Below, piece by piece: positions 1 to 64,000 of a DNA stretch of 64,000 nucleotides (the first letter of the stretch is position 1; each line of letters begins with the position of its first letter). This DNA comes from Hydractinia symbiolongicarpus. Its lineage: Eukaryota; Cnidaria; Hydrozoa; Anthoathecata; Hydractiniidae. The translations under genes were made by a program, and so were the position numbers. Where the stretch lies: NCBI RefSeq assembly GCF_029227915.1, contig NC_079876.1:5704001-5768000 (forward strand). Direction: 5' to 3'. A model generated the notes under the pieces. That model was not told the origin of the DNA. It searched no databases and was given only the letters and a program-made list of their open reading frames with translations.

Positions 1-81
1 GCCATGCAGCCAGGTAATTTAAGTTTTCGATTATTGAAAAGTCAATTGTAAAATTTAGCCAGCTTTTCTATTAAGGTTCCC

Positions 82-245
82 CTGCCTTACCAGCACTGAC
101 CTTGCCTTTGCCTACCCTTCCTATGCCTTTTGTGGTGCCTGCCTACTATGCCCTTGCCTGTGCCTCCCATGCCTTGCTGATTCCTCTTCCTGTCCTGTTT
201 TCTTGCCTGCCTTTGCCGTGCCCTTTTCTTGCCGTGCTTAATGCC
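82..245. repeat. Low-complexity TGCC/CCTT-rich tract
   Basis: A pyrimidine-rich stretch dominated by repeated TGCC and CCTGCC words. The open frame through it has a low-complexity Leu/Pro/Ala/Cys composition. I read it as simple sequence, not a gene. Confidence 0.6.
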
Positions 246-299
246 TGTGGTTTAGCAGTCTCTCTACACCACATTCTATATTGATTGTATTCATAAGTA

Positions 300-1100
300 A
301 TATAAAATAAGTAACTAACAAACTAAGATGTGTATACAGGTATTGTGAGGATAATTGACGGGGACGGTGTTCTGTATGTTCTCCGTTTTCGACGATATTA
401 GTTTTGCTACACGAATATGTCTATTACTGAATCCTAAAAAACGCCATAGCAATCAATAGAATGGGTTGCCGAGGTACGTAAGAATATCTTTCACATTAAC
501 TTGGGCAGTATTTAAGTCACTGGTGCAACAGCCCAATGCCGGGACTTTAGGTCGGATTTTTGAGAACTTAAACAAACTTCCGGCGGAAAAAACGCTGTAA
601 CGTCGCTAAAATTTTGTATAATTTGAATAATATAAAGTACGTGCTCAGCAACTTGAGTTACATTTCCCTGAGAGTACGCGCGAATTGATATACAACAGTT
701 CGAGATATCCGGAATACGAGTAAAGCAGTATATAGTATAAACTTTTGCAAATATCAATAGGTTCAATTTTTCTTGCAAACTAATTTTGTTAATTCGACAG
801 GACTTCGCCTAAAAATTTTAAATGCAGGGGCATTAGAAAAAGAGAACAAAATGAAAGACATTTGGGTAACTTAACAGAGACCATTTATATGTCCTTGTTT
901 TTTATGTAAAATCACAAAATAATTGTCAAACTTCACCTGTGAAGTTTGTTTGTTACAATAAAGTTTTCCATATACACGTAGTGTAAAAAAGCTTGTTCAT
1001 AATAAATAAAGATAAATGTAATAAGGAAGCGTGTGAAAATAGTTTATAAAAAAAGTTTAGAAAAGTACGCAAACTAATGTTTAAAGTGGGTAAAATTAAA
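300..1100. other. Non-coding spacer
   Basis: AT-rich sequence. Its only open frame of note (512-778, minus) has no recognisable motif. I see no repeat, RNA gene or splice-supported exon here. Confidence 0.5.
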
Positions 1101-1159
1101 TATGTAAAGTGTTACAAAGCATATTAATTGCTCGTAAATATTATTACACGCCTGAAATA

Positions 1160-1640
1160 TCATGCCTGAGACATGGACTACAGTTGAACAGCAATACTGC
1201 AATGAAATCTGGCAATATGAGGACTTGTCAAAACCTCTTAGTACCAATCAGAAAAAAACAAACGAAACAAGTAAGGCTATGCAGTTACAAGTTCAAGGGT
1301 ACCGGACCAGATGGGAGAATTACATTAAAAACGATCTCTCCTAGAAATCCTTGCAGGGCATGGCTCCATACTTGCTTGCTTTTTGTTTAGGCTCCACTTA
1401 CGATGTTCTTCCATCACAAAGTAAATTGAAAAAGCAGCGTTTGTGCACTTAATCCGCATGTTTCTTATGCGGTAAGCAAGTGTGCACCGCAGCCCACATC
1501 TTAGGTGGCTGCAAAACTGCCCTTACACAGGATCGGTTTACATTTCGCCACGATTCTGTTGTGCGTCTACTTTTAGAGCTCCTTACTGAGTTTACTTCTA
1601 TCTTTTCCCTAGTAAAGCAACTAAATAACATCAAATTTGT
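1160..1640 (+). pseudogene. Decayed C-terminal fragment of a non-LTR retrotransposon-type protein
   Basis: Two adjacent open segments in two frames give the usual tail of a reverse-transcriptase-type protein. First comes a basic/aromatic segment ending in RTRWENYIKNDLS. After an in-frame stop comes STYDVLPSQSKLKKQ. Then, one frame on, comes a zinc-binding motif CFLCGKQVC followed by HILGGC, then RFTFRHDSVVRLLLELL. The Cys-Cys-His-Cys spacing plus the RHDxV tail is typical of LINE-like ORF ends. Stops near 1342 and 1450 and a frame change show it is dead. It lies head-to-tail against the truncated end of the BEL element, so the two relics may meet at a rearrangement point near 1.7 kb. Confidence 0.6.
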
Positions 1641-1751
1641 TAAAAGAGATATATATATACTTGTATGTTCTGGCGCAACCTATGTTAACGATATCCTCCA
1701 AGGGTATTTAGTGTTGATTCCCTGCCCCCTCGCCCTCGTTTGATGATTGTT

Positions 1752-2333
1752 TTAGTCTGTTAACAAGCATAAACGATATCCTCCAGGGTTTTCTGGTGTG
1801 TCACGTGTCAGCAGATCTGCGGGGTTGTGCTTAGTATTCATGTAGCGGAATTCTACTTCATCCTTTTCAGTATTTTCTTGTATGCGGTTTCGAACAAACA
1901 CATCGCTGTTTTCCTTTTGTTGTAGGCACTTCAGCACGCACTGTGAATCTATTCAGACTATCTTCTCAGTGTTCTCTAACCTCAGTTCCTTTGATATGAA
2001 TCGCAGGCATCTTACCCCAATCAGTGTTGACATCAGTTCCAGTCTGGGAATCGTCAATTGCTTCTTTGGTGCATTTCTTGCTTTGGAAAATATGAGGTTG
2101 ACGTTCACTTTTCCATCAATAACTGTGTGTAAGTAGATCGCTGTGCATATACCTGATGCGTCACAGAATCCAATCAGCTGACTCTCTTCGCTTCCGACAT
2201 ACCGTGGCAGTTGAATGGTTGATAACGCCTGCAAGTGCTTTGTCAATTCTTTCCAGTTTTCTTGGTCCTTTGGCTCTAAAACATTGTCCCAACCAATATT
2301 TTTCTCCCATAGTTCTTGAAGAAATATCTTCAT
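1752..2333 (-). pseudogene. BEL/Pao RNase H-like region, end of the truncated element
   Basis: Two short frames in one phase (2333-1953 and 1937-1752), separated by a TGA at 1953-1955. Motifs are GFCDAS (first catalytic Asp region), PRLELM, a DSQCVLKCL segment just after the stop, and NPADLLTR at the end. NPADLLTR normally precedes the integrase by a short linker. Here homology stops within about 20 codons, marking the truncation. Confidence 0.75.
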
Positions 2334-3169
2334 TTGATCGTACCAGGCGTCAGCATTCCCAAGGGATAGTATACCGACGCTATTGTAGCCAATACTTCGC
2401 GTTTTGTTGTTCCAGGTTTGTCTGGATTGATTCTTTTTGTTGAGATCGACAATTCATCAGTGTTTGTGTTCCAAACTAAGCCAAGAACCTTCGTTATCTT
2501 TGATTTGACTTGGTCCTCAGGATCAATTTTCTTGTTCACTTCGTCTGAGTTTGTCAACCATTCCCTCAAGTTCATCGATGCATCTTTAAATAAGGCCTTT
2601 GCATTTCGGTACCAGTCAATGGCTTCCTTTTCGTTGTCTGTGCCGAAAATCATATTGTCAACGTAAATACTGTCCTTTATTTCTTCTGCTACTGGCTCAT
2701 CTGTGTTCGCGATATGATGTTGAATAGTAGCACCCAGTAGGAATAGACTCGAAATTATTCCGAAAGGCAATCTTACAAATCTCTGCGTCTCCAAGTTATC
2801 ATTAGAAACCGGTTTCTTGACGTCCTTTAACCAAAGAAATCGATTTACATCACGATCATTTTCTTGAATTGCGATTTGTAGAAAATCTTTCTTGATATCT
2901 GCGATTATTCCAATCTTCTTTGTCCTAAACCGAAGTAGCAATCCACACAAATCTTCCATGATGACAGGTCCTCGGTGTAAGCACTTGTTCAAGCTCTTGT
3001 TGCCTTTCTTTATTTTTGCGGATGCATTGTAAACAATCCTCAACTTCGTTGTTGCACTTTTAGCTTTGATAACACTGTGATGTAGAATGTAATGCTTCTT
3101 TGTCTGGTTGTTCACCTCTGAAGGATCAACCCTTTCCAGTACACCCTTTTCAACTTGCGATCGAATCAT
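2330..3169 (-). pseudogene. pol: BEL/Pao reverse transcriptase, fragment
   Basis: A 279-codon frame covering most RT motifs: RIVYNASAK, an ADIKKDFLQI segment (motif A), RFVRLPFGI (motif B) and the active site YVDNMIFGT. YVDN in place of YVDD is a common BEL/Pao variant. The frame runs in the same phase as the preceding A17 segment but is separated from it by stops at 3281-3283 and 3203-3205. It ends at a frameshift near 2330, beyond which the connection/RNase H part continues in another frame. Confidence 0.85.
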
Positions 3170-3280
3170 CTCATCATAAAGGTGAAGTAATTTAGGATCT
3201 TTTTACAGATATTTCATCAGGGACTTCAATCTCCCAAGGGACAATTCGTAGTTCTCTGGGAGAACAGAATCTTCGTTTCT

Positions 3281-4300
3281 CTACGGCCAGCTTACAAAAT
3301 ATCTTTTTCCATCCCTCTTCACTGTATTCTTGAACATTTCCATCACAGCTTTGTCTGAATCCCGTTCTTCGTGTTGGTTAATGCCAATTGTTTCCATCTT
3401 CCACATATCTTCCAGGCTTGGTTCAAACAGTGATGGCACGTCTTCACTCAGCATTCTTCTGTTCGTTGACGATTGACTTTCTGTTGAGAGCGCAAACAGA
3501 GCGTTTACTTCTCGATGCCAATTTTCTCTTCCATTTTTCCCAGAGATGATCCACCCAACCTTCGACTTCAATTGGTATAGGTGATCTTGTATCTTCACCT
3601 TTTCGTGAATGATGTCGTCATAGTAATCATTCCCAATAAGAAGAACAAGGCTGTACGTCTCCATATTCGATGGTATGGTGTCTGCAAGTTCATATTGTTT
3701 TGCAATCTTTCTTTTATCATTCAAAGCCAAGGGCATTCTCTGTAGTGGTCCAATTATTTCTTTCGTCACAGTTGCTTTGATCTTCATGTCTGCTCCAAAC
3801 TTTGTCTTCAGTGTCAGCTGTACTAATGGCAGACATTTCTGACTGCGCTCCGCATTCCCAAACGTGTTGACATAAAAATTCTGCATTTCTTTTGGCTCTA
3901 ATCTTAATTGATTCGCAAGTTCTTCGGTGATGAGCTTCCATTGTCAAAGAATATTCGTGACTTCATTCTTGTGTTTTCTCCTTGAAGTGTAACAATCGCT
4001 GTCTTCATAATGACTGTTTCTCCCACTGCTACCATTCCGCTCTCTGTTTCCGGTTTCTTTTTGTGATCGTTTATTTGCTGGAATTTCGTAGGGCAAAGTG
4101 TACGAAGATGCTTGTCTTTTTCTCCACAGTGTACGCAAATCTTCCCAGTCAACTTGCAGTCCCTTATTTTGTGGTTTCTTTTCATGCACCTGAGGCATTG
4201 GTCTTTAATCTGTCGTTTTCTCGATTGAATGTCCGGATATCTTTTACATTCGTCGCTTCGATGTTAACCATTGCAGAATAAACATTGTCGGCCATATTTC
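3281..4300 (-). pseudogene. BEL/Pao zinc knuckles, aspartic protease and A17 linker region, broken
   Basis: Zinc-knuckle motifs (CLRCMKRNHKIRDC, then CVHCGEKDKHLRTLC) follow gag, with a TAA at 4264-4266 inside the first knuckle region. The protease motif is present as FFDNGS near 3935-3950. The frame is lost straight after it, and the normal continuation resumes in another frame at about 3925, which implies a small deletion at the active-site flank. The following 201-codon frame (3886-3281), containing GWIISGK, is the BEL/Pao spacer before RT and ends at a TAG at 3281-3283. Confidence 0.75.
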
Positions 4301-4394
4301 ATTTTGCGAGTTTCATTGGACAGTAGCGATTCTCCTGTAAAGTTTCCGCTGTAGCTTGGCGATGGCGACTTGTAGGCTTCTGATTGGACTCTTT

Positions 4395-5882
4395 TCAATC
4401 TTTGCGTGGATTGATTTCATATTGGTTGTCTGCTACTTCTTGTGCTGTGATGTATCTCTTTAAAACTTTCCTCAATGTTTCCACTGTCCATTCCTCTTCT
4501 TCTCCCCTTTTCTGTTCTAGCCGTGCAATCACCACCCTCGGTAGTTTCATACGAATTAGGGATATTGTTGATCTTGTGTTGGTATCTTCTCCTAACGAGT
4601 TTAGCGATCGTAAATGTTTTTCTATCTTGTCGTACGTTGCTCGTAATGAGGTCGTCTTGTTGGAGGCCGGCTGCGAATCCATTAGTTGCGTGTAGTGGTT
4701 ATTGATTATCAACTGCTTGTTTCCAAATCGTTCGTGTAGGATACCAAGTGCCACCTCGTAATTCGCATTGGTCAGTTCCAGGCCGTCAATTACCCTTAAC
4801 GCTTCGTTCTCCAGCTCTGCTCTCAAATAGTTGAACTTGTCGATGGGCTGGAGAGAGGGATTTTTATGAACTGTTGCTTCGAACACATCTCAGAAGCCCT
4901 GCCATTTCAATACTTGACCTCCAAATCTTTGAAGTTCCAGCTTGGGTAGACGAACCGTAGGTACCTTTGGTGTTGGATAAAAATCATGTTCTGGCAACGT
5001 CATTTTATATGATTGCTGGTTCTCCATATCTTTCAAATTAACTACGGCTTGTGCCTTCTCGGAATCCCTTTCCATTTCCAATTTCATCTGCAACATCCTT
5101 TCTTCACTTCGCAATTTTTCTTTCTCCATTTCCAACTTGTATATCCGTTCCCTTTCACGCTCATCAGCTTCCCATCTTTTCTCCTCAGCAACAACTTCGC
5201 ACTCGAGTCTTTTCTCCTCTGCTTCACGTACCAGTCTTTTCGCCTCGGCTTCACGTTCCAGTCTTTTATACTCGGCTGCACGTTCCAGTCGTTTCTCCTC
5301 GGCTGCACGTTCCAGTCGTTTCTTCTCGGCATCACGCTGCAGTCGTTTCTCTTCAGCTTCACGTTCTAGTCTTTTCTCTTCAGCTTCACGTTCTAGTCTT
5401 TTCTCCTCTGCTTCACGCTTCAATCTTTTCTCCTCGGCTGCACGTTTCAGTCGTTTCTCCTCAGCTGCACGTTCCATTCGTTTCTCCTCAGCTGCACGTT
5501 CCAGTCGTTTCTCTGCGACTTCACGTTCCAGTCGTTTCTCTTCGGCTTCACGCTGCAGTCGTTTCTCTTCGGCTTCACGCTCCTTTTTACGCTCAAGCTG
5601 TCGTTGTTTCTTCACGCCGATGAGATGCTCCACGTCTTCCAAGATGTCTTCTGCTTCGAGCATCATATTCCGTTTTTTTACAGATTTTTCTTCTGTCTCC
5701 TCCACAGCCGTTTCGAAATTAGCAATGTCCTTCTCGAATTGAGCGTGTCTTTTTTCTAGATGCTTCTTCAATCTTTTAAGTTCATCAATGTCACATTCCT
5801 GTTCATCTTGAAGGTATTTTGTTATTTCGTTAATCTTTTCGCGTAATCTCTGTCTGGAATGTTTTATTCTTTTTCCTTCCAT
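4395..5882 (-). pseudogene. gag: BEL/Pao gag: charged coiled-coil/single-helix region plus DUF1759-like domain
   Basis: One reading frame of about 495 codons interrupted by a TGA at 4890-4892. The first 270 residues are a charged helix built largely from 9-residue repeats of the form AEEKRLERE, predicted to be a long single alpha-helix or coiled coil. The rest, from the LPKLELQRFGG segment on, matches the capsid-like DUF1759 region of BEL/Pao Gag, including an LxAELxxEAxxxIxGL pattern. The TGA falls where this family normally has Trp (after WQGF), so a TGG-to-TGA change probably inactivated it. The start is the Met at 5882, about 310 bases after the LTR. Confidence 0.8.
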
Positions 5883-6195
5883 GTCTTCTGTTTACTATTT
5901 ATTCGCACTTCTAGAATCTTCTTTGATCACAGTTCTTTGAGTTGATGATCGTTGTGAATGATTAATTGCACGTCGTGATTTGATCCCAAGTTTGAGATTC
6001 TCGTAAATAATTAATGAATTGTATCGTTCACGTTGTGTTGATGTAAATGTTTTTTGTTATGATTCTTCGTCCTTTCGAGTGTCTATGATAACGTAATTTC
6101 CAATTCGTGATTCGTATCTCGTTCCTTCCTATTCGTTCTCCTTTTCGTCTTTCTCTGCTAACTCTCTATCTTCTAACTACCCTCTGCTACCAAAT

Positions 6196-6625
6196 GTTAC
6201 GACAGATCAACGAGTTAGGCTTGATTTTATAACTTCTTATATTTCGTTCTTCATAATACAACCCTTTTAACTTAACTTGACAAATGCCGTTTTCTGTCTA
6301 TATATATATTAAAAATAATGTTCTAGAATGTTATTTCCGAAGGTTCCTATTATAAACAAAACAAAGGTCTATTGTTCAGTAGAGTTCGAATATCATGCGC
6401 TAAATCATTCTTCGAATGTTCTAGTTAGTTTGTTACGTCTACTCAGCACTTTAAATGTTTTAAAATAATCTCGCAATCGCGACAGTTATGTGGAAAACGA
6501 TCTTTCGTGGAGCACCCTTTTGACTCTGCCACAATGTCTAATTTCATTCTTCAGGCTGGTCCTGACCAAGGCTGGTCCTATGCATCAATCACCTCTGTAA
6601 GGCTGAGTGTTGGGATCCCGTAACA
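6196..6625 (-). repeat. 5' long terminal repeat of the BEL/Pao element
   Basis: A 430-bp segment that in element orientation begins TGTTACGGGATCC and ends CTGTCGTAACA, i.e. TG...CA ends with a shared TGTTACG/CGTAACA inverted terminus. It sits directly upstream of the gag leader. Immediately downstream in element orientation is TTTGGTAGCAGAGG, which resembles a tRNA primer-binding site. No second copy lies in the window. Confidence 0.75.
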
Positions 6626-6689
6626 CGTGTAAAGCTACAACCAGGTTCACAAGTGCTGGCGCATAGGTAGATTTAAGAATGTGACGTAC

Positions 6690-6764
6690 CATTTCTACTT
6701 TCTTCAGTAACAGCAGTAGGTGCGCTTGGAGCTTCTGTCTCGTCAACTTCACTTAACATATTTT
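6690..6764 (-). CDS. Putative short acidic exon (phase 1-1)
   Basis: A 75-nt open segment bounded by a consensus acceptor (tttctttag) and donor (AATG/GTACGT). It reads as a Ser/Thr/Glu-rich peptide, SEVDETEAPSAPTAVTEES. Its phase (in 1, out 1) matches the 60-nt exon upstream at 7160-7101. It could be a late exon of a minus-strand gene. No domain is recognisable, and transcript evidence would be needed. Confidence 0.35.
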
Positions 6765-7100
6765 CTAAAGAAAGAAAATAACTGATTTAAAAACTGTGAC
6801 AGACTAGCGATAAAAAAGCATATTTGACGAGTTGGAGGTTGTTTAATAAATATTTTAAAAAAATTAATAAAACTTTCTGTGCGGGAATTCTCTTCAGACA
6901 GAGCATTATCATTGATCCGTGCAGACAGTTTATATTTAATTAGTTTTGCAGCCAAATAGTACCATAAAATTCTGACGAGCAATTAAAAAAGATATTTATG
7001 TCCAAAGCCATGTTAACAACGTCATTCCCCTTATCGGTTCCATAACTATAAGGTGACGCAGCATTTGTGGACGTTAACGTTAAGAAGATAACCATCATAC

Positions 7101-7160
7101 CATTCACATTTGTTGAGGGATTTTCAAGTTCTTGTGATTCTATGTCTGATGCTTCTGCGC
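7101..7160 (-). CDS. Putative short acidic exon (phase 1-1)
   Basis: A 60-nt segment after a ttttttag acceptor and before a GTATGA donor. It encodes an acidic peptide containing ASDIESQELENPSTNVN. The phase agrees with the next candidate exon at 6764-6690. It lies downstream of the recombinase-like gene on the same strand and may belong to the same or a neighbouring transcript. Confidence 0.35.
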
Positions 7161-7444
7161 CTAAAAAGTAAGGAATATTTAACTCTTTCATGTACATTGT
7201 ACAAAGAGATCCTGCAGCTCTATCCTACAAAGATGATGCTTAAAACCGTGTTTCACTTCAAATAGAAGTGCAGCTATACTAATACGGATAACGTTTTTGA
7301 CTGTGTTGTGTTTACTAATGACAAACACGATGCTACAGGTAGGGTAGGGTTTGTGATACCAGTACTGTGTAAGTAAAAAAAAAATGATGCTAAATCGAGC
7401 TAAGCAACTTGAGGGACAAAAAAACTCTCTCACCTTATCAACTT

Positions 7445-7705
7445 AAGGCCTGGTGTCTTTGGAGAGTGACGACTCCACTTATTACCCCAGTCAAAATGAA
7501 AGCGAAAAACAAAAAAAAATTACGCCAACAAGGGGGTTTGACTGTACCAGGTCCTATCTTAGGAGAGTGACGACTCCACTTATTACCCCAGTCAAAAAGA
7601 AAAAAACAAAGAACAAAAAAAAATTATGTCAGCAAGGGGGTTTGACTGCACTGGTCTTATCTTTGAAGAGTGACGACTCCACTTCTTACACCAGTCACAC
7701 AAGAT
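7445..7705. repeat. Tandem repeat, three copies of about 102 bp
   Basis: Three head-to-tail copies, each containing GAGTGACGACTCCACTT followed by an A-rich part and AAGGGGGTTTGACTG, spaced about 102-104 bp. The 95-residue frame across them is a by-product of the repeat. Confidence 0.8.
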
Positions 7706-7983
7706 TGTACAAAGTAGGACAGATGAAAAGTTATGGATGAAAAAAATGTCTAGTTTCTGCTGAAGACTGTTCGCATACCTTTTTTGAGGTGACTCAGCTA
7801 GACATTTTCGGTACCTTGGTTAAGGAATATGAGTCGAAACCCTTGTACCCCTTACAGAAGTCCTGTCCTACTCTCTCTGTCTATTTGTTTGTTCAATTTT
7901 TGTGCCAATTATCTCCTTGGAAAAAGGAAGAATTGTGTTCCTTTATATGAGCATATTCTTTAGAGGAGCAAAACCTCTAGAAT

Positions 7984-9720
7984 TTAAATTTTAAGACTTA
8001 ACTGGTCGAGTTTATCATTGTGCGTGCACTTTGTAATTTTCGTTCTGAGTTGATAATAAAGTCTTTTTCTCTTAATAAACTTACCGAGATCTTTCATTCG
8101 TTTATTTTTAAAGTTTACTCCTTTATCCTTAGCCATTAGTAGAGTGACAACTTTTGTCAACTCGATGGTGGACACCTTCTGCCGATACCACGTCTTCTGA
8201 ACATCTGCTGTGTGCCCAAGATGTTCAGTTACACATTCTAATTCATCAGGTGTCATGTCCAAAAGTTGCAGAACAGTAGCCATCTGTTTTCGAATTTTGG
8301 TGGAGGTTATAAGCTTTGGGTTTTTTAAGTGAGCCTTTGCTGCGATACTGTTGACCACATCCCACCCACGCACGTGATTTTCGGATTTTTTGAATACCCA
8401 AGGAAACAAGTATTGATTGGTATCACCTATTCCAACTTGCGAACGTGCCATTACCAATACATTAATGCATTCCTGAACCACTAGCGTAAATAATGTGAGT
8501 ACTCTTTTCTTTCTCTTACCTTTTGTGTACACAACCTTCAATCTCTCGGCAAGTACTTTCTCTGTTGCATTTTCAAGATTGTCAATGTCTTCTTGACGCT
8601 TCCATTTATCTCTATTGATCCAGTGATCAAGTGTTAACTTCGTTGGCTTTCCTCCACGACGTGCGTTGAACGTTAGTATTTGAACAAGTACTAATTTTTG
8701 CAAATAACTGTACTCATTACGAGTAATGAGAAAGTTATTTACTTCTTGTTGTTGTGTAACGCTCTCCATTACTGTCTGCATTTCTGTAATTACAAAAGAG
8801 TCTTACTTTTTTTATGTCTTCTGTAAGGGGTAAGAGCTCTGGAGATTTGTCCTTTTTAGCGGAAAAGGTAGCTTGGGCATGGTTGGCATAAATATGCCAT
8901 TCCTCGGAGTGCAACTCAAGAAAATCTCTAGCATCTTTGACCATCTCACTGTCTCGTGTTTTTATACCAACTGCCCTCTTTGCTGAAGCAAGAGCACTTA
9001 GCGATCGACCAACCCGCAAAAGTAGACTAGGGATCCCAACTACGTCGGTACCACCATGTTTGGCCATTTCTTTGACAGTTGTAATAATTTTATTCTAATA
9101 TTGTGGGTCGATAAGGTTACTGACTGACAATGAATCAAGCTTGTGTTTTGCTCTAAAAGCTTGAACTAACCTTGCCACACTCCTTACTTTATTTGGATTT
9201 TCTGTAAACTTCTCTCTTCCTCCTTTTTCATACATGGTTCGTCGTTCTTGATTATATTTGTTATTTCGTCCTCTGCCATCCTGGAAATTACTTGGCCAGA
9301 CAACTCTCGATATTTATCATCTGATGCCAATACACTAGCCAACACCATTCTAGACTCGCGCAATCAAAAACACTTCGCTTCACTGTTAGTATTTGTTTTA
9401 CATTAAGCAGTGCGCTTTGAAATGCCACGTTGACTAAAAAAACCACGACAAATTACGCACATGGTGTATTTGTCAGCACCAGCCTTTCCTTTCCGAATAA
9501 CTGTTAAATTAAAATTTCGGTCCTTTGATTTTATGACATTGCTGAGGTAATCTCCCTCTCTTCGCAGTTGCGCAAATGCCAAACTCTTTTGCTTATTTGA
9601 TACTCTTTAAAATTTCTTTAACTTTTTCCTTATTTTTGTGTCTTCTCATTACATGCCGGAGAATTCGATAGTACCAAGACTTGCAAAAAATGCAACAATG
9701 TATTTTTCTGCCATCTTTAA
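7984..9720 (-). pseudogene. Zinc-finger / tyrosine-recombinase-like (DNA breaking-rejoining fold) protein, frameshifted
   Basis: In order: a C2H2-like segment (CIFCKSWYYRILRH with a downstream MRRH, about 9700-9600), a frame change near 9596, a second Cys pair (CVICRGFFSQ, about 9450), and a segment with SDDKYRELSGQVISRMAEDE. Then comes a 110-codon frame (9067-8735) with the conserved ELLPLTEDIKK, and a 265-codon frame (8781-7984). The last carries TSTKIRKQMATV, HLGHTADVQ and WYRQ, which fit the Arg...HxLGH...Tyr layout of degenerate tyrosine recombinases. The two large frames are joined by a one-base frameshift near 8806; reading the 23 bases between as an intron is unlikely. I know this family from cnidarian and fish predicted proteins, but its function is unclear. 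This copy is broken at several points. Confidence 0.7.
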
Positions 9721-10101
9721 GAGGCGAACGATCTAAGACGAAATTTTACCTTATATTTGGTTCTTTATATTAAAACTTTATTTTTAAACAGGAAATTTGT
9801 TCCAAGCTGACAATTGTTTATATAAATTTTCGTAAATTAGCTACTTATTTGTTACTTTATAATGTTTTTTACTTTTAATAGCAAGTTGTAGTGAAATTAC
9901 CTTTTCTTAAATAGAAACTGATTTAGTAAATGAGCATTGCTTTTAGTTTAATTTCTATAACGCCAAACAGTGAATTTAAACGAGAGCACAGAAATTGGGT
10001 TATATGAAATATAAACTATTAAAATAAAATTTTGGTATATATTTTAATTTATCATTTTAGTCTAACTGCAAACAATTTCCGGAGAGCATCAAATAAAATA
10101 C

Positions 10102-10192
10102 CTGAACAGTTTCGAAGGAAGGTTCAATACCACCATCTTCAACGTCTCCTGGACTTTTAACAAGTCTGTTTGATTCATTATCTGTCTCTTTC
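10102..10192 (-). CDS. Putative 91-nt exon of the minus-strand multi-exon locus
   Basis: Flanked by a ctttacag acceptor and a CAG/GTATTT donor. It is open in the frame that reads KETDNESNRLVKSPGD and on to FETVQ, an acidic/polar peptide. It lies between the mini-exon array and the recombinase-like gene, on the same strand. It has no recognised domain. Confidence 0.4.
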
Positions 10193-10638
10193 CTGTAAAG
10201 TGAAAGAAAAATGTTATCATACATTTTTTGTTACAGCACTAGCTGAAGAGATTATTTCGATTATAAGTAACATTGCACAAGAGAGAAAATGCTGAATGAA
10301 TAACCACCTAAGAAGTGCAATCACTCCGATAGAACAATTAGAAACATATAAAAAAAGAACATTATATACTGAAGGTAACGAATGGAAAGACTAGACAAAT
10401 TCTTCAGAAGTATCTGATAACACGTTAGTCTAAGATCAAATATACTAACATTATAAATAATTTATTTCAAACAAAATAAAATTTCAATTGATTTTAGGAG
10501 TACTGGAGTAACGGGAGTATCACATTCAACTTCACTATTCCATTGATATTCAGCGTTTAAACAAAAATACACATATTTGACACGGCAAATTGATGAGAAA
10601 CCAAAAACAATTTAAAAAGAAAAGAACGATTACGTTAC

Positions 10639-12577
10639 CTCTGCGCTGGCGTTATTCACAATGCATTCATCATCCATGCTTAACCTTTCGAAATTTCAAG
10701 ATGAAACCGCTCTTTTAATATAAAATAGCAATCAAACAAATGGTGCCCCCAAATATACGTTTTCACAACAGTAACAAAAATTCCAAAAAAATCTTAGCAA
10801 ACACAAATTTATAACAACTCAAAAAGATATGAGGAAATAAAGACTAAATAGCTTTACATCCACGCTATCCAATTTCTCTTTGCTGGCTGGATTTGCGTTT
10901 GGTATTTTGACATTCTAAGACAGATGCAATACTTTTAAAAGAAAATTCAATAGAACAAACTGGTGCCGCTAAACACACGTTTTTACAACGGTAACAAAAA
11001 TATCTTAGCAACACTATTTTTAAGAACTCAATAAGATATCAGGAAAAAAGGACTAAATACTTTTACATCCAAGCTATCCGACTTCTCTTGGCTGGTGAGA
11101 TTCGCGTTTTGTGTTTTGACATTTTAAGATGGATACAACACTTTGAAAAGAAAATTCCATGAAACAAAGTGGTGCCGCTAAACACACGTTTTTACAACAG
11201 TAACAAATATTTCCGAAAAGACTTAGCAACACGAACTAAAAAAGATTTCAGGAAGAAAGGACGAAATACCTTTACATCTATGCTATCCGCATTTCCTTGG
11301 CTCGTGAGATTTGCGTTTGATATTTTGACTTTCTAGAATAGATACATGTCTTTTATTAGAAAATTGAAAGAAACAAAATGGTGCCACTAAACACACCTTT
11401 TTACAACAGTAACAAAACTATCTTAGCAACACAATGTATAAGAACTTAAAAAAGTATCAGGTAAAAAGGACTAAATACCTTTACATCCATGCTATCCAAT
11501 TTCTCTTTACTGGCTGGATTTGCGCTTGGTATTGTGACATTCTAAGACAGATGCAATACTTTTAAAAGAAAATTCAATGGAACAAACTGGTGCCGCTAAA
11601 CACACGTTTTTACAACAGTAACAAAAATTTCCGAAAAGACTTAGTAACACAAATTTATAAGAACTAAAAAGATGTCAGGAAGAAAGAACTATTACCTTTA
11701 CATCCATGCTATCTAATTTTCTTGGCTCGTGAGATTTGCGTTTCGTATTTTGACTTTCTGGAATAGACACATCTCTTTTATCAGAAAATTGAATTGAACA
11801 AACTGGTGCCGCCATACACACGTTTTTAGAACAGTAAAAAAAATTCCAAAAAAAGTCCTAGTAACTTAAACTTTTTAAGAACTCAAAAAGGTATCAGGAA
11901 AAAAGGACTAAATACCGTGGCATCCATGCTATCTGATTTTTCTTGGCTGGTGAGATTTGCGTTTGGTATTTTGACATTCTAGAATAGATACATGTCTTTT
12001 ATTAGAAAATTGAAAGGAACAAACTGGTGCCGCTAAACACACGCTTTTACAACAGTAACAAAAGTATCTTACCAACACAATTTATAAGAACTCAAAAAGC
12101 TATTACGAAAAAAGTATTAAATACTTTTGCATTCATGCTATCCAATTTTTCTTTGCTGGTGAGATTTGCGTTTGGTATTTTGACTTTCTAGAATAGATAC
12201 ATCACGTTTAAAATAAAATAGAAATTACACAAGCTGGTGCCGCTAAACACACGTTTTTGCAACAGTAACAAAAATAAAGAGATGAAAGAAGAAATTGGTC
12301 AAATTTTGGTTAGCAATAGCTCGCCAATTTGTCTTTTGTTATCAGTGCTTGAATATTTGCCTTTCTAAGGTGGAAGGTAGAACATTTAAAATATACTTAC
12401 CGCCGGTAAACACGCGTATTAGAACTTATATTTGCTGCCACTTTTCATGGATACTCCGAAAATAAACTCTTTGCTTAAATCTAACCAATGATTCAGAAAG
12501 AAAAAGATTTTTAATACCTTTGCGTCCGCGCCAGGATTATTAACTTTTCTTTTATCACCTGTGTTTGAAATTTCGAA
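10639..12577 (-). repeat. Mini-exon array: seven 209-221-bp units each with a 63-nt exon-like segment
   Basis: Exon-like segments on the minus strand lie at 12187-12125, 11978-11916, 11757-11696, 11541-11479, 11332-11270, 11123-11061 and 10914-10852. Spacing is 209, 221, 216, 209, 209 and 209 bp. Each is 63 nt and phase 0 (the 11757 copy is 62). Most sit between tctag/cttag and GTATTT, and they encode variants of NVKIPNANPASKEKLDSMDVK. Two sub-types differ at the start (NVK or KVK) and in the middle (NPASKEK or NLTSQ). Defects: the 11757 unit lacks one A and shifts frame, the 11123 unit has AA for the acceptor AG, and the 10914 unit has CT for the donor GT. The non-exonic parts are equally conserved between copies, so the unit was duplicated as exon plus intron. 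A related exon lies at 12577-12518 and a decayed copy near 12300-12370. Confidence 0.75.
12518..12577 (-). CDS. Putative 60-nt exon leading the mini-exon array
   Basis: Open 60-nt segment (FEISNTGDKRKVNNPGADAK) with acceptor gaag and donor AAG/GTATTA. Its length, phase and general composition (Lys/Asn/Asp) resemble the 63-nt array exons, so it may be their diverged ancestor. No domain is seen. Confidence 0.4.
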
Positions 12578-12599
12578 CTTCTATGATTAATTTAAGGAC

Positions 12600-13520
12600 T
12601 TGGTTTAGGATTATAATTTTACTGCTTTTGGGTATCACATATCCTAAAGAAGTAAATTTCGAACTTAAACTCTGTTGATGAAATTTAGTGGAGATATAGA
12701 ATATTATAAAAGAAAACAGCTGTCAGAATTAAAATATTGCTGACCTGAGAGCTAGTGCTTTTACCGCTTAGCATTATGAGTTGATAAGATTGGCTTTTAT
12801 AATTTGATAATTTGATAATTTAAACTTTATAATATTACTATATGGCACAATGCTAAAAAAGAGACTTTTTCTCTGATCGCATTAAGCGGTAGGGGTATAA
12901 TAATATTCCTTTATTGATTTTTATTGATTTACTTCTAAGAACGAAGGCATTTGCTATAGCTGCGTGGTACAGAAGGGAACAGAATTGTTAAGATTTCAAA
13001 AAATAATATGCCTTCAAAAGAACGGAATTACCTGAAGATTCACCACAAAGTCCACTTCAAGTCAGCGGGAACTAAAAATAGAAAGGAACAAATAGACGGA
13101 TACGGCCTTAGAATTAACTTGATGAGATAAAATGGAATTTTTTGCAACATTTGGCATAAGTAGTCTATTCTGTAATAAGATTGGATAAGTTGTAAATGTA
13201 CCTTCACTTTCAGAATGTTAATCTTTTACTGTCGCTACCTCTTGCTTTATTTCCTAAATTGTAAAAATTATGAACTGAAAAAAATAGTATGAAAACTATT
13301 TAAAACAGTTATATCCTATTGCAAACTGATATTATTGGAACATTGCTGCAATATAGTGAAACCATTTATATACCATATATTTCTTGTTGAGGAGGGAACA
13401 TTCTAATGCATTTTCCTTTTGTGGGGTGGGTGGATAAATCTAAACCGGAATGTGCGGTAAATGATGGTTTTGTGTAATCTACGCTACTGTGCGCTTGCAA
13501 ATATAAATAGGAGAAATGCA
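12600..13520. other. Spacer within the minus-strand locus
   Basis: AT-rich. A candidate 38-nt segment near 13058-13021 has splice-like borders but a stop in each frame. Nothing else is supported. Confidence 0.4.
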
Positions 13521-13564
13521 CGCTTTGTTAATTTAATTATTTCGAAATGCTTACGCTTTTCGGT

Positions 13565-13922
13565 ACAGCCTCCTTTGGCATTTCTTCGTCCGCCATCAAC
13601 TCCGTAATCTGTTAAAGCATAGTTATTGATTTTGTGTAAATCTTAGCGTAAATGTTCTTATCAATTAGGTTTTAAAAAAAATGTTTAGACCACAAAACAA
13701 AGAAACATTAAAAAAATAAATAAATAAACACATAAAATTGTAGATTTTGTTACAGGACAGGAAAAGATTTTGTAATGCCGCAAAAATAAAGCAAAAGCAA
13801 TAACTTTACCCGTTTAATCTTAATAAACCTGAATATTGTAGACTTGCTTGAAGAATTTGATATGATATAATAGAAAAAAACGTTTTTGTTACCTGTTTCT
13901 GATTTAGTCGAATTGGACTTCT
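13565..13922 (-). CDS. Two putative short exons after the SET region
   Basis: Segment 13922-13895 (28 nt, after gattttag, before GTAACA) follows the SET exon in phase 0 and reads KSNSTKSET. A second segment, near 13614-13561, is bounded by ctttaacag and GTAAGC and is open in two frames. Both are on the same strand and in compatible phase with the SET exon at 14195-14006. They are short and unconserved, so confidence is low. Confidence 0.3.
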
Positions 13923-14005
13923 AAAATCTTTATTCTAAAATACACTATGACACGTAAATGTTTCTGTGGTAGGAATTATTAGGACTTAATTATAAATGTC
14001 CCTAC

Positions 14006-14434
14006 CTTCCTCCATTCTAAACCTCCAACACCATAATCATACCGAAGCTCTTCATAAGGCGAAATTTCTCTAATGGAGAACAGACACAAATGCGGTCTTC
14101 CATCCACCTCCACAACTTCCATTTTACAATTAGACTTATTAAATGGAGAGTCATTTACCAGTCTTGCTAAACAATCGCTATTTGTAGCATCAATGCTATA
14201 ATGATCAATTGATTTTAATATTCAAGAATAATTAGTAGTGACGAGTGCAATAACAAATGTGCACTTACCTTAACATTTGTTTCTTATGCTTAAAAAAAGT
14301 ATACGTAGGATCCATAATTATTCAAATGATGTTGGTTTAACATATCTTCTCCTAAGCTTGCGTCTAGCAATTCTCCTCTATATTCAAGAAGAAATATTTT
14401 TTTGGAATTTCTTTTAAAGCGATAACACCATATC
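14006..14434 (-). pseudogene. KMT5A-like SET-domain segment (two exons), two frameshifts
   Basis: Two exons, 14434-14269 and 14195-14006, joined by a consensus donor (AAG/GTAAGT) and acceptor (ATTATAG/C) that together restore a SIDAT motif. In order the frames read GYGVIALKEIPK (start of SET), FLLEYRGELL, YVYFFKHKKQ, SIDATNSDCLARLVNDS (the usual NHS motif is NDS here), VDGRPHLCLFS and EELRYDYG. This order is the SET core of KMT5A-type lysine methyltransferases. The first exon needs a frame change at an A7 run (about 14396-14402) and a second at a T7 run (about 14291-14297). The second exon is clean. Because the two shifts compensate, the copy may be young and decaying, or the runs may be miscalled. 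Confidence 0.65.
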
Positions 14435-14539
14435 CTAAGGCAATAATGAAGGTAACTAATTAAACAAAAAATGTACCATAACAAAGCAATATTTTGTTTT
14501 TGTAAATAACCAAAATACTAATAATAGAATACTAACCCT

Positions 14540-14670
14540 ATAATAACTGTTTATGAGGGCAATACTGGAGAATATTGACCGACGTCAAAGTATTGCCCGA
14601 GCTTGTGAGGGCAATACGTGGCAGAGGTCAATATTCGAAGGTATTGCCCGAAATAAACAGTTATTATATG
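14540..14670. mobile_element. Short MITE with about 28-bp terminal inverted repeats
   Basis: Starts with TATAATAACTGTTTATGAGG and ends with the inverse of TATAATAACTGTTTATTTCGG. GGGCAATAC words recur in both orientations inside. It is about 130 bp with no coding capacity. Related GGGTAATA/TATTGCCCG words at 14995-15100 may be a second, diverged copy. Confidence 0.65.
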
Positions 14671-14933
14671 GATTATTATCCGCGTACTGCATTTTAAGAC
14701 CAAAAATATAACATTATAAGCAGGATGTAGAAACTTTGTCTTTATAGAAACTGTTCCCATATGGAACGTACATTCGAACTAACTAATATGTTTTTTTAAA
14801 ATCGAATATCGTGTAAACATCACAGGTTTTTATTGTAGCTGCAACATAGAATTCTTGAAAATATAAAAGTAAGTTTCACTTATTTTTCGCGTTTTGTTTA
14901 CTTTTTTTCGTGTTTAAAGTTTAAATATGTTGG

Positions 14934-14963
14934 CATTAAATGTATTTACATTTAATGCCACCA
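14934..14963. repeat. Perfect hairpin, 13-bp arms
   Basis: GGCATTAAATGTA and its exact inverse are separated by 2 bases, so this would form a strong stem-loop or cruciform. It lies between the MITE and the kinase downstream exons. Confidence 0.7.
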
Positions 14964-15264
14964 TATTTAAACGTAAAACACGGTTGCTGTGGTAGCGGGT
15001 AATACCGTGGAATATTGCCCGCTATGACGTAAGTTCTAACCAATCAAATCGCGCGATAATCAGAAATATTGATGCCGCCCTATTACCCGGGTAATAACAT
15101 TCATTTAAATACATATTTGCTCAATAATACTAGAAGAATTGCAAAATTGCATGTTCTACATTGTTAAGCAGCTACATTGTACATAGTGTTTAAAAACAAC
15201 AAAGACGCAAGGTGGTCTGTTTTAAGTTTTTAAAATTTTTAGAAGATAAGATTGCTAGAACTTA

Positions 15265-15524
15265 CTTCCGTTTTCACGTGACTTTTGTGTGCTGCAGTTT
15301 TTCACATTCTGTTGAAAGAAAAACCCATATTATTCACTAGCATCATAGAGATTTGGGAAACACAAAGACAAACTTGGCTTGTGAAGAGCATGTGTAAAGT
15401 TGATTTATCTTCCGCCTTCATTACATCATAATATTCTTTCAATTACAGAAATCCTACCGTTACTAGAACACGCAAGAGAGGTATCCACGCTTGGCCGTTG
15501 TATGTCCACGCATCCACTTGCAAC
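15265..15524 (-). CDS. Putative downstream exons of the kinase gene
   Basis: Exon 15524-15458 (67 nt, tgtcag acceptor, GTAGGA donor) joins the kinase exon in phase 0 and reads VASGCVDIQRPSVDTSLACSSN. A further segment near 15310-15265 has acceptor tttcaacag and donor GTAAGT. In the inherited phase it reaches a TGA after about 12 codons, so it could hold the end of the protein. The peptide is low-complexity and supported only by splice sites and phase. Confidence 0.35.
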
Positions 15525-15952
15525 CTGACATAAAGGAGACCATGGTTTGTCAAACTAGCCTTACATTTTCTATGAATCTTAATCTGAAAGAAACTTATGA
15601 GTTTTTTTTCAAATTTGAAGAATTCAGTTTCCTGGTATTTTTTTTATTAATTGTAGTATTAAAACACAAGACAGGTTTTATAAGATAGAATAATCAACTC
15701 ACAGAAGGGTTTCTTTCCAATTCTGAGATAACCTGAATGTAAAAAGTCGTTTACACATAATAAAGACAAGGAGATATAAAAATATATAGAAATGAATAGC
15801 ATATATTTTGCATGAATGACAATCGGCATCCATACATAATTTTGCAGATAATTGGCATTTAATAATCTACTGTTAGAAGAGTACTTTTTCGAAATCCAAT
15901 TTTGTAGTACCACTTCAGATATTACTTAAAATATAAACCTGAGTTTATCTAC

Positions 15953-18039
15953 CTCTGTTATTGACGGTCTAAGGATTGAGTTTTGGTGCCAACACTTTTG
16001 TATTATGTTTCTAACGGCGGTTGTATCATCTTCGTAAAGGTCTTCTACGAGCTTCAGACTTGGTCGTATGCCTTATTCAATCGCGTCCTTGATCAAAGCA
16101 TCTGAGCAAATTGGAACTGTGTTCTCCCAAGGTGTACCCAAGTTGCTGAGTATTTCATACAGAGTTATTCCAACACTGTATACATCTGTGGCTTGTGAAA
16201 AAGTGACTGTTTTAGCACTAACAATTTCAGGTGGAACGTACGCCAACGTCGTCCCTAAAACAAACTCCTTAAAATGTAAGATTTGTAAAAGTTTTTATAC
16301 ATACCATTCTTTAAATAACCAACTAACCGATAACTCTTTCAGCTCAGCTTAACTTTAGCGAGAATAAAAGACTTAAAAGTGTTTTTTTAGCTGGATGTGC
16401 TTATTTTTTTTATAAAATGGTAGCTGAAGTTGTTCTAATTGTTTTTGTAAGAACCTAGTTTATAAGAACGATTTTAAGACAGAGTTTTTTTTATTAAGAA
16501 TACACTTTTTGAATTAATTTTCTTTGATTTGCTGCCGCTTTCTTAACTTTTTTTTAGGAAAATTGGATCTGATATTTAAAACCTTACTTAGAACTTGATA
16601 AAATTATATAGCAAACAAACAAACTGCTACAGCAAGTTTTAAATTCACCGAGGCTTATTAGTAACAGACGAAATTAGGAAGGCTCAAGCTGCAATAATAA
16701 TGGTAACACAACTTCAACTTTAGTGATTCCGTGAATGATTTTTAAATCAAAAAATCAAAATTCCTTGAGAATTGAGAGCATATTAAGAACTATCCAGCCT
16801 GGATAGCTTTAAGAATTATAAGAAAAAAATAATGTCAGTCTACAATTATTAACAAACAATCTTTTTAGAACAGTTATGTTAATAATATTAATCATCATCC
16901 GCACATCAAACAAATCACAATATTTAACATGATGCAAAACTCTAATTACTGAGATACAATTATTTTAGAATAGTTCTTTATTCCTTTTTTTAGATTTACG
17001 TTTATGTTTTTACAACTTTAACATCATCTATTTCTTCCAAACTGGAAAATATTTGCCAATTGTAAATTTTACCACATATTTTCCTAATTTGATGGGGCAC
17101 CGAATAAGAACATTTAAAGCTAAAATATAGTGTTAAAAAAAAGCATTTTCATTTTCTACTAAGATTTAAGTGTTCTTATAAAAAAAACATGTAATAGCTA
17201 GTAAAAAGGGAAGTAAAATTGTTTGGGAATATATACTCGTGGTAACCCCAGACTCAGATTATTTTCTGATATTCAGGCTGAGTATGTTATTATTGTGTTC
17301 TAAGTTTTTGCCAAAATCTTATTGGTTTATAAACAAGGTATTTTTAAAAAAGCTGTAAATACAGACTGACGATGAAGCAATTCAAAAACTCTATCCAATT
17401 AATTTTTTTTTTTACCAAATATGTATACTCTAAGAGAAAATGAAACCCACCTTTAAGAGAATTGTTCGTAATGTTGCTTGTGCATGTATCTTTGAATGCA
17501 GAGACTTCGTTAAAATCTGCAACTTTGACGACAATATCACTCAATTGACCATCAACAAGCATGTTTGTTGCCTTGATGTCTTTATGGATAATACCTTTTT
17601 GATGTAAATAAAGAATACCTTGACATGCTTGAGCAGCGTAATTGGTCCTCTCTCGTAGTACCATATATTCATGGTCATTAAAAACAGTAAGCAGCTCCTT
17701 CAAGTTGTGTACCACTTCATCTTGGCAAAGTACTTCACAGTATTCAAAAGCCAGTGTCGATGGTCTGACAGAGTAACTGCGAAATCTTACGACGTATGGG
17801 TGAAGTTGTCGCAAGGAACAAGCAGCCTTTAGTAACTGTTTCTTTGAAAGGATTTGTTTAAATTTCTTTACAGCAGCAATTTTGTCTCTTATTTTGTGTT
17901 TAAACACAATTGCAGAAGAACCTTCACCTATAATCATGTCCTCTGAAATATTCAGCGGGATGTTAGGTATCTCTAAATGTTTAACTTTTTCTTCCATTTG
18001 AGTAATACTCTTGGATGACGAGAACGAAAACCCAGCCAT
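15953..18039 (-). pseudogene. Protein kinase (TKL/Ser-Thr-like), two exons, in-frame stop in the C-lobe
   Basis: Exon 1 is 18039-17451 (589 nt, donor GTGGGT) and exon 2 is 16254-15953 (302 nt, acceptor tgttttag). They join in phase 1 to give LKGTTLAYVPPEI. Motifs: glycine loop GEGSSAIVF (residues about 38-46), AAVKKF with the ATP-binding Lys, a catalytic loop IIHKDIKATNML (HKD instead of HRD, Asp and Asn kept), ADFNE in place of DFG (Asp kept), PPE for APE, then DVYSVGITLYEIL and a CW...RPS tail. A TAA at 16073-16075 interrupts the C-lobe just before GIRPSL, where kinases carry the conserved xxRP. Either the gene is inactivated or the protein ends early. The substrate cannot be judged. Confidence 0.75.
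16930..17060. repeat. Dispersed repeat, copy 1 of 2
   Basis: About 130 bp including TTTAACATCATCTATTTCTTC and CCAAACTGGAAAAT. It reappears in the same orientation at about 19502-19632. It lies inside the kinase intron. Confidence 0.7.
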
Positions 18040-18841
18040 TTTATTTACTTTAAAGAAGATAATACATATGTTTTACCACGAAAGGCTTGTTGTCGAATGT
18101 CAAAAAACGTGGAAAAAATTTTGCTTATAATTTATCATTTCACAATATCATTTGTAGTTCGGCATGTTCTTCCTTTGAAACTTTGAATTTTTTTAATAAT
18201 CGTAGCAGGTTATTTTATGACATCATCATAAGACGCCGACCTTCTTTGGCATATGACTCACACCTTTTATCAACATAGGTAAAGTTAATTTTTTTCTTTT
18301 AGGGGAGGGGGCGGGGATGGAAAGGTTTTGTATAAAACGGTTATGTGCTTCTCAAGTACAAGAAAATAGGAGAATTATCTCAGCCTCAAATACTTGTAAA
18401 ATATTCTTACCATGGCTACAGCCGGAAAGCATTTAATTACCCTTAATATGCCTAAAGATAGTTAAAAAACAGTGGAAAGTAATTAAACAAATTGTAAACG
18501 ATAGGTGAGCTGACAAGAAAATAAACATGCAGTATAAGAAATTAAACTTTTAATTAAAATTTGTGCATCACACAAATTTTCATATCTAAAACAAAAGATC
18601 GAGCCTACGTATATCCTTAGGATATTCCTAATTTTTAACCCATTTCTCAGCCTCGATATTCTTATATAAAGAACCGTGTAGTTCCTTTTTTTCAAACAAA
18701 GAAAGTTTTTAAACACGAGCAAACTTTTTTTGCTATTTTTAAAACGTGTCTCTATTCTAAATTGTAACAGACACACTTAAAAACAAAACATTTGATAATC
18801 ATTCGAAATACACTTTCGAAATGAACTTTTAAAATTAGATA

Positions 18842-19367
18842 TACTGTAATTCCCCTTTTTTAGCTCCCTCCCTTTACTTAGCCCGCCCTTCTAAGAAACC
18901 CCCGCCCCCAGCGATTCAAAAAGTTATTTAGCCCCCTCCCTTTATTTAACCCTTTATTTTAAAAAAATAAAAAAAATAAATAAAATAAAAATAAAAACAA
19001 AATAAAAAAGTAAAGGTAGTCAAAGAAATTCGATATTATTCGTTGATTTACAACGATATCCATATGCTGCAGCTTTAATTTTTTCTCCCAAAGTTTTTTT
19101 TGCAAAATATCTATGGTTTTTTTTTACAACGGGCTGTATGTTCCAGGCACTAAAAGTTCATAATTCTTCTGTTAGATGAAGATGATGATGAAACAGATGA
19201 AGTTAACATTATGTATTAATTTGAAAAATAGATATTGTGTTTAAAATTCTATTATTTATTTAGCCCCCTCCTTTTAATTAGCCCCCCACCCCTTCTATTA
19301 AGCCCCCCGTCTAAAACCTCCAGAATTTAATAAGCTCACTGGGGGCTAAAAATAGGAATTACGGTAA
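18842..19367. mobile_element. Non-autonomous DNA element (MITE), about 525 bp
   Basis: Starts TACTGTAATTCCCCTTTTTT and ends with the inverse of TACCGTAATTCCTATTTTTAG. Both ends carry AGCCCCC-type pyrimidine repeats, and similar AGCCCCCTCC words occur inside. There is no open frame. A poly-A-rich centre (18960-19010) and a GATGATGATG run complete it. TA lies at both ends, as for TA-targeting elements. Confidence 0.7.
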
Positions 19368-19501
19368 GCATGTTCAATTGCAAAAATAATCGAAATAAAA
19401 AGCTTGCTCGCTAATGTTGATTTGTACTGTCAATAAAAGTAAAAATTAAGAACATTCAGAACGTACTCAACCTGAATTTTTTATAGATTATAGGAACATA
19501 A

Positions 19502-19632
19502 CGATGCAAAACTCTTATTACTAAGAAACAATTATTTTAGAACAGTTCTTTATTCTTTTTACCAGATTTGCGTTTATGTTTTTACAATAAGATAACTTTA
19601 ACATCATCTATTTCTTCCAAACTGGAAAATGC
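19502..19632. repeat. Dispersed repeat, copy 2 of 2
   Basis: Direct copy of the segment at 16930-17060, with small indels. The two copies bracket the first kinase exon and the 525-bp MITE. Confidence 0.7.
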
Positions 19633-19979
19633 TCATCATCATCGGTAAATCTTAACATATACTGCACTATTTTTCAGAATAACGGTAAGAAAAACATTTA
19701 AGGCTAAAAAGCATTAAAAATAAAAACAAATCCAGCCTCCGCTAAATTTTATGCTTTGTTATAATAAAAACCGTCCTTTTGTATCTTTTCCCTTTTATTT
19801 CATAGTGAAACAGGGCAACTTTTTCCACACAAATAATGAAATAATACACTGTCAAACAAAAGATAGTTCCAATCACATATTCCATATATGTTTCATTAAG
19901 CAGAAGAAAAAAATAATTATAATTACGGGCCAAGTTTGGAAGATAGTGTAGTGTGCGGAAACATGAAATAATTCCCAAT

Positions 19980-22900
19980 TTTCACCCAAAACGGTATTTG
20001 GGTGTCACCAAGTCAACGTTTTGATCAGTCTTGTCTCCAGAACTGGGGACGAGAATGATCTTGATGTCACCGTCATGTTCTGGTGATAAAAACAAACCCA
20101 TGTCCGCCAGTTAGTTTTAGAAGTCCGAATCATTTTTAACAAAGCCTTTTAGAACTTCTTGGTATTGACAAGCCTTAACCTTTTCTAACGTTTTGGACCC
20201 ATTAAGCCTAAGTTCTTGTATACTAACGGGAAGCCATGGTGATTCACATTATGATTACTTTTTTCTCGATAACGATGAGTTAACCATAGTGTGCAATTAT
20301 ACGATTTTGTGCACGTGTACAAAAATATTCAATGGAATTTCAAACTTTTATGCTTCACATAATGTTGATAAAAAAATTATGGAGAACTTTCCTCGTATTG
20401 AAAGAGGACTTTTTAAATCAATATTTCCTCATGATGTTGCTGATGAATTTACAGGAAATAAAAACTGAGATAGAATATCATGTGTTATCAAGGAAGCCAT
20501 TTTTAATCCCAAAAACACAAGATTCTGCTCTTTAATGGATATGCTTGCTCTTGCAATAGTTATTGGGAAAAATATTGAAACCGTATACCCTCATGATATA
20601 GATGATATCCATGGAAGTTATGATAATGGGTTGATTACCCCAAGAACAAGTACAGAATATACGAGCGAATGAATCACCATTAGTAGTCAAGAATGGGTGA
20701 GGTGAGAAAAATGCCATTTGGGTTATTTGAGCCAAACCCTTTTGTATATATCTCCTACCACCATGAAAAAAGACAAAACGTCAGCAACAATGAATTTAAT
20801 TGACAAAGGTTTAAAGGCCCGTAATCACCCTGTAGGCAACTTTTTTTAGGAGTGCCTATTTTATTGTACAAAATGAAAGATATACATAAGAAAACATTAT
20901 CCTGAAGATTTTATTGAAAACAGACAACCAGAACATGTTCAAATGTTTCATAGAAATAAACCCAAATTTCTCTTCGCCTACAGAACCGCCATTGCATTTC
21001 ATTGCACGAATCATGCGATAATAAACGTACGGCAAAATCTATAACATGGTTGCTGGATTTATGACATTACAGAAAAAATAATGCATGAGGGAGTGTCTCC
21101 GTAGCTGTGTTTCCATCGTAATGCTTTTATAAATGTATCCACAAAGTTCCGAACATAATAAATCAGATAAATCAATCGAAGTTTCTGTGTTATTCTTTAT
21201 TATTTAAACGTTCTAAATTACTGAAATCAGACTTCTTTGCAACACTGACCACCTCTTGTTGCTGTTTCCGAGGACAGCTTCGCCTCGCTAGCTGTCTTAC
21301 CTTTTGATTATTTTCCTTTGTTCAAACAGTTAGTCGTTTTCTTATGGAGACAGTCAGATCCAGACAATTAGAATACATAAATTTTCAGAATTTCCCCTTT
21401 CATGCTCTAAATTTAATTATCTCCATAGTGCTTCAACTATCTTTAACTATCACAATGAGCATTCTCCCCCGTTGGGTATTTTGGCTTATAATATGCAGTA
21501 ATCCTGGTCATGATAATAAAAAAAGAGAGAGCGTTATAAGCATTAATTATCATAATTAATAACTACGAGGCAATGCTGTGATTTCTTCTTTCTGTTTTGT
21601 CTTGTCTGGTCTCCAAAAACAATGACGAATAGAATAGAAGAAAATTAAATCTGAGTGGAGAAAGTGATACGGATGTTTTAACGCGCGGCCACTTTTTTAA
21701 ACAGAATTAAAATTTCTTTCCACTTTTTGATGCCATGTTTTGCAAAGATAAAACAAGCCATAAAGAACAGCATTGTGATTCGCAGCCTACCATATTGCGA
21801 TTTTATCGAACTCCATCTCAGAGCTCATTTAAAGTTAAGGCCGTTTGGTTACCTACGGTTTCACACGAACATTTTGTGACAGCCCGCTTATTAGACAAGA
21901 ATAAGAGATCAACAAAATCGTTAAATATGGCGGCTGAAAAAAACAACAATAAAACTAAGATATTGAAGTACCATTATTTCCATTTCTAATACGTTTTACA
22001 TCCTCAAATTTTCAGGAAAGCCATAACTCCGTCTGAACTTTGAAATAAATAAATAAAATGTATATGTTCATTTTTTTTCGATAAGGGTGATTACGTGCCT
22101 TTAAGAGGTAGCTAAGAAGTAATTTATTGCTTGTGTTTTTAAAAGAAAAAGTTCTGAACATTGCAAGTAAACATTCAGCTTTATTTCTTAGAAATAATTA
22201 ATAATGCATTAGCTGCACATATTTTTATGTTGTACCCAAATATCTTCAAGATTTTACATATTCTTGCTGTAGTGCCAGTAACGACAGGTTCTTGGGTGAG
22301 AGATCTATATCATCGTTACGACGAGTAAAGACATATTTAAGAAGCTCGATGGCCCAGGTATGTTTCTACAATATAACATTGCGTAGTAAGGAGAATGCAA
22401 CATTTTTAATCTTGTCGTGTATCTTAATTTATTGAGTTATCTGTTTTGATTGTGAAACACCACATTAAGTTCATTTAATTATAATTTTAAAACTTGTGTT
22501 CAGGGTCGATTTAATGGCTTGGTGTTGCTAAATATCCACAACAAGATGAAAATAAATTTAGATGACGTAATCGATATGCTGGCAATAAAATATCTAAAAA
22601 GACTTAAAATGTTATCCTGAACGATGATTAAAAGTGTAGCAGTCTTGATAAAAATATAAATCTTGTATATTATTATCTGTTGTTTAAATGTCGCCGTACA
22701 TAAATTCCCTAAAAGTAATAACGCATGACATCAAATTTTTTTAAAAAAAAGAATTAAATTACTCAAGTTGTACAAAAAACATTCCAAAATAGTCAGCTAA
22801 AAAACTAAAAAACCCACCTTACACCTACTTAGCAAAGATGAGTCTGAGAGATGATTTTAAGCTATTTCAGCCGTTTAAGGGCGTTAAAGGCCGTTGGCTT

Positions 22901-24170
22901 CCAGGGCGCCGCACTGAATTCGTTTAAGGCTCACAACGCCCCTAAACCCCCAGTTGTCAGGCGGTGATGCCTATTCGAAGTTTTTTTACACAAGTCAAAA
23001 AAAGCCCTGTACGCTAGTCATGTCGCAAATAATGCACTAAGAATTTTCTATCACCCCACCAGGGGACATATTATGAAAAAAGAAGTCCATATTCGACGGC
23101 ACTACCAGCGTTCAACAAAACTTACTGTGCCATGTTGATACTGCATTTCTAAATGATGTCATTAAAACTTAACATTATTGTTATACATTGGAAGGTATTG
23201 TGAATTTGATTCTTTTGAGGTTGAGATTGTGATTTTTGTTTGACCTTTTATATTTCCAAAATGCAGAGTTTGTTGTTATAGACAATTTAATTTGCTTTTA
23301 TGTCTAATATTAATAATTAAATAGTTTTGTAAAAAAAGAACTTATGATATAATGACTATCTGAATATGTTTTTGAACAATTACGGTGTCTTTAAGTCAAT
23401 TTTCCTATTAAAACTCTAAAGTTCTTCGACCTAAGCTAGATTGTTTTTTTCTTAAAAAAATTTCTTGTAGCTCAACCTTCTGAGTGGCCTGGTGATTAAA
23501 CAATTATATTAAGTATGTGAAAGGATGGAGAGTGACATTAATGACGGAGATCTTACTTGAGCTGTTTCGTATCCTTTTAATCGGTCCCTATTTTTGGCAA
23601 GATTTAAAACCTAATGTTCCTACATAATTGGTTCTCATATATAAGATAATGTGTCTTGTACAACTACTGTTTTTTTGTGACAACCAGAAAATTATAGCTA
23701 AACAGCTTTGCCTTGATTAACATACCGTTATGTTTCGCAACCCAATGAAAAAAAATATAGTTGCTATCAGTTGTTGGATTTTTCGCAAATCTTATTAACA
23801 GTTTGTAGAAAAGAGGAAATGCAGTTAAAGTTAAGGTTACGTCGGCACTTTTGCAATGACGTCATTAGCAAATTATTATTCGACCAGAATAATCATGTCT
23901 ACATTTTAGGTATCGCTCTTTTTCTTAAATTAATTTCGGGTCTGGTTAGTTCATTTATATTTGGTTCTAAGACAAGTTCTTAAGATTTTGTTCACGCATA
24001 AAGGTATTTGAAGTTTATATCTTCGAAATTTTTGAATAAAGTAACTGGAAAGAAGTTTACTCAAGTTTTGAAAGTAAATCGAAACACCGAAATCATAACA
24101 TTTGCAAAACATATATTATTAAGAGACAAACAAAAAGATCTCTGTCTCTCCTATATATCTTAATGCACCA
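19980..24170. other. Non-coding stretch
   Basis: Mostly AT-rich. Open frames at 20193-20535, 21344-21559 and 21735-21989 have no recognisable motif, no splice-supported extension and no clear codon bias, and I do not call them genes. A palindromic GTCTCCAGAACTGGGGAC at about 20034-20051 resembles the GTCCCCAG motif of short MITEs elsewhere in the window. Confidence 0.4.
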
Positions 24171-24175
24171 GCCAG

Positions 24176-24252
24176 GGTTAAACAAGACAAAAAAGTGTTA
24201 AACAAGACAAAACAGGATTAAACAAGAGAGAACAGGGTTAAACAATACAAAA
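24176..24252. repeat. Short tandem repeat, four copies of about 20 bp
   Basis: Four copies of a GGTTAAACAAGACAAAA-type word in tandem with a few substitutions. No coding content. Confidence 0.75.
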
Positions 24253-24259
24253 GTTGAAG

Positions 24260-27200
24260 AGGCTTTTGAAACTTTTACTTTCAGATTCTTAGGTTATTAT
24301 TGCAAGGAATTTTACAAAATAAACACCCTATAATGTATTTTTCAAACAATCTGACAGATGTATTTAGAAGTTTGAGTGTTCATATTGAATGACAACTAAA
24401 TGCGTCACTGTTTCTAATAACAACTTGATTTTAATGAGACTTCCAATTAAAGCTAAGGGACGTTAACTTGAAGGCAGCATATTTTTTCATACTAATTTCA
24501 GTGTGATTCTGGCTAATAAAGCTTTTCAAAGTGTTTACCTTTGTACAACTTAAAAAACGGATCTTTTATGCGCTGGTTTCCTAGATTTATTGAGATTAGA
24601 CACATTTTAAATGTTTGTCTAAATTTGACAGCTAAGACCATTTCAAAATACATGGAATGTAAACATATATGTTGTGTTTACAATTGTGACGTTTGTTTCG
24701 GTCTTGTTGCGTTAAATTAATTATATGAATACAAATGTGAATGACGATTCAGGTTTTTTAAAAACAAAACAGAATTTTGAAAATGAATTTCCAATGATTT
24801 AAAAAGTGTTTTTCCTCTATAAGAAGTTGAAAGAAGAGGACAATGAAGTCTGTCTATAAATCCGTCAATATTAATAATTAATTTTTCTTTTTCTTTCATT
24901 TAAACATATTTTCTGCTTCCATTTCCCTCTGCTCAACTACACTCACTGGTCACGTTAGTTAGCACAGAGACTGATACTAATCTGTTTTTTATGGTTTTTT
25001 ATTGCTGTCATGGTTTCACATGTAGATACTGAATTGAAAAATGGGCAAAAAAATTAAGCAGATAATAAGAAATGCCAAATAAGAAACGGCAAAAACATTG
25101 GTTGCCTAGCAAACATGTAGTCACTTTTTAACCACCTTTCTTTATCGATAAGGTAAGTTAACAAAGGTTATGATAACGGATAATGTACCATGGTAATCTT
25201 AATCATAGCAGAGCTAAAAAATGCTGCAATCATGTGATCTCTGTTTACAATAATATACGGATACCGTAAATATGAAAATGGATTTGATTGGTTATCACAT
25301 TCACAATAGGTTTTGTATTACGTTACTAGGGAATGTTTTTATAGCATTGCGAACAAAGAGATGGCTCTTTATGAAACCAATCATAGAACTCGTGACAATC
25401 AATAAAATTAGACGGGCTTGGTCATTGTTAGAAAAAAACTTTACCTTTCAGTGAGGAAAGCCATACAGATTTTTGAAATAAAAGACAAGTCATAAGGCAA
25501 GTTTACCAATTTATTATTTTTATTTTTATTTCTTTTTCTCTTCGTTTATTTGTTTTTTTGTCTTTAGTCGTGACTGTACTTAAGCCTGAATATAATTTTT
25601 GATACTTTCCAGTCTTACAAGTTTGTTCTTAAGTTTTAAAAACTTAAGAACATCTGATGTCTTAAATAATTTTTTGAGCTATGGATATCCAACAAGAAAG
25701 TTTAAGCGATTTTCCTGTGTTTTTAAAACTCCCAAAGCAATAGAAAAGTGAATTATTTTCATCTTTCGATTTATAGCATTGTTTTGCAGCGATGTCCAGT
25801 TTGTGTATTCTCAGGTTTTTGTAGAAGTATACAAGAATACGGTTAATGAAGCTAATTAAGCAGCAACAATGATCTTAAAATTGTTTCAAGAGTTCTGTAG
25901 ACTATCATTATCTGGAACTTGTTAAGAAACAAAACATTGTTTGGCACAGGTAAAAGGTTTAAATAGTAAAAAAGTATATTATATTTCTTACGTATTTAAA
26001 GCTAGCAAAAAAAGTATTTTATAACAAAGAGAGCATCTCATCGTACTACACCGGTGAAACAAACTTTCAATTTTACTAAAATTGGATCATAGCTGGTTTT
26101 ACTGCGAAACAAAAGTTCATTATTTTGATATGATTCAACATTTTGACGGATAACTTACTCTAACCGTCTCTTATCATATAAATTAAGCTTTTCTCGCAAC
26201 TTGATTGGCTAATCTGCACGAAATATATGCTGTATTTTGTTTTTCAACCGAGAAAAGAGTGCAGTTTTTACTTATATAAAGTGCAAAAAGCTTATATTCT
26301 TCCTTTCATTGGCTGATTTAGCGTGCAAAAAGCTTATATGTTTTCCTTGATTGGTTGAAAATTCGTAGGAAAAGCCTATTATGTTCTTAAAAACGAAAAC
26401 GGTCGGTGAATCGGTGAATTTATTTTCACAAATATTCATTTTATGTTTCGCAAATTTTGTTTTGTTTCAATAGTCATTAAATAGTCATTAATCATAGAGC
26501 ACGCGCTCCCCACCGGTTATGAAAAAAAACAATTGAATTATATTCAACTATTATAGTCAACTTAAAAGAGTAATATTATAGCACGACGATGGAGTTCTGT
26601 GTTATTTGGCTTAAGAATAATAATTTATTCTTTTAAAAATTAATAGTTTTTATTTCCATTCAGCGTGACATGAACATAATTTGTTATAATGATCTAAAAC
26701 GCGCGTGACTTCATAAATTCAAATAAATTCATGAACACAAATTAAATAAATTATCTTGCAGTGATTTTAGTGGCCCCCATAAAAATGCTTGTTAATATCG
26801 CGAACATAATTAAGCAGTGTGCAACCGACTATGTGAAATTAACATCATATAAGACCGAGTACATGATAAACAAGTTATCGCACATGCCCTCAAAAAGTAT
26901 CAGCTGATATTTTTTTCATTTTTTAGTTCTCGTATATTTCACTCGCCTAAAGGCTCATGAAATATGTAACAAGAACATAAAAACACTCAAAAAATATTGC
27001 CGATACTTTTCTCGGCACTGTGCCGTAACTAGTACATATACCTTTTTGAACTAAACAATGAAGTATTAAAGCATGTCCATTATGCAGAATTGTAAAATAA
27101 CGTTATGAAAAATATTCGCCCATACAAATTTCAAACTTAGTTCGTGAGAAGAGTACCAGGTACAAAGTACAATAACTGCGTTGTCATTATCTCGTGACAA

Positions 27201-27900
27201 ATGTTACGTAAGAAAGCAAATCAACATTTATATATGTTTACATTCCAGACAACTTCTTTTATTTGTATTGAATTTTGTTCTATTTTGTTTATGCTTAGTC
27301 TGTTTGGTCTAAGTTGACGTTGAAAATAAAAGAAAAGTACAAACTTATTGTCATTGTTGTTGTCATGACGGGTTATAGAAACTGTAATTATAGGATATTG
27401 GAAAATGAAATGGCAAGTTTCAATAAAATAGCGAAAGTTCGGTCAAGTATAGATTTTGATAAGAGAAATCGATACAGAAAGTACAAGAACTGACTCATGC
27501 CATCTTATGAAAAGCTGTGTGCAATTAAACAAATAAACACTTAAATAGATATAAATTTCAAACAAAAAGTCGCCCTATTTATTGCTTAGCAAAAACGGAG
27601 TACCAAAAAACCTTTTTAACCCTCTCAGAGTGGTATGTATTGACTATTACTCAAAAATACCCCTTATATTTAAAAGAAATTCTTATCTTAAAAACATTAA
27701 ACTCTTAACACAACTATATTTCGTCAAGGGGATTAATTTTGTTTTGTATTTATTAACCCGACTTCTCGATTTTTTCGGATTTTCTTCGAAAATTAAAAAA
27801 GAAAAAATATTTTAAATAACGAGTTTGCCTATCATTAAAAATTAAAGGAATTAAGTTTAAAGCAGGTACCACTGCATCCATTTTGTATCAAGTTTAGTCG
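24260..27900. other. Non-coding stretch
   Basis: No credible gene. Around 26195-26365 are three CCAAT-like words in similar context (TTGATTGGCTAAT, CATTGGCTGATT, GATTGGTTGA), interleaved with repeats of GCAAAAAGCTTATAT. This is a diverged local repeat of uncertain meaning. Confidence 0.4.
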
Positions 27901-27979
27901 CACTTGGAAAAGCCTATTAAAAGTTATGGAGGGGAGCAGAGTTAAAACACTGGTACTGTATTTTCACACACGTTCCAAA

Positions 27980-28670
27980 AAAAATTAGTTGATGACAAAA
28001 ACGTTGTGTAAGATAGTGTGAAAAATTAAAAAATGATGAATCATTGTCATCTTATGACAATGATTATGACAAGATGTGTAACTAAATAAATAAACACTTG
28101 AACATATTTGCATTCCAAACTTCTCCTTTCTTAGCATATACGAAGAAAGAGCACGTACTTCTATTGAAAATTGAAAATTTGTATTATATCATTAACGTAT
28201 ATTATTTAATATTATTTTTTATCCCATGTATCAAAAAAATTAAAAAAGCTTGAAACCGTAAATGTTTAAATGGCTGGTGTCATTGTGATCAAAAAAACAT
28301 TTGATCACAATGCGTATAATGAATATACGTCATTATATGGTCAAGTAGACGAAAGTGATAGCAATAAGTTGTCAGGGTAACCGAAAAAAACTAATAGTGA
28401 TAGATTGTTTTTTTTTAATTACAGAGATTGGGGACTTGGATTCAATCGTGAAGAAGCCTAAATAATAGAAGCGAGCGTTCAATGAAAACAATAAGGTAAG
28501 TTTTCTGACAGATAAATACAAAATAGGTGTGTACTAAAAAAGATAAAAATTATTTACTAAAAACAAAACATATTCAATTACAGCCATTATGGGCTTTTAC
28601 GTAAGTAAAGCGATATGAACTTTAAACATATCATGTGGTCAGGTAGACGAAAGTTATATTATATAAAACA
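27980..28670. repeat. Diverged duplicated segment, copy 1
   Basis: Contains GTTGATGACAAAAAC, TAAAAAATGATGA, ATTTGCATTCCAAA, GGTGTGTACTAAAA, GCGATATGAACTTT and GGTAGACGAAAGT in this order. The same words occur in the same order at 35375-36260, so the two regions descend from a duplication. Confidence 0.7.
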
Positions 28671-28697
28671 TAAATAGTTATTATATAAAACAAATAA

Positions 28698-28937
28698 TTA
28701 AGCTAACGACCCATCCCAAGCACACTCGTCGGTATGATAATTGTTTATAGGAACATTCGTCTCAAAAGTTAATTTCACAGCACCTAACCTCTCCCATGTT
28801 CTGGTTTTATTTAACTTGCATGGGTGCGCACTCTTCTCGCAGTATTCTCTGTGACGATGAAGGTCGGACTGACTTGTAGCATGGTTCCAAATGGTCTGCC
28901 GTCTTTCGTTTGTAGATAGATAGTCAAGAAGAAACAA
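28698..28937 (-). other. Unrecognised open frame, 79 codons
   Basis: Less AT-biased than its surroundings, ending in ETNVPINNYHTDECAWDGSLA. I recognise no family and see no convincing splice partner. It may be an old exon or mobile-element remnant. Confidence 0.25.
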
Positions 28938-29509
28938 GTGAGGAACAGTTTAGGATTAGCAAAATTTTTGGGTTGTTTATAAAACTAAAAGTTAGACACA
29001 AAATACACGCTTCAGGAATATTTGTTTTGCTTTTCATAAACAAAAAAAGATAATATTTTAATAAGAAGGTTGTATTAAAACACTTTGAGATAAAGATTGT
29101 GTCAAAAATAAAGAACATGTTAAGGAAATTCTTAGTCAGAATTTCTTCATAGATAATAAAAACAAAATAACGTAGTATAGAACTAACAATAACTTTGAAA
29201 ATGAGTTTCGCAACTGGCATTAAATTATGAAAATGGATTTTGCAATTTTTTCTGAAGAACACAACAAGACATTGAAGGCAGAAATAGTATAAAATAAAGT
29301 ACATCCCTCACAAAAAAAAAGTGTAGGCGAACTGCCAATTAATTTGCTCCTGCTATGAATGTAGGAATTCTCATCTTTTTCTCGTGACGCATTCTTGTTA
29401 AGTCTAAGATTAGTTTAAAAACAGGATCGATATTTCACTGTTTTTTCCATGTACCAAATTGAAAGCAAAGTTTTGTTTTAAACTGATTCTCAAAATGTAG
29501 AAAAGAATT

Positions 29510-29599
29510 CTCGTCCCTAGGGTCTGTTGCCTATGTCATAGCCGCTAGCGCTTACTTAACGGTCTGGATATTAAACCAGAAAAACCCCCTAAGGACGAA
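29510..29599. mobile_element. Short MITE (about 90 bp), TCGTCC..AGGG ends
   Basis: Left end TCGTCCCTAGGG and right end the inverse of TCGTCCTTAGGG. The centre has GCCGCTAGCGCT. The same centre and similar ends are found at 60364-60452, so this is a repeated family. Confidence 0.65.
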
Positions 29600-29609
29600 G
29601 TTGGTAGAA

Positions 29610-30660
29610 AAGTAAAGTTAAATTAACTGGAATGTGGCGGGAAAACATCTTAGCTTACTTAACACATGACATAGATGCCTATTTTGTCGGATTTATTTCC
29701 ACCCTTCAACTGTTGAATTAATCTTCATAAATCCTGGGACAAACGACAGGGCAAATTTCAAAACAGCGCATTTTACGTCCAACTTTGATTTGTTATCTAA
29801 AAAATGATATTGAAATACATCATGATAATTACACTCCAAGATCCATTTTCTTACTGTCATTTAGTTTCTTCTGATTAAGTAAGCCTGTAGAGCTTCCAGA
29901 AGTAATAAAAAAAAATGCAAACAATAATTTATACTAAGATTCTTATCTTTTTATATATTTAATGAAACTATATGACTATTGATAATCGTTAGGTAGATGA
30001 GAATTGCCCACCGCATTTAATTCGTGATTATGCGTGAATTTCTATGACTTCTTAAAATTGTCCAGATTCATCTACTCGCTAAGGAAGTGAAAACTTGCAG
30101 TCTTGCTTTATAGTACTAAAAAAAATATAAAAGTTCAGTTAGTAGAACAAAGTAATAAAAAAGTTCTGGAAACGAGGTTGGCAATTAATAAAAATAAAAC
30201 ATATACTAAACAGCTCGTTGTCAAGAACCTCTTCTTTTGAGTTTTCTTCCACCGTGAACACAAGAATATTTTAATTCGTAGTACTAAATCTCCGGTTTCA
30301 TAATTTTCGTTAATCCTTTTTGTGGAGTTGTAATAACAGTTTGACTATCTCTAACCATAGCACTCTAACATAGACATCAACAAAATTATTTATTTGTATG
30401 TATCTAATTTTGTTTTCAATATCAACATAGCAACCACTTTTGTTTCTTTTCTTGTAAATACAATCCACAAAGTTTGTTGCTTTAGCAATCAATTGAGCAA
30501 AAATAAATATATATAATGAAAAAATAAGTTTTGAAACAACAATTGGAAAAAGGTATAAACATAACGGAATTGATGCTTGTTTGTTATTGTTTAGATGGAG
30601 TTTAAAACTCTAAATTTGGAAAATTAATAAACAAACGGAAAAGAATAGTAACACGACTAT
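29610..30660. other. Non-coding stretch before the LINE
   Basis: AT-rich, no motif-bearing open frame. The LINE homology starts abruptly at about 30665. Confidence 0.4.
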
Positions 30661-30664
30661 CTCA

Positions 30665-33557
30665 TCATTGTGAGCGTAATATACAGGCAACCTGCAGGAT
30701 CAATTGATAATTTTAAAACGTTAATTGAACCTATTATATTGATCAATAAAAACACCAGCAAAGCAGTATACCTCGTGGGGGATCTTAACCTCAATACACT
30801 TGATTACGAAACAAACAAAAACATCCAGTGTTTCTTTAACTTTATATTTCAAAGTGGGTATATTCCTCTCATAAATAAACCAACCCGGGTAACTAAACAA
30901 AACGCTACAGTAATTGATCACATCATAACAAATTCATTTTGCGACAAAGAACTACATTCGGGTATTATCAAAACAGACATCTCTGATCATTTTCCCATCT
31001 TTATCACGTCCAATACAAACTTTGATAAACAGTCAAACCATGTAAAAATAAAAAAGCGAAAAATAAATGAAAATACAATAACATTATTTAAGTATTTATT
31101 GGCTAAGGTAAAATGGGACGACGTGGTAAAAGGGAAGGATGCAAATGACGCATATGATAGCTTTCTGAAAATTTTTTTGGAAGCTTATGATGCGGCATTT
31201 CCAGAAGAAATTAAGTTTATTAAGACCAAAACATTCTTTAATCCCTGGATGACTAGGGGCCTCCAAAAATCTTCCCGAAGAAAACAAAAACTATATGAAA
31301 AGTATTTAAGAAAGAAAACCTACGGGAATGAAACACTGTACAAAAATTATAAAAACCTTTTTGAATTGATAAAAAAGCGTGCTAAGAATTTTTACTTCAA
31401 TGAACAAATTAATAAATACAAACATAATGCAAGAAAAACATGGAATATCATCAAGGAAGTGATTGGTAAAATAAAAATTAGAAGTAATAATTTTCCTTTA
31501 AAACTTGTAAACGACGAAAATGAAATTGAAGAACCATCTTTGATAGCTGAAGAATTTAACAATTTTTTCACTAAAGTGGGGCCGACCCTGGCGTCGAAAA
31601 TAGGTCACAGTACAAAATCCTTTAAATCGTATTTGTCATATTATGATAATGAAATAGAGAAAAAAGAGCTAAGTGAGGAGGAACTAGAAGCAGCATTTCA
31701 TTCTTTGCAAATCAACAAAAGTCCTGGCTTTGATCAAATCAGCAGCAATGTCTTAAAGAACTGTTTCAATGAACTAAAATCTCCACTACTGCATATATTT
31801 AATTCATCTCTAATTACAGGCATTGTTCCTAAAAAGTTAAAAATAGCTAGAGTTGCCCCAGTCTTTAAAGCAGGAGAGGTTTGTAAAGTATCTAACTACA
31901 GACCAATTTCAATACTCCCTTGCTTCTCGAAGATTTTAGAGAGAATCATGTACAACAGGGTTTATTCTTTCTTGAACAATAACGATATTTTGTATAATAA
32001 GCAATTTGGATTTCAAGCAGGTCATTCAACTGATCACGCAATCATTCAGTTGAGTCAGGAAATATTTCAAGCCTTTGATGAGAATAAATTTACAATTGGG
32101 GTCTTTATTGATCTCAGTAAAGCATTCGATACAGTCAACCATGAGATTCTATTAGAAAAACTAAAAAATTATGGCATAAGAAATACATATCTCACATGGT
32201 TCAATAACTACCTCTTCGAAAGAAAACAATATATTTCTTATGACGAAGGAAATACTAACTACAGGATTATAACATGTGGAGTACCTCAAGGGTCAATTTT
32301 AGGGCCACTGTTGTTTCTTATTTATATCAATGATATATTTAGAGCATCTAGTGTCTTAAATTCAATTTTATTTGCTGATGATACAAATTTATTCTTTACT
32401 CATAAAGATATAAACGTACTTTTTGAAACCACTAACCTAGAATTGGCTAAATTGGCTGATTGGTTTAAAGCGAATAAATTATCCCTTAACACTTCAAAAA
32501 CTAGATATACCTTTTTTCACAAACTTAGTAAAAAAGATAAAATACCTCTTAGGTTACCTGGATTAGTTATTGGTCATGTAAACATAAGAAGAGAATATTC
32601 AATGAAATTTCTTGGAGTTCTCCTAGACGAAAATTTAACTTGGAGAGAACATATTAAATTAGTGGAAAACAAAGTTTCCAAAAGCTTAGGAATCTCATAT
32701 AAAGCCAGTTTCGCTTTGAATAAGAACTGCTTAAGAAGCATATATTTTTCCTTTATACACTGCTATTTAAACTATGCAAACATTGCATGGGGTAGCACTA
32801 ATATAACAAAATTAAAAAAACTGCACATTCAGCAAAAACATGCCAGTAGGATTATATTACGACAGAACAAATGTTCCCATTCTAGACCATTGCTAAAAGA
32901 ACTGGGTATTCTTAATGTATGTCAGCTAAACATTTTTCAAGTCCTTATTTTCATGTATAAGATTAAAAATTTAATAGCACCAAATATATTCATTACATTA
33001 TTTAAGAAAGTTCAACAAAAATATCCAACTAGATTTTCAGGTAATAATTTCCTTCGGCCAAAAATCATATCTAATGTAACAAAATTTTCAATATCAAACC
33101 GAGGCCCAAAACTCTGGAGCATGCTTCTAAACGATGAGATAAAAAGCATTCCATCTACAAAACAATTTAAAATTGCACTAAGAAATCAGCTGTTACGAAG
33201 TAATAACGAACAAGTCTTCTTCTGAAACAACACTACGTGTGATAATTAAACGCTTTCTTTTATTTAACATAACATTTAATATTTTATTAAGTTTTTAATT
33301 ATCAATTTTTATTTGACGCTCTTTTTAATGACGGCTATGTAAGGTGTGAGATGATAAGACTGCATAGTCTTCTACTTACTCCTGCCATTTTATTCTACGT
33401 ACGTGATACAGTTATGTATATATATATGTATATATATATATATCCTAATGTAGAAATTTATGCCTGTACTTATGTGTATGTAGAACTTGTATCTGTTATT
33501 TTGAAATAGTTGTATGTAAATTTCTTTTGGCGAAAAAAAAAAAAAAAAAAAAAAATC
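30665..33557 (+). mobile_element. Non-LTR retrotransposon (CR1/Jockey-like), 5'-truncated, with poly(A)
   Basis: A single long open frame (30670-33225), a 3' region of about 310 bases and a run of about 24 A at 33533-33556. The 5' end starts inside the endonuclease domain, as expected for incomplete reverse transcription. The frame has no stop or frameshift over 851 codons, so the insertion looks young. TA-rich microsatellites (33415-33442) lie in the 3' region. I could not fix a target-site duplication by eye. Confidence 0.85.
30670..33225 (+). CDS. LINE ORF2: C-terminal endonuclease plus reverse transcriptase
   Basis: The first 115 residues are the C-terminal part of an AP-type endonuclease: VIYRQPAGSIDNF, then VGDLNLNTLDY (catalytic Asp/Asn region) and ISDHFPIF (catalytic SDH). 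The N-terminal third of that domain is absent. The RT follows: NKSPGFDQI, NYRPISILPCFSKILERI, QFGFQAGHSTDHA, FIDLSKAFDTVNH (motif A), GVPQGSILGPLLFLIYINDI (motif B), and the active site FADDTNLFF at about residues 568-576. A C-terminal region of about 210 residues follows. The GVPQGSxLGP and FADD motifs and the order place it with the CR1/Jockey group. The open frame begins at GTG because the true start was lost. Confidence 0.88.
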   Translation: MSVIYRQPAGSIDNFKTLIEPIILINKNTSKAVYLVGDLNLNTLDYETNKNIQCFFNFIFQSGYIPLINKPTRVTKQNATVIDHIITNSFCDKELHSGIIKTDISDHFPIFITSNTNFDKQSNHVKIKKRKINENTITLFKYLLAKVKWDDVVKGKDANDAYDSFLKIFLEAYDAAFPEEIKFIKTKTFFNPWMTRGLQKSSRRKQKLYEKYLRKKTYGNETLYKNYKNLFELIKKRAKNFYFNEQINKYKHNARKTWNIIKEVIGKIKIRSNNFPLKLVNDENEIEEPSLIAEEFNNFFTKVGPTLASKIGHSTKSFKSYLSYYDNEIEKKELSEEELEAAFHSLQINKSPGFDQISSNVLKNCFNELKSPLLHIFNSSLITGIVPKKLKIARVAPVFKAGEVCKVSNYRPISILPCFSKILERIMYNRVYSFLNNNDILYNKQFGFQAGHSTDHAIIQLSQEIFQAFDENKFTIGVFIDLSKAFDTVNHEILLEKLKNYGIRNTYLTWFNNYLFERKQYISYDEGNTNYRIITCGVPQGSILGPLLFLIYINDIFRASSVLNSILFADDTNLFFTHKDINVLFETTNLELAKLADWFKANKLSLNTSKTRYTFFHKLSKKDKIPLRLPGLVIGHVNIRREYSMKFLGVLLDENLTWREHIKLVENKVSKSLGISYKASFALNKNCLRSIYFSFIHCYLNYANIAWGSTNITKLKKLHIQQKHASRIILRQNKCSHSRPLLKELGILNVCQLNIFQVLIFMYKIKNLIAPNIFITLFKKVQQKYPTRFSGNNFLRPKIISNVTKFSISNRGPKLWSMLLNDEIKSIPSTKQFKIALRNQLLRSNNEQVFF

Positions 33558-33559
33558 TC

Positions 33560-35370
33560 CGTTTTTTCTCGTCAAGAAAATGAAAAAGCAGTTCCATCGT
33601 ACATTTTCTTTTGCGAATATTTTACTAACCTCGCAAAAAAGAAATTAAGCCCTTGTTTAGTCAATAGAACAGTATTTAAGTGCACCTTTGAGGTAAAAAC
33701 CGGCGTCACCTACCCGCAGTCTATATATTCCTGAAAAGAATCTTGGCATTGCTTTTACTCTAACCTACCGCTTTGACACATCTATGTTTACTGCCATGCT
33801 CAGTGATTAATGTCTACTATATAATGACAACATATGCTACAATCAATTACTTTTAGTCATGTTTTCACTTGTACACATAGACGAGTATAGTCCCATGACA
33901 CCCATCGGACATACTTGACTGCCAAATGTGTGCGTAACATTACTACATCGTTTTCTTTTGCTACTTGCAAACGACATACGAGATCGTTCTCTACTAATAC
34001 TAGCGAGATTTTATACAAATAAGCAATTGCTACCTTATTTATTAACTTACCAGAACTGTTCATTGCAGCACTTCTTTTATTTACAACTGGGTCAAAATGA
34101 GCTACTCCCATGGATTATTAACAGAACAAGGGCAGTAAGCATCAGTGACTGCTACCTGCTGGTATATTTTCCTGTTCACGGGCATACAAACACCTTTCGC
34201 CGTGTTTCTCGCCCCGAGACATTCACGTAAACAGACGCGTCGCTCGGATCATAGTTCAGTCCTGTAGGACGCAGTTAAAGTCTGTTGTGTTCTACTTAAA
34301 GAATAGCATGAGAAAGATTTTCTTGTAAAAGTTCTAAGCAACTTAGTAGTCATGTGATTAGATTTACGTCGTTTAGAGAAAAAAAACGCTTACGTAAACA
34401 CGAAAAGAAATATGATTGGTTATTATAATTACAATACCTTTTATATTACACCATGACTATATAAATAATTTGTTTTATGTTGAACAAAAGAATAATTATA
34501 TATGTAATCAATGTTGCATGACGATTACCAATAAGACAACATAATATATTTTAGGGTTGGTTTGTCATAAACTTTTAGATTTCAGCGAAGAAAGTTCAAC
34601 AGCTTTTAACGTCAGCACATTTTTTAAAAAAAGATAAATATATACTTATATACAAATATTTATATATAAAATCTGTTTCACGGGTGAGTTTAGTCAGTTG
34701 TTTTCCATCTATTTTGATTAAATCTTATTGACTGATAATTTCGATGTTAAGTCTCCTTGTTTCTTCAAAGTTTCTTTTATTTTTCAGCCGAACAGCATTT
34801 AACGTTGAAAGAATATCAGGACAGGACATATAATTACATATATATAAAAGAAATCTGTTACACTGGTGAGTTTAGTCACTTCTTCATCTTTTTTAGTAAT
34901 TTTTTTTTTGAAATATTATTGAAGTGATATTTTCGATTTTATACTGCTGTTGTCTGTTTTTCATGTTGTGTTTTTTTGGTTTCCTTATTTCCTTGTCTTT
35001 TTATTTTGCTTTCTTGCATTAAGTTTGTTCACTTGCATTTTTGTCATCTATAAAACAGATAGAATGTTGATGTAAAAATTGTCAGTCTGACTCAGGTTTT
35101 TCTTAACCTTTTATTTTAAAATTAATCACAGCGATCTAGTAGCAAATGTTCTTAATTTTTTTAATACAGAGACTCATATGTGAGTTTCCTATAAACATGT
35201 TTCATATAAAATAAATGCTAATTGAGTAAAATTAACCTCATCCGACAATATTTCTTCTTCTCATAGTCAGGGACAGCAATTAGAGGCCCTTGAACGAGGT
35301 TGACGGTGATGGCTACTAAAAATATAGCTTGCAAAAAAATTTAGAAATGTAACCTTAAATGAGCAATAAA
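33560..35370. other. Non-coding stretch
   Basis: Short open frames only. Two segments (about 34640-34700 and 34830-34880) share TATATAAAA and CTGGTGAGTTTAGTCA-like words, suggesting a local diverged repeat. Confidence 0.4.
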
Positions 35371-35374
35371 AGTG

Positions 35375-36260
35375 GAGTTGATGACAAAAACTTTGGTGAA
35401 GTATAGAACTTGGCAAGAGAGTGTAAAAAAGTAAAAAATGATGACTCATGTTCTTCTCATGACAAGTTGTGTGTAATTAAATAAATAAATACTTGAAAAT
35501 GTTTGCATTCCAAAATACACTTTTGTAACAAAAACTCTCCTTCGTTGACGTTTTTCGTACTAATACTTTTAGTACTAATATAAAGGAATTTAATACATAT
35601 ACTACAATGCTTTAAAAACGCTCGGCTGTGTATCTTTAGGGGCGTCCAATTTAGAACTGGAGATGAAGGTTTAAGAAAGAAACTTTTGATAAAATTTTAC
35701 AATTTTAATTTATCTCTATCATTATATTAAAAGTTAGTGCAGCATTTATCATATCTTATTTCTTCCTTATGTTTAAAGTGGGCTTCTGAAAATATCATTA
35801 TTAAACAGCCCCAAACTCGTCCCCAGTGCCTTTTGTGTCTTTTTTTTAATGAACAGACAAAAGTTGCTGGGACGAGTTTGAAACAGCTCTTAAAGAAAAA
35901 GGTGGTGGTCTTATTAGATGAGCGTTTATTAAAAGAAAATACTGAAAGGACAAAACAATAAATTGAGAAAGAGTTTAAATAAACGTTGCGAGCGTTTATC
36001 GAAAGCATTAAAGTAGGTTTCTCACAAAAAATTAAAAATAGGGGTGTACTAAAACGATAATTTTTTTAATAATATGGAGGAGTGTGTTTGTGCTAGAAAA
36101 TATTACATATAAACAATTTCGTGGTCAGATAGACGAAAGTAAAAAGAAGATAATTTTAATTAAAACCATGGATTTTGTTGTTTACGAAAGTAGAGCGATA
36201 TGAACTTTGGACATATCATCTGAGGTAGACGAAAGTGATAGCGATAGGAGAATGAGAGTA
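35375..36260. repeat. Diverged duplicated segment, copy 2
   Basis: Shares an ordered series of words with 27980-28670 in the same orientation and carries extra inserted sequence, including a small inverted-repeat element at 35813-35879. Confidence 0.7.
35813..35879. mobile_element. Miniature inverted-repeat element, 67 bp
   Basis: Ends AAACTCGTCCCCAGTGCC and, inverted, AAACTCGTCCCAGCAAC, extended inward by matching ACAAAAG/CTTTTGT. It is almost entirely stem. It belongs to the CTCGTCCCCAG-ended set seen elsewhere in the window. Confidence 0.7.
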
Positions 36261-36264
36261 ATTA

Positions 36265-37280
36265 AATAAAAATGGACGTGTATTGATTTATTGACGTCAA
36301 ATGTTAAAATGGAAATAAATAAAAGACATTAAAATACAATCGTGCATTTCGGCCTTTATGTAAGTTAAGCCAGTTCGACTTCCTAACCTCCTGACTAGGA
36401 GCAACCTCGTCCCCAGGGCATCTTGTATCTTTCTGACATCACTTTTTATTGTTTACTGAAACCTTCTTCGGTGAAGAGACTATTTAAAGCTAGTCCACGG
36501 ATTTGTTTGCCCTTTTTACACCGCATTGCGTGTGTCTTGCTACTTGCCGTACTATTTTGCGTAACAGACAGACGTAGACGGGTATTAATAATATAGATTA
36601 GTCGTGGATGAAGCTATATATTCCATAAATTTAAGTTTGTAATTATGTCTATGCAGAACGACCTTATTTGTAACTAGATATAATCATTAATAATATATAA
36701 TTGCATGTTATTTTTGTATGTAAGAATATTTCTTTTACAAAAGCGACTATAAAAACATCCCCTAAAAACTTCCATTTACATTCTTGATTGGTTAGAACAA
36801 ATCACGTTACAAAATTAAAGTCATTTCACTTGCTAGGAATTTCATTGTCTGCCAATTTAATCTTACTGGCGGGTTGTGTAACTACAATGAATGTAAATAC
36901 TTTGTCACAAATTTATGTTGGGACATATTCACGTTGCCTATTTTGTTTAAATCTTTTTCATTGAATTAACAAACGTTTTATGATAAGAAACAACAAATTA
37001 AAAAAAATTTCTGCACGTGGTTTCTTCCACGGGTTTAAAAATTAGTACATTACTACGCTAGTTCTAGTCTGTCTGTAACAAGCAAAGTAGATGTGTTGTT
37101 TTTGATTAAAAAAATAGCCGTAGCAACATTTCACATTTGCCAATTTATATTGTTTAAATAACACTTGGGGCATGAAGAAAAAAATCCGGTAAATACGGAC
37201 TTGCTATGGATTCCAATTGTTTTGTCAAATGAAGAAATTATCTACAATTAAATCCATGATAAAACGTCTGTTCCGCCTGT
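36265..37280. other. Non-coding stretch
   Basis: One lone CCTCGTCCCCAGGG end at about 36402, otherwise AT-rich sequence without features. Confidence 0.4.
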
Positions 37281-37282
37281 AA

Positions 37283-37690
37283 GTGCAGTTTTGCAGACTT
37301 GATTCATCCGTGCTTTGTCGGATTTCTTGTGTAAGACCTGGTTACCAACGACGAAGGGGTCAGGCAAAAGAGATTCATGTCTACGTAGTTCTTTTAACTA
37401 AGTCAGGAGTCGGTGAATTAGCTAGGATGGTCAGGTTGGCTATGAATAGGCTTGCTGATGGATAAAAAGTGTTCGACCAAGACGGAAATCTATCGACGTT
37501 TTGTCCGATGAACGTTCTAAACGAGCTAAGGACATCTCCGAACAAACTGGAAATGTGGCGGGCATTTTGTCTGACGAGTCTCCAAAAATTATTTCAAAGG
37601 GTGCCATCGCACGTGTTTTACGCGTGTGCCAAGGCATGTGCGTGCGATCGCACGCCTCTTCTGAAAAAGCCTGTTATTTTTAATTTACAA
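37283..37690 (+). pseudogene. Unrecognised broken coding remnant
   Basis: Higher GC than its surroundings, with peptide-like segments in shifting frames: RPGYQRRRGQAKEIHVYVVL, SGVGELARMVRLAMNRLADG, then in another frame ERSKRAKDISEQTGNVAGIL. The amino-acid composition looks like real protein. I do not recognise the family, and no frame is open across the whole. Confidence 0.3.
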
Positions 37691-38570
37691 TCAAATATTC
37701 TTGTCGTCAACTTGATTTGTGTGAGAAAAATCAATTTCAGGTATTTATTCACTTTCTTTGAAGCCAGTATACACCACCATTCGGACCTGGATATTCTCTA
37801 CGTATCCTAGACACGACACAAGATGGTATCACCCGACGAACACCTTTTCCCAAGTGGTTATGAACAAACCAATAAAATTGGCGGTATGCCGCATATCGAT
37901 AAGATCTAAAAATATCATCTTCAAAAAAGATTGGAAGCAAGAGTGCTAGCGACCTATTTGTTAGAAACTTCGTCCTTTTTTTAAGTCTACGGCTTTCCTA
38001 ATTGTGAAGAGCGACTATCGCTGTCCACAAAGTGTTGTTTAAAATCACAACAGCGTTGAAATCTTCGTGCTCTGTTATACATTTCTTATCAAAAACACAA
38101 CAGAAACCTTATGCCCAGGCGCTCATTTATAATACAACCAAAAGAAAAATGTGAGGTCAAATTTTATAGGTAGCGTAGCTGGAAGTAATTTATAGTGTCC
38201 ACCTCGTTACAGCATAAACAGTCAACAGCTATAGGCATCCTTTCGCACTTTTGCACATAGGCACCACTCACTGATCTGGTGTGTCTGCTTCATTGTCATT
38301 ATAAGACGGAATTTGTTGTTTGTTATTGAGTCGTTCTGGCTCAAACTGAAATTCAATTATGTTTACATTTCTGTTTGTGAACATGATTGATAATTGTAAA
38401 AAAGTTCTATTGGAAATATCATTAACATTTTTTCGTTATTTCTCTAACTGCATGCGCCAATCTCTACACGGGGTAAATCAATGAATACGTCATTGCATAA
38501 ATTGCGCATATTAATGTTTTTACCCAGTCCTTTTCCGCTTTCGAAGTTCAGTAAAGATGAGGATTGAGAA

Positions 38571-39065
38571 TTGAGGATTACGTAAGGGCGCGTAGCGCCC
38601 GCAAGGTAATCCCGATTTCATGAATGAAATCGAAGCACGAGCTAATACTGGATATCCCCCATCTCGCAATAAATCTAGAGGTCATAGCCGAAACACATCC
38701 GCTTTAACATGTTCCCGCGAGGGCGTTCCGAATGATTTTAAAATAAAACGTTTTGTAGCATAACCGTGAACATGTTGACAAATCCTGGGGAAAATGCTAA
38801 CACACGGGACGCCTTGGTAGGGAAAATATAATGACAAAAGACATGTAGAGCCAAAAGTTTTATTTTAAAAGAAAAAAGAAGCAATACATATTAGTGGTCA
38901 CGATAGCCGTAATTGCCACGATATCCTCCTCGACTGTATCCTAAACGAAAGAAAAATATGTGAAAATACGGGATGGGAGGGAGGGCAGTATTAGATCGTG
39001 CTTCGATTTCATTCATGAAATCGGAATTACCTTGCGGGCGCTACGCGCCCTTACGTAATCCTCAA
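38571..39065. mobile_element. Hairpin-ended segment next to the DIRS element, bracketing a host-like exon
   Basis: Two 70-bp arms (38571-38640 and 38996-39065) are inverted copies with about one mismatch. Each contains GGGCGCGTAGCGCCC and ATTTCATGAATGAAAT, themselves palindromic. Just inside the left arm (about 38639-38690) is a direct copy of the inner DIRS terminal repeat. The right arm abuts the DIRS inverted repeat at 39065. Between the arms are about 300 bp that are not repeat-like and carry a last-exon signature. It could be a composite or non-autonomous DIRS derivative, or two solo ends. Confidence 0.6.
38850..38940 (-). CDS. Last exon of a glycine-rich RNA-binding-type protein, with 3' UTR start
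   Basis: After an acceptor (ttcgtttag) the segment reads YSRGGYRGNYGYRDH and stops at TAA (38891-38893), in phase 2. The following sequence has an AATAAA in the same orientation about 35 bases on. A Tyr/Gly/Arg-rich tail like this ends many RRM proteins of the cold-inducible RBP/hnRNP type. No upstream RRM exon is visible in the window. It is either a captured fragment or the end of a gene whose earlier exons I could not find. Confidence 0.5.
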
Positions 39066-39150
39066 TTTCATTTCATGAAATCTCCGCCGAGCTAATACCG
39101 GATATCCCCCATCTCGCAATAAATCTAGAGGTCATAGCCTCAACCACCTC
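39065..39150. repeat. DIRS inverted terminal repeat, left
   Basis: Runs from ATTTCATTTCATGAAATC through GATATCCCCCATCTCGC to CAACCACCTC. It is the inverse of 43184-43269. Confidence 0.9.
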
Positions 39151-39153
39151 TCT

Positions 39154-39930
39154 TCAAAGCCCACCAGAGAGCAGTGCTTTCTGAAACGTATGACTGGGGT
39201 CCTCTACCTGCTTATGATAGAACCTTTGGAATGTGGATTCGCAAGACCAATGCGCCTGCTTGAGAATATCGGATAGAGAGATGCCGATTGCTTTTGCTTT
39301 TGAAGTCGCTGCGGATCTTGTGGAATGAGCCTTAAATTTGTCCACATCAATGTTCCCGAGCTGAAGCATTTGTCTTAGCCATCCCGAGACTGTTGAAGTG
39401 GAGACCCGTTTATGTGGCTTTATATAGCTTACAAGAAGTTGAGAATCGGTGACTTTCCACTTTTCTCTTCTACTTAAGTAGTCCTCCAGGGTGACACATA
39501 CACACAGTTTTTCATCGTTCCTAAACCTGTAGAATTTCAGTGGCGGCCTTTTCTTCCCTGGGCGGCAAACCTTAGTTAGTTGCTTGAATTGGAACATATA
39601 AAAGTCTTCATGTTTTATGAGAGTATCAGTGCTCAAAAAATTTATTTCAGAAACCCTACTAGCAGCTGTTAAAGACAGTAGCATTGCCACTTTTAAACTT
39701 AACTGCTTGTCTGATAAACAGACGTTGTCTGGCATATTCCTTAAATATTTAAGAATCTGTTCAATATCCCAAATGAGAACAGATTTTGGGTGCGGAGTTC
39801 TTTTATTAGAGACACCTGCCATGAGAGATGACACTCTAGGGTGTTCGCCGATGGGTTTCCCATCAATAGGTTTATGAAAGGCTGATATTGCAGACCTATG
39901 TGACCCTATGGTGCTATACTGTAACCCTTC
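39154..39930 (-). CDS. DIRS tyrosine recombinase
   Basis: Open from just after the TAG at 39931-39933 to the stop at 39154. Conserved residues are in order: Arg in TAASRVSEINFL, the HxxR of HSTRSAATSKA, then HWSCESTFQRFYHK with the likely Tyr nucleophile. The start of the domain (SHYNSSWRKWHSWC) lies upstream of the TAG in the same frame, so the protein was originally continuous or used the stop. It catalyses circular-intermediate integration in this class of elements. Confidence 0.85.
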   Translation of the reverse strand, partial: EGLQYSTIGSHRSAISAFHKPIDGKPIGEHPRVSSLMAGVSNKRTPHPKSVLIWDIEQILKYLRNMPDNVCLSDKQLSLKVAMLLSLTAASRVSEINFLSTDTLIKHEDFYMFQFKQLTKVCRPGKKRPPLKFYRFRNDEKLCVCVTLEDYLSRREKWKVTDSQLLVSYIKPHKRVSTSTVSGWLRQMLQLGNIDVDKFKAHSTRSAATSKAKAIGISLSDILKQAHWSCESTFQRFYHKQVEDPSHTFQKALLSGGL

Positions 39931-41145
39931 CTAAAAAAGATGTGCCAAAAAATCCAATATATATTCTATAGGACATCTAGTGGGACAAACTTGTTTTTCA
40001 CCACACCAGCTATGCCATTTTCTCCAAGACGAGTTGTAATGGCTGACAGTTCCTGGCCTTCTGGCAGCCGTGATAAGAGTGGCAGCCCTTCCTGGATGGC
40101 ACTCTCCCCTCGGGTTCTTTAACAGATCTATTCTCCCTGGAAGGATCAGAGGGTGCCTTACTGACATTTCTAGGACTGTTGGAAACCATGCTTGTGTTTG
40201 CCAAGCTGGAGTTATTAGGATCATGTCTACCTGTTCTACTTGAACTTTTTTGAGAACCCTGCCTATCAGAACAAAAGGGGGGAAAGCGTATGCGTAATGG
40301 TGTTTCCACTTGATCTGAAAAGCATCCCTCCCCTTGCTGAATGGGTCTAGTTTCCAGGACATGTAGCTCTGAAGTTGATGCGACACCCTTGAGGCGAATA
40401 AGTCTATGTCCGGTGTTCCCCATATCTGGCATACCTTTTGGAATACTGTTGGAAGCAGTTTCCATTCGCTGGAGTCTGAGAGATTGTGCCTGGATTCCCG
40501 GTCTGCCTCTACATTCAGGTAGCCTGGTATGTAACCTGCAGTAATCGTGATCTCTTTCTCCATTATATATTGCCAAATTTCTTTTGCTATTTTTACCAGA
40601 GTCTCGTTCTTGGTTCCCCCCATTTTTACTAAATATGATAGGGCTGTCATATTGTCCGTCTCTACATGGACTGCTACCCCTTTCTTTTCCATATATGTAA
40701 AGGTTCTTAAAGCAAGGTTGATAGCCTTCAACTCCAGTATGTTGATGTAAAGATCCCTTTCCTTTCGAGTCCATGGGCCACCCGTTTTTTGTCCCTGGCA
40801 AAATGCTCCCCACCCCATCTTGGAAGCATCTGAGCTTATTTTCTGAATTACTAGTGGGGTTGGTGTTAATAGGGATTTGCCATTGTACAATTCTAGATTG
40901 TTCAGCCACCAATGAAGCTCCCCCTTGGCTAGATCTGACAAAGTTATCTGAGCATCGAAGTTGTGTTTTGTCAACAACCCTTTTATCTGTTGTTGTTGAA
41001 GGAACCTGTATTGTAAGGGGGCTGGAAATACTGCTACTGCTGATGAGGAAAGTTTTCCTATGAGTTTGGACAGTTCTCTTATTATGACCCACTCCTGCTT
41101 TAACAATTTCTGGCATTGTACTTTCAATGTTGTAACTTTCGCCAT
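39931..41145 (-). CDS. DIRS RNase H and distal domain (pol C-terminal part)
   Basis: A 404-codon frame. RNase H motifs: SSDASKMGWGAF (first Asp), INILELKAI (Glu), VETDNMTALSYL (Asp) and NVEADRESR (last Asp). The DIRS-typical distal region follows, with DIDLFASRV, YAFPPF and ILITPAWQTQ. It then runs into the start of the recombinase domain and stops at TAG 39931-39933. The frame starts just after a frameshift that cuts it from the RT at about 41150. Confidence 0.85.
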   Translation of the reverse strand: MAKVTTLKVQCQKLLKQEWVIIRELSKLIGKLSSSAVAVFPAPLQYRFLQQQQIKGLLTKHNFDAQITLSDLAKGELHWWLNNLELYNGKSLLTPTPLVIQKISSDASKMGWGAFCQGQKTGGPWTRKERDLYINILELKAINLALRTFTYMEKKGVAVHVETDNMTALSYLVKMGGTKNETLVKIAKEIWQYIMEKEITITAGYIPGYLNVEADRESRHNLSDSSEWKLLPTVFQKVCQIWGTPDIDLFASRVSHQLQSYMSWKLDPFSKGRDAFQIKWKHHYAYAFPPFVLIGRVLKKVQVEQVDMILITPAWQTQAWFPTVLEMSVRHPLILPGRIDLLKNPRGECHPGRAATLITAARRPGTVSHYNSSWRKWHSWCGEKQVCPTRCPIEYILDFLAHLF

Positions 41146-41149
41146 TGGC

Positions 41150-42217
41150 AGTTGTCATTGTCAGAGAATTTATTGTCACCCCCAAAAAATTGAGGCATTG
41201 GGTTGGTTCGAAAACTGACTTGTTGCTGTTGATTAGAAACCCTAAATTCTGAATGAAAAATATCAGAGTATCCCTGATTGGGATCTTTAGGAGTTTTGTG
41301 AAAATCCACGGGGCTTTTGAGAGCCCGAAACATAGGCACAGAAACTCGTAGAGCTGTCCTTCCCAAAGAAACCGAACAAACTTCCTCGAATTTTTTGACA
41401 ATGGGACTGCAAAATAAGCGTCTTTTAAGTCCAGTTTGCACATAAAATCCCCTGGACATAGCATTTCCTTTAAGAGATGTAATCCCTCCATTTTGAAATG
41501 AACATAAGGAATGTTTTGGTTCAGTTTCTTTAAGTTTATTACTGGCCGATGACCACCCTCTTTTTTGTCCACAAGAAAAATTGTACTGATAAATTCCCCC
41601 CGTACATGAGTTGCCCTTTTGATGGCACCTTTTCTCAGCATACTTTGGACCTCCTTGTTCACAAGGGATTTCTCCTCTTGACTGATATGAATAGGGGGTG
41701 GAACAATTCTCTGTTTTGGTGGGGAAAGAAAGGGTATCTCGTATCCCTGTACGATCTTTAACATTGTCTGATCGTTTGTCAGCTTTTTCCAATTCACCAC
41801 AAAGTATTGAGTCCTTCCTGCAGGAGGCAGGTGGGGAATAGGTATTGGAAATAACCTTTTTATCAAAGGATGTACATTTGGGAAGTCCCTTATGTCCAAA
41901 ATCTCTGATAAGCTGAGAAAAGGCACCTCTAATATTGAATTGAAACATACCTCTGCTTCCTCTGTTTCCTCTCCGGTTAGATCCACGGTTGTTGTAGTTT
42001 TTACCAGCTGCGGTGAAGAAACCTCGTCCCCTACCTCTGGTCTGAAATAGAGGGCCTCTTGAAAAGGGTCGGCTGGCAGAATGTGATCCTCTGCTACTAT
42101 TCTTTTTGAATGAAGTAAATAGTTCTTTCGATTTGTTCTTTGACGAAAGAAATTTTGACACCATGTCTTCATATTTAGGACCAAACAAAGCTGGCTCAGT
42201 TTTCTCAGAGGGCACAA
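41150..42217 (-). pseudogene. DIRS reverse transcriptase, catalytic segment deleted
   Basis: RT motifs are seen up to APWIFTKLLK: VNKEVQSMLRKGAIK, TIFLVDKKEGGHRPVINLKK, CKLDLKDAYFAVPLSK (motif A Asp) and LCFGLSKAPWIF (motif B). The frame then jumps at about 41270 straight to FFIQNLGFLINSNKS and FLGVTINSL, so the roughly 30 residues that hold the YxDD motif C are gone. A frameshift near 41150 then separates RT from RNase H. This copy cannot reverse transcribe. Confidence 0.85.
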
Positions 42218-42905
42218 AACTTGATGACATTTCCTTTAACATACTCCCTACTTTCTTTTTATCTGGTATGAAAGACATCAGCACATTGAACCTTCTCAAA
42301 TAGGAGCAAGAATTGTATGCCTGTCCTAGAAGTAGGATAGTTTGATCAAATAATTGAGACATCATGTTAATACTTTCAAGTTGATATTGGTCGACGTCTG
42401 GCGAGCTTGATAAGGAAGTCTTCTCCTCCTCCATGAGTGACCAAAGGCGACACAGTAGCCCCATAGTAAAGCTTATTCGCTGTTGAATGTTTGTGACCAT
42501 GCGGTCTTGATTAAGCGTTATCTTCTTATCTTGCTCGAGAAGAAGTTCTTTTAAGTGCACATCAAGAAACTTTTTCGTTCTGAACATTTCCCGGTACTGA
42601 GTTGTCAAATAAAATCCCTTCCTCGAGGGCTACATTTGGTTGAAAAATATCCATGTATTTATTTGCATAGTCAGCTAAGTCTTGCTGAATTTGCCAACTA
42701 TTTTGTGGCACAACATCAACTCAAATCTTGCCTTCTTGGAGGGTGGCTCACAGTTCTCCTCTGTGTCTGTTAACAGTTCGTGTACTGTCTCCTCTTGTGG
42801 AAGCTCGTTTGTAGGCACACTCTGTTGGGTGGCTTGTGTATTGACCGTATCGACTTGTGCATGCGATTCGGTCTCCGCCATTCTACGAGAAAGACGAGAA
42901 AACAT
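41900..42905 (-). pseudogene. gag: DIRS gag, broken by two frameshifts
   Basis: Starts at MFSRLSRRMAETESH (42905) with an acidic N-terminus. It changes frame near 42690, where WQIQQDLADYANKYM continues in another phase, and again near 42570. It then runs as a 494-codon frame starting MTTQYREMFRTKK, with an Arg/Gly/Asn-rich C-terminal region (RGRGRGFF, RGNRGSRG). This overlaps the RT frame, as in other DIRS elements. Confidence 0.75.
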
Positions 42906-43183
42906 GGCTTATTTAGTGTCTCCTCTTGTGGGAGCTCGTTCAATACATACTGTTTAGTGGTTTGTTTGTCTTGGTAGTATCACCATCTTTAGAAAGAAAT
43001 TCATAAACACGAAAATAAACTCTTATCAAAACACTATCACACTGAAGGAGAAACACTTATTAACATTGTTTGTACTATTGTTTTAATAAATCGTTGGGTG
43101 ATAAACCCAGATTCTTATTTTTAAAATACTCACTTATTTGTTTGCACGTCTTGACCTTTTTAGCGAGATCGGAATAAGAGGGG

Positions 43184-43269
43184 GAGGTGGTTGAGGCTAT
43201 GACCTCTAGATTTATTGCGAGATGGGGGATATCCAGTATTAGCTCGGCGGAGATTTCATGAAATGAAAT
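43184..43269. repeat. DIRS inverted terminal repeat, right
   Basis: Inverse of the left repeat. It lies upstream of gag in element orientation. The adjacent base sequence outside (from 43270) shows none of the hairpin sequence found outside the left end. Confidence 0.9.
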
Positions 43270-43662
43270 GGCATGGTCAAGTAAACAAATTCAGTTTAAA
43301 CTTAAGCTGGATTTCCATCAGTGCGAGTTCTCTTATCGCTCTGGCTTTTTTGACCCATTGATTATTTTTCGCACTGGTAGAAATTCCAGAGCGACACTTT
43401 TTTTGCTCTTATCGCCCAATTTCAGTGCGATAGTTAGAGCGACAATTATCACAAAGTTTTAATATTTATCGCTCTGAGTTTTCGCCCGAAAGTGCAACTT
43501 CAACGAAATATCGAATGTCCTTTTAAAGAAATTGAATAGATCCTATTGAAGTGTAACTTCAGCACATGCTTACACGTGTTGAGCACAAGAAATAGTTTCA
43601 TATGTGTTATGAAGCGAGCAGTGTTGTAAAACAAGTTTTTATTAAATGGGAAAAACAAATAG

Positions 43663-43860
43663 GTGCAACTGGAAGATGAGTACTTAGCAGAGGCTGTTCG
43701 AAATTTTATTATGTCTATACGACAAAAGTTGCAAAGGAGTATCGAGAAAAAAGATCGAGTGGCAAATGCTTGGAGGAAAGTTAAGGATGAATTAGGATGC
43801 GAAGAGGGTAAAGTTTATCCTTTTTCGTCGGTTCAATGCGCTATATTTTTGCGCTGTTAA
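43663..43860 (+). pseudogene. MADF/Myb-like DNA-binding protein fragment of the Harbinger element
   Basis: A 65-codon frame ending in VANAWRKVKDELGCEEGKVY, which fits the first two helices of a MADF or Myb/SANT-like domain. The remaining helix seems to continue out of frame after about 43920. The full protein would be several times longer. Confidence 0.5.
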
Positions 43861-44237
43861 ACCTTGAGCGTATTCAGCTTCTTCTATTACTTAATTAGAA
43901 AAAATGTTTTTAAATTCAACTGTTTTAAGGTTAAGCTTTTCAAAGATGGGACAACTTAAAAAAAGATACAGCAAGAAAAGGAATAACCTAAGAAGGAAAT
44001 TTGCATCGGGATCAGGTTTGGCTGACGTTGAATCGTGTGTCAAATTTTAAAGGAATACTCTTTTTTGTCTTGGCTTGATAAGTAATCAAATATAACGGCT
44101 CCGGAGGATGAGGAGGATATTGATTCTTATTCGGAGGCGGCGGTTGAAATTATTTAAATAACAAGAATGACCCTACAACAAAATCACCAAGTTTGGCCAA
44201 GATGACAACTATTGCCCTCATTGTGCAATTTCACTTC

Positions 44238-44400
44238 TTAAAGCAGTTGATTATGCACTACTTTCAATTCTCTTTCTCTATAAATTTGACGAACACGAGA
44301 AAATGGCGATTTTCTTCGTCTCTTTTTTTTACTATTAAGGCCACAGCTTCTTCTTTTTTCTGAACTGTCTGCCATCTTGAAATGCAGTGTGTTCACATAA
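44238..44400 (-). pseudogene. Harbinger-like transposase N-terminal fragment
   Basis: A short basic segment, MADSSEKRRSCGLNSKKKRR, then SRVRQIYRERELKVVHNQLL. The WVR/RxIYxxREExGxYHxL-like pattern is that of the start of Harbinger-type transposases. The rest is missing. Confidence 0.4.
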
Positions 44401-44672
44401 GAAAATTTCGCACAAATAATAATTTGAATAATAATTTGAAACTCATTTACAGCGTAGAACTCCTGTCGCACTAAAATTTTGTGTAATTTTAGAGCTATAG
44501 GAAGATTCGCTCTAATGGAAACCCACCTTTATGAAAGACAATTTTGGTTGTATTTAAATACTTTTTTCTTTACTTTTCCATGTAACTAATATCAAGTTCT
44601 GATTTTTTACTGGGCAGTACCTTTATAACGCGTAAAAGCTTTTTTGAAAAATTTTGCGCAACTTCGGTTTAA

Positions 44673-45386
44673 CCCTATTCGGTCCGGGGGGGGGGGGCGG
44701 ATTCCGCCCTCCCCTGACGGTTTTTTTTTAATAACTCCTGATTGCTTTCTTATATGGCTATGATACTTACTGAGTTTCACCATTTATCTATTAGACACCT
44801 GCATGCTAAATTTTTAGGTCCCATACCTTTCAGAGGTTTTGATATTGGCCATTACTCGAAACTACCCCTAAAATCTCTATGAAATCCTTATAATGGGGAA
44901 AATATAATAACTCCTGTTAGGATTATCCTTAGAACTTGAAACTTGCAACACTACTTTGTTTCATCAAGAAGAATCATTTTGAATAATTTTGACACGTGAA
45001 TATTCCGATTTCCCGATTTTGTCGGATTTTACCCGAAAATCGGAAAAAAACGGATTTTCGGGCAATTTTTGGCAATTTCTTATTTGATCCATTTTATTTA
45101 GCTTTCAGAAACTTGAAACACAATGTAAAAATTCGCTCTAGAACAAAAGTAATTATATTTTAAGCAGATAGTGGCATTTTTAACAACTTTCAAGCCTCTG
45201 ATGACGTCACAGAAAATGTGCTGACGCAAGCAAAAATTTTTTGCCACTATTTTGTTCCTTTTATGACGTACTATAAGTGTGCCAAGTTTGATTCAATTTG
45301 AACAATCTTATGAAAAGTTATTAAGGGGGGCGGAATCCGCCCCCCCCCGGTCATAGTATGTTCGAAAAACCCCGGACCGAATAGGG
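44673..45386. mobile_element. piggyBac-like MITE, 714 bp, TTAA-flanked
   Basis: TTAA at 44669-44672 and 45387-45390. The terminal inverted repeat is CCCTATTCGGTCCGGGG on both sides, followed inward by a G12 run with GCGGATTCCGCCC and its inverse near the other end (about 45325-45350). CCC-starting ends with a TTAA target duplication are the piggyBac pattern. No transposase frame is present. It encodes nothing I can see. Confidence 0.8.
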
Positions 45387-45399
45387 TTAAATAAGTCTA

Positions 45400-46385
45400 G
45401 GTTTGAATTTATTTTCCTTTATGATCATTTTTATCATTTACCAGTCAGCTATTTCAGGTTAACTGTCTATAAGTTTTTTTTATCACAAATATTTATATGT
45501 GGTTTACTTGCGAAGGTTTATTTTAATCACATGCGTCATCTGTAAAGAGTACTCACCAGATCACAGACATTTATGTCAACATTCTTTGATCTCTTTAATA
45601 AAAGCCGTATTCTATTTGTCTGCTTGCGCGCGAGAAAAAAAGTCGTGTTGCGGAAACACAAAATGCGAACAGTATAATAACTATTAAATAGTATTATTGT
45701 AGTTTTATTTATTTTTCGAATTTTTATTAGACACCTTTTGAATTTTCATCAAATTTTGTGTTGGACGTGATAAAAAAGGGAAAGTGAACAGAGATGTCTG
45801 CTTTTTGTCGCAAACAGCGCTGGTTAATTAATCAAGTTTTGAATGTAGGTAATCCCCAGTTGCCTAGGGTGGAGCAGCTGATGCCAGTTGCGTCTAAAAG
45901 ATTTCCCTTTTTAGCCTCACACTCAAAAGTGCAATGCAATGGCTTCGCTAATTTCATAACGGATTGACGGCAGTCTAAAAGGCTTTAACGTCGTGACGTA
46001 ACGTCGATAAAGTTAACAAATTAGACATAACGGTTTTAGCGGCTTCAAAAGAAAATGAAAACAACCCATTCTTCTTATACGCTGTCACCATATTATGATA
46101 AAGGATTAAATAAGTAAATTAGTTCTCTCGAAGTGTGCTTATTACTACAAACTAGTCGTTATCCCGTGAAAAAATTCACAAGAATTCATCTGCCAGGAAT
46201 AACAACGAAAATATTCCCGTCACCATTTGCTGCTACCATTTGACAGAGTGAGGATCATAATATAGACTAGTCGTTAACCCATAAAAAACACACGAGGTGT
46301 CCCGTCTTTAAATTACACGTTACTTTGTGTGCCCGTAACACGATATGTTTTTTGTGACATGCACGCAGAATATGGCTGTTGTTAA
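45400..46385. other. Non-coding stretch
   Basis: No credible frame. TACTACAAACTAGTCGTT and ATAGACTAGTCGTTAACCC at about 46143 and 46262 form a short diverged repeat. Confidence 0.4.
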
Positions 46386-46391
46386 TTACAC

Positions 46392-46757
46392 TTGTTGGCA
46401 TTCCGTGGAAAAATCCAAGAACCACCGGCGATTCAATATAACGCCAAATATATTAATCATGTATTTAAAGATGTTATCCACATAAGAAGATTAAATTGGC
46501 TGGGGCACTTGGAAAGAATGGAGGAGGATAATTGGGTAAGAAAGTGTAGAGATTTGATAGTTCCTGGGGCAAAGCCCAGAGGCAGACCGAGAAAGACTTG
46601 GCAGGAGGTTATAAGGACAGACTTGATAGAGAGGAAGTTGAGTTTAGATCTAACACAGTCTAGATCAGATTGGAAGAGGGTCATTAATATACCCCGTCCA
46701 ACCCATGCTAGCATGGAAAACAGACGTTAAGCCGAGAATGATGATGATGATGATTAT
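46392..46757 (+). pseudogene. 3' end of an RTE/Jockey-like LINE, ending in a GATGAT tail
   Basis: The 112-codon frame reads LNWLGHLERMEEDNWVRKC, PRGRPRKTWQEVIRTDL and SDWKR, the usual C-terminal signature of LINE ORF2 proteins whose 3' ends finish in short tandem repeats. It is followed by CCAACCCATGCTAGCATGG and then ATGATGATGATGATT. The 5' part is absent (truncated insertion). Confidence 0.75.
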
Positions 46758-46905
46758 GATGCCATAATAATAGAATTTTATGACTAACTGTATCGAATGC
46801 TGTGCTGAGATCAATGAGGTTTGAAATATCTCTTGACTTAACTGAATGATTGCATGATCAGTTGACTGGCCTGCTTGATAGCCAAATGTCTTATTATACT
46901 CGTAC
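46757..46905 (-). pseudogene. RT fragment of the same LINE family as 30.7 kb, with internal deletion
   Basis: On the minus strand it reads TFGYQAGQSTDHAIIQLSQEI and then LIDLSTAFDTVSHKILL. These are the same blocks as residues about 455-500 of the LINE at 30670-33225, and the nucleotide match is close. A stretch of about 35-40 bases between the two blocks is missing, so the frame is lost. It directly abuts the 3' end of the other LINE fragment. Confidence 0.7.
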
Positions 46906-46909
46906 TATG

Positions 46910-47690
46910 TCGAAATTTAAGTTTATGTATATTTTTAAAAGCCTTGGGCTGTTTTCCTTACTGATAGCGTTGCGTAAATAGACTGTGGTAACACATGGGT
47001 GTTAAAGCACAAGCTGGAGTGTTTCCATTCAGACTGAAGAAGTAAAGAGGGGTAGAGTGGAGCAAAATTCGAAAACGTACTTCAAATTCCAATCTTATCT
47101 TTTGTTTTTTCATACCAATCAAAAATCAGTTATACAAAACTTTAACCCGCAAAATTATATCTTAAAAACAAATTAGGACACTGTGAAGTCTTAAGTTGTA
47201 AAGAATTCGTTATATAGTCTCCCTTTCTCTAATATTATTGTAAGAGAAAGTAAAAAAATGTGATCTCACATTTCAGATCTCACAAACAAATAAAACAATA
47301 CAGTAAAATTAAAAATAGCCATTTTGCAAATTGTTTATCGGTATACTACAACCTATATACTGAATAACTAAGTGAGTAGTATTAAAACTATGATTTTTTT
47401 CGTAGAAACAACGAACAAACGCACTAATAAACATTATATGTAGAAACAGAAAAAACGTTCTGTTAAGAGCATTTTTGAAGAAAGAACGTCAACGCGGGTG
47501 TGTTGTTGTTCTTTTAATTAATTTATCTAATGTTGCTACAGGACACAAAATAACAAATGCAATGTATCTCTATCGACTTTGTTGCGATAGGCGAATTTCT
47601 ATGAACTTCTAGTAATTTTCTTGATAAGCAGTATGAAAAACTTTTATTGATATTTCTTGAATTGAAATTGAAATTATCTTATATATATTA
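46910..47690. other. Spacer upstream of the HEPN gene
   Basis: AT-rich, without open frames. It should contain the promoter of the HEPN gene. The only suggestive element is TATATATATTATAG just before the start codon, which is too close to be a TATA box for this start. Confidence 0.35.
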
Positions 47691-47695
47691 TAGTC

Positions 47696-48840
47696 ATGGC
47701 AACAGCAGTACCTCCAACAGCATCTTCTCACCACGCATTGATCGCAAACAATGAATATCAAATTAAATTGGTCACGCTTCTCAATGAATGTTGTGACCAC
47801 TTACGTGAAATTTTACATGATCCTGCCCGTGGCAACATGCCAAGGGATAAGAAACAATTATATTTGTCATTGAAAAAATATAAGAAACATTTAAACCATC
47901 TGAAAAGAGATCAGTTGGAAATCGTTTTTCCGCAAGATAAGGAAACAGATTCGGAATTGTTTGACATCACTATTTTATGTGACGTTCTAATTAATTGTTG
48001 TCACGGTATACAAGCACCAATTGGTGGGTGGAGGATAAGAAAACCGCAACCAAATGATTTCAGTGTCGGTGCTGACATCATTCGAATCAGAAATGAGCGC
48101 AATAATGTTATGCATGGAAGAGCAATGAGTTCAGCACAATATAATCAGCTATGGAATGCCATAGAAGGTATATTAAGAAGACTCGGATACGACATAACGA
48201 AAATTAAAGATTTGAAATCTGGTTGCTTGAATGACTTAGACTTATTTAAGATCGAAATTATGAAAGCAGATACTGAAATTTTAAATTTCAATGTTAACAA
48301 AAATAAAGACAGTATTCAGCAAAACGAAGATGGTATTAAACAAAATCAAGATGACATCAAAGCAAATGAAGACAATATTCTGCAAAACGAGGATGGTATT
48401 AAACAAAATCAAGATGACATCAAAGCAAATAAAGACAGTATTCAGCAAAACGAAGATGGTATTAAACAAAATCAAGGTGACATCAAAGCAAATAAAGACA
48501 ATATTCTGCAAAACGAAGATGGTATAAAACAAAATCAAGATAACATCAAAGCAAATAAAGACAATATTCAACAAAACGAAGATGGTATTAAACAAAATCA
48601 AGGTGACATTAAAGCAATTAAAGACAGTATTCAGCAAAACGAAGATGGTATTACACAAAATCAAGATGACATCAAAGCAAATAAAGACAATATTCAGAAA
48701 AACAAAGGTGGTATTAAAGAGAATAAAGATAATTATAATCGATTAGCAGCTGAAGTGGAAATAGTAAAGCAAACTATCTCTTCATCATCATGTGATCAGA
48801 AGAGTTCTCAGTTGGAAGAAACTATAAAAGAACAACCAAG
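47696..48840 (+). CDS. Exon 1: DZIP3-type HEPN domain and 21-residue repeats
   Basis: Starts MATAVPPTASS. The HEPN part includes FDITILCDVLINCC, a PIGGW turn and ADIIRIRNERNNVMHGR. Here R135-N136-N137-V138-M139-H140 fits the R-x4-H motif (polar residue after Arg) of active HEPN RNases. From about 48297 to 48735 six 63-nt repeats encode DSIQQNEDGIKQNQDDIKANK-type units. The exon ends in phase 2 at a GTGTGT donor. Confidence 0.85.
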
Positions 48841-51800
48841 GTGTGTAATTCTTTTTCTATATTGTTCCATCATTAAATTGATTCTGTCAACTTAACATAA
48901 AAGGCAAATATGGTAAAGTAAATAAATTTTCATTCAATTAAATTCCACTTTATCTTGGTGTAACTAAATCACTTTTCTGTAATGATTTCAATGCATAAGA
49001 GAGTCATAAGCGATAAGAGTACAGCAGATTGAAATTATGACAGCACTGATTGAAATAAATACTAAAATGTAAAGTAAATAAAAACAAAGACAACATTAAG
49101 TAAAATCTAAATAACTTAAAGAATGGACTTATATATATTCAAGTTGATGTAAAAAAAACCCAAAACGGAGTTAGGAACATTCAAAACGATTATGAAAGAT
49201 TGAAAGACGGAATGGGAACAGTAAAGTCCTTTGTTGTCATCGTGTCGTTCAAAAACTTGTCATTTAAAACGGCCTAGAAAGAAGATACCTTTCTTTCAAA
49301 AAATAAGATTTTATCGTTTTTTAGGACAATATTTCATACAGTTACTTATTATTCTAATTTATATTTTAATGTTTATTTCAGTTATATACTATTAAAAAAT
49401 TTCCGGGGAGATTTTCTAATACAATTTGAAGATGGCTGCTCGCAGTGGTCTATGAAAAGTGTACAAGTCATCATTACTGAAAATTTTGCGATACAATCAA
49501 TAGAACTTCATGTCGACAACGATTACATTGTGGAAAAAGAAGAAGGGAAACTAATCCTGATTATTTACAATCACATTGCCGAATCTATTAATGGGTTATC
49601 AGTTACGTTAGTTGACAGTGAAAGTAAAACTCAATTGATTCCAATTAAAGGTGAGTAAATTTAGATAATGTATTCTATCCAGAAAGACTTCACAGTGCTC
49701 TTTTTTACGGAAAAAATGAATAAGGAGTTGGAACAATAAAAACAAAACAGAACAAAAAAATGCATTACTAACTAATGTAGATGTGCATGAGGGCAGAGCA
49801 AAAGTAAAACAAGTTGGGAAAGCTATATTTACAAGTAGAACAAATTTAATCTTAAGGGTTTACTTAAAATATTATTCGAACCATAAAAAAACAATGTCAA
49901 GATTTTGTTAGAATAGCAATCATTTCAACGATGCAAGCCACTTACCTCGACAAAAGTTTTACTTTGGCTATGCGAACGCAGAAATATATAAAAATTATTG
50001 CAAAGATTCTTGAAAAATAACGTTTAGTATTCTACACAAAAAATTTAACGTCTCTAGCGCGTTGTTTTGTACAGCACTTTAGATTACAATTGTTTAAGTA
50101 GAAATGTTGCAAAGTAAAATAATTTTGTTAATTAGATATTGCACTGGTCCGAGCACATATGTGTACAACTAGCTATTTTGATGTTAGAACCCACAACAGT
50201 GGAAGAATATCTGAACAGATAAAATGCATTGTAGGAGCAGAAAGAGAAGAAACAAATATTGAATTTATATGTGGTGGTAGCCTGCAAACAATGGAACCTG
50301 AGGAGTACGAAGCATTTGAAAGAGATTACATCCAGCGTTATTTCACCGTCAATGGTAAATGCATGGAAGAACCACTCCAAATTCCACCCCCAATGCCAAA
50401 CGTCACACATTCCTTATTCGCACAAAAGATAAAGGATGTTATAATCGAATTACAACATCATTTGTTTACAATATTTACTCATTATAGCACGAAGGAACAT
50501 ATTCAATTTCTAAAACTGGATAAAGAATTTTCTTTGAGTTTGGAAAGCACAATTACTGATAACAAAAGAATTCTACTTGTGTTGCCAAATTATATCGTCA
50601 ACATTAGATATACAGAAACAACCGACGCAGTAATAATACAAGATGAAGTCAAAGCGGGCGAAGAAGACTTGAAGGAGCTATCTATCATCACTAAAAAATA
50701 TCTTAAAAATGGTCACCTGACAATGGTAAATATTGTAGCTGCACCACATTTCGCAGATATCGAAAATATCCACCTTTGTGTTGACTGCAACTTACTCTCC
50801 AAAACAACTTTGGCTGAGGATAAAAATATGACGAAGTTCTTTTCAAATATTTTGCAAAGCTCACAAGTACAAAATAATGTTCAGGACAACAAGGAACGGT
50901 ATATCAACATAGTTGGTAAAGTCATGTGTTTTATGGCTACAAGAAAAGCACTCTATTCTGTTCCTTCACTCAGTAACAACGTCCACGAACAAATAAGCTC
51001 GTTAATACTTTCTCCACAGCAACTCCGTCATTTATACAACAAGTCTTTAAAAAAAATTATAATCGGTCCTCTAGGCAGTGGTAAGACAGTGCTAGCTTTA
51101 GCACATTTGGAAATAGCTTACGAGCGCTCTGAGAATAGATCGATCATATACTATGTTATTTGGGACGGCAACACATTGCTGAAACGGGATATTGTCAATC
51201 ATACTAAAAGATTTAATTACAAAGCCGCTGTCAAAGTTGTTGTAAAGGATACTGTCGAGTTAGCTAAGGATTTGAAAATGAATGAAGTGCCAACACCATA
51301 CCAGCTATTAGAGTCATTGGTTAAGAAACATGTTGACCAAAACCTGCATCTAATAATTGATGAATTAAATGGAGAGTTCTTTAACAAGGAAGAATCATCT
51401 TTGCTTAAACACTATCTGGAAACTGAAGACAAATTAAATAACTCCTTCATCATTTTTTTCCCACAATCCATTGAGAAACATAGAACATTAATTTCACACC
51501 AAAGAGTCACAATACATGACAAGTACAAGTATGAAGAAACAGGAATGAAAGTATTAAAACTTAACAGAGCAATGAGAACAACCCGGATAATCTTTCAGTT
51601 TTTAAAGGCTTTTGAAAATGAAGTAGAACAAGACAAGGTAACAATGAAGCTTCCCGATCAGCAATCAAAAGGTGGAATGTCCACCCAAACAAATATCGAA
51701 AAAATACTGAATTTCTTTTACAAAATTTGGAAAAAACAACCACAACAGCGGCAAGAGCCACAACGGCGACAACAACAGCAGCAGCAGCAGCAGCAACCAC

Positions 51801-54800
51801 CACCACCACCACCACCACCACCACCACCACCACCACCACCACAACAACAACAACAACAACAACAACAAGGACAAACTACCAGTAGCAATGTCACGCCGAT
51901 AATAAAAGGAGAAGAAGAAGTATTTGAAACACCGGTTGATATTGATGTCGTTGCAGCTTCCATACAAGATGGGGATCTTTCGGGTAATGTTAGAATTGAC
52001 ACTTCATTGAAATTTAATACAGCTCATTCAATCGGTCATTATATTGAAGGAACAAAACCGTTATTGATACATCCGGCAAATACTCCAACAACAGACAAAG
52101 AGTTTATACCAATGTTAGCACTTGTTTTACAAGATGTATGTTTGCATCGTGCAACTAAACGTTTGTTCATCTATAACACAATACCTCAAAAAGCTATTTT
52201 TCATAGATTACTAAGACTATTAAAGATTGATTTTCTTCACTACGACAAGTACACTGACTGGAAAGTTTTAAATTGTGATGATATCATAGTTAAAAATCCC
52301 TTGCAGAGTCAAAATTATAACATGCTCACTACTATTGAGGGAATTCGTGGAGTTGAAGCAGCCGAATGCATCTGTATAATTGAAAGCAATGATTGCAAGT
52401 TAAAACATTTGACGTTAGAAGCAATGTCCAGAGCGACACAAAAACTGGTCCTTGTTTCAGCGTCCAACGTCTACCAATCGGATACAGTAAAATCATCAAC
52501 TGGTCATATCATCAGTAGACTGTTAACTGAACATCTGGTTGAATACAATGTAGAAGTCTCAAACGATGAAGATACAGAAATACCGTTCACAAAGTCTATG
52601 GAAAGTAACAATAAAATAGTTTTTAACATAAAACCACAATATTGGAAATTCAAAGAAATGATAAAAGATTTGGAACATATTGGTTTTCAGGTAACGGATG
52701 AACGCCTAAATGCGCATGAGATCGTTAGGAAAAAGTAAGTAAAATTTTTAAACAATAGAGAACAAACTCTCTTTTGAATAGTTCTTAAAAAAATTTAAAT
52801 TCAGTGATTCATATTAAAGAATTGGATGGTAAGGGTTGTGTTATATTAAAATAAAAAACCCCCACGAGATGACCAAAGTGTGATCATTCACAATCCTCTG
52901 TCCTTTCTTTTGTGAAATTTGTTCTAGAGAGGCAAAAAAAATCACGACATATGTGTCAGGGCCTATTCTGTACTTAATAAAACATTGTAAGAGCTTTCTG
53001 ATGTTAAAAATGTTAACCTGCTGCTAAGCATGAAAATAAAAAAAATTTATTAGACAAAATTTTGATCATCTTATAATTAATTTTATTACGTAAAGTCATT
53101 AGTTTTGTTAAATAATATGATATAAATGCAATATTAATAATTTTAGCCTTTATCCACCTGGAAAAGTGAGCAATATAATTTGCTCATATTTGTCACTTCA
53201 ATCATGCATATTGAGATGGCAAAAGGACGCTAATAAATACACCGTTAGTAGACAAGAAAGTAAAAATTCAACCTGGAATAACTTAGCAACTGACATTTCT
53301 TGCAATCAATACATCGTTGATGACATGGAAATTGGTGAATCGTGCAAGTTTTGTGTAGTTGCTAAAAATCATCTTGGTGTATCTGATGACAGCATTGTGT
53401 CTTATCGTCACGAGTAAGATTATATTCAAGTACTATTCAAAACATTTTATAGCCATGTGTTAAAAAGTATGTCAGGCTTGAGGAATATTAACATGTGCTC
53501 AATTTTTTTAGACTCTCAATCGTCAAGGGTGTCCAATTTGAAGGTAAGAGAAATAGTTATCGTTTTATCAGCATAATTTTAAGTAAGAAAATCACCACAA
53601 CACTCTTTGTCACAAAATAGGCATAAAAAAATTAGCGTGACAAAATAGACAGAAATAAGTGTTGACTAATTGTGTGATTTAAAAAAATTAACATTTATTA
53701 AAAAATTTTCTTGTTTATGTTGTTATTTACCTGTTACAAAAAGAATGCGAAATATTTAAATATTTGCTTTCTTCGTTACCCATATTACAACAAACAAATT
53801 ATTCTAATTATTTGTTAAACATTTAATTTATTACTGTACTTATACCATGGGACACGCAAAGTCAATTTAATGACACTATTGTCTGAAACGAATTTAGTCC
53901 TAGAACCTTTTAAGAATTTTTTTTCATCTAGTGTTGATTTTAAAACAGATCTTTACTAAAAACGTAAGAGGTTATTAGACGTTTTTGTTTTCCTTTTGTA
54001 AAATTTCGACAATGTTTTCTTTCTCGGTCATATGAAATTAATTAAGAGAAACTAAGTGTTATCAAGTAAAAATAAAGCTACTCTGCACATTGGTAATATA
54101 TATCCTAAAAGGAGGCTTCGGAGTAACAAAACATCAAAGGCAAAAGTACTTCCGCTAAAATGTAGTGTGCTGATGTTGCTGTTGTGTCAATAAAAGTGAT
54201 ACAAAACTTCTCACTTGGTATTAATAAAGTTTTCAAGCTTTGTCAAAAGAAAACATTTTGTTCAAATATTGCCATTAATTTTATTACTATCTCGTGGTTG
54301 ATCGATTTATTCAAATCATTTGTTTAGCATAGATTATTAATAATTTAAAAGTAATACATATTTTCTGCATTATTTCTGGTGTAGCCTAGTTAGCTAAGTT
54401 TTTTTCTCGGATATCTAATTCAGTTTTTCTCAAACGAAAGTTTAGACGCAAACAAATGTCAGAGCAAATCCCTAATATTTAAATTCAAACCACGCATTAT
54501 TTATGGCTATATCGTACTTTGCTGAGTTAAAGAAGATAAACTGCTCAACAAGTGTATGCAAAGTGAGAACGTCCTTTTGAGACCTACATTTACCTGCAAA
54601 AGGGGGATTTTTACGAAGCGAATTGGGAATAGCAAATTCGGCGGCTAATTACCAGCGAAATATCTATTTGATTTTCACGGGAAACAAAAAAAATATGTGA
54701 CCAATTTAACATTCTGAGTGTAAGCATTTTTTTCTGGTATTAAAAACCGGATAGTTATTTTAAATTCTAAATAAACAGTTTTCTTATTGGTTAAAAGATA

Positions 54801-57800
54801 TTTTATAAAATATTTCTACCTTTCGGGGAAGCGAATTTTTCAAAGCAAAATAAAAACAAACAAAACTTTGCATGCTCAGATATATTTAGTTGGCGAACTC
54901 GTTTAGCAATACAAACAATGAGGCTGGGGAAAAGAAAACAAAATAAGAACATCGGCAAGACTAAAACACCAATTTTCTCTCTACTCCCGAGAGAAATACA
55001 TTTGACAAAAAGAAATTTTAGCAGAATCAATCGCAAATGTTTTTATGAATCTTTGAAATGAATAACAAAAAAAAAACTACTTTTACCGGTACATGTTATA
55101 ATAAGGAACATTTCAGGCTGTAACGAATATAAGCGTATATTTTGTAAATGTTCCTTCAAGCTTCAAGTTTACTCCAATACAACCACTAAAACTTGCTGAC
55201 ATACCAAATTTCACACCAAGTTTAAAAAAACTATACCCTTTTGCCTTTCCTTTTTGAACCCGTAGCTAGCTTTCGGTCATACTTAAATTTCGCATAATAA
55301 TTTGAAAGTTGATCCCTTTGTTGTATGATGCGAATTCTCCCTGTAAGTCGATTGGTGCACTATTTACAGTAAAACTCTTATAACGACTACAGCCTCGTTT
55401 CTATGTTATATGGACTTTGCAGAGGGAAAAGCCTGTTATTCAAGTTAGTAATGAAAAGCCTTGTTTTCAAGTTACCCACATTTGAAAAATATTGCTAATA
55501 GTAACCACCCAGTGAGAAAAAACAAACAATCATAAGCAAATCAAATCATTTCGTCGTAAAATTTAGACTGATTTTTTCTTTCCTTGTTCTGATTAGAACG
55601 AACAAACTCCCCAAATTTATAGTGTAGCGTGTGAGTCTGAGTTAGTGTTAGGCAGTTGATTTTGATATTTAAAGCGCATATTTTGTAAATATACATCATA
55701 GATTCAATTTTACTCCAACACAAAATCTAAAGCTGGCTTAACATACCGAATTTTGCACCAAGTTCGGAAACACTATTTACATATACCTTTCGTTTTTAAA
55801 CACGTGGCTATCGGCCATACTTAAATTTTGCTGAATACTTTTCAAGCAAGATGCCTCGTACCACTTTACTGTTCCATACAAAGTGGCTTTCCTGAAGTTG
55901 ATCACTTTGTACAAAGTTGGTCAATGTTATATAGTGCGATTTCCCACTGTAACTCGCATGGCGTACTATTAACAGCAAAACTCTTATAACGACTACAGCC
56001 TCGTTTCTATGTGATTTGATTTTTGTAAAAATTACATTAGAAATTTGCAGAGGGAAAGCCTGTTTTTCAAGTTAGTTACAATATAGTAATGAATAACCTC
56101 GTTTTCAAGTTTCTGACATTTTTTAAAAATTATTGCTAATACAAACCATCCGGCGGGAAAAAAAAATCATAAGCAAATCAAAAGTGATTTCATCGTAAAA
56201 TTTAGACTCGGTTGGTTTTTTGTTTTAACAATAATTTTTTCCTAAAGCTGTTGAGTTTGAATTTTTGCAATATCTAAGGCTCGTGCTCTTTTTTGTTCTT
56301 ATAAAGAAACCCGCACAGTTTTTAACCGATCGCGTGTCAGAGAAACATATTTGAAATATTCGTGCAGACGAAATCGAATATATTGAGTACAGTAGTTCTA
56401 TTTTTATCACTATATCATACTCAACCAAAACGAATATGTTTCATTCAGCAAATAATTTTGATAAAATCTGATCGTGTGAGGTAAGAGAAAATTTAATTTT
56501 GATAAAAGCAGTAGCTAGTTTTTATTATACATTATTTTTTTTCATGAAAAACCCGTTTACAATTAACGGAGTATTTACTAAGAGCTGTGTACCTAAGTCT
56601 CGTGTTCTTTAGAACTTGTTCTTATAAAAAAACGATCGCGTGTCAGAGAAACATCTTTGAAATATTCGTGCAGACGAAATCGAATATATTGAGTACAGTC
56701 GTTCTATTTTTATCACTATATCATACTCAAGCAAAATGAATATGTTTCATTCAGCAAATAATGTTGATAGAAACTGGTCGTTTGAGGTGAGAGAAAATTT
56801 AATTTTGATAAAAGCAGTAGCTGGTTCTTATTTACATTTTTTTCATAAGACACCCGTTTACAAGTAACGGATTATTTACTAAGAGCTGTGTAATTTAATT
56901 TTTTTTTTAGAATTTTAACTGAAAAAACTAACAAACTCTTTTTGCGTGCTTGGGATTATGCTCTGTCTTGTTCCTGCAATTTTCTCCATACAATCTGAAA
57001 AAGCGTTATTTGTTCAATATTAATATTTAGTGAAGTTTTTTCTTTGCTCGTAAGAAACAAAATGAAGTCATAGAATAAGCATACTAGCCAGCCTCGGTTT
57101 TAGGATTTATCGCCGTCTTCCCACATGCCATATAGATAAAAAATCCCTAGGGACAAGAGTGCTAGATTAGACAATACTAATATTTGGTAAAATTTTTCCT
57201 TTGTTTTAAAAAGCTAATTGAAGATTCATGAAATAAGCAGACTATCCAGCCTCGTTTCCAGATCTAGCCCAGATTTATCTTTTTGTTATTTTCCCGCATA
57301 AGAAATAGATAAAAAATAAATTCCTGGGGTGGAAAGTGCTAGACTAGGTTGGTTTCTTTTATAAAAACGCATTATGATATCGTAGTAATTGTAGGAATAG
57401 CTATATTTACTTCCGAGATTTTTATTAAAAATTTTAGGGTCTCGACTTTAACTGAAACATTTCCGTGGTTCATGCAAGTAGAATATTTTCTCCTGATGCA
57501 AATTATCCTATACATGATGACGTCAACATAATATTAACTTGAATAAAAATAAATTATTACTATACTTTTTGTTTCTGCGTTTTTACAATTCTTTTTTTTG
57601 TTTAATACATAAAAAATACATATAAAATGTTTTCCAATAAAAAAAGTATTTAATGATGTCATAAGTTTTTCGTTATCATGTTTCATTAATTTATAAATTT
57701 ATAATTTTTTATTCATTTATTATTTTATTTTTAGATATCGTGAAAATTATTGAATCTAACGATATCGAGAAACTGAAAAAATTACTATCCATTCATCCAA

Positions 57801-59320
57801 ACATCGTTCACATGAGAGGTGAAGATGATTACACACCATTGATGTGGACAGTATGGAACACCGACAATACATCAATGGTGGAAATACTCATCTCATATGG
57901 GAGTGATGTTTGGGCGGAAGATGGATTGAAAGAAAACAGTTATCATTTCGCTGCAATTAATGGTCGTCACATAATATTAGATATGTTATGTCGACATGAT
58001 GTAACAAACATCAACCGTGTAGATGTTAACAACTGGACACCATTACATTATGCTGCAATTTATGGTTACATCTCATGTGTTGATGTTTTGTTACGTCATG
58101 ACAATATTAATGTGATGATCGAAGATAAATATGGAAAAACAGCTTATGATTGTGCTGGATGTATGAATGGACAAAACCGGGAAATAATAAGACGAAAAAT
58201 AAAAGAATACGAAGTAAGTTATTAAGTTTATTTAATAAATTAGAAAGAAGAATAAATTTGTATTTTATTTTAATTTGAAAATAATAAGGATTAAATAAAT
58301 GTTTAAATAAATATTTAGGTATGGAATGTTTTTATTTTTTTAAATTTTGGTGCGAAGAAATTAAAAGTTAATAAATTAGAAAGAAGAATGATTTTTTATT
58401 TCTTTTAATTTGATAATAATGATGATAAATGAAAGTTAAAAAACGAATGAAATGATTCGCAATAATAAAAGGATGGATGATTTTTATTTGAGTGGAGTAA
58501 ACTAATTAACAAATTGAAGGATATAATGAATCCAAATTTAAGAAACTTAAGAATAAAATGTTGAATGTCAAAAATATTTTTTTATAACAAATTGGATAAA
58601 ATGAATAAAATACTTAAGAATAAAATGTTGAGGTTGTCAAGTAGATTTTTGTGACAGTCCAAAAGAGAAAGTATTTTTAATAAAAAATAGTGAATAATTA
58701 TAGCTGTTAACAATTCTGACAGCATTAATTTTTATGTATGTAAAAATAATGAGAGGAGATACTGAAAGAGATAAGTATATATTATACCGAAATTAAAAAT
58801 AATAAATTTTATAAGAGAAAAAGAAGAAGTAAAAATACAATTTCGTACCCAGACTGTTTTATATTTTACATCTTCTGAAATTGAATGTTATTATTGTTAG
58901 CATGAATTAAATATTATAGATGTGAAAATATTTAAAATAAAAGATATTTAAAACATTTAAAATAAGAATGCCATGATGTTAAACTTTTTTTTCGTAATCC
59001 AAAATTATTTTGTTCTTTGCATAGCGATTGTACAAATTTCGCGTTATAAAAGGATTTTATGAACAAATTGACAGATTGTCTCTCATTTAGAAGACATGGC
59101 CATGACGATGGCTGTTCTAATACTTAAGTAGCTATACTTTGAAATAACAAATCTTTTTATCTTTCAGGACAGGACGAAGTAGATATTTCAAATGATTTTG
59201 TTTTGAAAAACAACAATCAGTTTGTAAGGTGAGACGGTAATTTATACAATTGGATATATTTCTCTTTTGTTATTTCTATTTTTAACTTTCTCTCATGAAA
59301 TTTATTTATTTTTTAGATGA
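47696..59320 (+). CDS. HEPN - coiled-coil repeat - SF1-like NTPase - FN3 - ankyrin protein (multi-exon)
   Basis: Exons: 47696-48840, 49382-49650, 50136-52734, 53147-53413, 53512-53543, 57735-58213, 59173-59228 and a terminal piece from 59317 (stop 59318-59320). Every junction is GT-AG and every phase agrees (2, 1, 2, 2, 1, 0, 2), giving about 1,616 residues. Domains: DZIP3-type HEPN (about 10-165), six 21-residue repeats (about 200-345), a beta-rich linker (382-471), an SF1-helicase-like P-loop NTPase (about 770-1290) with a polyQ/polyP insert, FN3-like (1339-1427) and ankyrin repeats (1438-1597). HEPN domains are often RNases or RNA binders, and DZIP3-HEPN proteins of invertebrates often carry STAND-like or repeat domains. 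I infer a sensor or effector acting on RNA, probably cytosolic (no signal peptide or membrane segment). The C-terminal end is uncertain because of a tandem acceptor. Confidence 0.8.
48297..48735 (+). repeat. 63-bp in-frame tandem repeat (coiled-coil stalk)
   Basis: About six 63-bp copies plus a degenerate seventh. Each codes three heptads of the form D-x-I-x-x-N-x, giving Ile and Asn every 3-4 residues. High nucleotide identity among copies points to recent expansion or conversion. Confidence 0.85.
49382..49650 (+). CDS. Exon 2: beta-rich linker domain
   Basis: 269 nt joined in phase 2 and leaving in phase 1. It alternates hydrophobic and charged residues (SVQVIITENF, SIELHVDNDYIVEKEEGK, LILIIYNHIAES), suggesting a small beta domain of about 90 residues. 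I recognise no family. Confidence 0.75.
50136..52734 (+). CDS. Exon 3: SF1-helicase-like P-loop NTPase with polyQ/polyP insert
   Basis: An open exon of 2,599 nt. Walker A is IIGPLGSGKTVLA (GxxGSGKT at residues 782-789). Walker B is LHLIIDELNGEFF (D880, E881). A motif LKLNRAMRTTRIIFQFL (about 945-961) resembles SF1 motif IV. TIEGIRGVEAAECI and LEAMSRATQKLVLVSA near the end resemble SF1 motifs V-VI. A low-complexity insert (51742-51870) splits the NTPase into its N- and C-terminal lobes. The first 290 residues form an undefined alpha/beta region with DAVIIQDEVKAG. The closest analogy is UvrD/DUF2075-type NTPases; helicase activity is not shown. Confidence 0.8.
51742..51870 (+). repeat. In-frame CAG/CCA/CAA microsatellite (polyQ-polyP-polyQ)
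   Basis: CAG/CAA, CCA and CAA runs encode a Gln-rich, about 15-Pro, Gln-rich block between the two lobes of the NTPase. Length polymorphism is likely. Confidence 0.9.
53147..53413 (+). CDS. Exon 4: fibronectin type III-like domain
   Basis: 267 nt in phase 2-2, a single-domain exon. It opens YPPGKVSNI, has a Trp in the expected B strand (ILRWQKDANKYTV), a Y/F pattern in DDMEIGESCKFCVVAKNHLG, and ends near SYRHE. This fits an FN3 fold, as in cytokine-receptor-like and other intracellular FN3 modules. Confidence 0.7.
53512..53543 (+). CDS. Exon 5: 32-nt micro-exon
   Basis: Acceptor aattttttag, donor GTAAGA. Reads ELSIVKGVQFE in the inherited phase 2 and leaves in phase 1, which the ankyrin exon accepts. 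Short, but phase-consistent. Confidence 0.6.
53544..57734 (+). other. 4.2-kb intron with internal duplications
   Basis: AT-rich. Duplicated blocks: about 55380-55530 with 55985-56130 (CTTATAACGACTACAGCCTCG), about 56300-56560 with 56635-56890 (GATCGCGTGTCAGAGAAACAT), and a third pair around 57080-57170 and 57240-57340. No extra exon recognised. Confidence 0.6.
57735..58213 (+). CDS. Exon 6: ankyrin repeats
   Basis: 479 nt in phase 1-0. It encodes about four ankyrin repeats: DIEKLKKLLSIHPNIVHMRG, DDYTPLMWTVWN, KENSYHFAAINGRHIILDML, NNWTPLHYAAIYGYISCVDV and KYGKTAYDCA. The TPLHxAAxxG core is canonical. This is probably a protein-recognition module. Confidence 0.85.
58222..59150. other. AT-rich intron with TTAGAAAGAAGAAT words
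   Basis: AT-rich, with local repeats (AATTAGAAAGAAGAAT near 58238 and 58375; AATAAAATGTTGA near 58553 and 58620). No exon recognised. Confidence 0.4.
59161..59320 (+). CDS. C-terminal exons with a tandem splice acceptor
   Basis: The acceptor region reads TTTCAGGACAG. Use of the first AG (59166-59167) gives DRTK and an immediate TAG (59180-59182). Use of the second (59171-59172) gives an exon, 59173-59228, reading DEVDISNDFVLKNNNQFVR in the correct phase. That exon has a GTGAGA donor followed by a short exon from 59317 that stops at once. A further acceptor at about 59440 (tttcattcag) could give a longer basic tail. Confidence 0.55.
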
Positions 59321-59552
59321 GGAACGAGTCCATTTTTTAGTTTTATTTTATATTGTAATAAATTTATTTGTAGTAAAACGTACTGAAACATTTTTCTGTT
59401 CGATTTTTATCAAGCCTTGTTTCGTTTATATTTCATTCAGGAAGCGACACATGTCCAAGGTCACGTGTTTTTTTAACTGTCTGAAACTTGCCGCATGGTG
59501 CAATGTAGAGTGAATCTTATTTATTACAAACATCAACTGATATACTTTCTCA

Positions 59553-59640
59553 ACCTCGTCCCCAAGTCTTGTTAGACCTTTTATATTTTGAAGGCCTGAA
59601 CAAGGCCCTGGCCCTGGCTGGTCACGTGACGACAGAATAC
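59553..59640. mobile_element. Probable CTCGTCCCCA-ended short element
   Basis: Begins CCTCGTCCCCAAGTCTTGTT and includes GGCCCTGGCCCTGGC. It resembles the other GTCCCC-ended elements but has no clear inverted right end. Confidence 0.35.
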
Positions 59641-59767
59641 CCACGTATAGTGGGTATTTGGGTATTTGTCTCGCTCTTCCAAAATATACACAAGCAGTCG
59701 AGAAAAAAATAAAAGAACTGACACAATTATTTAGAATGGTTAAAATAATATTAATAAGAAAAAAATT

Positions 59768-59885
59768 ATAGATATTTTTATATAAATATTTTTATATAAA
59801 TATTTTTATATAAATATTTTTATATAAATATTTTTATATAAATATTTTTATATAAATATTTTTATATTGTAAAAAATATTTTTAT
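59768..59885. repeat. 16-bp tandem repeat, about six to seven copies
   Basis: Exact or near-exact repeats of ATATTTTTATATAAAT. Confidence 0.9.
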
Positions 59886-60363
59886 TTATTTATAATAACA
59901 TTATTTAATGTATAAAAGAACTGTTAATAAATATTGTATAATATATTAAACATTCACACTTGCGTACCTGTTTTTAATTTCCAGTACTTCTCCCCTTTTT
60001 TTAAAACTTCTTCCCATTTTAAAAAAGTTCATCTTATCCTGATTATACTGAAGAACAGCAATTTAACATTTATTAAGTAAAATTCGAAATAATCAAGCAA
60101 ATATAAAGACACATTTTTTGTGTTTACATGATACTCGTCAAAAGCCTCCATTATGTGGTAATTTTTTTTGTAGGATGAAACCCAGTTTGACGTCATTTCC
60201 TAGATGGTAAAAGAAAGCCCATGAAAATGTTGCCACAGAACTCATAAAACATTCTTGTGAATAATTATAAAACTAATGTCTAAGTAAAATAGAAGTAGTG
60301 CCAGAAAGCACTCTTTCTTTTCAGTCTCCCAACAGGTCAGAATCAACGAGCTGCGTGAACCAT

Positions 60364-60452
60364 CCCCGTCCCCAGAATTTGTTACCTGATAAGTCAAAGC
60401 CGCTAGCGCTCAGGCTACATCTCAAAAAGTCAAGAACCCCTGGAGACGAGGT
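60364..60452. mobile_element. Short MITE, second copy of the 29.5-kb family
   Basis: Left end CCCCGTCCCCAG, right end the inverse of CCTCGTCTCCAGGGG. The shared centre GCCGCTAGCGCT and the TGTTGCC/TGTTACC context match 29510-29599. Confidence 0.65.
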
Positions 60453-60459
60453 TGTTGAC

Positions 60460-61550
60460 AGAGTAGATACTTTTTCAAAACGAGTATAATAAAAGATGAA
60501 CACTTTTCATCGGATGTTTTGATCAACGCTGTCAAAAAGCCTGTGGTAAATTTTAATCATAGTAAATGGAGTCCTGCGCAAATTTCAGCACAGATTCAGC
60601 GCAAATTTCAATACGCACTTGTCTTTTACGTTGCACCTAGGGCTTCCCTTATTATAATACAGGAATTTACGGACTTCTATTATGATCTATTATAATTTTG
60701 CTTGCCGGAACCTTAGCCCGTTTGCGTGAATTCCATCCTCGATCACAGGACATGTCGTGATGATCAACGCTTTCTGAATCAAAAACGCTTGCTGAGTTAA
60801 ACTGTGTAAACAACAAAAACTCTGTCCATGTGGGCATTGCTATACATTTTCTACACTTTTGCGGACTTTTCCGAGAGGGAAGTAGCAAAATAAGTTATTT
60901 CTCATCTCCAGTACCTGTTACAATCTCATCTTCAAACAAAACAAAACAACCGTATGATATATATAAAACCGCTAATCCATGTGGGTATGGTGACATGATC
61001 CATCGATTTGAGAGATCCGTTCTAGAACTAAGTATGATTTCAAACTTCGTGTAAATTTGATTTATCAGCATTTTAAGTACAAATTGCGCGACCTCAATCA
61101 AAATTGGTTAGCTTTAATAAAGTTCAGAGAGTATGCTGATGCCGTTCATGAGTAAAATTCTGCAGGGGACTTGTTGACGGAACTATCTAACTACCCAAAA
61201 GACGTCAACAGGCTATATACAATGGCAATAAACAGGTCTATTCTTTTAAATTTTAAAGCGTTGTTGCACCAAACGGTTTAATTTGAGTTTGTATGGACCT
61301 ACGGAGGGTAGGAGACGCGATTGTGCTCTTTTGAATACTTCCTGATTACTTCAAAGTTTACAACATTCACATTCTCCTAATGAACAGTTATTGTACATTT
61401 ATGGTTATCCTGCATACCTCATTCGTCCACAAATATTATGACCCTTTAAGGGTGCGAATATACTACTAATCAAAGACCGTTAAATGAGGCCATGAGCAAA
61501 GTGAGAATATCTGTGCAATGTAGAAAATTTTGTACCATATTCGTTTAAAA
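60460..61550. other. Non-coding stretch
   Basis: Only short frames without motifs. No element ends recognised. Confidence 0.35.
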
Positions 61551-61559
61551 TCTTTGCAA

Positions 61560-62330
61560 CGTTAGTGCAAAAATAACTTTTATATTCCATGCAAAGAACA
61601 CGATTTCATGTAAAGTATTCACAAACTTTCTTTTGTGTAAATTCTTTGAAATATCACGATACAATGTAAGAACTACGTTTATATTTCACACACAGAACAC
61701 AAGTTCGTGTAAAGTATTCACAAACTTTTTTTGTGTAAATTATTTGAAATATCACGATACAATGTAAGAACTACGCTTATATTTTACACACAGAACACGA
61801 GTTCGTGTAAAGTATTCACAAACTTTCTTTTGTGGGAATTTTTTGAAGTATAACGATACAATGTAAGAACTACGTTTATATTTTACACACAGAACACGAG
61901 TTCGTGTAAAGTATTCACAAACTTTCTTTTGTGGAAATTTTTTGAAATATAACGATACATTGTAAGAACTACGTTTATATTTTACACACAGAACACGAGT
62001 TCGTGTAAAGTATTCACGAACTTTTTTTGTGTAAATTATTTGAAATATCACGATACAATGTAAGAACTACGCTTATATTTTACACACAGAACACGAGTTC
62101 GTGTAAAGTATTCACAAACTTTCTTTTGTGGGAATTTTTTGAAATATAACGATACAATGTAAGAACTACGTTTATATTTTACACACAGAACACGAGTTCG
62201 TGTAAAGTATTCACAAACTTTCTTTTGTGGAAATTTTTTGAAATATAACGATACAATGTAAGAACTACGTTTATATTTTACACACAGAACACGAGTTCGT
62301 GTAAAGTATTCACAAACTTTCTTTTTTCTT
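61560..62330. repeat. 98-99-bp tandem satellite, about 7.5 copies
   Basis: GTAAGAACTACG recurs at 61666, 61764, 61863, 61962, 62060, 62159 and 62258. Each unit holds TTTACACACAGAACACGAGTT followed by CGTGTAAAG, so it has a dyad (TTTACAC...GTGTAAA around ACACGA-GT-TCGTGT). Two variants differ in TTGTGTAAATT and TTGTGGAAATT. The minus-strand open frame of about 99 codons is a repeat artefact. Confidence 0.9.
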
Positions 62331-62974
62331 TAACTTTTGTGATGATTCGTCACTTGATTCTTTATATTTCGACTTTTTCGCTTCGCTCTTTTTCTCTACC
62401 AAAAATAAGTAAAATACATTACAAAGTCAATCTTTAACAGAGAGTCTGTTTAGAATTTTGAGGTCGACAGAACAGGCCCTGTTTAAAATATCTCTGCCCT
62501 AGAACTGTCATTTCTAGAAGACAAGGAAGTAGCAAAAACATATCATAACTTATGTTTATTAATATCAAAAATAAATATGTGTTTCTAAATAACTATTTAG
62601 TGACAGTATACAAATGTCGTCCACAGAACATTGTTTTTTTTGTTTCAGTAGTATAGATAAATTGCAGCTGGTGCTGTCACCTAGCTTACTTTATATACAC
62701 AACATCGGGTACTATAGAAATACAAACATCGTTCGAAGTTAACCTTTACCCAAAACGTCATTTGTTTAAGCGAATAAAGACAAAACGGTTTTGTGTGATG
62801 ACACAATTACACAGTTCTTTGTGTGCTGTGAAATTCTATTTGTTGTGATTTTCAATTTGTTTCCACAAACCAGTTAGTACCTGATTTTAACATATTGCAG
62901 GATAAAGAAATTCACTTATGGAACTAAAAACCCCGCAAAATTTACTACGCTTAAGGCGGTATATAACTTTTGTA

Positions 62975-63285
62975 AATCTGTTGCAAAAGTTTATTCTCTT
63001 AAAATGGCATATACTCATAGCTTTGGTAAATCTGTTATTCTTTTAAAATGATATATACTCATAGCTTTGGTAAATCTGTTGCAAAAGTTTATTCTCTTAA
63101 AATGGTATATACTCACAGCTTTGGTAAATCTGTTATTCTTTTAAAATGGTATATACTGATAGCTTTGGTAAATCTGTTGCAAAAGTTTATTCTCTTAAAA
63201 TGGTATATACTCATAGCTTTGGTAAATCTGTTATTCTTTTAAAATGGTATACACTCATAGCTTTGGTAAATCTGTTACAGAAGTT
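62975..63285. repeat. Tandem repeat of about 92 bp (two half-units)
   Basis: Half-units ATACTCATAGCTTTGGTAAA followed by TCTGTT alternate two short linkers (GCAAAAGTTTATTCTCTT and ATTCTTTT). About three full units plus edges. Confidence 0.85.
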
Positions 63286-63299
63286 ACCTAGCCTTAGGT

Positions 63300-64000
63300 G
63301 GAAATGCCCAAAGCTTTGGTTAAAGTTGGTCTAGATACATTTCGAAATATTATGTTAAAGAAAGAAAATAGATTTACTTGAGAAAGAAAAAAAACTCCTA
63401 AATGGCGACTTGGAAATAACTTTTTGTGTGAACCAGTACTTTCTAAGGTATTTTCCAGAATATAAAAAAACATTTTGAGGGGGTGTATACAAACTCACAA
63501 ATTCTAGATGAATAAATTTGTAATACCTTCTTCAAACGTGTAGATTTTTGCGAGTAGGCTGTTTAGCTCTAAATAACAACAAAAACAACAACATATTACT
63601 TCCTACAAAAACAAATTAGCGATTTTCATCTCTGATATGATTACAATCTATCCTGCACATTAATACGCGCCATTTGAAATGGAAAGCATTTACTATGCAC
63701 GTGTTAAGTACCCAGGATATATGAAACACGCATTACCCAAATTGATGTAAAATAAAACTATGTAAGATAAATTTGTTATCGAATAGTATTTCGACTTACC
63801 GACTCTCAAGGCTCAGAAGAACAAACAGAAAAACCACAACCTTCACAATCTCTGCAGTAATAAGGTCTAGTTCCGAATTTGTACCAAAAAGGTTTTTACT
63901 TTTCTTGTCTGTTGTATGAGAACAATTTCATTTTAAAGCACAGTTATTATTTACCCAGGATAGCCTTTTCAGTTTCTAATAATGCTAAATGTGCTATTTT
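63300..64000. other. Non-coding end of the window
   Basis: AT-rich, no recognisable gene or repeat. Confidence 0.35.

Follow-up and report, generated by a model that had tools for sequence, protein, structure and literature searches.

We analyzed a 64,000-nucleotide stretch of DNA (hereafter the window; all coordinates are window positions, and all features lie on the + strand) and read a single spliced gene at 47696-59320. This gene encodes, in order, a HEPN domain, a coiled coil, the product of a small exon, a P-loop NTPase, an FN3 domain, and ankyrin repeats. The predicted product comprises 1616 amino acids and a stop, encoded by eight exons with in-phase joins and GT-AG borders. Exon 1 (47696-48840) encodes the HEPN_DZIP3 domain and a coiled-coil stalk and ends in phase 2. 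Exon 2 (49382-49650) encodes a small module for which Pfam gave nothing above the cut-off, and it had a tblastn match in 28 out of 30 NTPase loci, the window included. Exon 3 (50136-52734) encodes a conserved first part followed by the P-loop NTPase with SF1-like motifs, exon 4 (53147-53413) an FN3-like domain, and exon 6 (57735-58213) the ankyrin repeats; between the latter two lies a 32-nt linker exon (exon 5, 53512-53543), inferred from phase and borders in the window copy alone. The putative last exons, which include the stop (59173-59228 and 59317-59320), are tiny and tentatively placed by their borders only; alternatively, read-through of the exon 6 donor would lead to a stop at 58225. 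An earlier sequence-only reading had proposed a seven-exon gene; its single in-phase GT-AG gene stood, whereas the number of exons is eight in the present model. Retroelement-like frames, judged by eye, also occur inside the window.

The predicted HEPN domain (residues 60-179; 47873-48232) is clearly of the DZIP3/hRUL138 type, matching PF18738 with an E value of 8.6e-20 and 71.4 bits (cut-off 27). As first read, it carries an intact R-x4-H motif, RNNVMH, at residues 135-140 (48098-48115), and the stalk proposed beside it corresponds to I-x-x-N-x-x-x heptads encoded by a 63-bp tandem repeat of 6.8 copies in exon 1 (48301-48730). An R-x4-6-H motif was found in 29 out of 30 fetched HEPN loci, L011 being the sole miss. 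Some R-x4-6-H also arises in 34% of shuffled sequences, so the presence of the motif alone is weak evidence for any one locus.

The NTPase contains motifs I, II, IV, V, and VI in SF1 order. Across 12 aligned copies, seven of which (the window included) are at least 91% identical to the window, the following were invariant: Walker A or motif I, GPLGSGKT (51065-51088); the D and E of Walker B or motif II, DE in IIDEL (51359-51364); AMRT of the motif IV-like LNRAMRT (51560-51580); the first T, G, RG, and E of the motif V-like TTIEGIRGVE (52328-52357); and MSR of the motif VI-like MSRA (52424-52435). MSR is lost in L067, which lies outside this alignment. A polyQ/polyP linker of variable length (51735-51868) separates the two NTPase halves. 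Motif III of SF1 is GDxxQ; it is absent here, and FFPQ stands at the corresponding place. An ordered SF1 pattern, fitted after we had inspected the sequence, matched none of 20,000 shuffles. It matched the window copy and copies L058, L060, L062, L063, and L064, as well as UvrD and Rep. It missed copies L066 and L067, three known proteins (RecB, RecD, and Dda), and both negative controls (Rho and RhlB). We also considered an ExK nuclease in the first part of exon 3 and rejected it because the K is missing in L063 and L064.

In Pfam, the window NTPase gave weak P-loop matches, all below the cut-off: ATPase_2 (E 1.6e-4), ResIII (7.3e-4), NPHP3_N (0.0028), and, in the second half, Viral_helicase1 (E 0.032). 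A match to nSTAND_NTPase5 (E 0.18) appeared in one of 12 members, and no NACHT or NB-ARC match was listed for the NTPase in the scans made. The alignments obtained by BLASTP (with UvrD and Dda) and by hhalign (with UvrD/Rep/RecB and with RecD/Dda) covered Walker A or chance-level stretches only; a control hhalign comparison of UvrD/Rep/RecB with RecD/Dda reached a probability of 89%, in the motif I region only. PDB sequence searches returned nothing, or polyQ and chance-level matches, the best helicase being a pre-mRNA splicing helicase-like protein (E 0.21). PHROGs and PADLOC gave weak P-loop matches only, with a DnaC-like loader as the best (E 1e-4). Exon 3 had no relatives in phages, plasmids, GTDB contigs, or IMG/VR, and exon 1 had none in IMG/VR. 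Single-sequence AlphaFold2 models of the HEPN domain (pLDDT 40.7) and the NTPase (pLDDT 34.2) were uninformative as to the HEPN and SF1 folds expected from the sequence-only reading. Thus, the NTPase looks SF1-helicase-like by motif order, and profiles and structure prediction gave no confirmation. The P-loop proposed earlier is borne out by a clear Walker A and DE, whereas membership of SF1 is suggested by the ordered motifs only; the profile search proposed with it returned HEPN_DZIP3 and Ank above the cut-off, FN3 below it, and, for an SF1 helicase family, weak P-loop matches only.

We scored 52 copies of the NTPase exon in the 481-Mb host genome, counting the window copy, a number that assembly duplication may inflate. 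A HEPN exon lay upstream on the same strand, 1.5-6.1 kb away, in 33 out of 52 copies, the window included (chance expectation about 0.0008 per NTPase copy within 7 kb), and this linkage persisted in copies down to 42% identity. Splice borders and phases were conserved among paralogues, and 29 out of 30 loci shared the phase of the exon 3 acceptor. This linkage and conservation support the reading that exons 1 and 3 belong to one gene, the join on which the sequence-only reading had staked its model. HEPN_DZIP3 had 108 matches in the host genome, and none of 14 control genomes had a match. Exon 3 was stop-free in 28 out of 30 copies; its dN/dS was 0.13-0.22 when the comparison was with seven divergent copies and 0.31-0.63 when it was with 20 near ones. 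These values indicate that purifying selection acts on the family, in keeping with the earlier description of a live gene; the closest pairs, which have few differences, include dN/dS values as high as 0.68 and 0.90, and selection on some recent copies may therefore be relaxed. A 2300-aa frame at C14:6195313 was rejected as a long protein because it enters a stretch of N.

Both modules proposed for the C-terminus were found. The fn3 match in the window (E 0.0098) falls below the cut-off, and that in a paralogue just below it (9.4e-5, 23 bits vs 25); the FN3 exon followed the NTPase in 29 out of 30 loci read, the window included. The ankyrin exon (Ank_2, E 1.3e-31) lay downstream of the NTPase, mostly near 5 kb, in 49 out of 52 copies, again including the window. 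Its mean identity to the window was 78.9% in 22 copies with the NTPase at 93.1% and 79.2% in 19 chromosome-2 copies with the NTPase at 45.1%; in seven copies elsewhere, with the NTPase at 52.6%, it was 50.6%. Ankyrin identity of about 79% at either level of NTPase identity shows, by a measure of identity to one query in which exchange, gene conversion, and diversifying selection look alike, that the evolution of the ankyrin exon is separate from that of the other parts of the gene.

At the other end, a predicted TIR domain (TIR_2, E 1.2e-17) occupies the effector position in one copy, in the place of HEPN; it precedes an NTPase of 41% identity by about 1.7 kb. This pairing is read from genome order, and the copy also has FN3 and Ank; it belongs to a 38-42% group with 13 other members on chromosome 2. 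Two other copies have a different module in place of HEPN. A Death domain in the N-terminal modules of L068 and L069 was rejected because it had no Pfam support. The order of effector, NTPase, and repeats expected of STAND-like immune proteins was thus found, with effectors that differ between members (TIR in one copy, by genome order).

We judge the chances slightly better than even that the gene encodes a modular intracellular receptor from an expanded family built on the NLR plan, with a HEPN RNase effector, a non-NACHT SF1-like NTPase, and an immune role. We infer every activity, the oligomerization, the ligand, and the immune role; the case for the latter is stronger because TIR replaces HEPN in one copy and the ankyrin exon evolves separately. 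The product of the ankyrin exon would bind a ligand from a pathogen or the host, and this ligand together with ATP, and perhaps RNA, would switch the NTPase to another state. The I-x-x-N coiled coil would draw protomers together, and paired HEPN domains would then cut RNA, stopping the infection or killing the cell.

A less probable explanation is a constitutive nuclease-helicase for RNA processing or retroelement silencing, in which HEPN receives its RNA from the motor and the ankyrins serve as a tether only, with no gating by ligand. The SF1-like motif order, the retroelement-like frames seen by eye in the window, and the HEPN-SF1 helicase fusions described for bacterial restriction-modification systems in the available part of PMC3710099 agree with it, but the large copy number, the TIR-for-HEPN copy, and the independently varying ankyrin exon fit a receptor better. 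Slightly less probable again is a reading of the NTPase as a divergent switch of the STAND/NACHT-like kind, which would make the gene a very divergent NLR; the weak ATPase_2, NPHP3_N, and single nSTAND_NTPase5 matches might suggest this. The DE immediately after the Walker B strand, the conserved R in AMRT, the invariant T...G.RG.E and MSR in SF1 order (in the same 12 copies, seven of them near-identical), the post hoc pattern absent from all shuffles, and the weak Viral_helicase1 match argue against such a switch. Two adjoining genes in a repeated block (HEPN and NTPase-FN3-Ank) are very improbable: the one-gene model is drawn from genome linkage, AATAAA occurs within introns, and residue 8 of exon 3 is an in-frame ATG, but five copies (L047, L058, L060, L062, and L064) have K, Q, or N instead of that Met, the residues before it are partly conserved, exon 6 lacks an in-frame ATG until the middle of the ankyrin repeats, and both the exon 3 acceptor phase and the HEPN linkage are kept as described above.

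Returning to the receptor family, we tentatively suggest, at somewhat under even chances, that it forms a class of its own among the intracellular immune receptors of animals, with a helicase-type NTPase for NACHT, at least two effectors (HEPN RNase and TIR), and an ankyrin cassette exchanged or diversified across the chromosome-2 array independently of the rest. If so, the NLR plan in animals would not be bound to the STAND switch, the same effectors being joined to a helicase-like NTPase. Such a receptor could sense nucleic acid by its motor and other ligands by its repeats, and the copies that are nearly identical except in their ankyrin exons would allow a direct test of how diversity in recognition arises without LRRs or antibodies.

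Among known systems, UvrD and Rep (SF1A helicases) have motifs I, II, IV, V, and VI in the same order as the window NTPase, which differs in FFPQ for GDxxQ, in its long polyQ/P insert, and in lacking BLASTP or hhalign similarity beyond Walker A or chance stretches. A known protein is described as uniting FN3 and ankyrin, like the tail of the window gene; it is not known to contain HEPN or an NTPase. DZIP3/hRUL138-like proteins share HEPN_DZIP3 with R-x4-H. The partners given for this domain in a table row of PMC3710099 are TPR, Zn-ribbon, RING, Ankyrin, CARD, NACHT, DEATH, and LRR, with helicase not among them. In line with the earlier statement that the combination was not known, we found no paper in the literature searched with HEPN, this NTPase, FN3, and ankyrin together. 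HEPN-NACHT NLR-like proteins resemble the window gene in their N-terminal HEPN, central NTPase, C-terminal repeats, and lineage-specific expansion, which the parts of the sources available place in anthozoans (PMC8260672) and pearl oyster (PMC9646362); the window gene differs in its non-NACHT NTPase, FN3 and ankyrin tail, and Asn-rich coiled coil. Metazoan TRADD-N immune proteins, which occur with HEPN, DDX60, Mov10, or RLR modules according to the portion available of PMC8195603, likewise join RNases or helicases to immune modules in invertebrates, whereas the window family has another NTPase and gave no TRADD-N match in the Pfam scans run. NLR/STAND receptors resemble the family in their three-part plan, their C-terminal repeats, and the use of more than one effector (here HEPN and TIR) with related NTPases, but the family gave no NACHT or NB-ARC match in the scans made and has SF1-like motifs instead. 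The new findings are one copy that carries TIR instead of HEPN, two with another module, and the separate evolution of the ankyrin exon.

The gene at 47696-59320 (+) was borne out as the single spliced gene proposed by the sequence-only reading. Joined in phase across GT-AG borders, its eight exons encode 1616 amino acids; the last two exons are supported by their borders alone, and a stop at 58225 reached by read-through is an alternative end. Profile searches confirmed HEPN_DZIP3 (E 8.6e-20) and ankyrin (E 1.3e-31), and a match was also seen for the proposed FN3 module (E 0.0098), but below the cut-off. The stalk is encoded by a 63-bp tandem repeat (6.8 copies); in its heptads, one of the core positions is Ile and the second mostly Asn. 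Trimeric coiled coils with Asn triads have been described (accessible text of PMC12933892), hence our guess that the stalk might form a trimer. Between exons 1 and 2, at 49074-49277, the tblastn alignment of the gene model contained a coiled-coil-like stretch with in-frame stops, perhaps a degenerate exon. Elsewhere in the window, a protein kinase domain frame lies at 17350-18072 (-; Pkinase E 6.6e-18), and long frames at 1956-5891 (-), 30652-33222 (+) and 39157-42629 (-) resemble, on visual inspection, three types of retroelement.

The architecture and its family are solid at genome level. A paralogue search of the host genome (480.9 Mb, 76 contigs) gave 108 HEPN_DZIP3 matches and 75 NTPase-exon matches. 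The latter were counted as 23 second halves and 52 copies, scored out of 120 first-look candidates, a number that may be too high since several chromosome 2 pairs (about 6-7 and 11-12 Mb) resemble duplicated blocks or unpurged haplotypes. A same-strand HEPN exon lay 1.5-6.1 kb upstream in 33 of the 52 copies, window included (chance expectation 0.0008 per copy within 7 kb), and the HEPN-linked copies other than the window ranged from 97% down to 42% identity to it. Judged from 76 of 150 ankyrin-exon matches, an ankyrin exon lay downstream of 49 of the 52 copies, window included, mostly near 5 kb away (range 0.9-14.6 kb; chance expectation about 0.0023 per copy within 15 kb), and none was found for C15:10001066, C14:6195313 and C1:32302622. 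Of 30 fetched NTPase loci, the window copy among them, 28 had exon 2 by tblastn (none detectable in L058 and L059), 29 had FN3 (the exception, L064, has a fetched sequence that stops too early) and 29 had the exon 3 acceptor in the same phase; L063 had no acceptor at the place extrapolated from a partial alignment. Four HEPN exons (C14:16064983, C2:32436955, C2:35877216 and C7:19450612) had a same-strand ankyrin-exon match about 5-6.5 kb downstream and no NTPase match among those listed; these may also belong to the family, their middle domain being either more diverged or of a different type.

The exon 3 frame was free of stops in 28 of the 30 loci, with one stop each in L038 and L048. With the polyQ/P tract left out, dN/dS against the window copy was 0.13-0.22 for the seven divergent copies, whereas the 20 near copies compared gave 0.31-0.63; between some very close pairs, with few differences, dN/dS reached 0.68 and 0.90. 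Exon 3 was identical between L040 and L041.

The N-terminal module appears to vary between copies. No HEPN match was found within 30 kb upstream of any of the 14 chromosome 2 copies whose NTPase is 38-42% identical to that of the window; two other copies in this group, on C1 and C14, had one. In L066, the one such chromosome 2 copy read, a TIR_2 domain (E 1.2e-17), placed from genome order, precedes the NTPase by about 1.7 kb on the same strand. It is followed by a frame resembling exon 2 by eye (no tblastn match), the NTPase and FN3; the ankyrin exon lies 5.2 kb downstream. In L062 (with L068) and L063 (with L069), the effector position holds a two-part module, helical on visual inspection and unmatched in Pfam, whose parts are 30% and 35% identical between the two.

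The ankyrin exon evolves apart from the NTPase. Scored separately against the window copy, 22 copies with a mean NTPase identity of 93.1%, five of them on C6, C10 and C11, had 78.9% (75-83) in the ankyrin exon, compared with 79.2% (74-84) for 19 chromosome 2 copies with an NTPase identity of 45.1%, and 50.6% (41-58) for seven copies elsewhere with 52.6%. Young copies are therefore less similar in the ankyrin exon than in the NTPase, whereas in old copies on chromosome 2 the ankyrin exon is by far the more similar of the two; exchange between copies together with diversification would be the simplest reading. Contig C1 also carries many ankyrin-exon relatives (about 32-47% identity), which far outnumber the four NTPase copies found there and perhaps belong to another gene type sharing the ankyrin cassette.

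The NTPase had been read as SF1-helicase-like, which held for motif order. Walker A and DE are clear, and 12 aligned copies, seven of which (window included) are 91% or more identical, share GPLGSGKT, DE, AMRT, the motif V-like T...G.RG.E and MSR without variation. Two copies outside this alignment depart from these motifs: L066 reads GKS and T..HGSRGTD, and MSR has been lost from L067. An ordered motif pattern, drawn up after the sequence had been inspected, matched the window copy, L058, L060, L062, L063, L064, UvrD and Rep. When the window copy was shuffled 20,000 times, the full pattern arose in 0 shuffles and motifs IV-V-VI alone in 2. The full pattern was absent from the negative controls Rho and RhlB, and failed on RecB, RecD, Dda, L066 and L067. 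Pfam returned mostly generic P-loop families, the sole SF1-family match being a weak one in the second half (Viral_helicase1, E 0.032). Because BLASTP and hhalign gave nothing more than Walker A or chance similarity, and the structure model no usable fold, we call the NTPase SF1-like by motif, and unproven.

The combination had been described as unfamiliar, and a literature search, mostly without subscription journals, likewise recognized no published description of it in the text accessible. We infer that an NLR-like function is likely. In the accessible parts of the sources, HEPN_DZIP3 fusions to ankyrin, NACHT and other domains are tabulated (PMC3710099), HEPN_DZIP3 with NACHT occurs in expansions or high numbers (PMC8260672, PMC9646362, PMC10236652), and TRADD-N proteins are joined to HEPN or helicases (PMC8195603).
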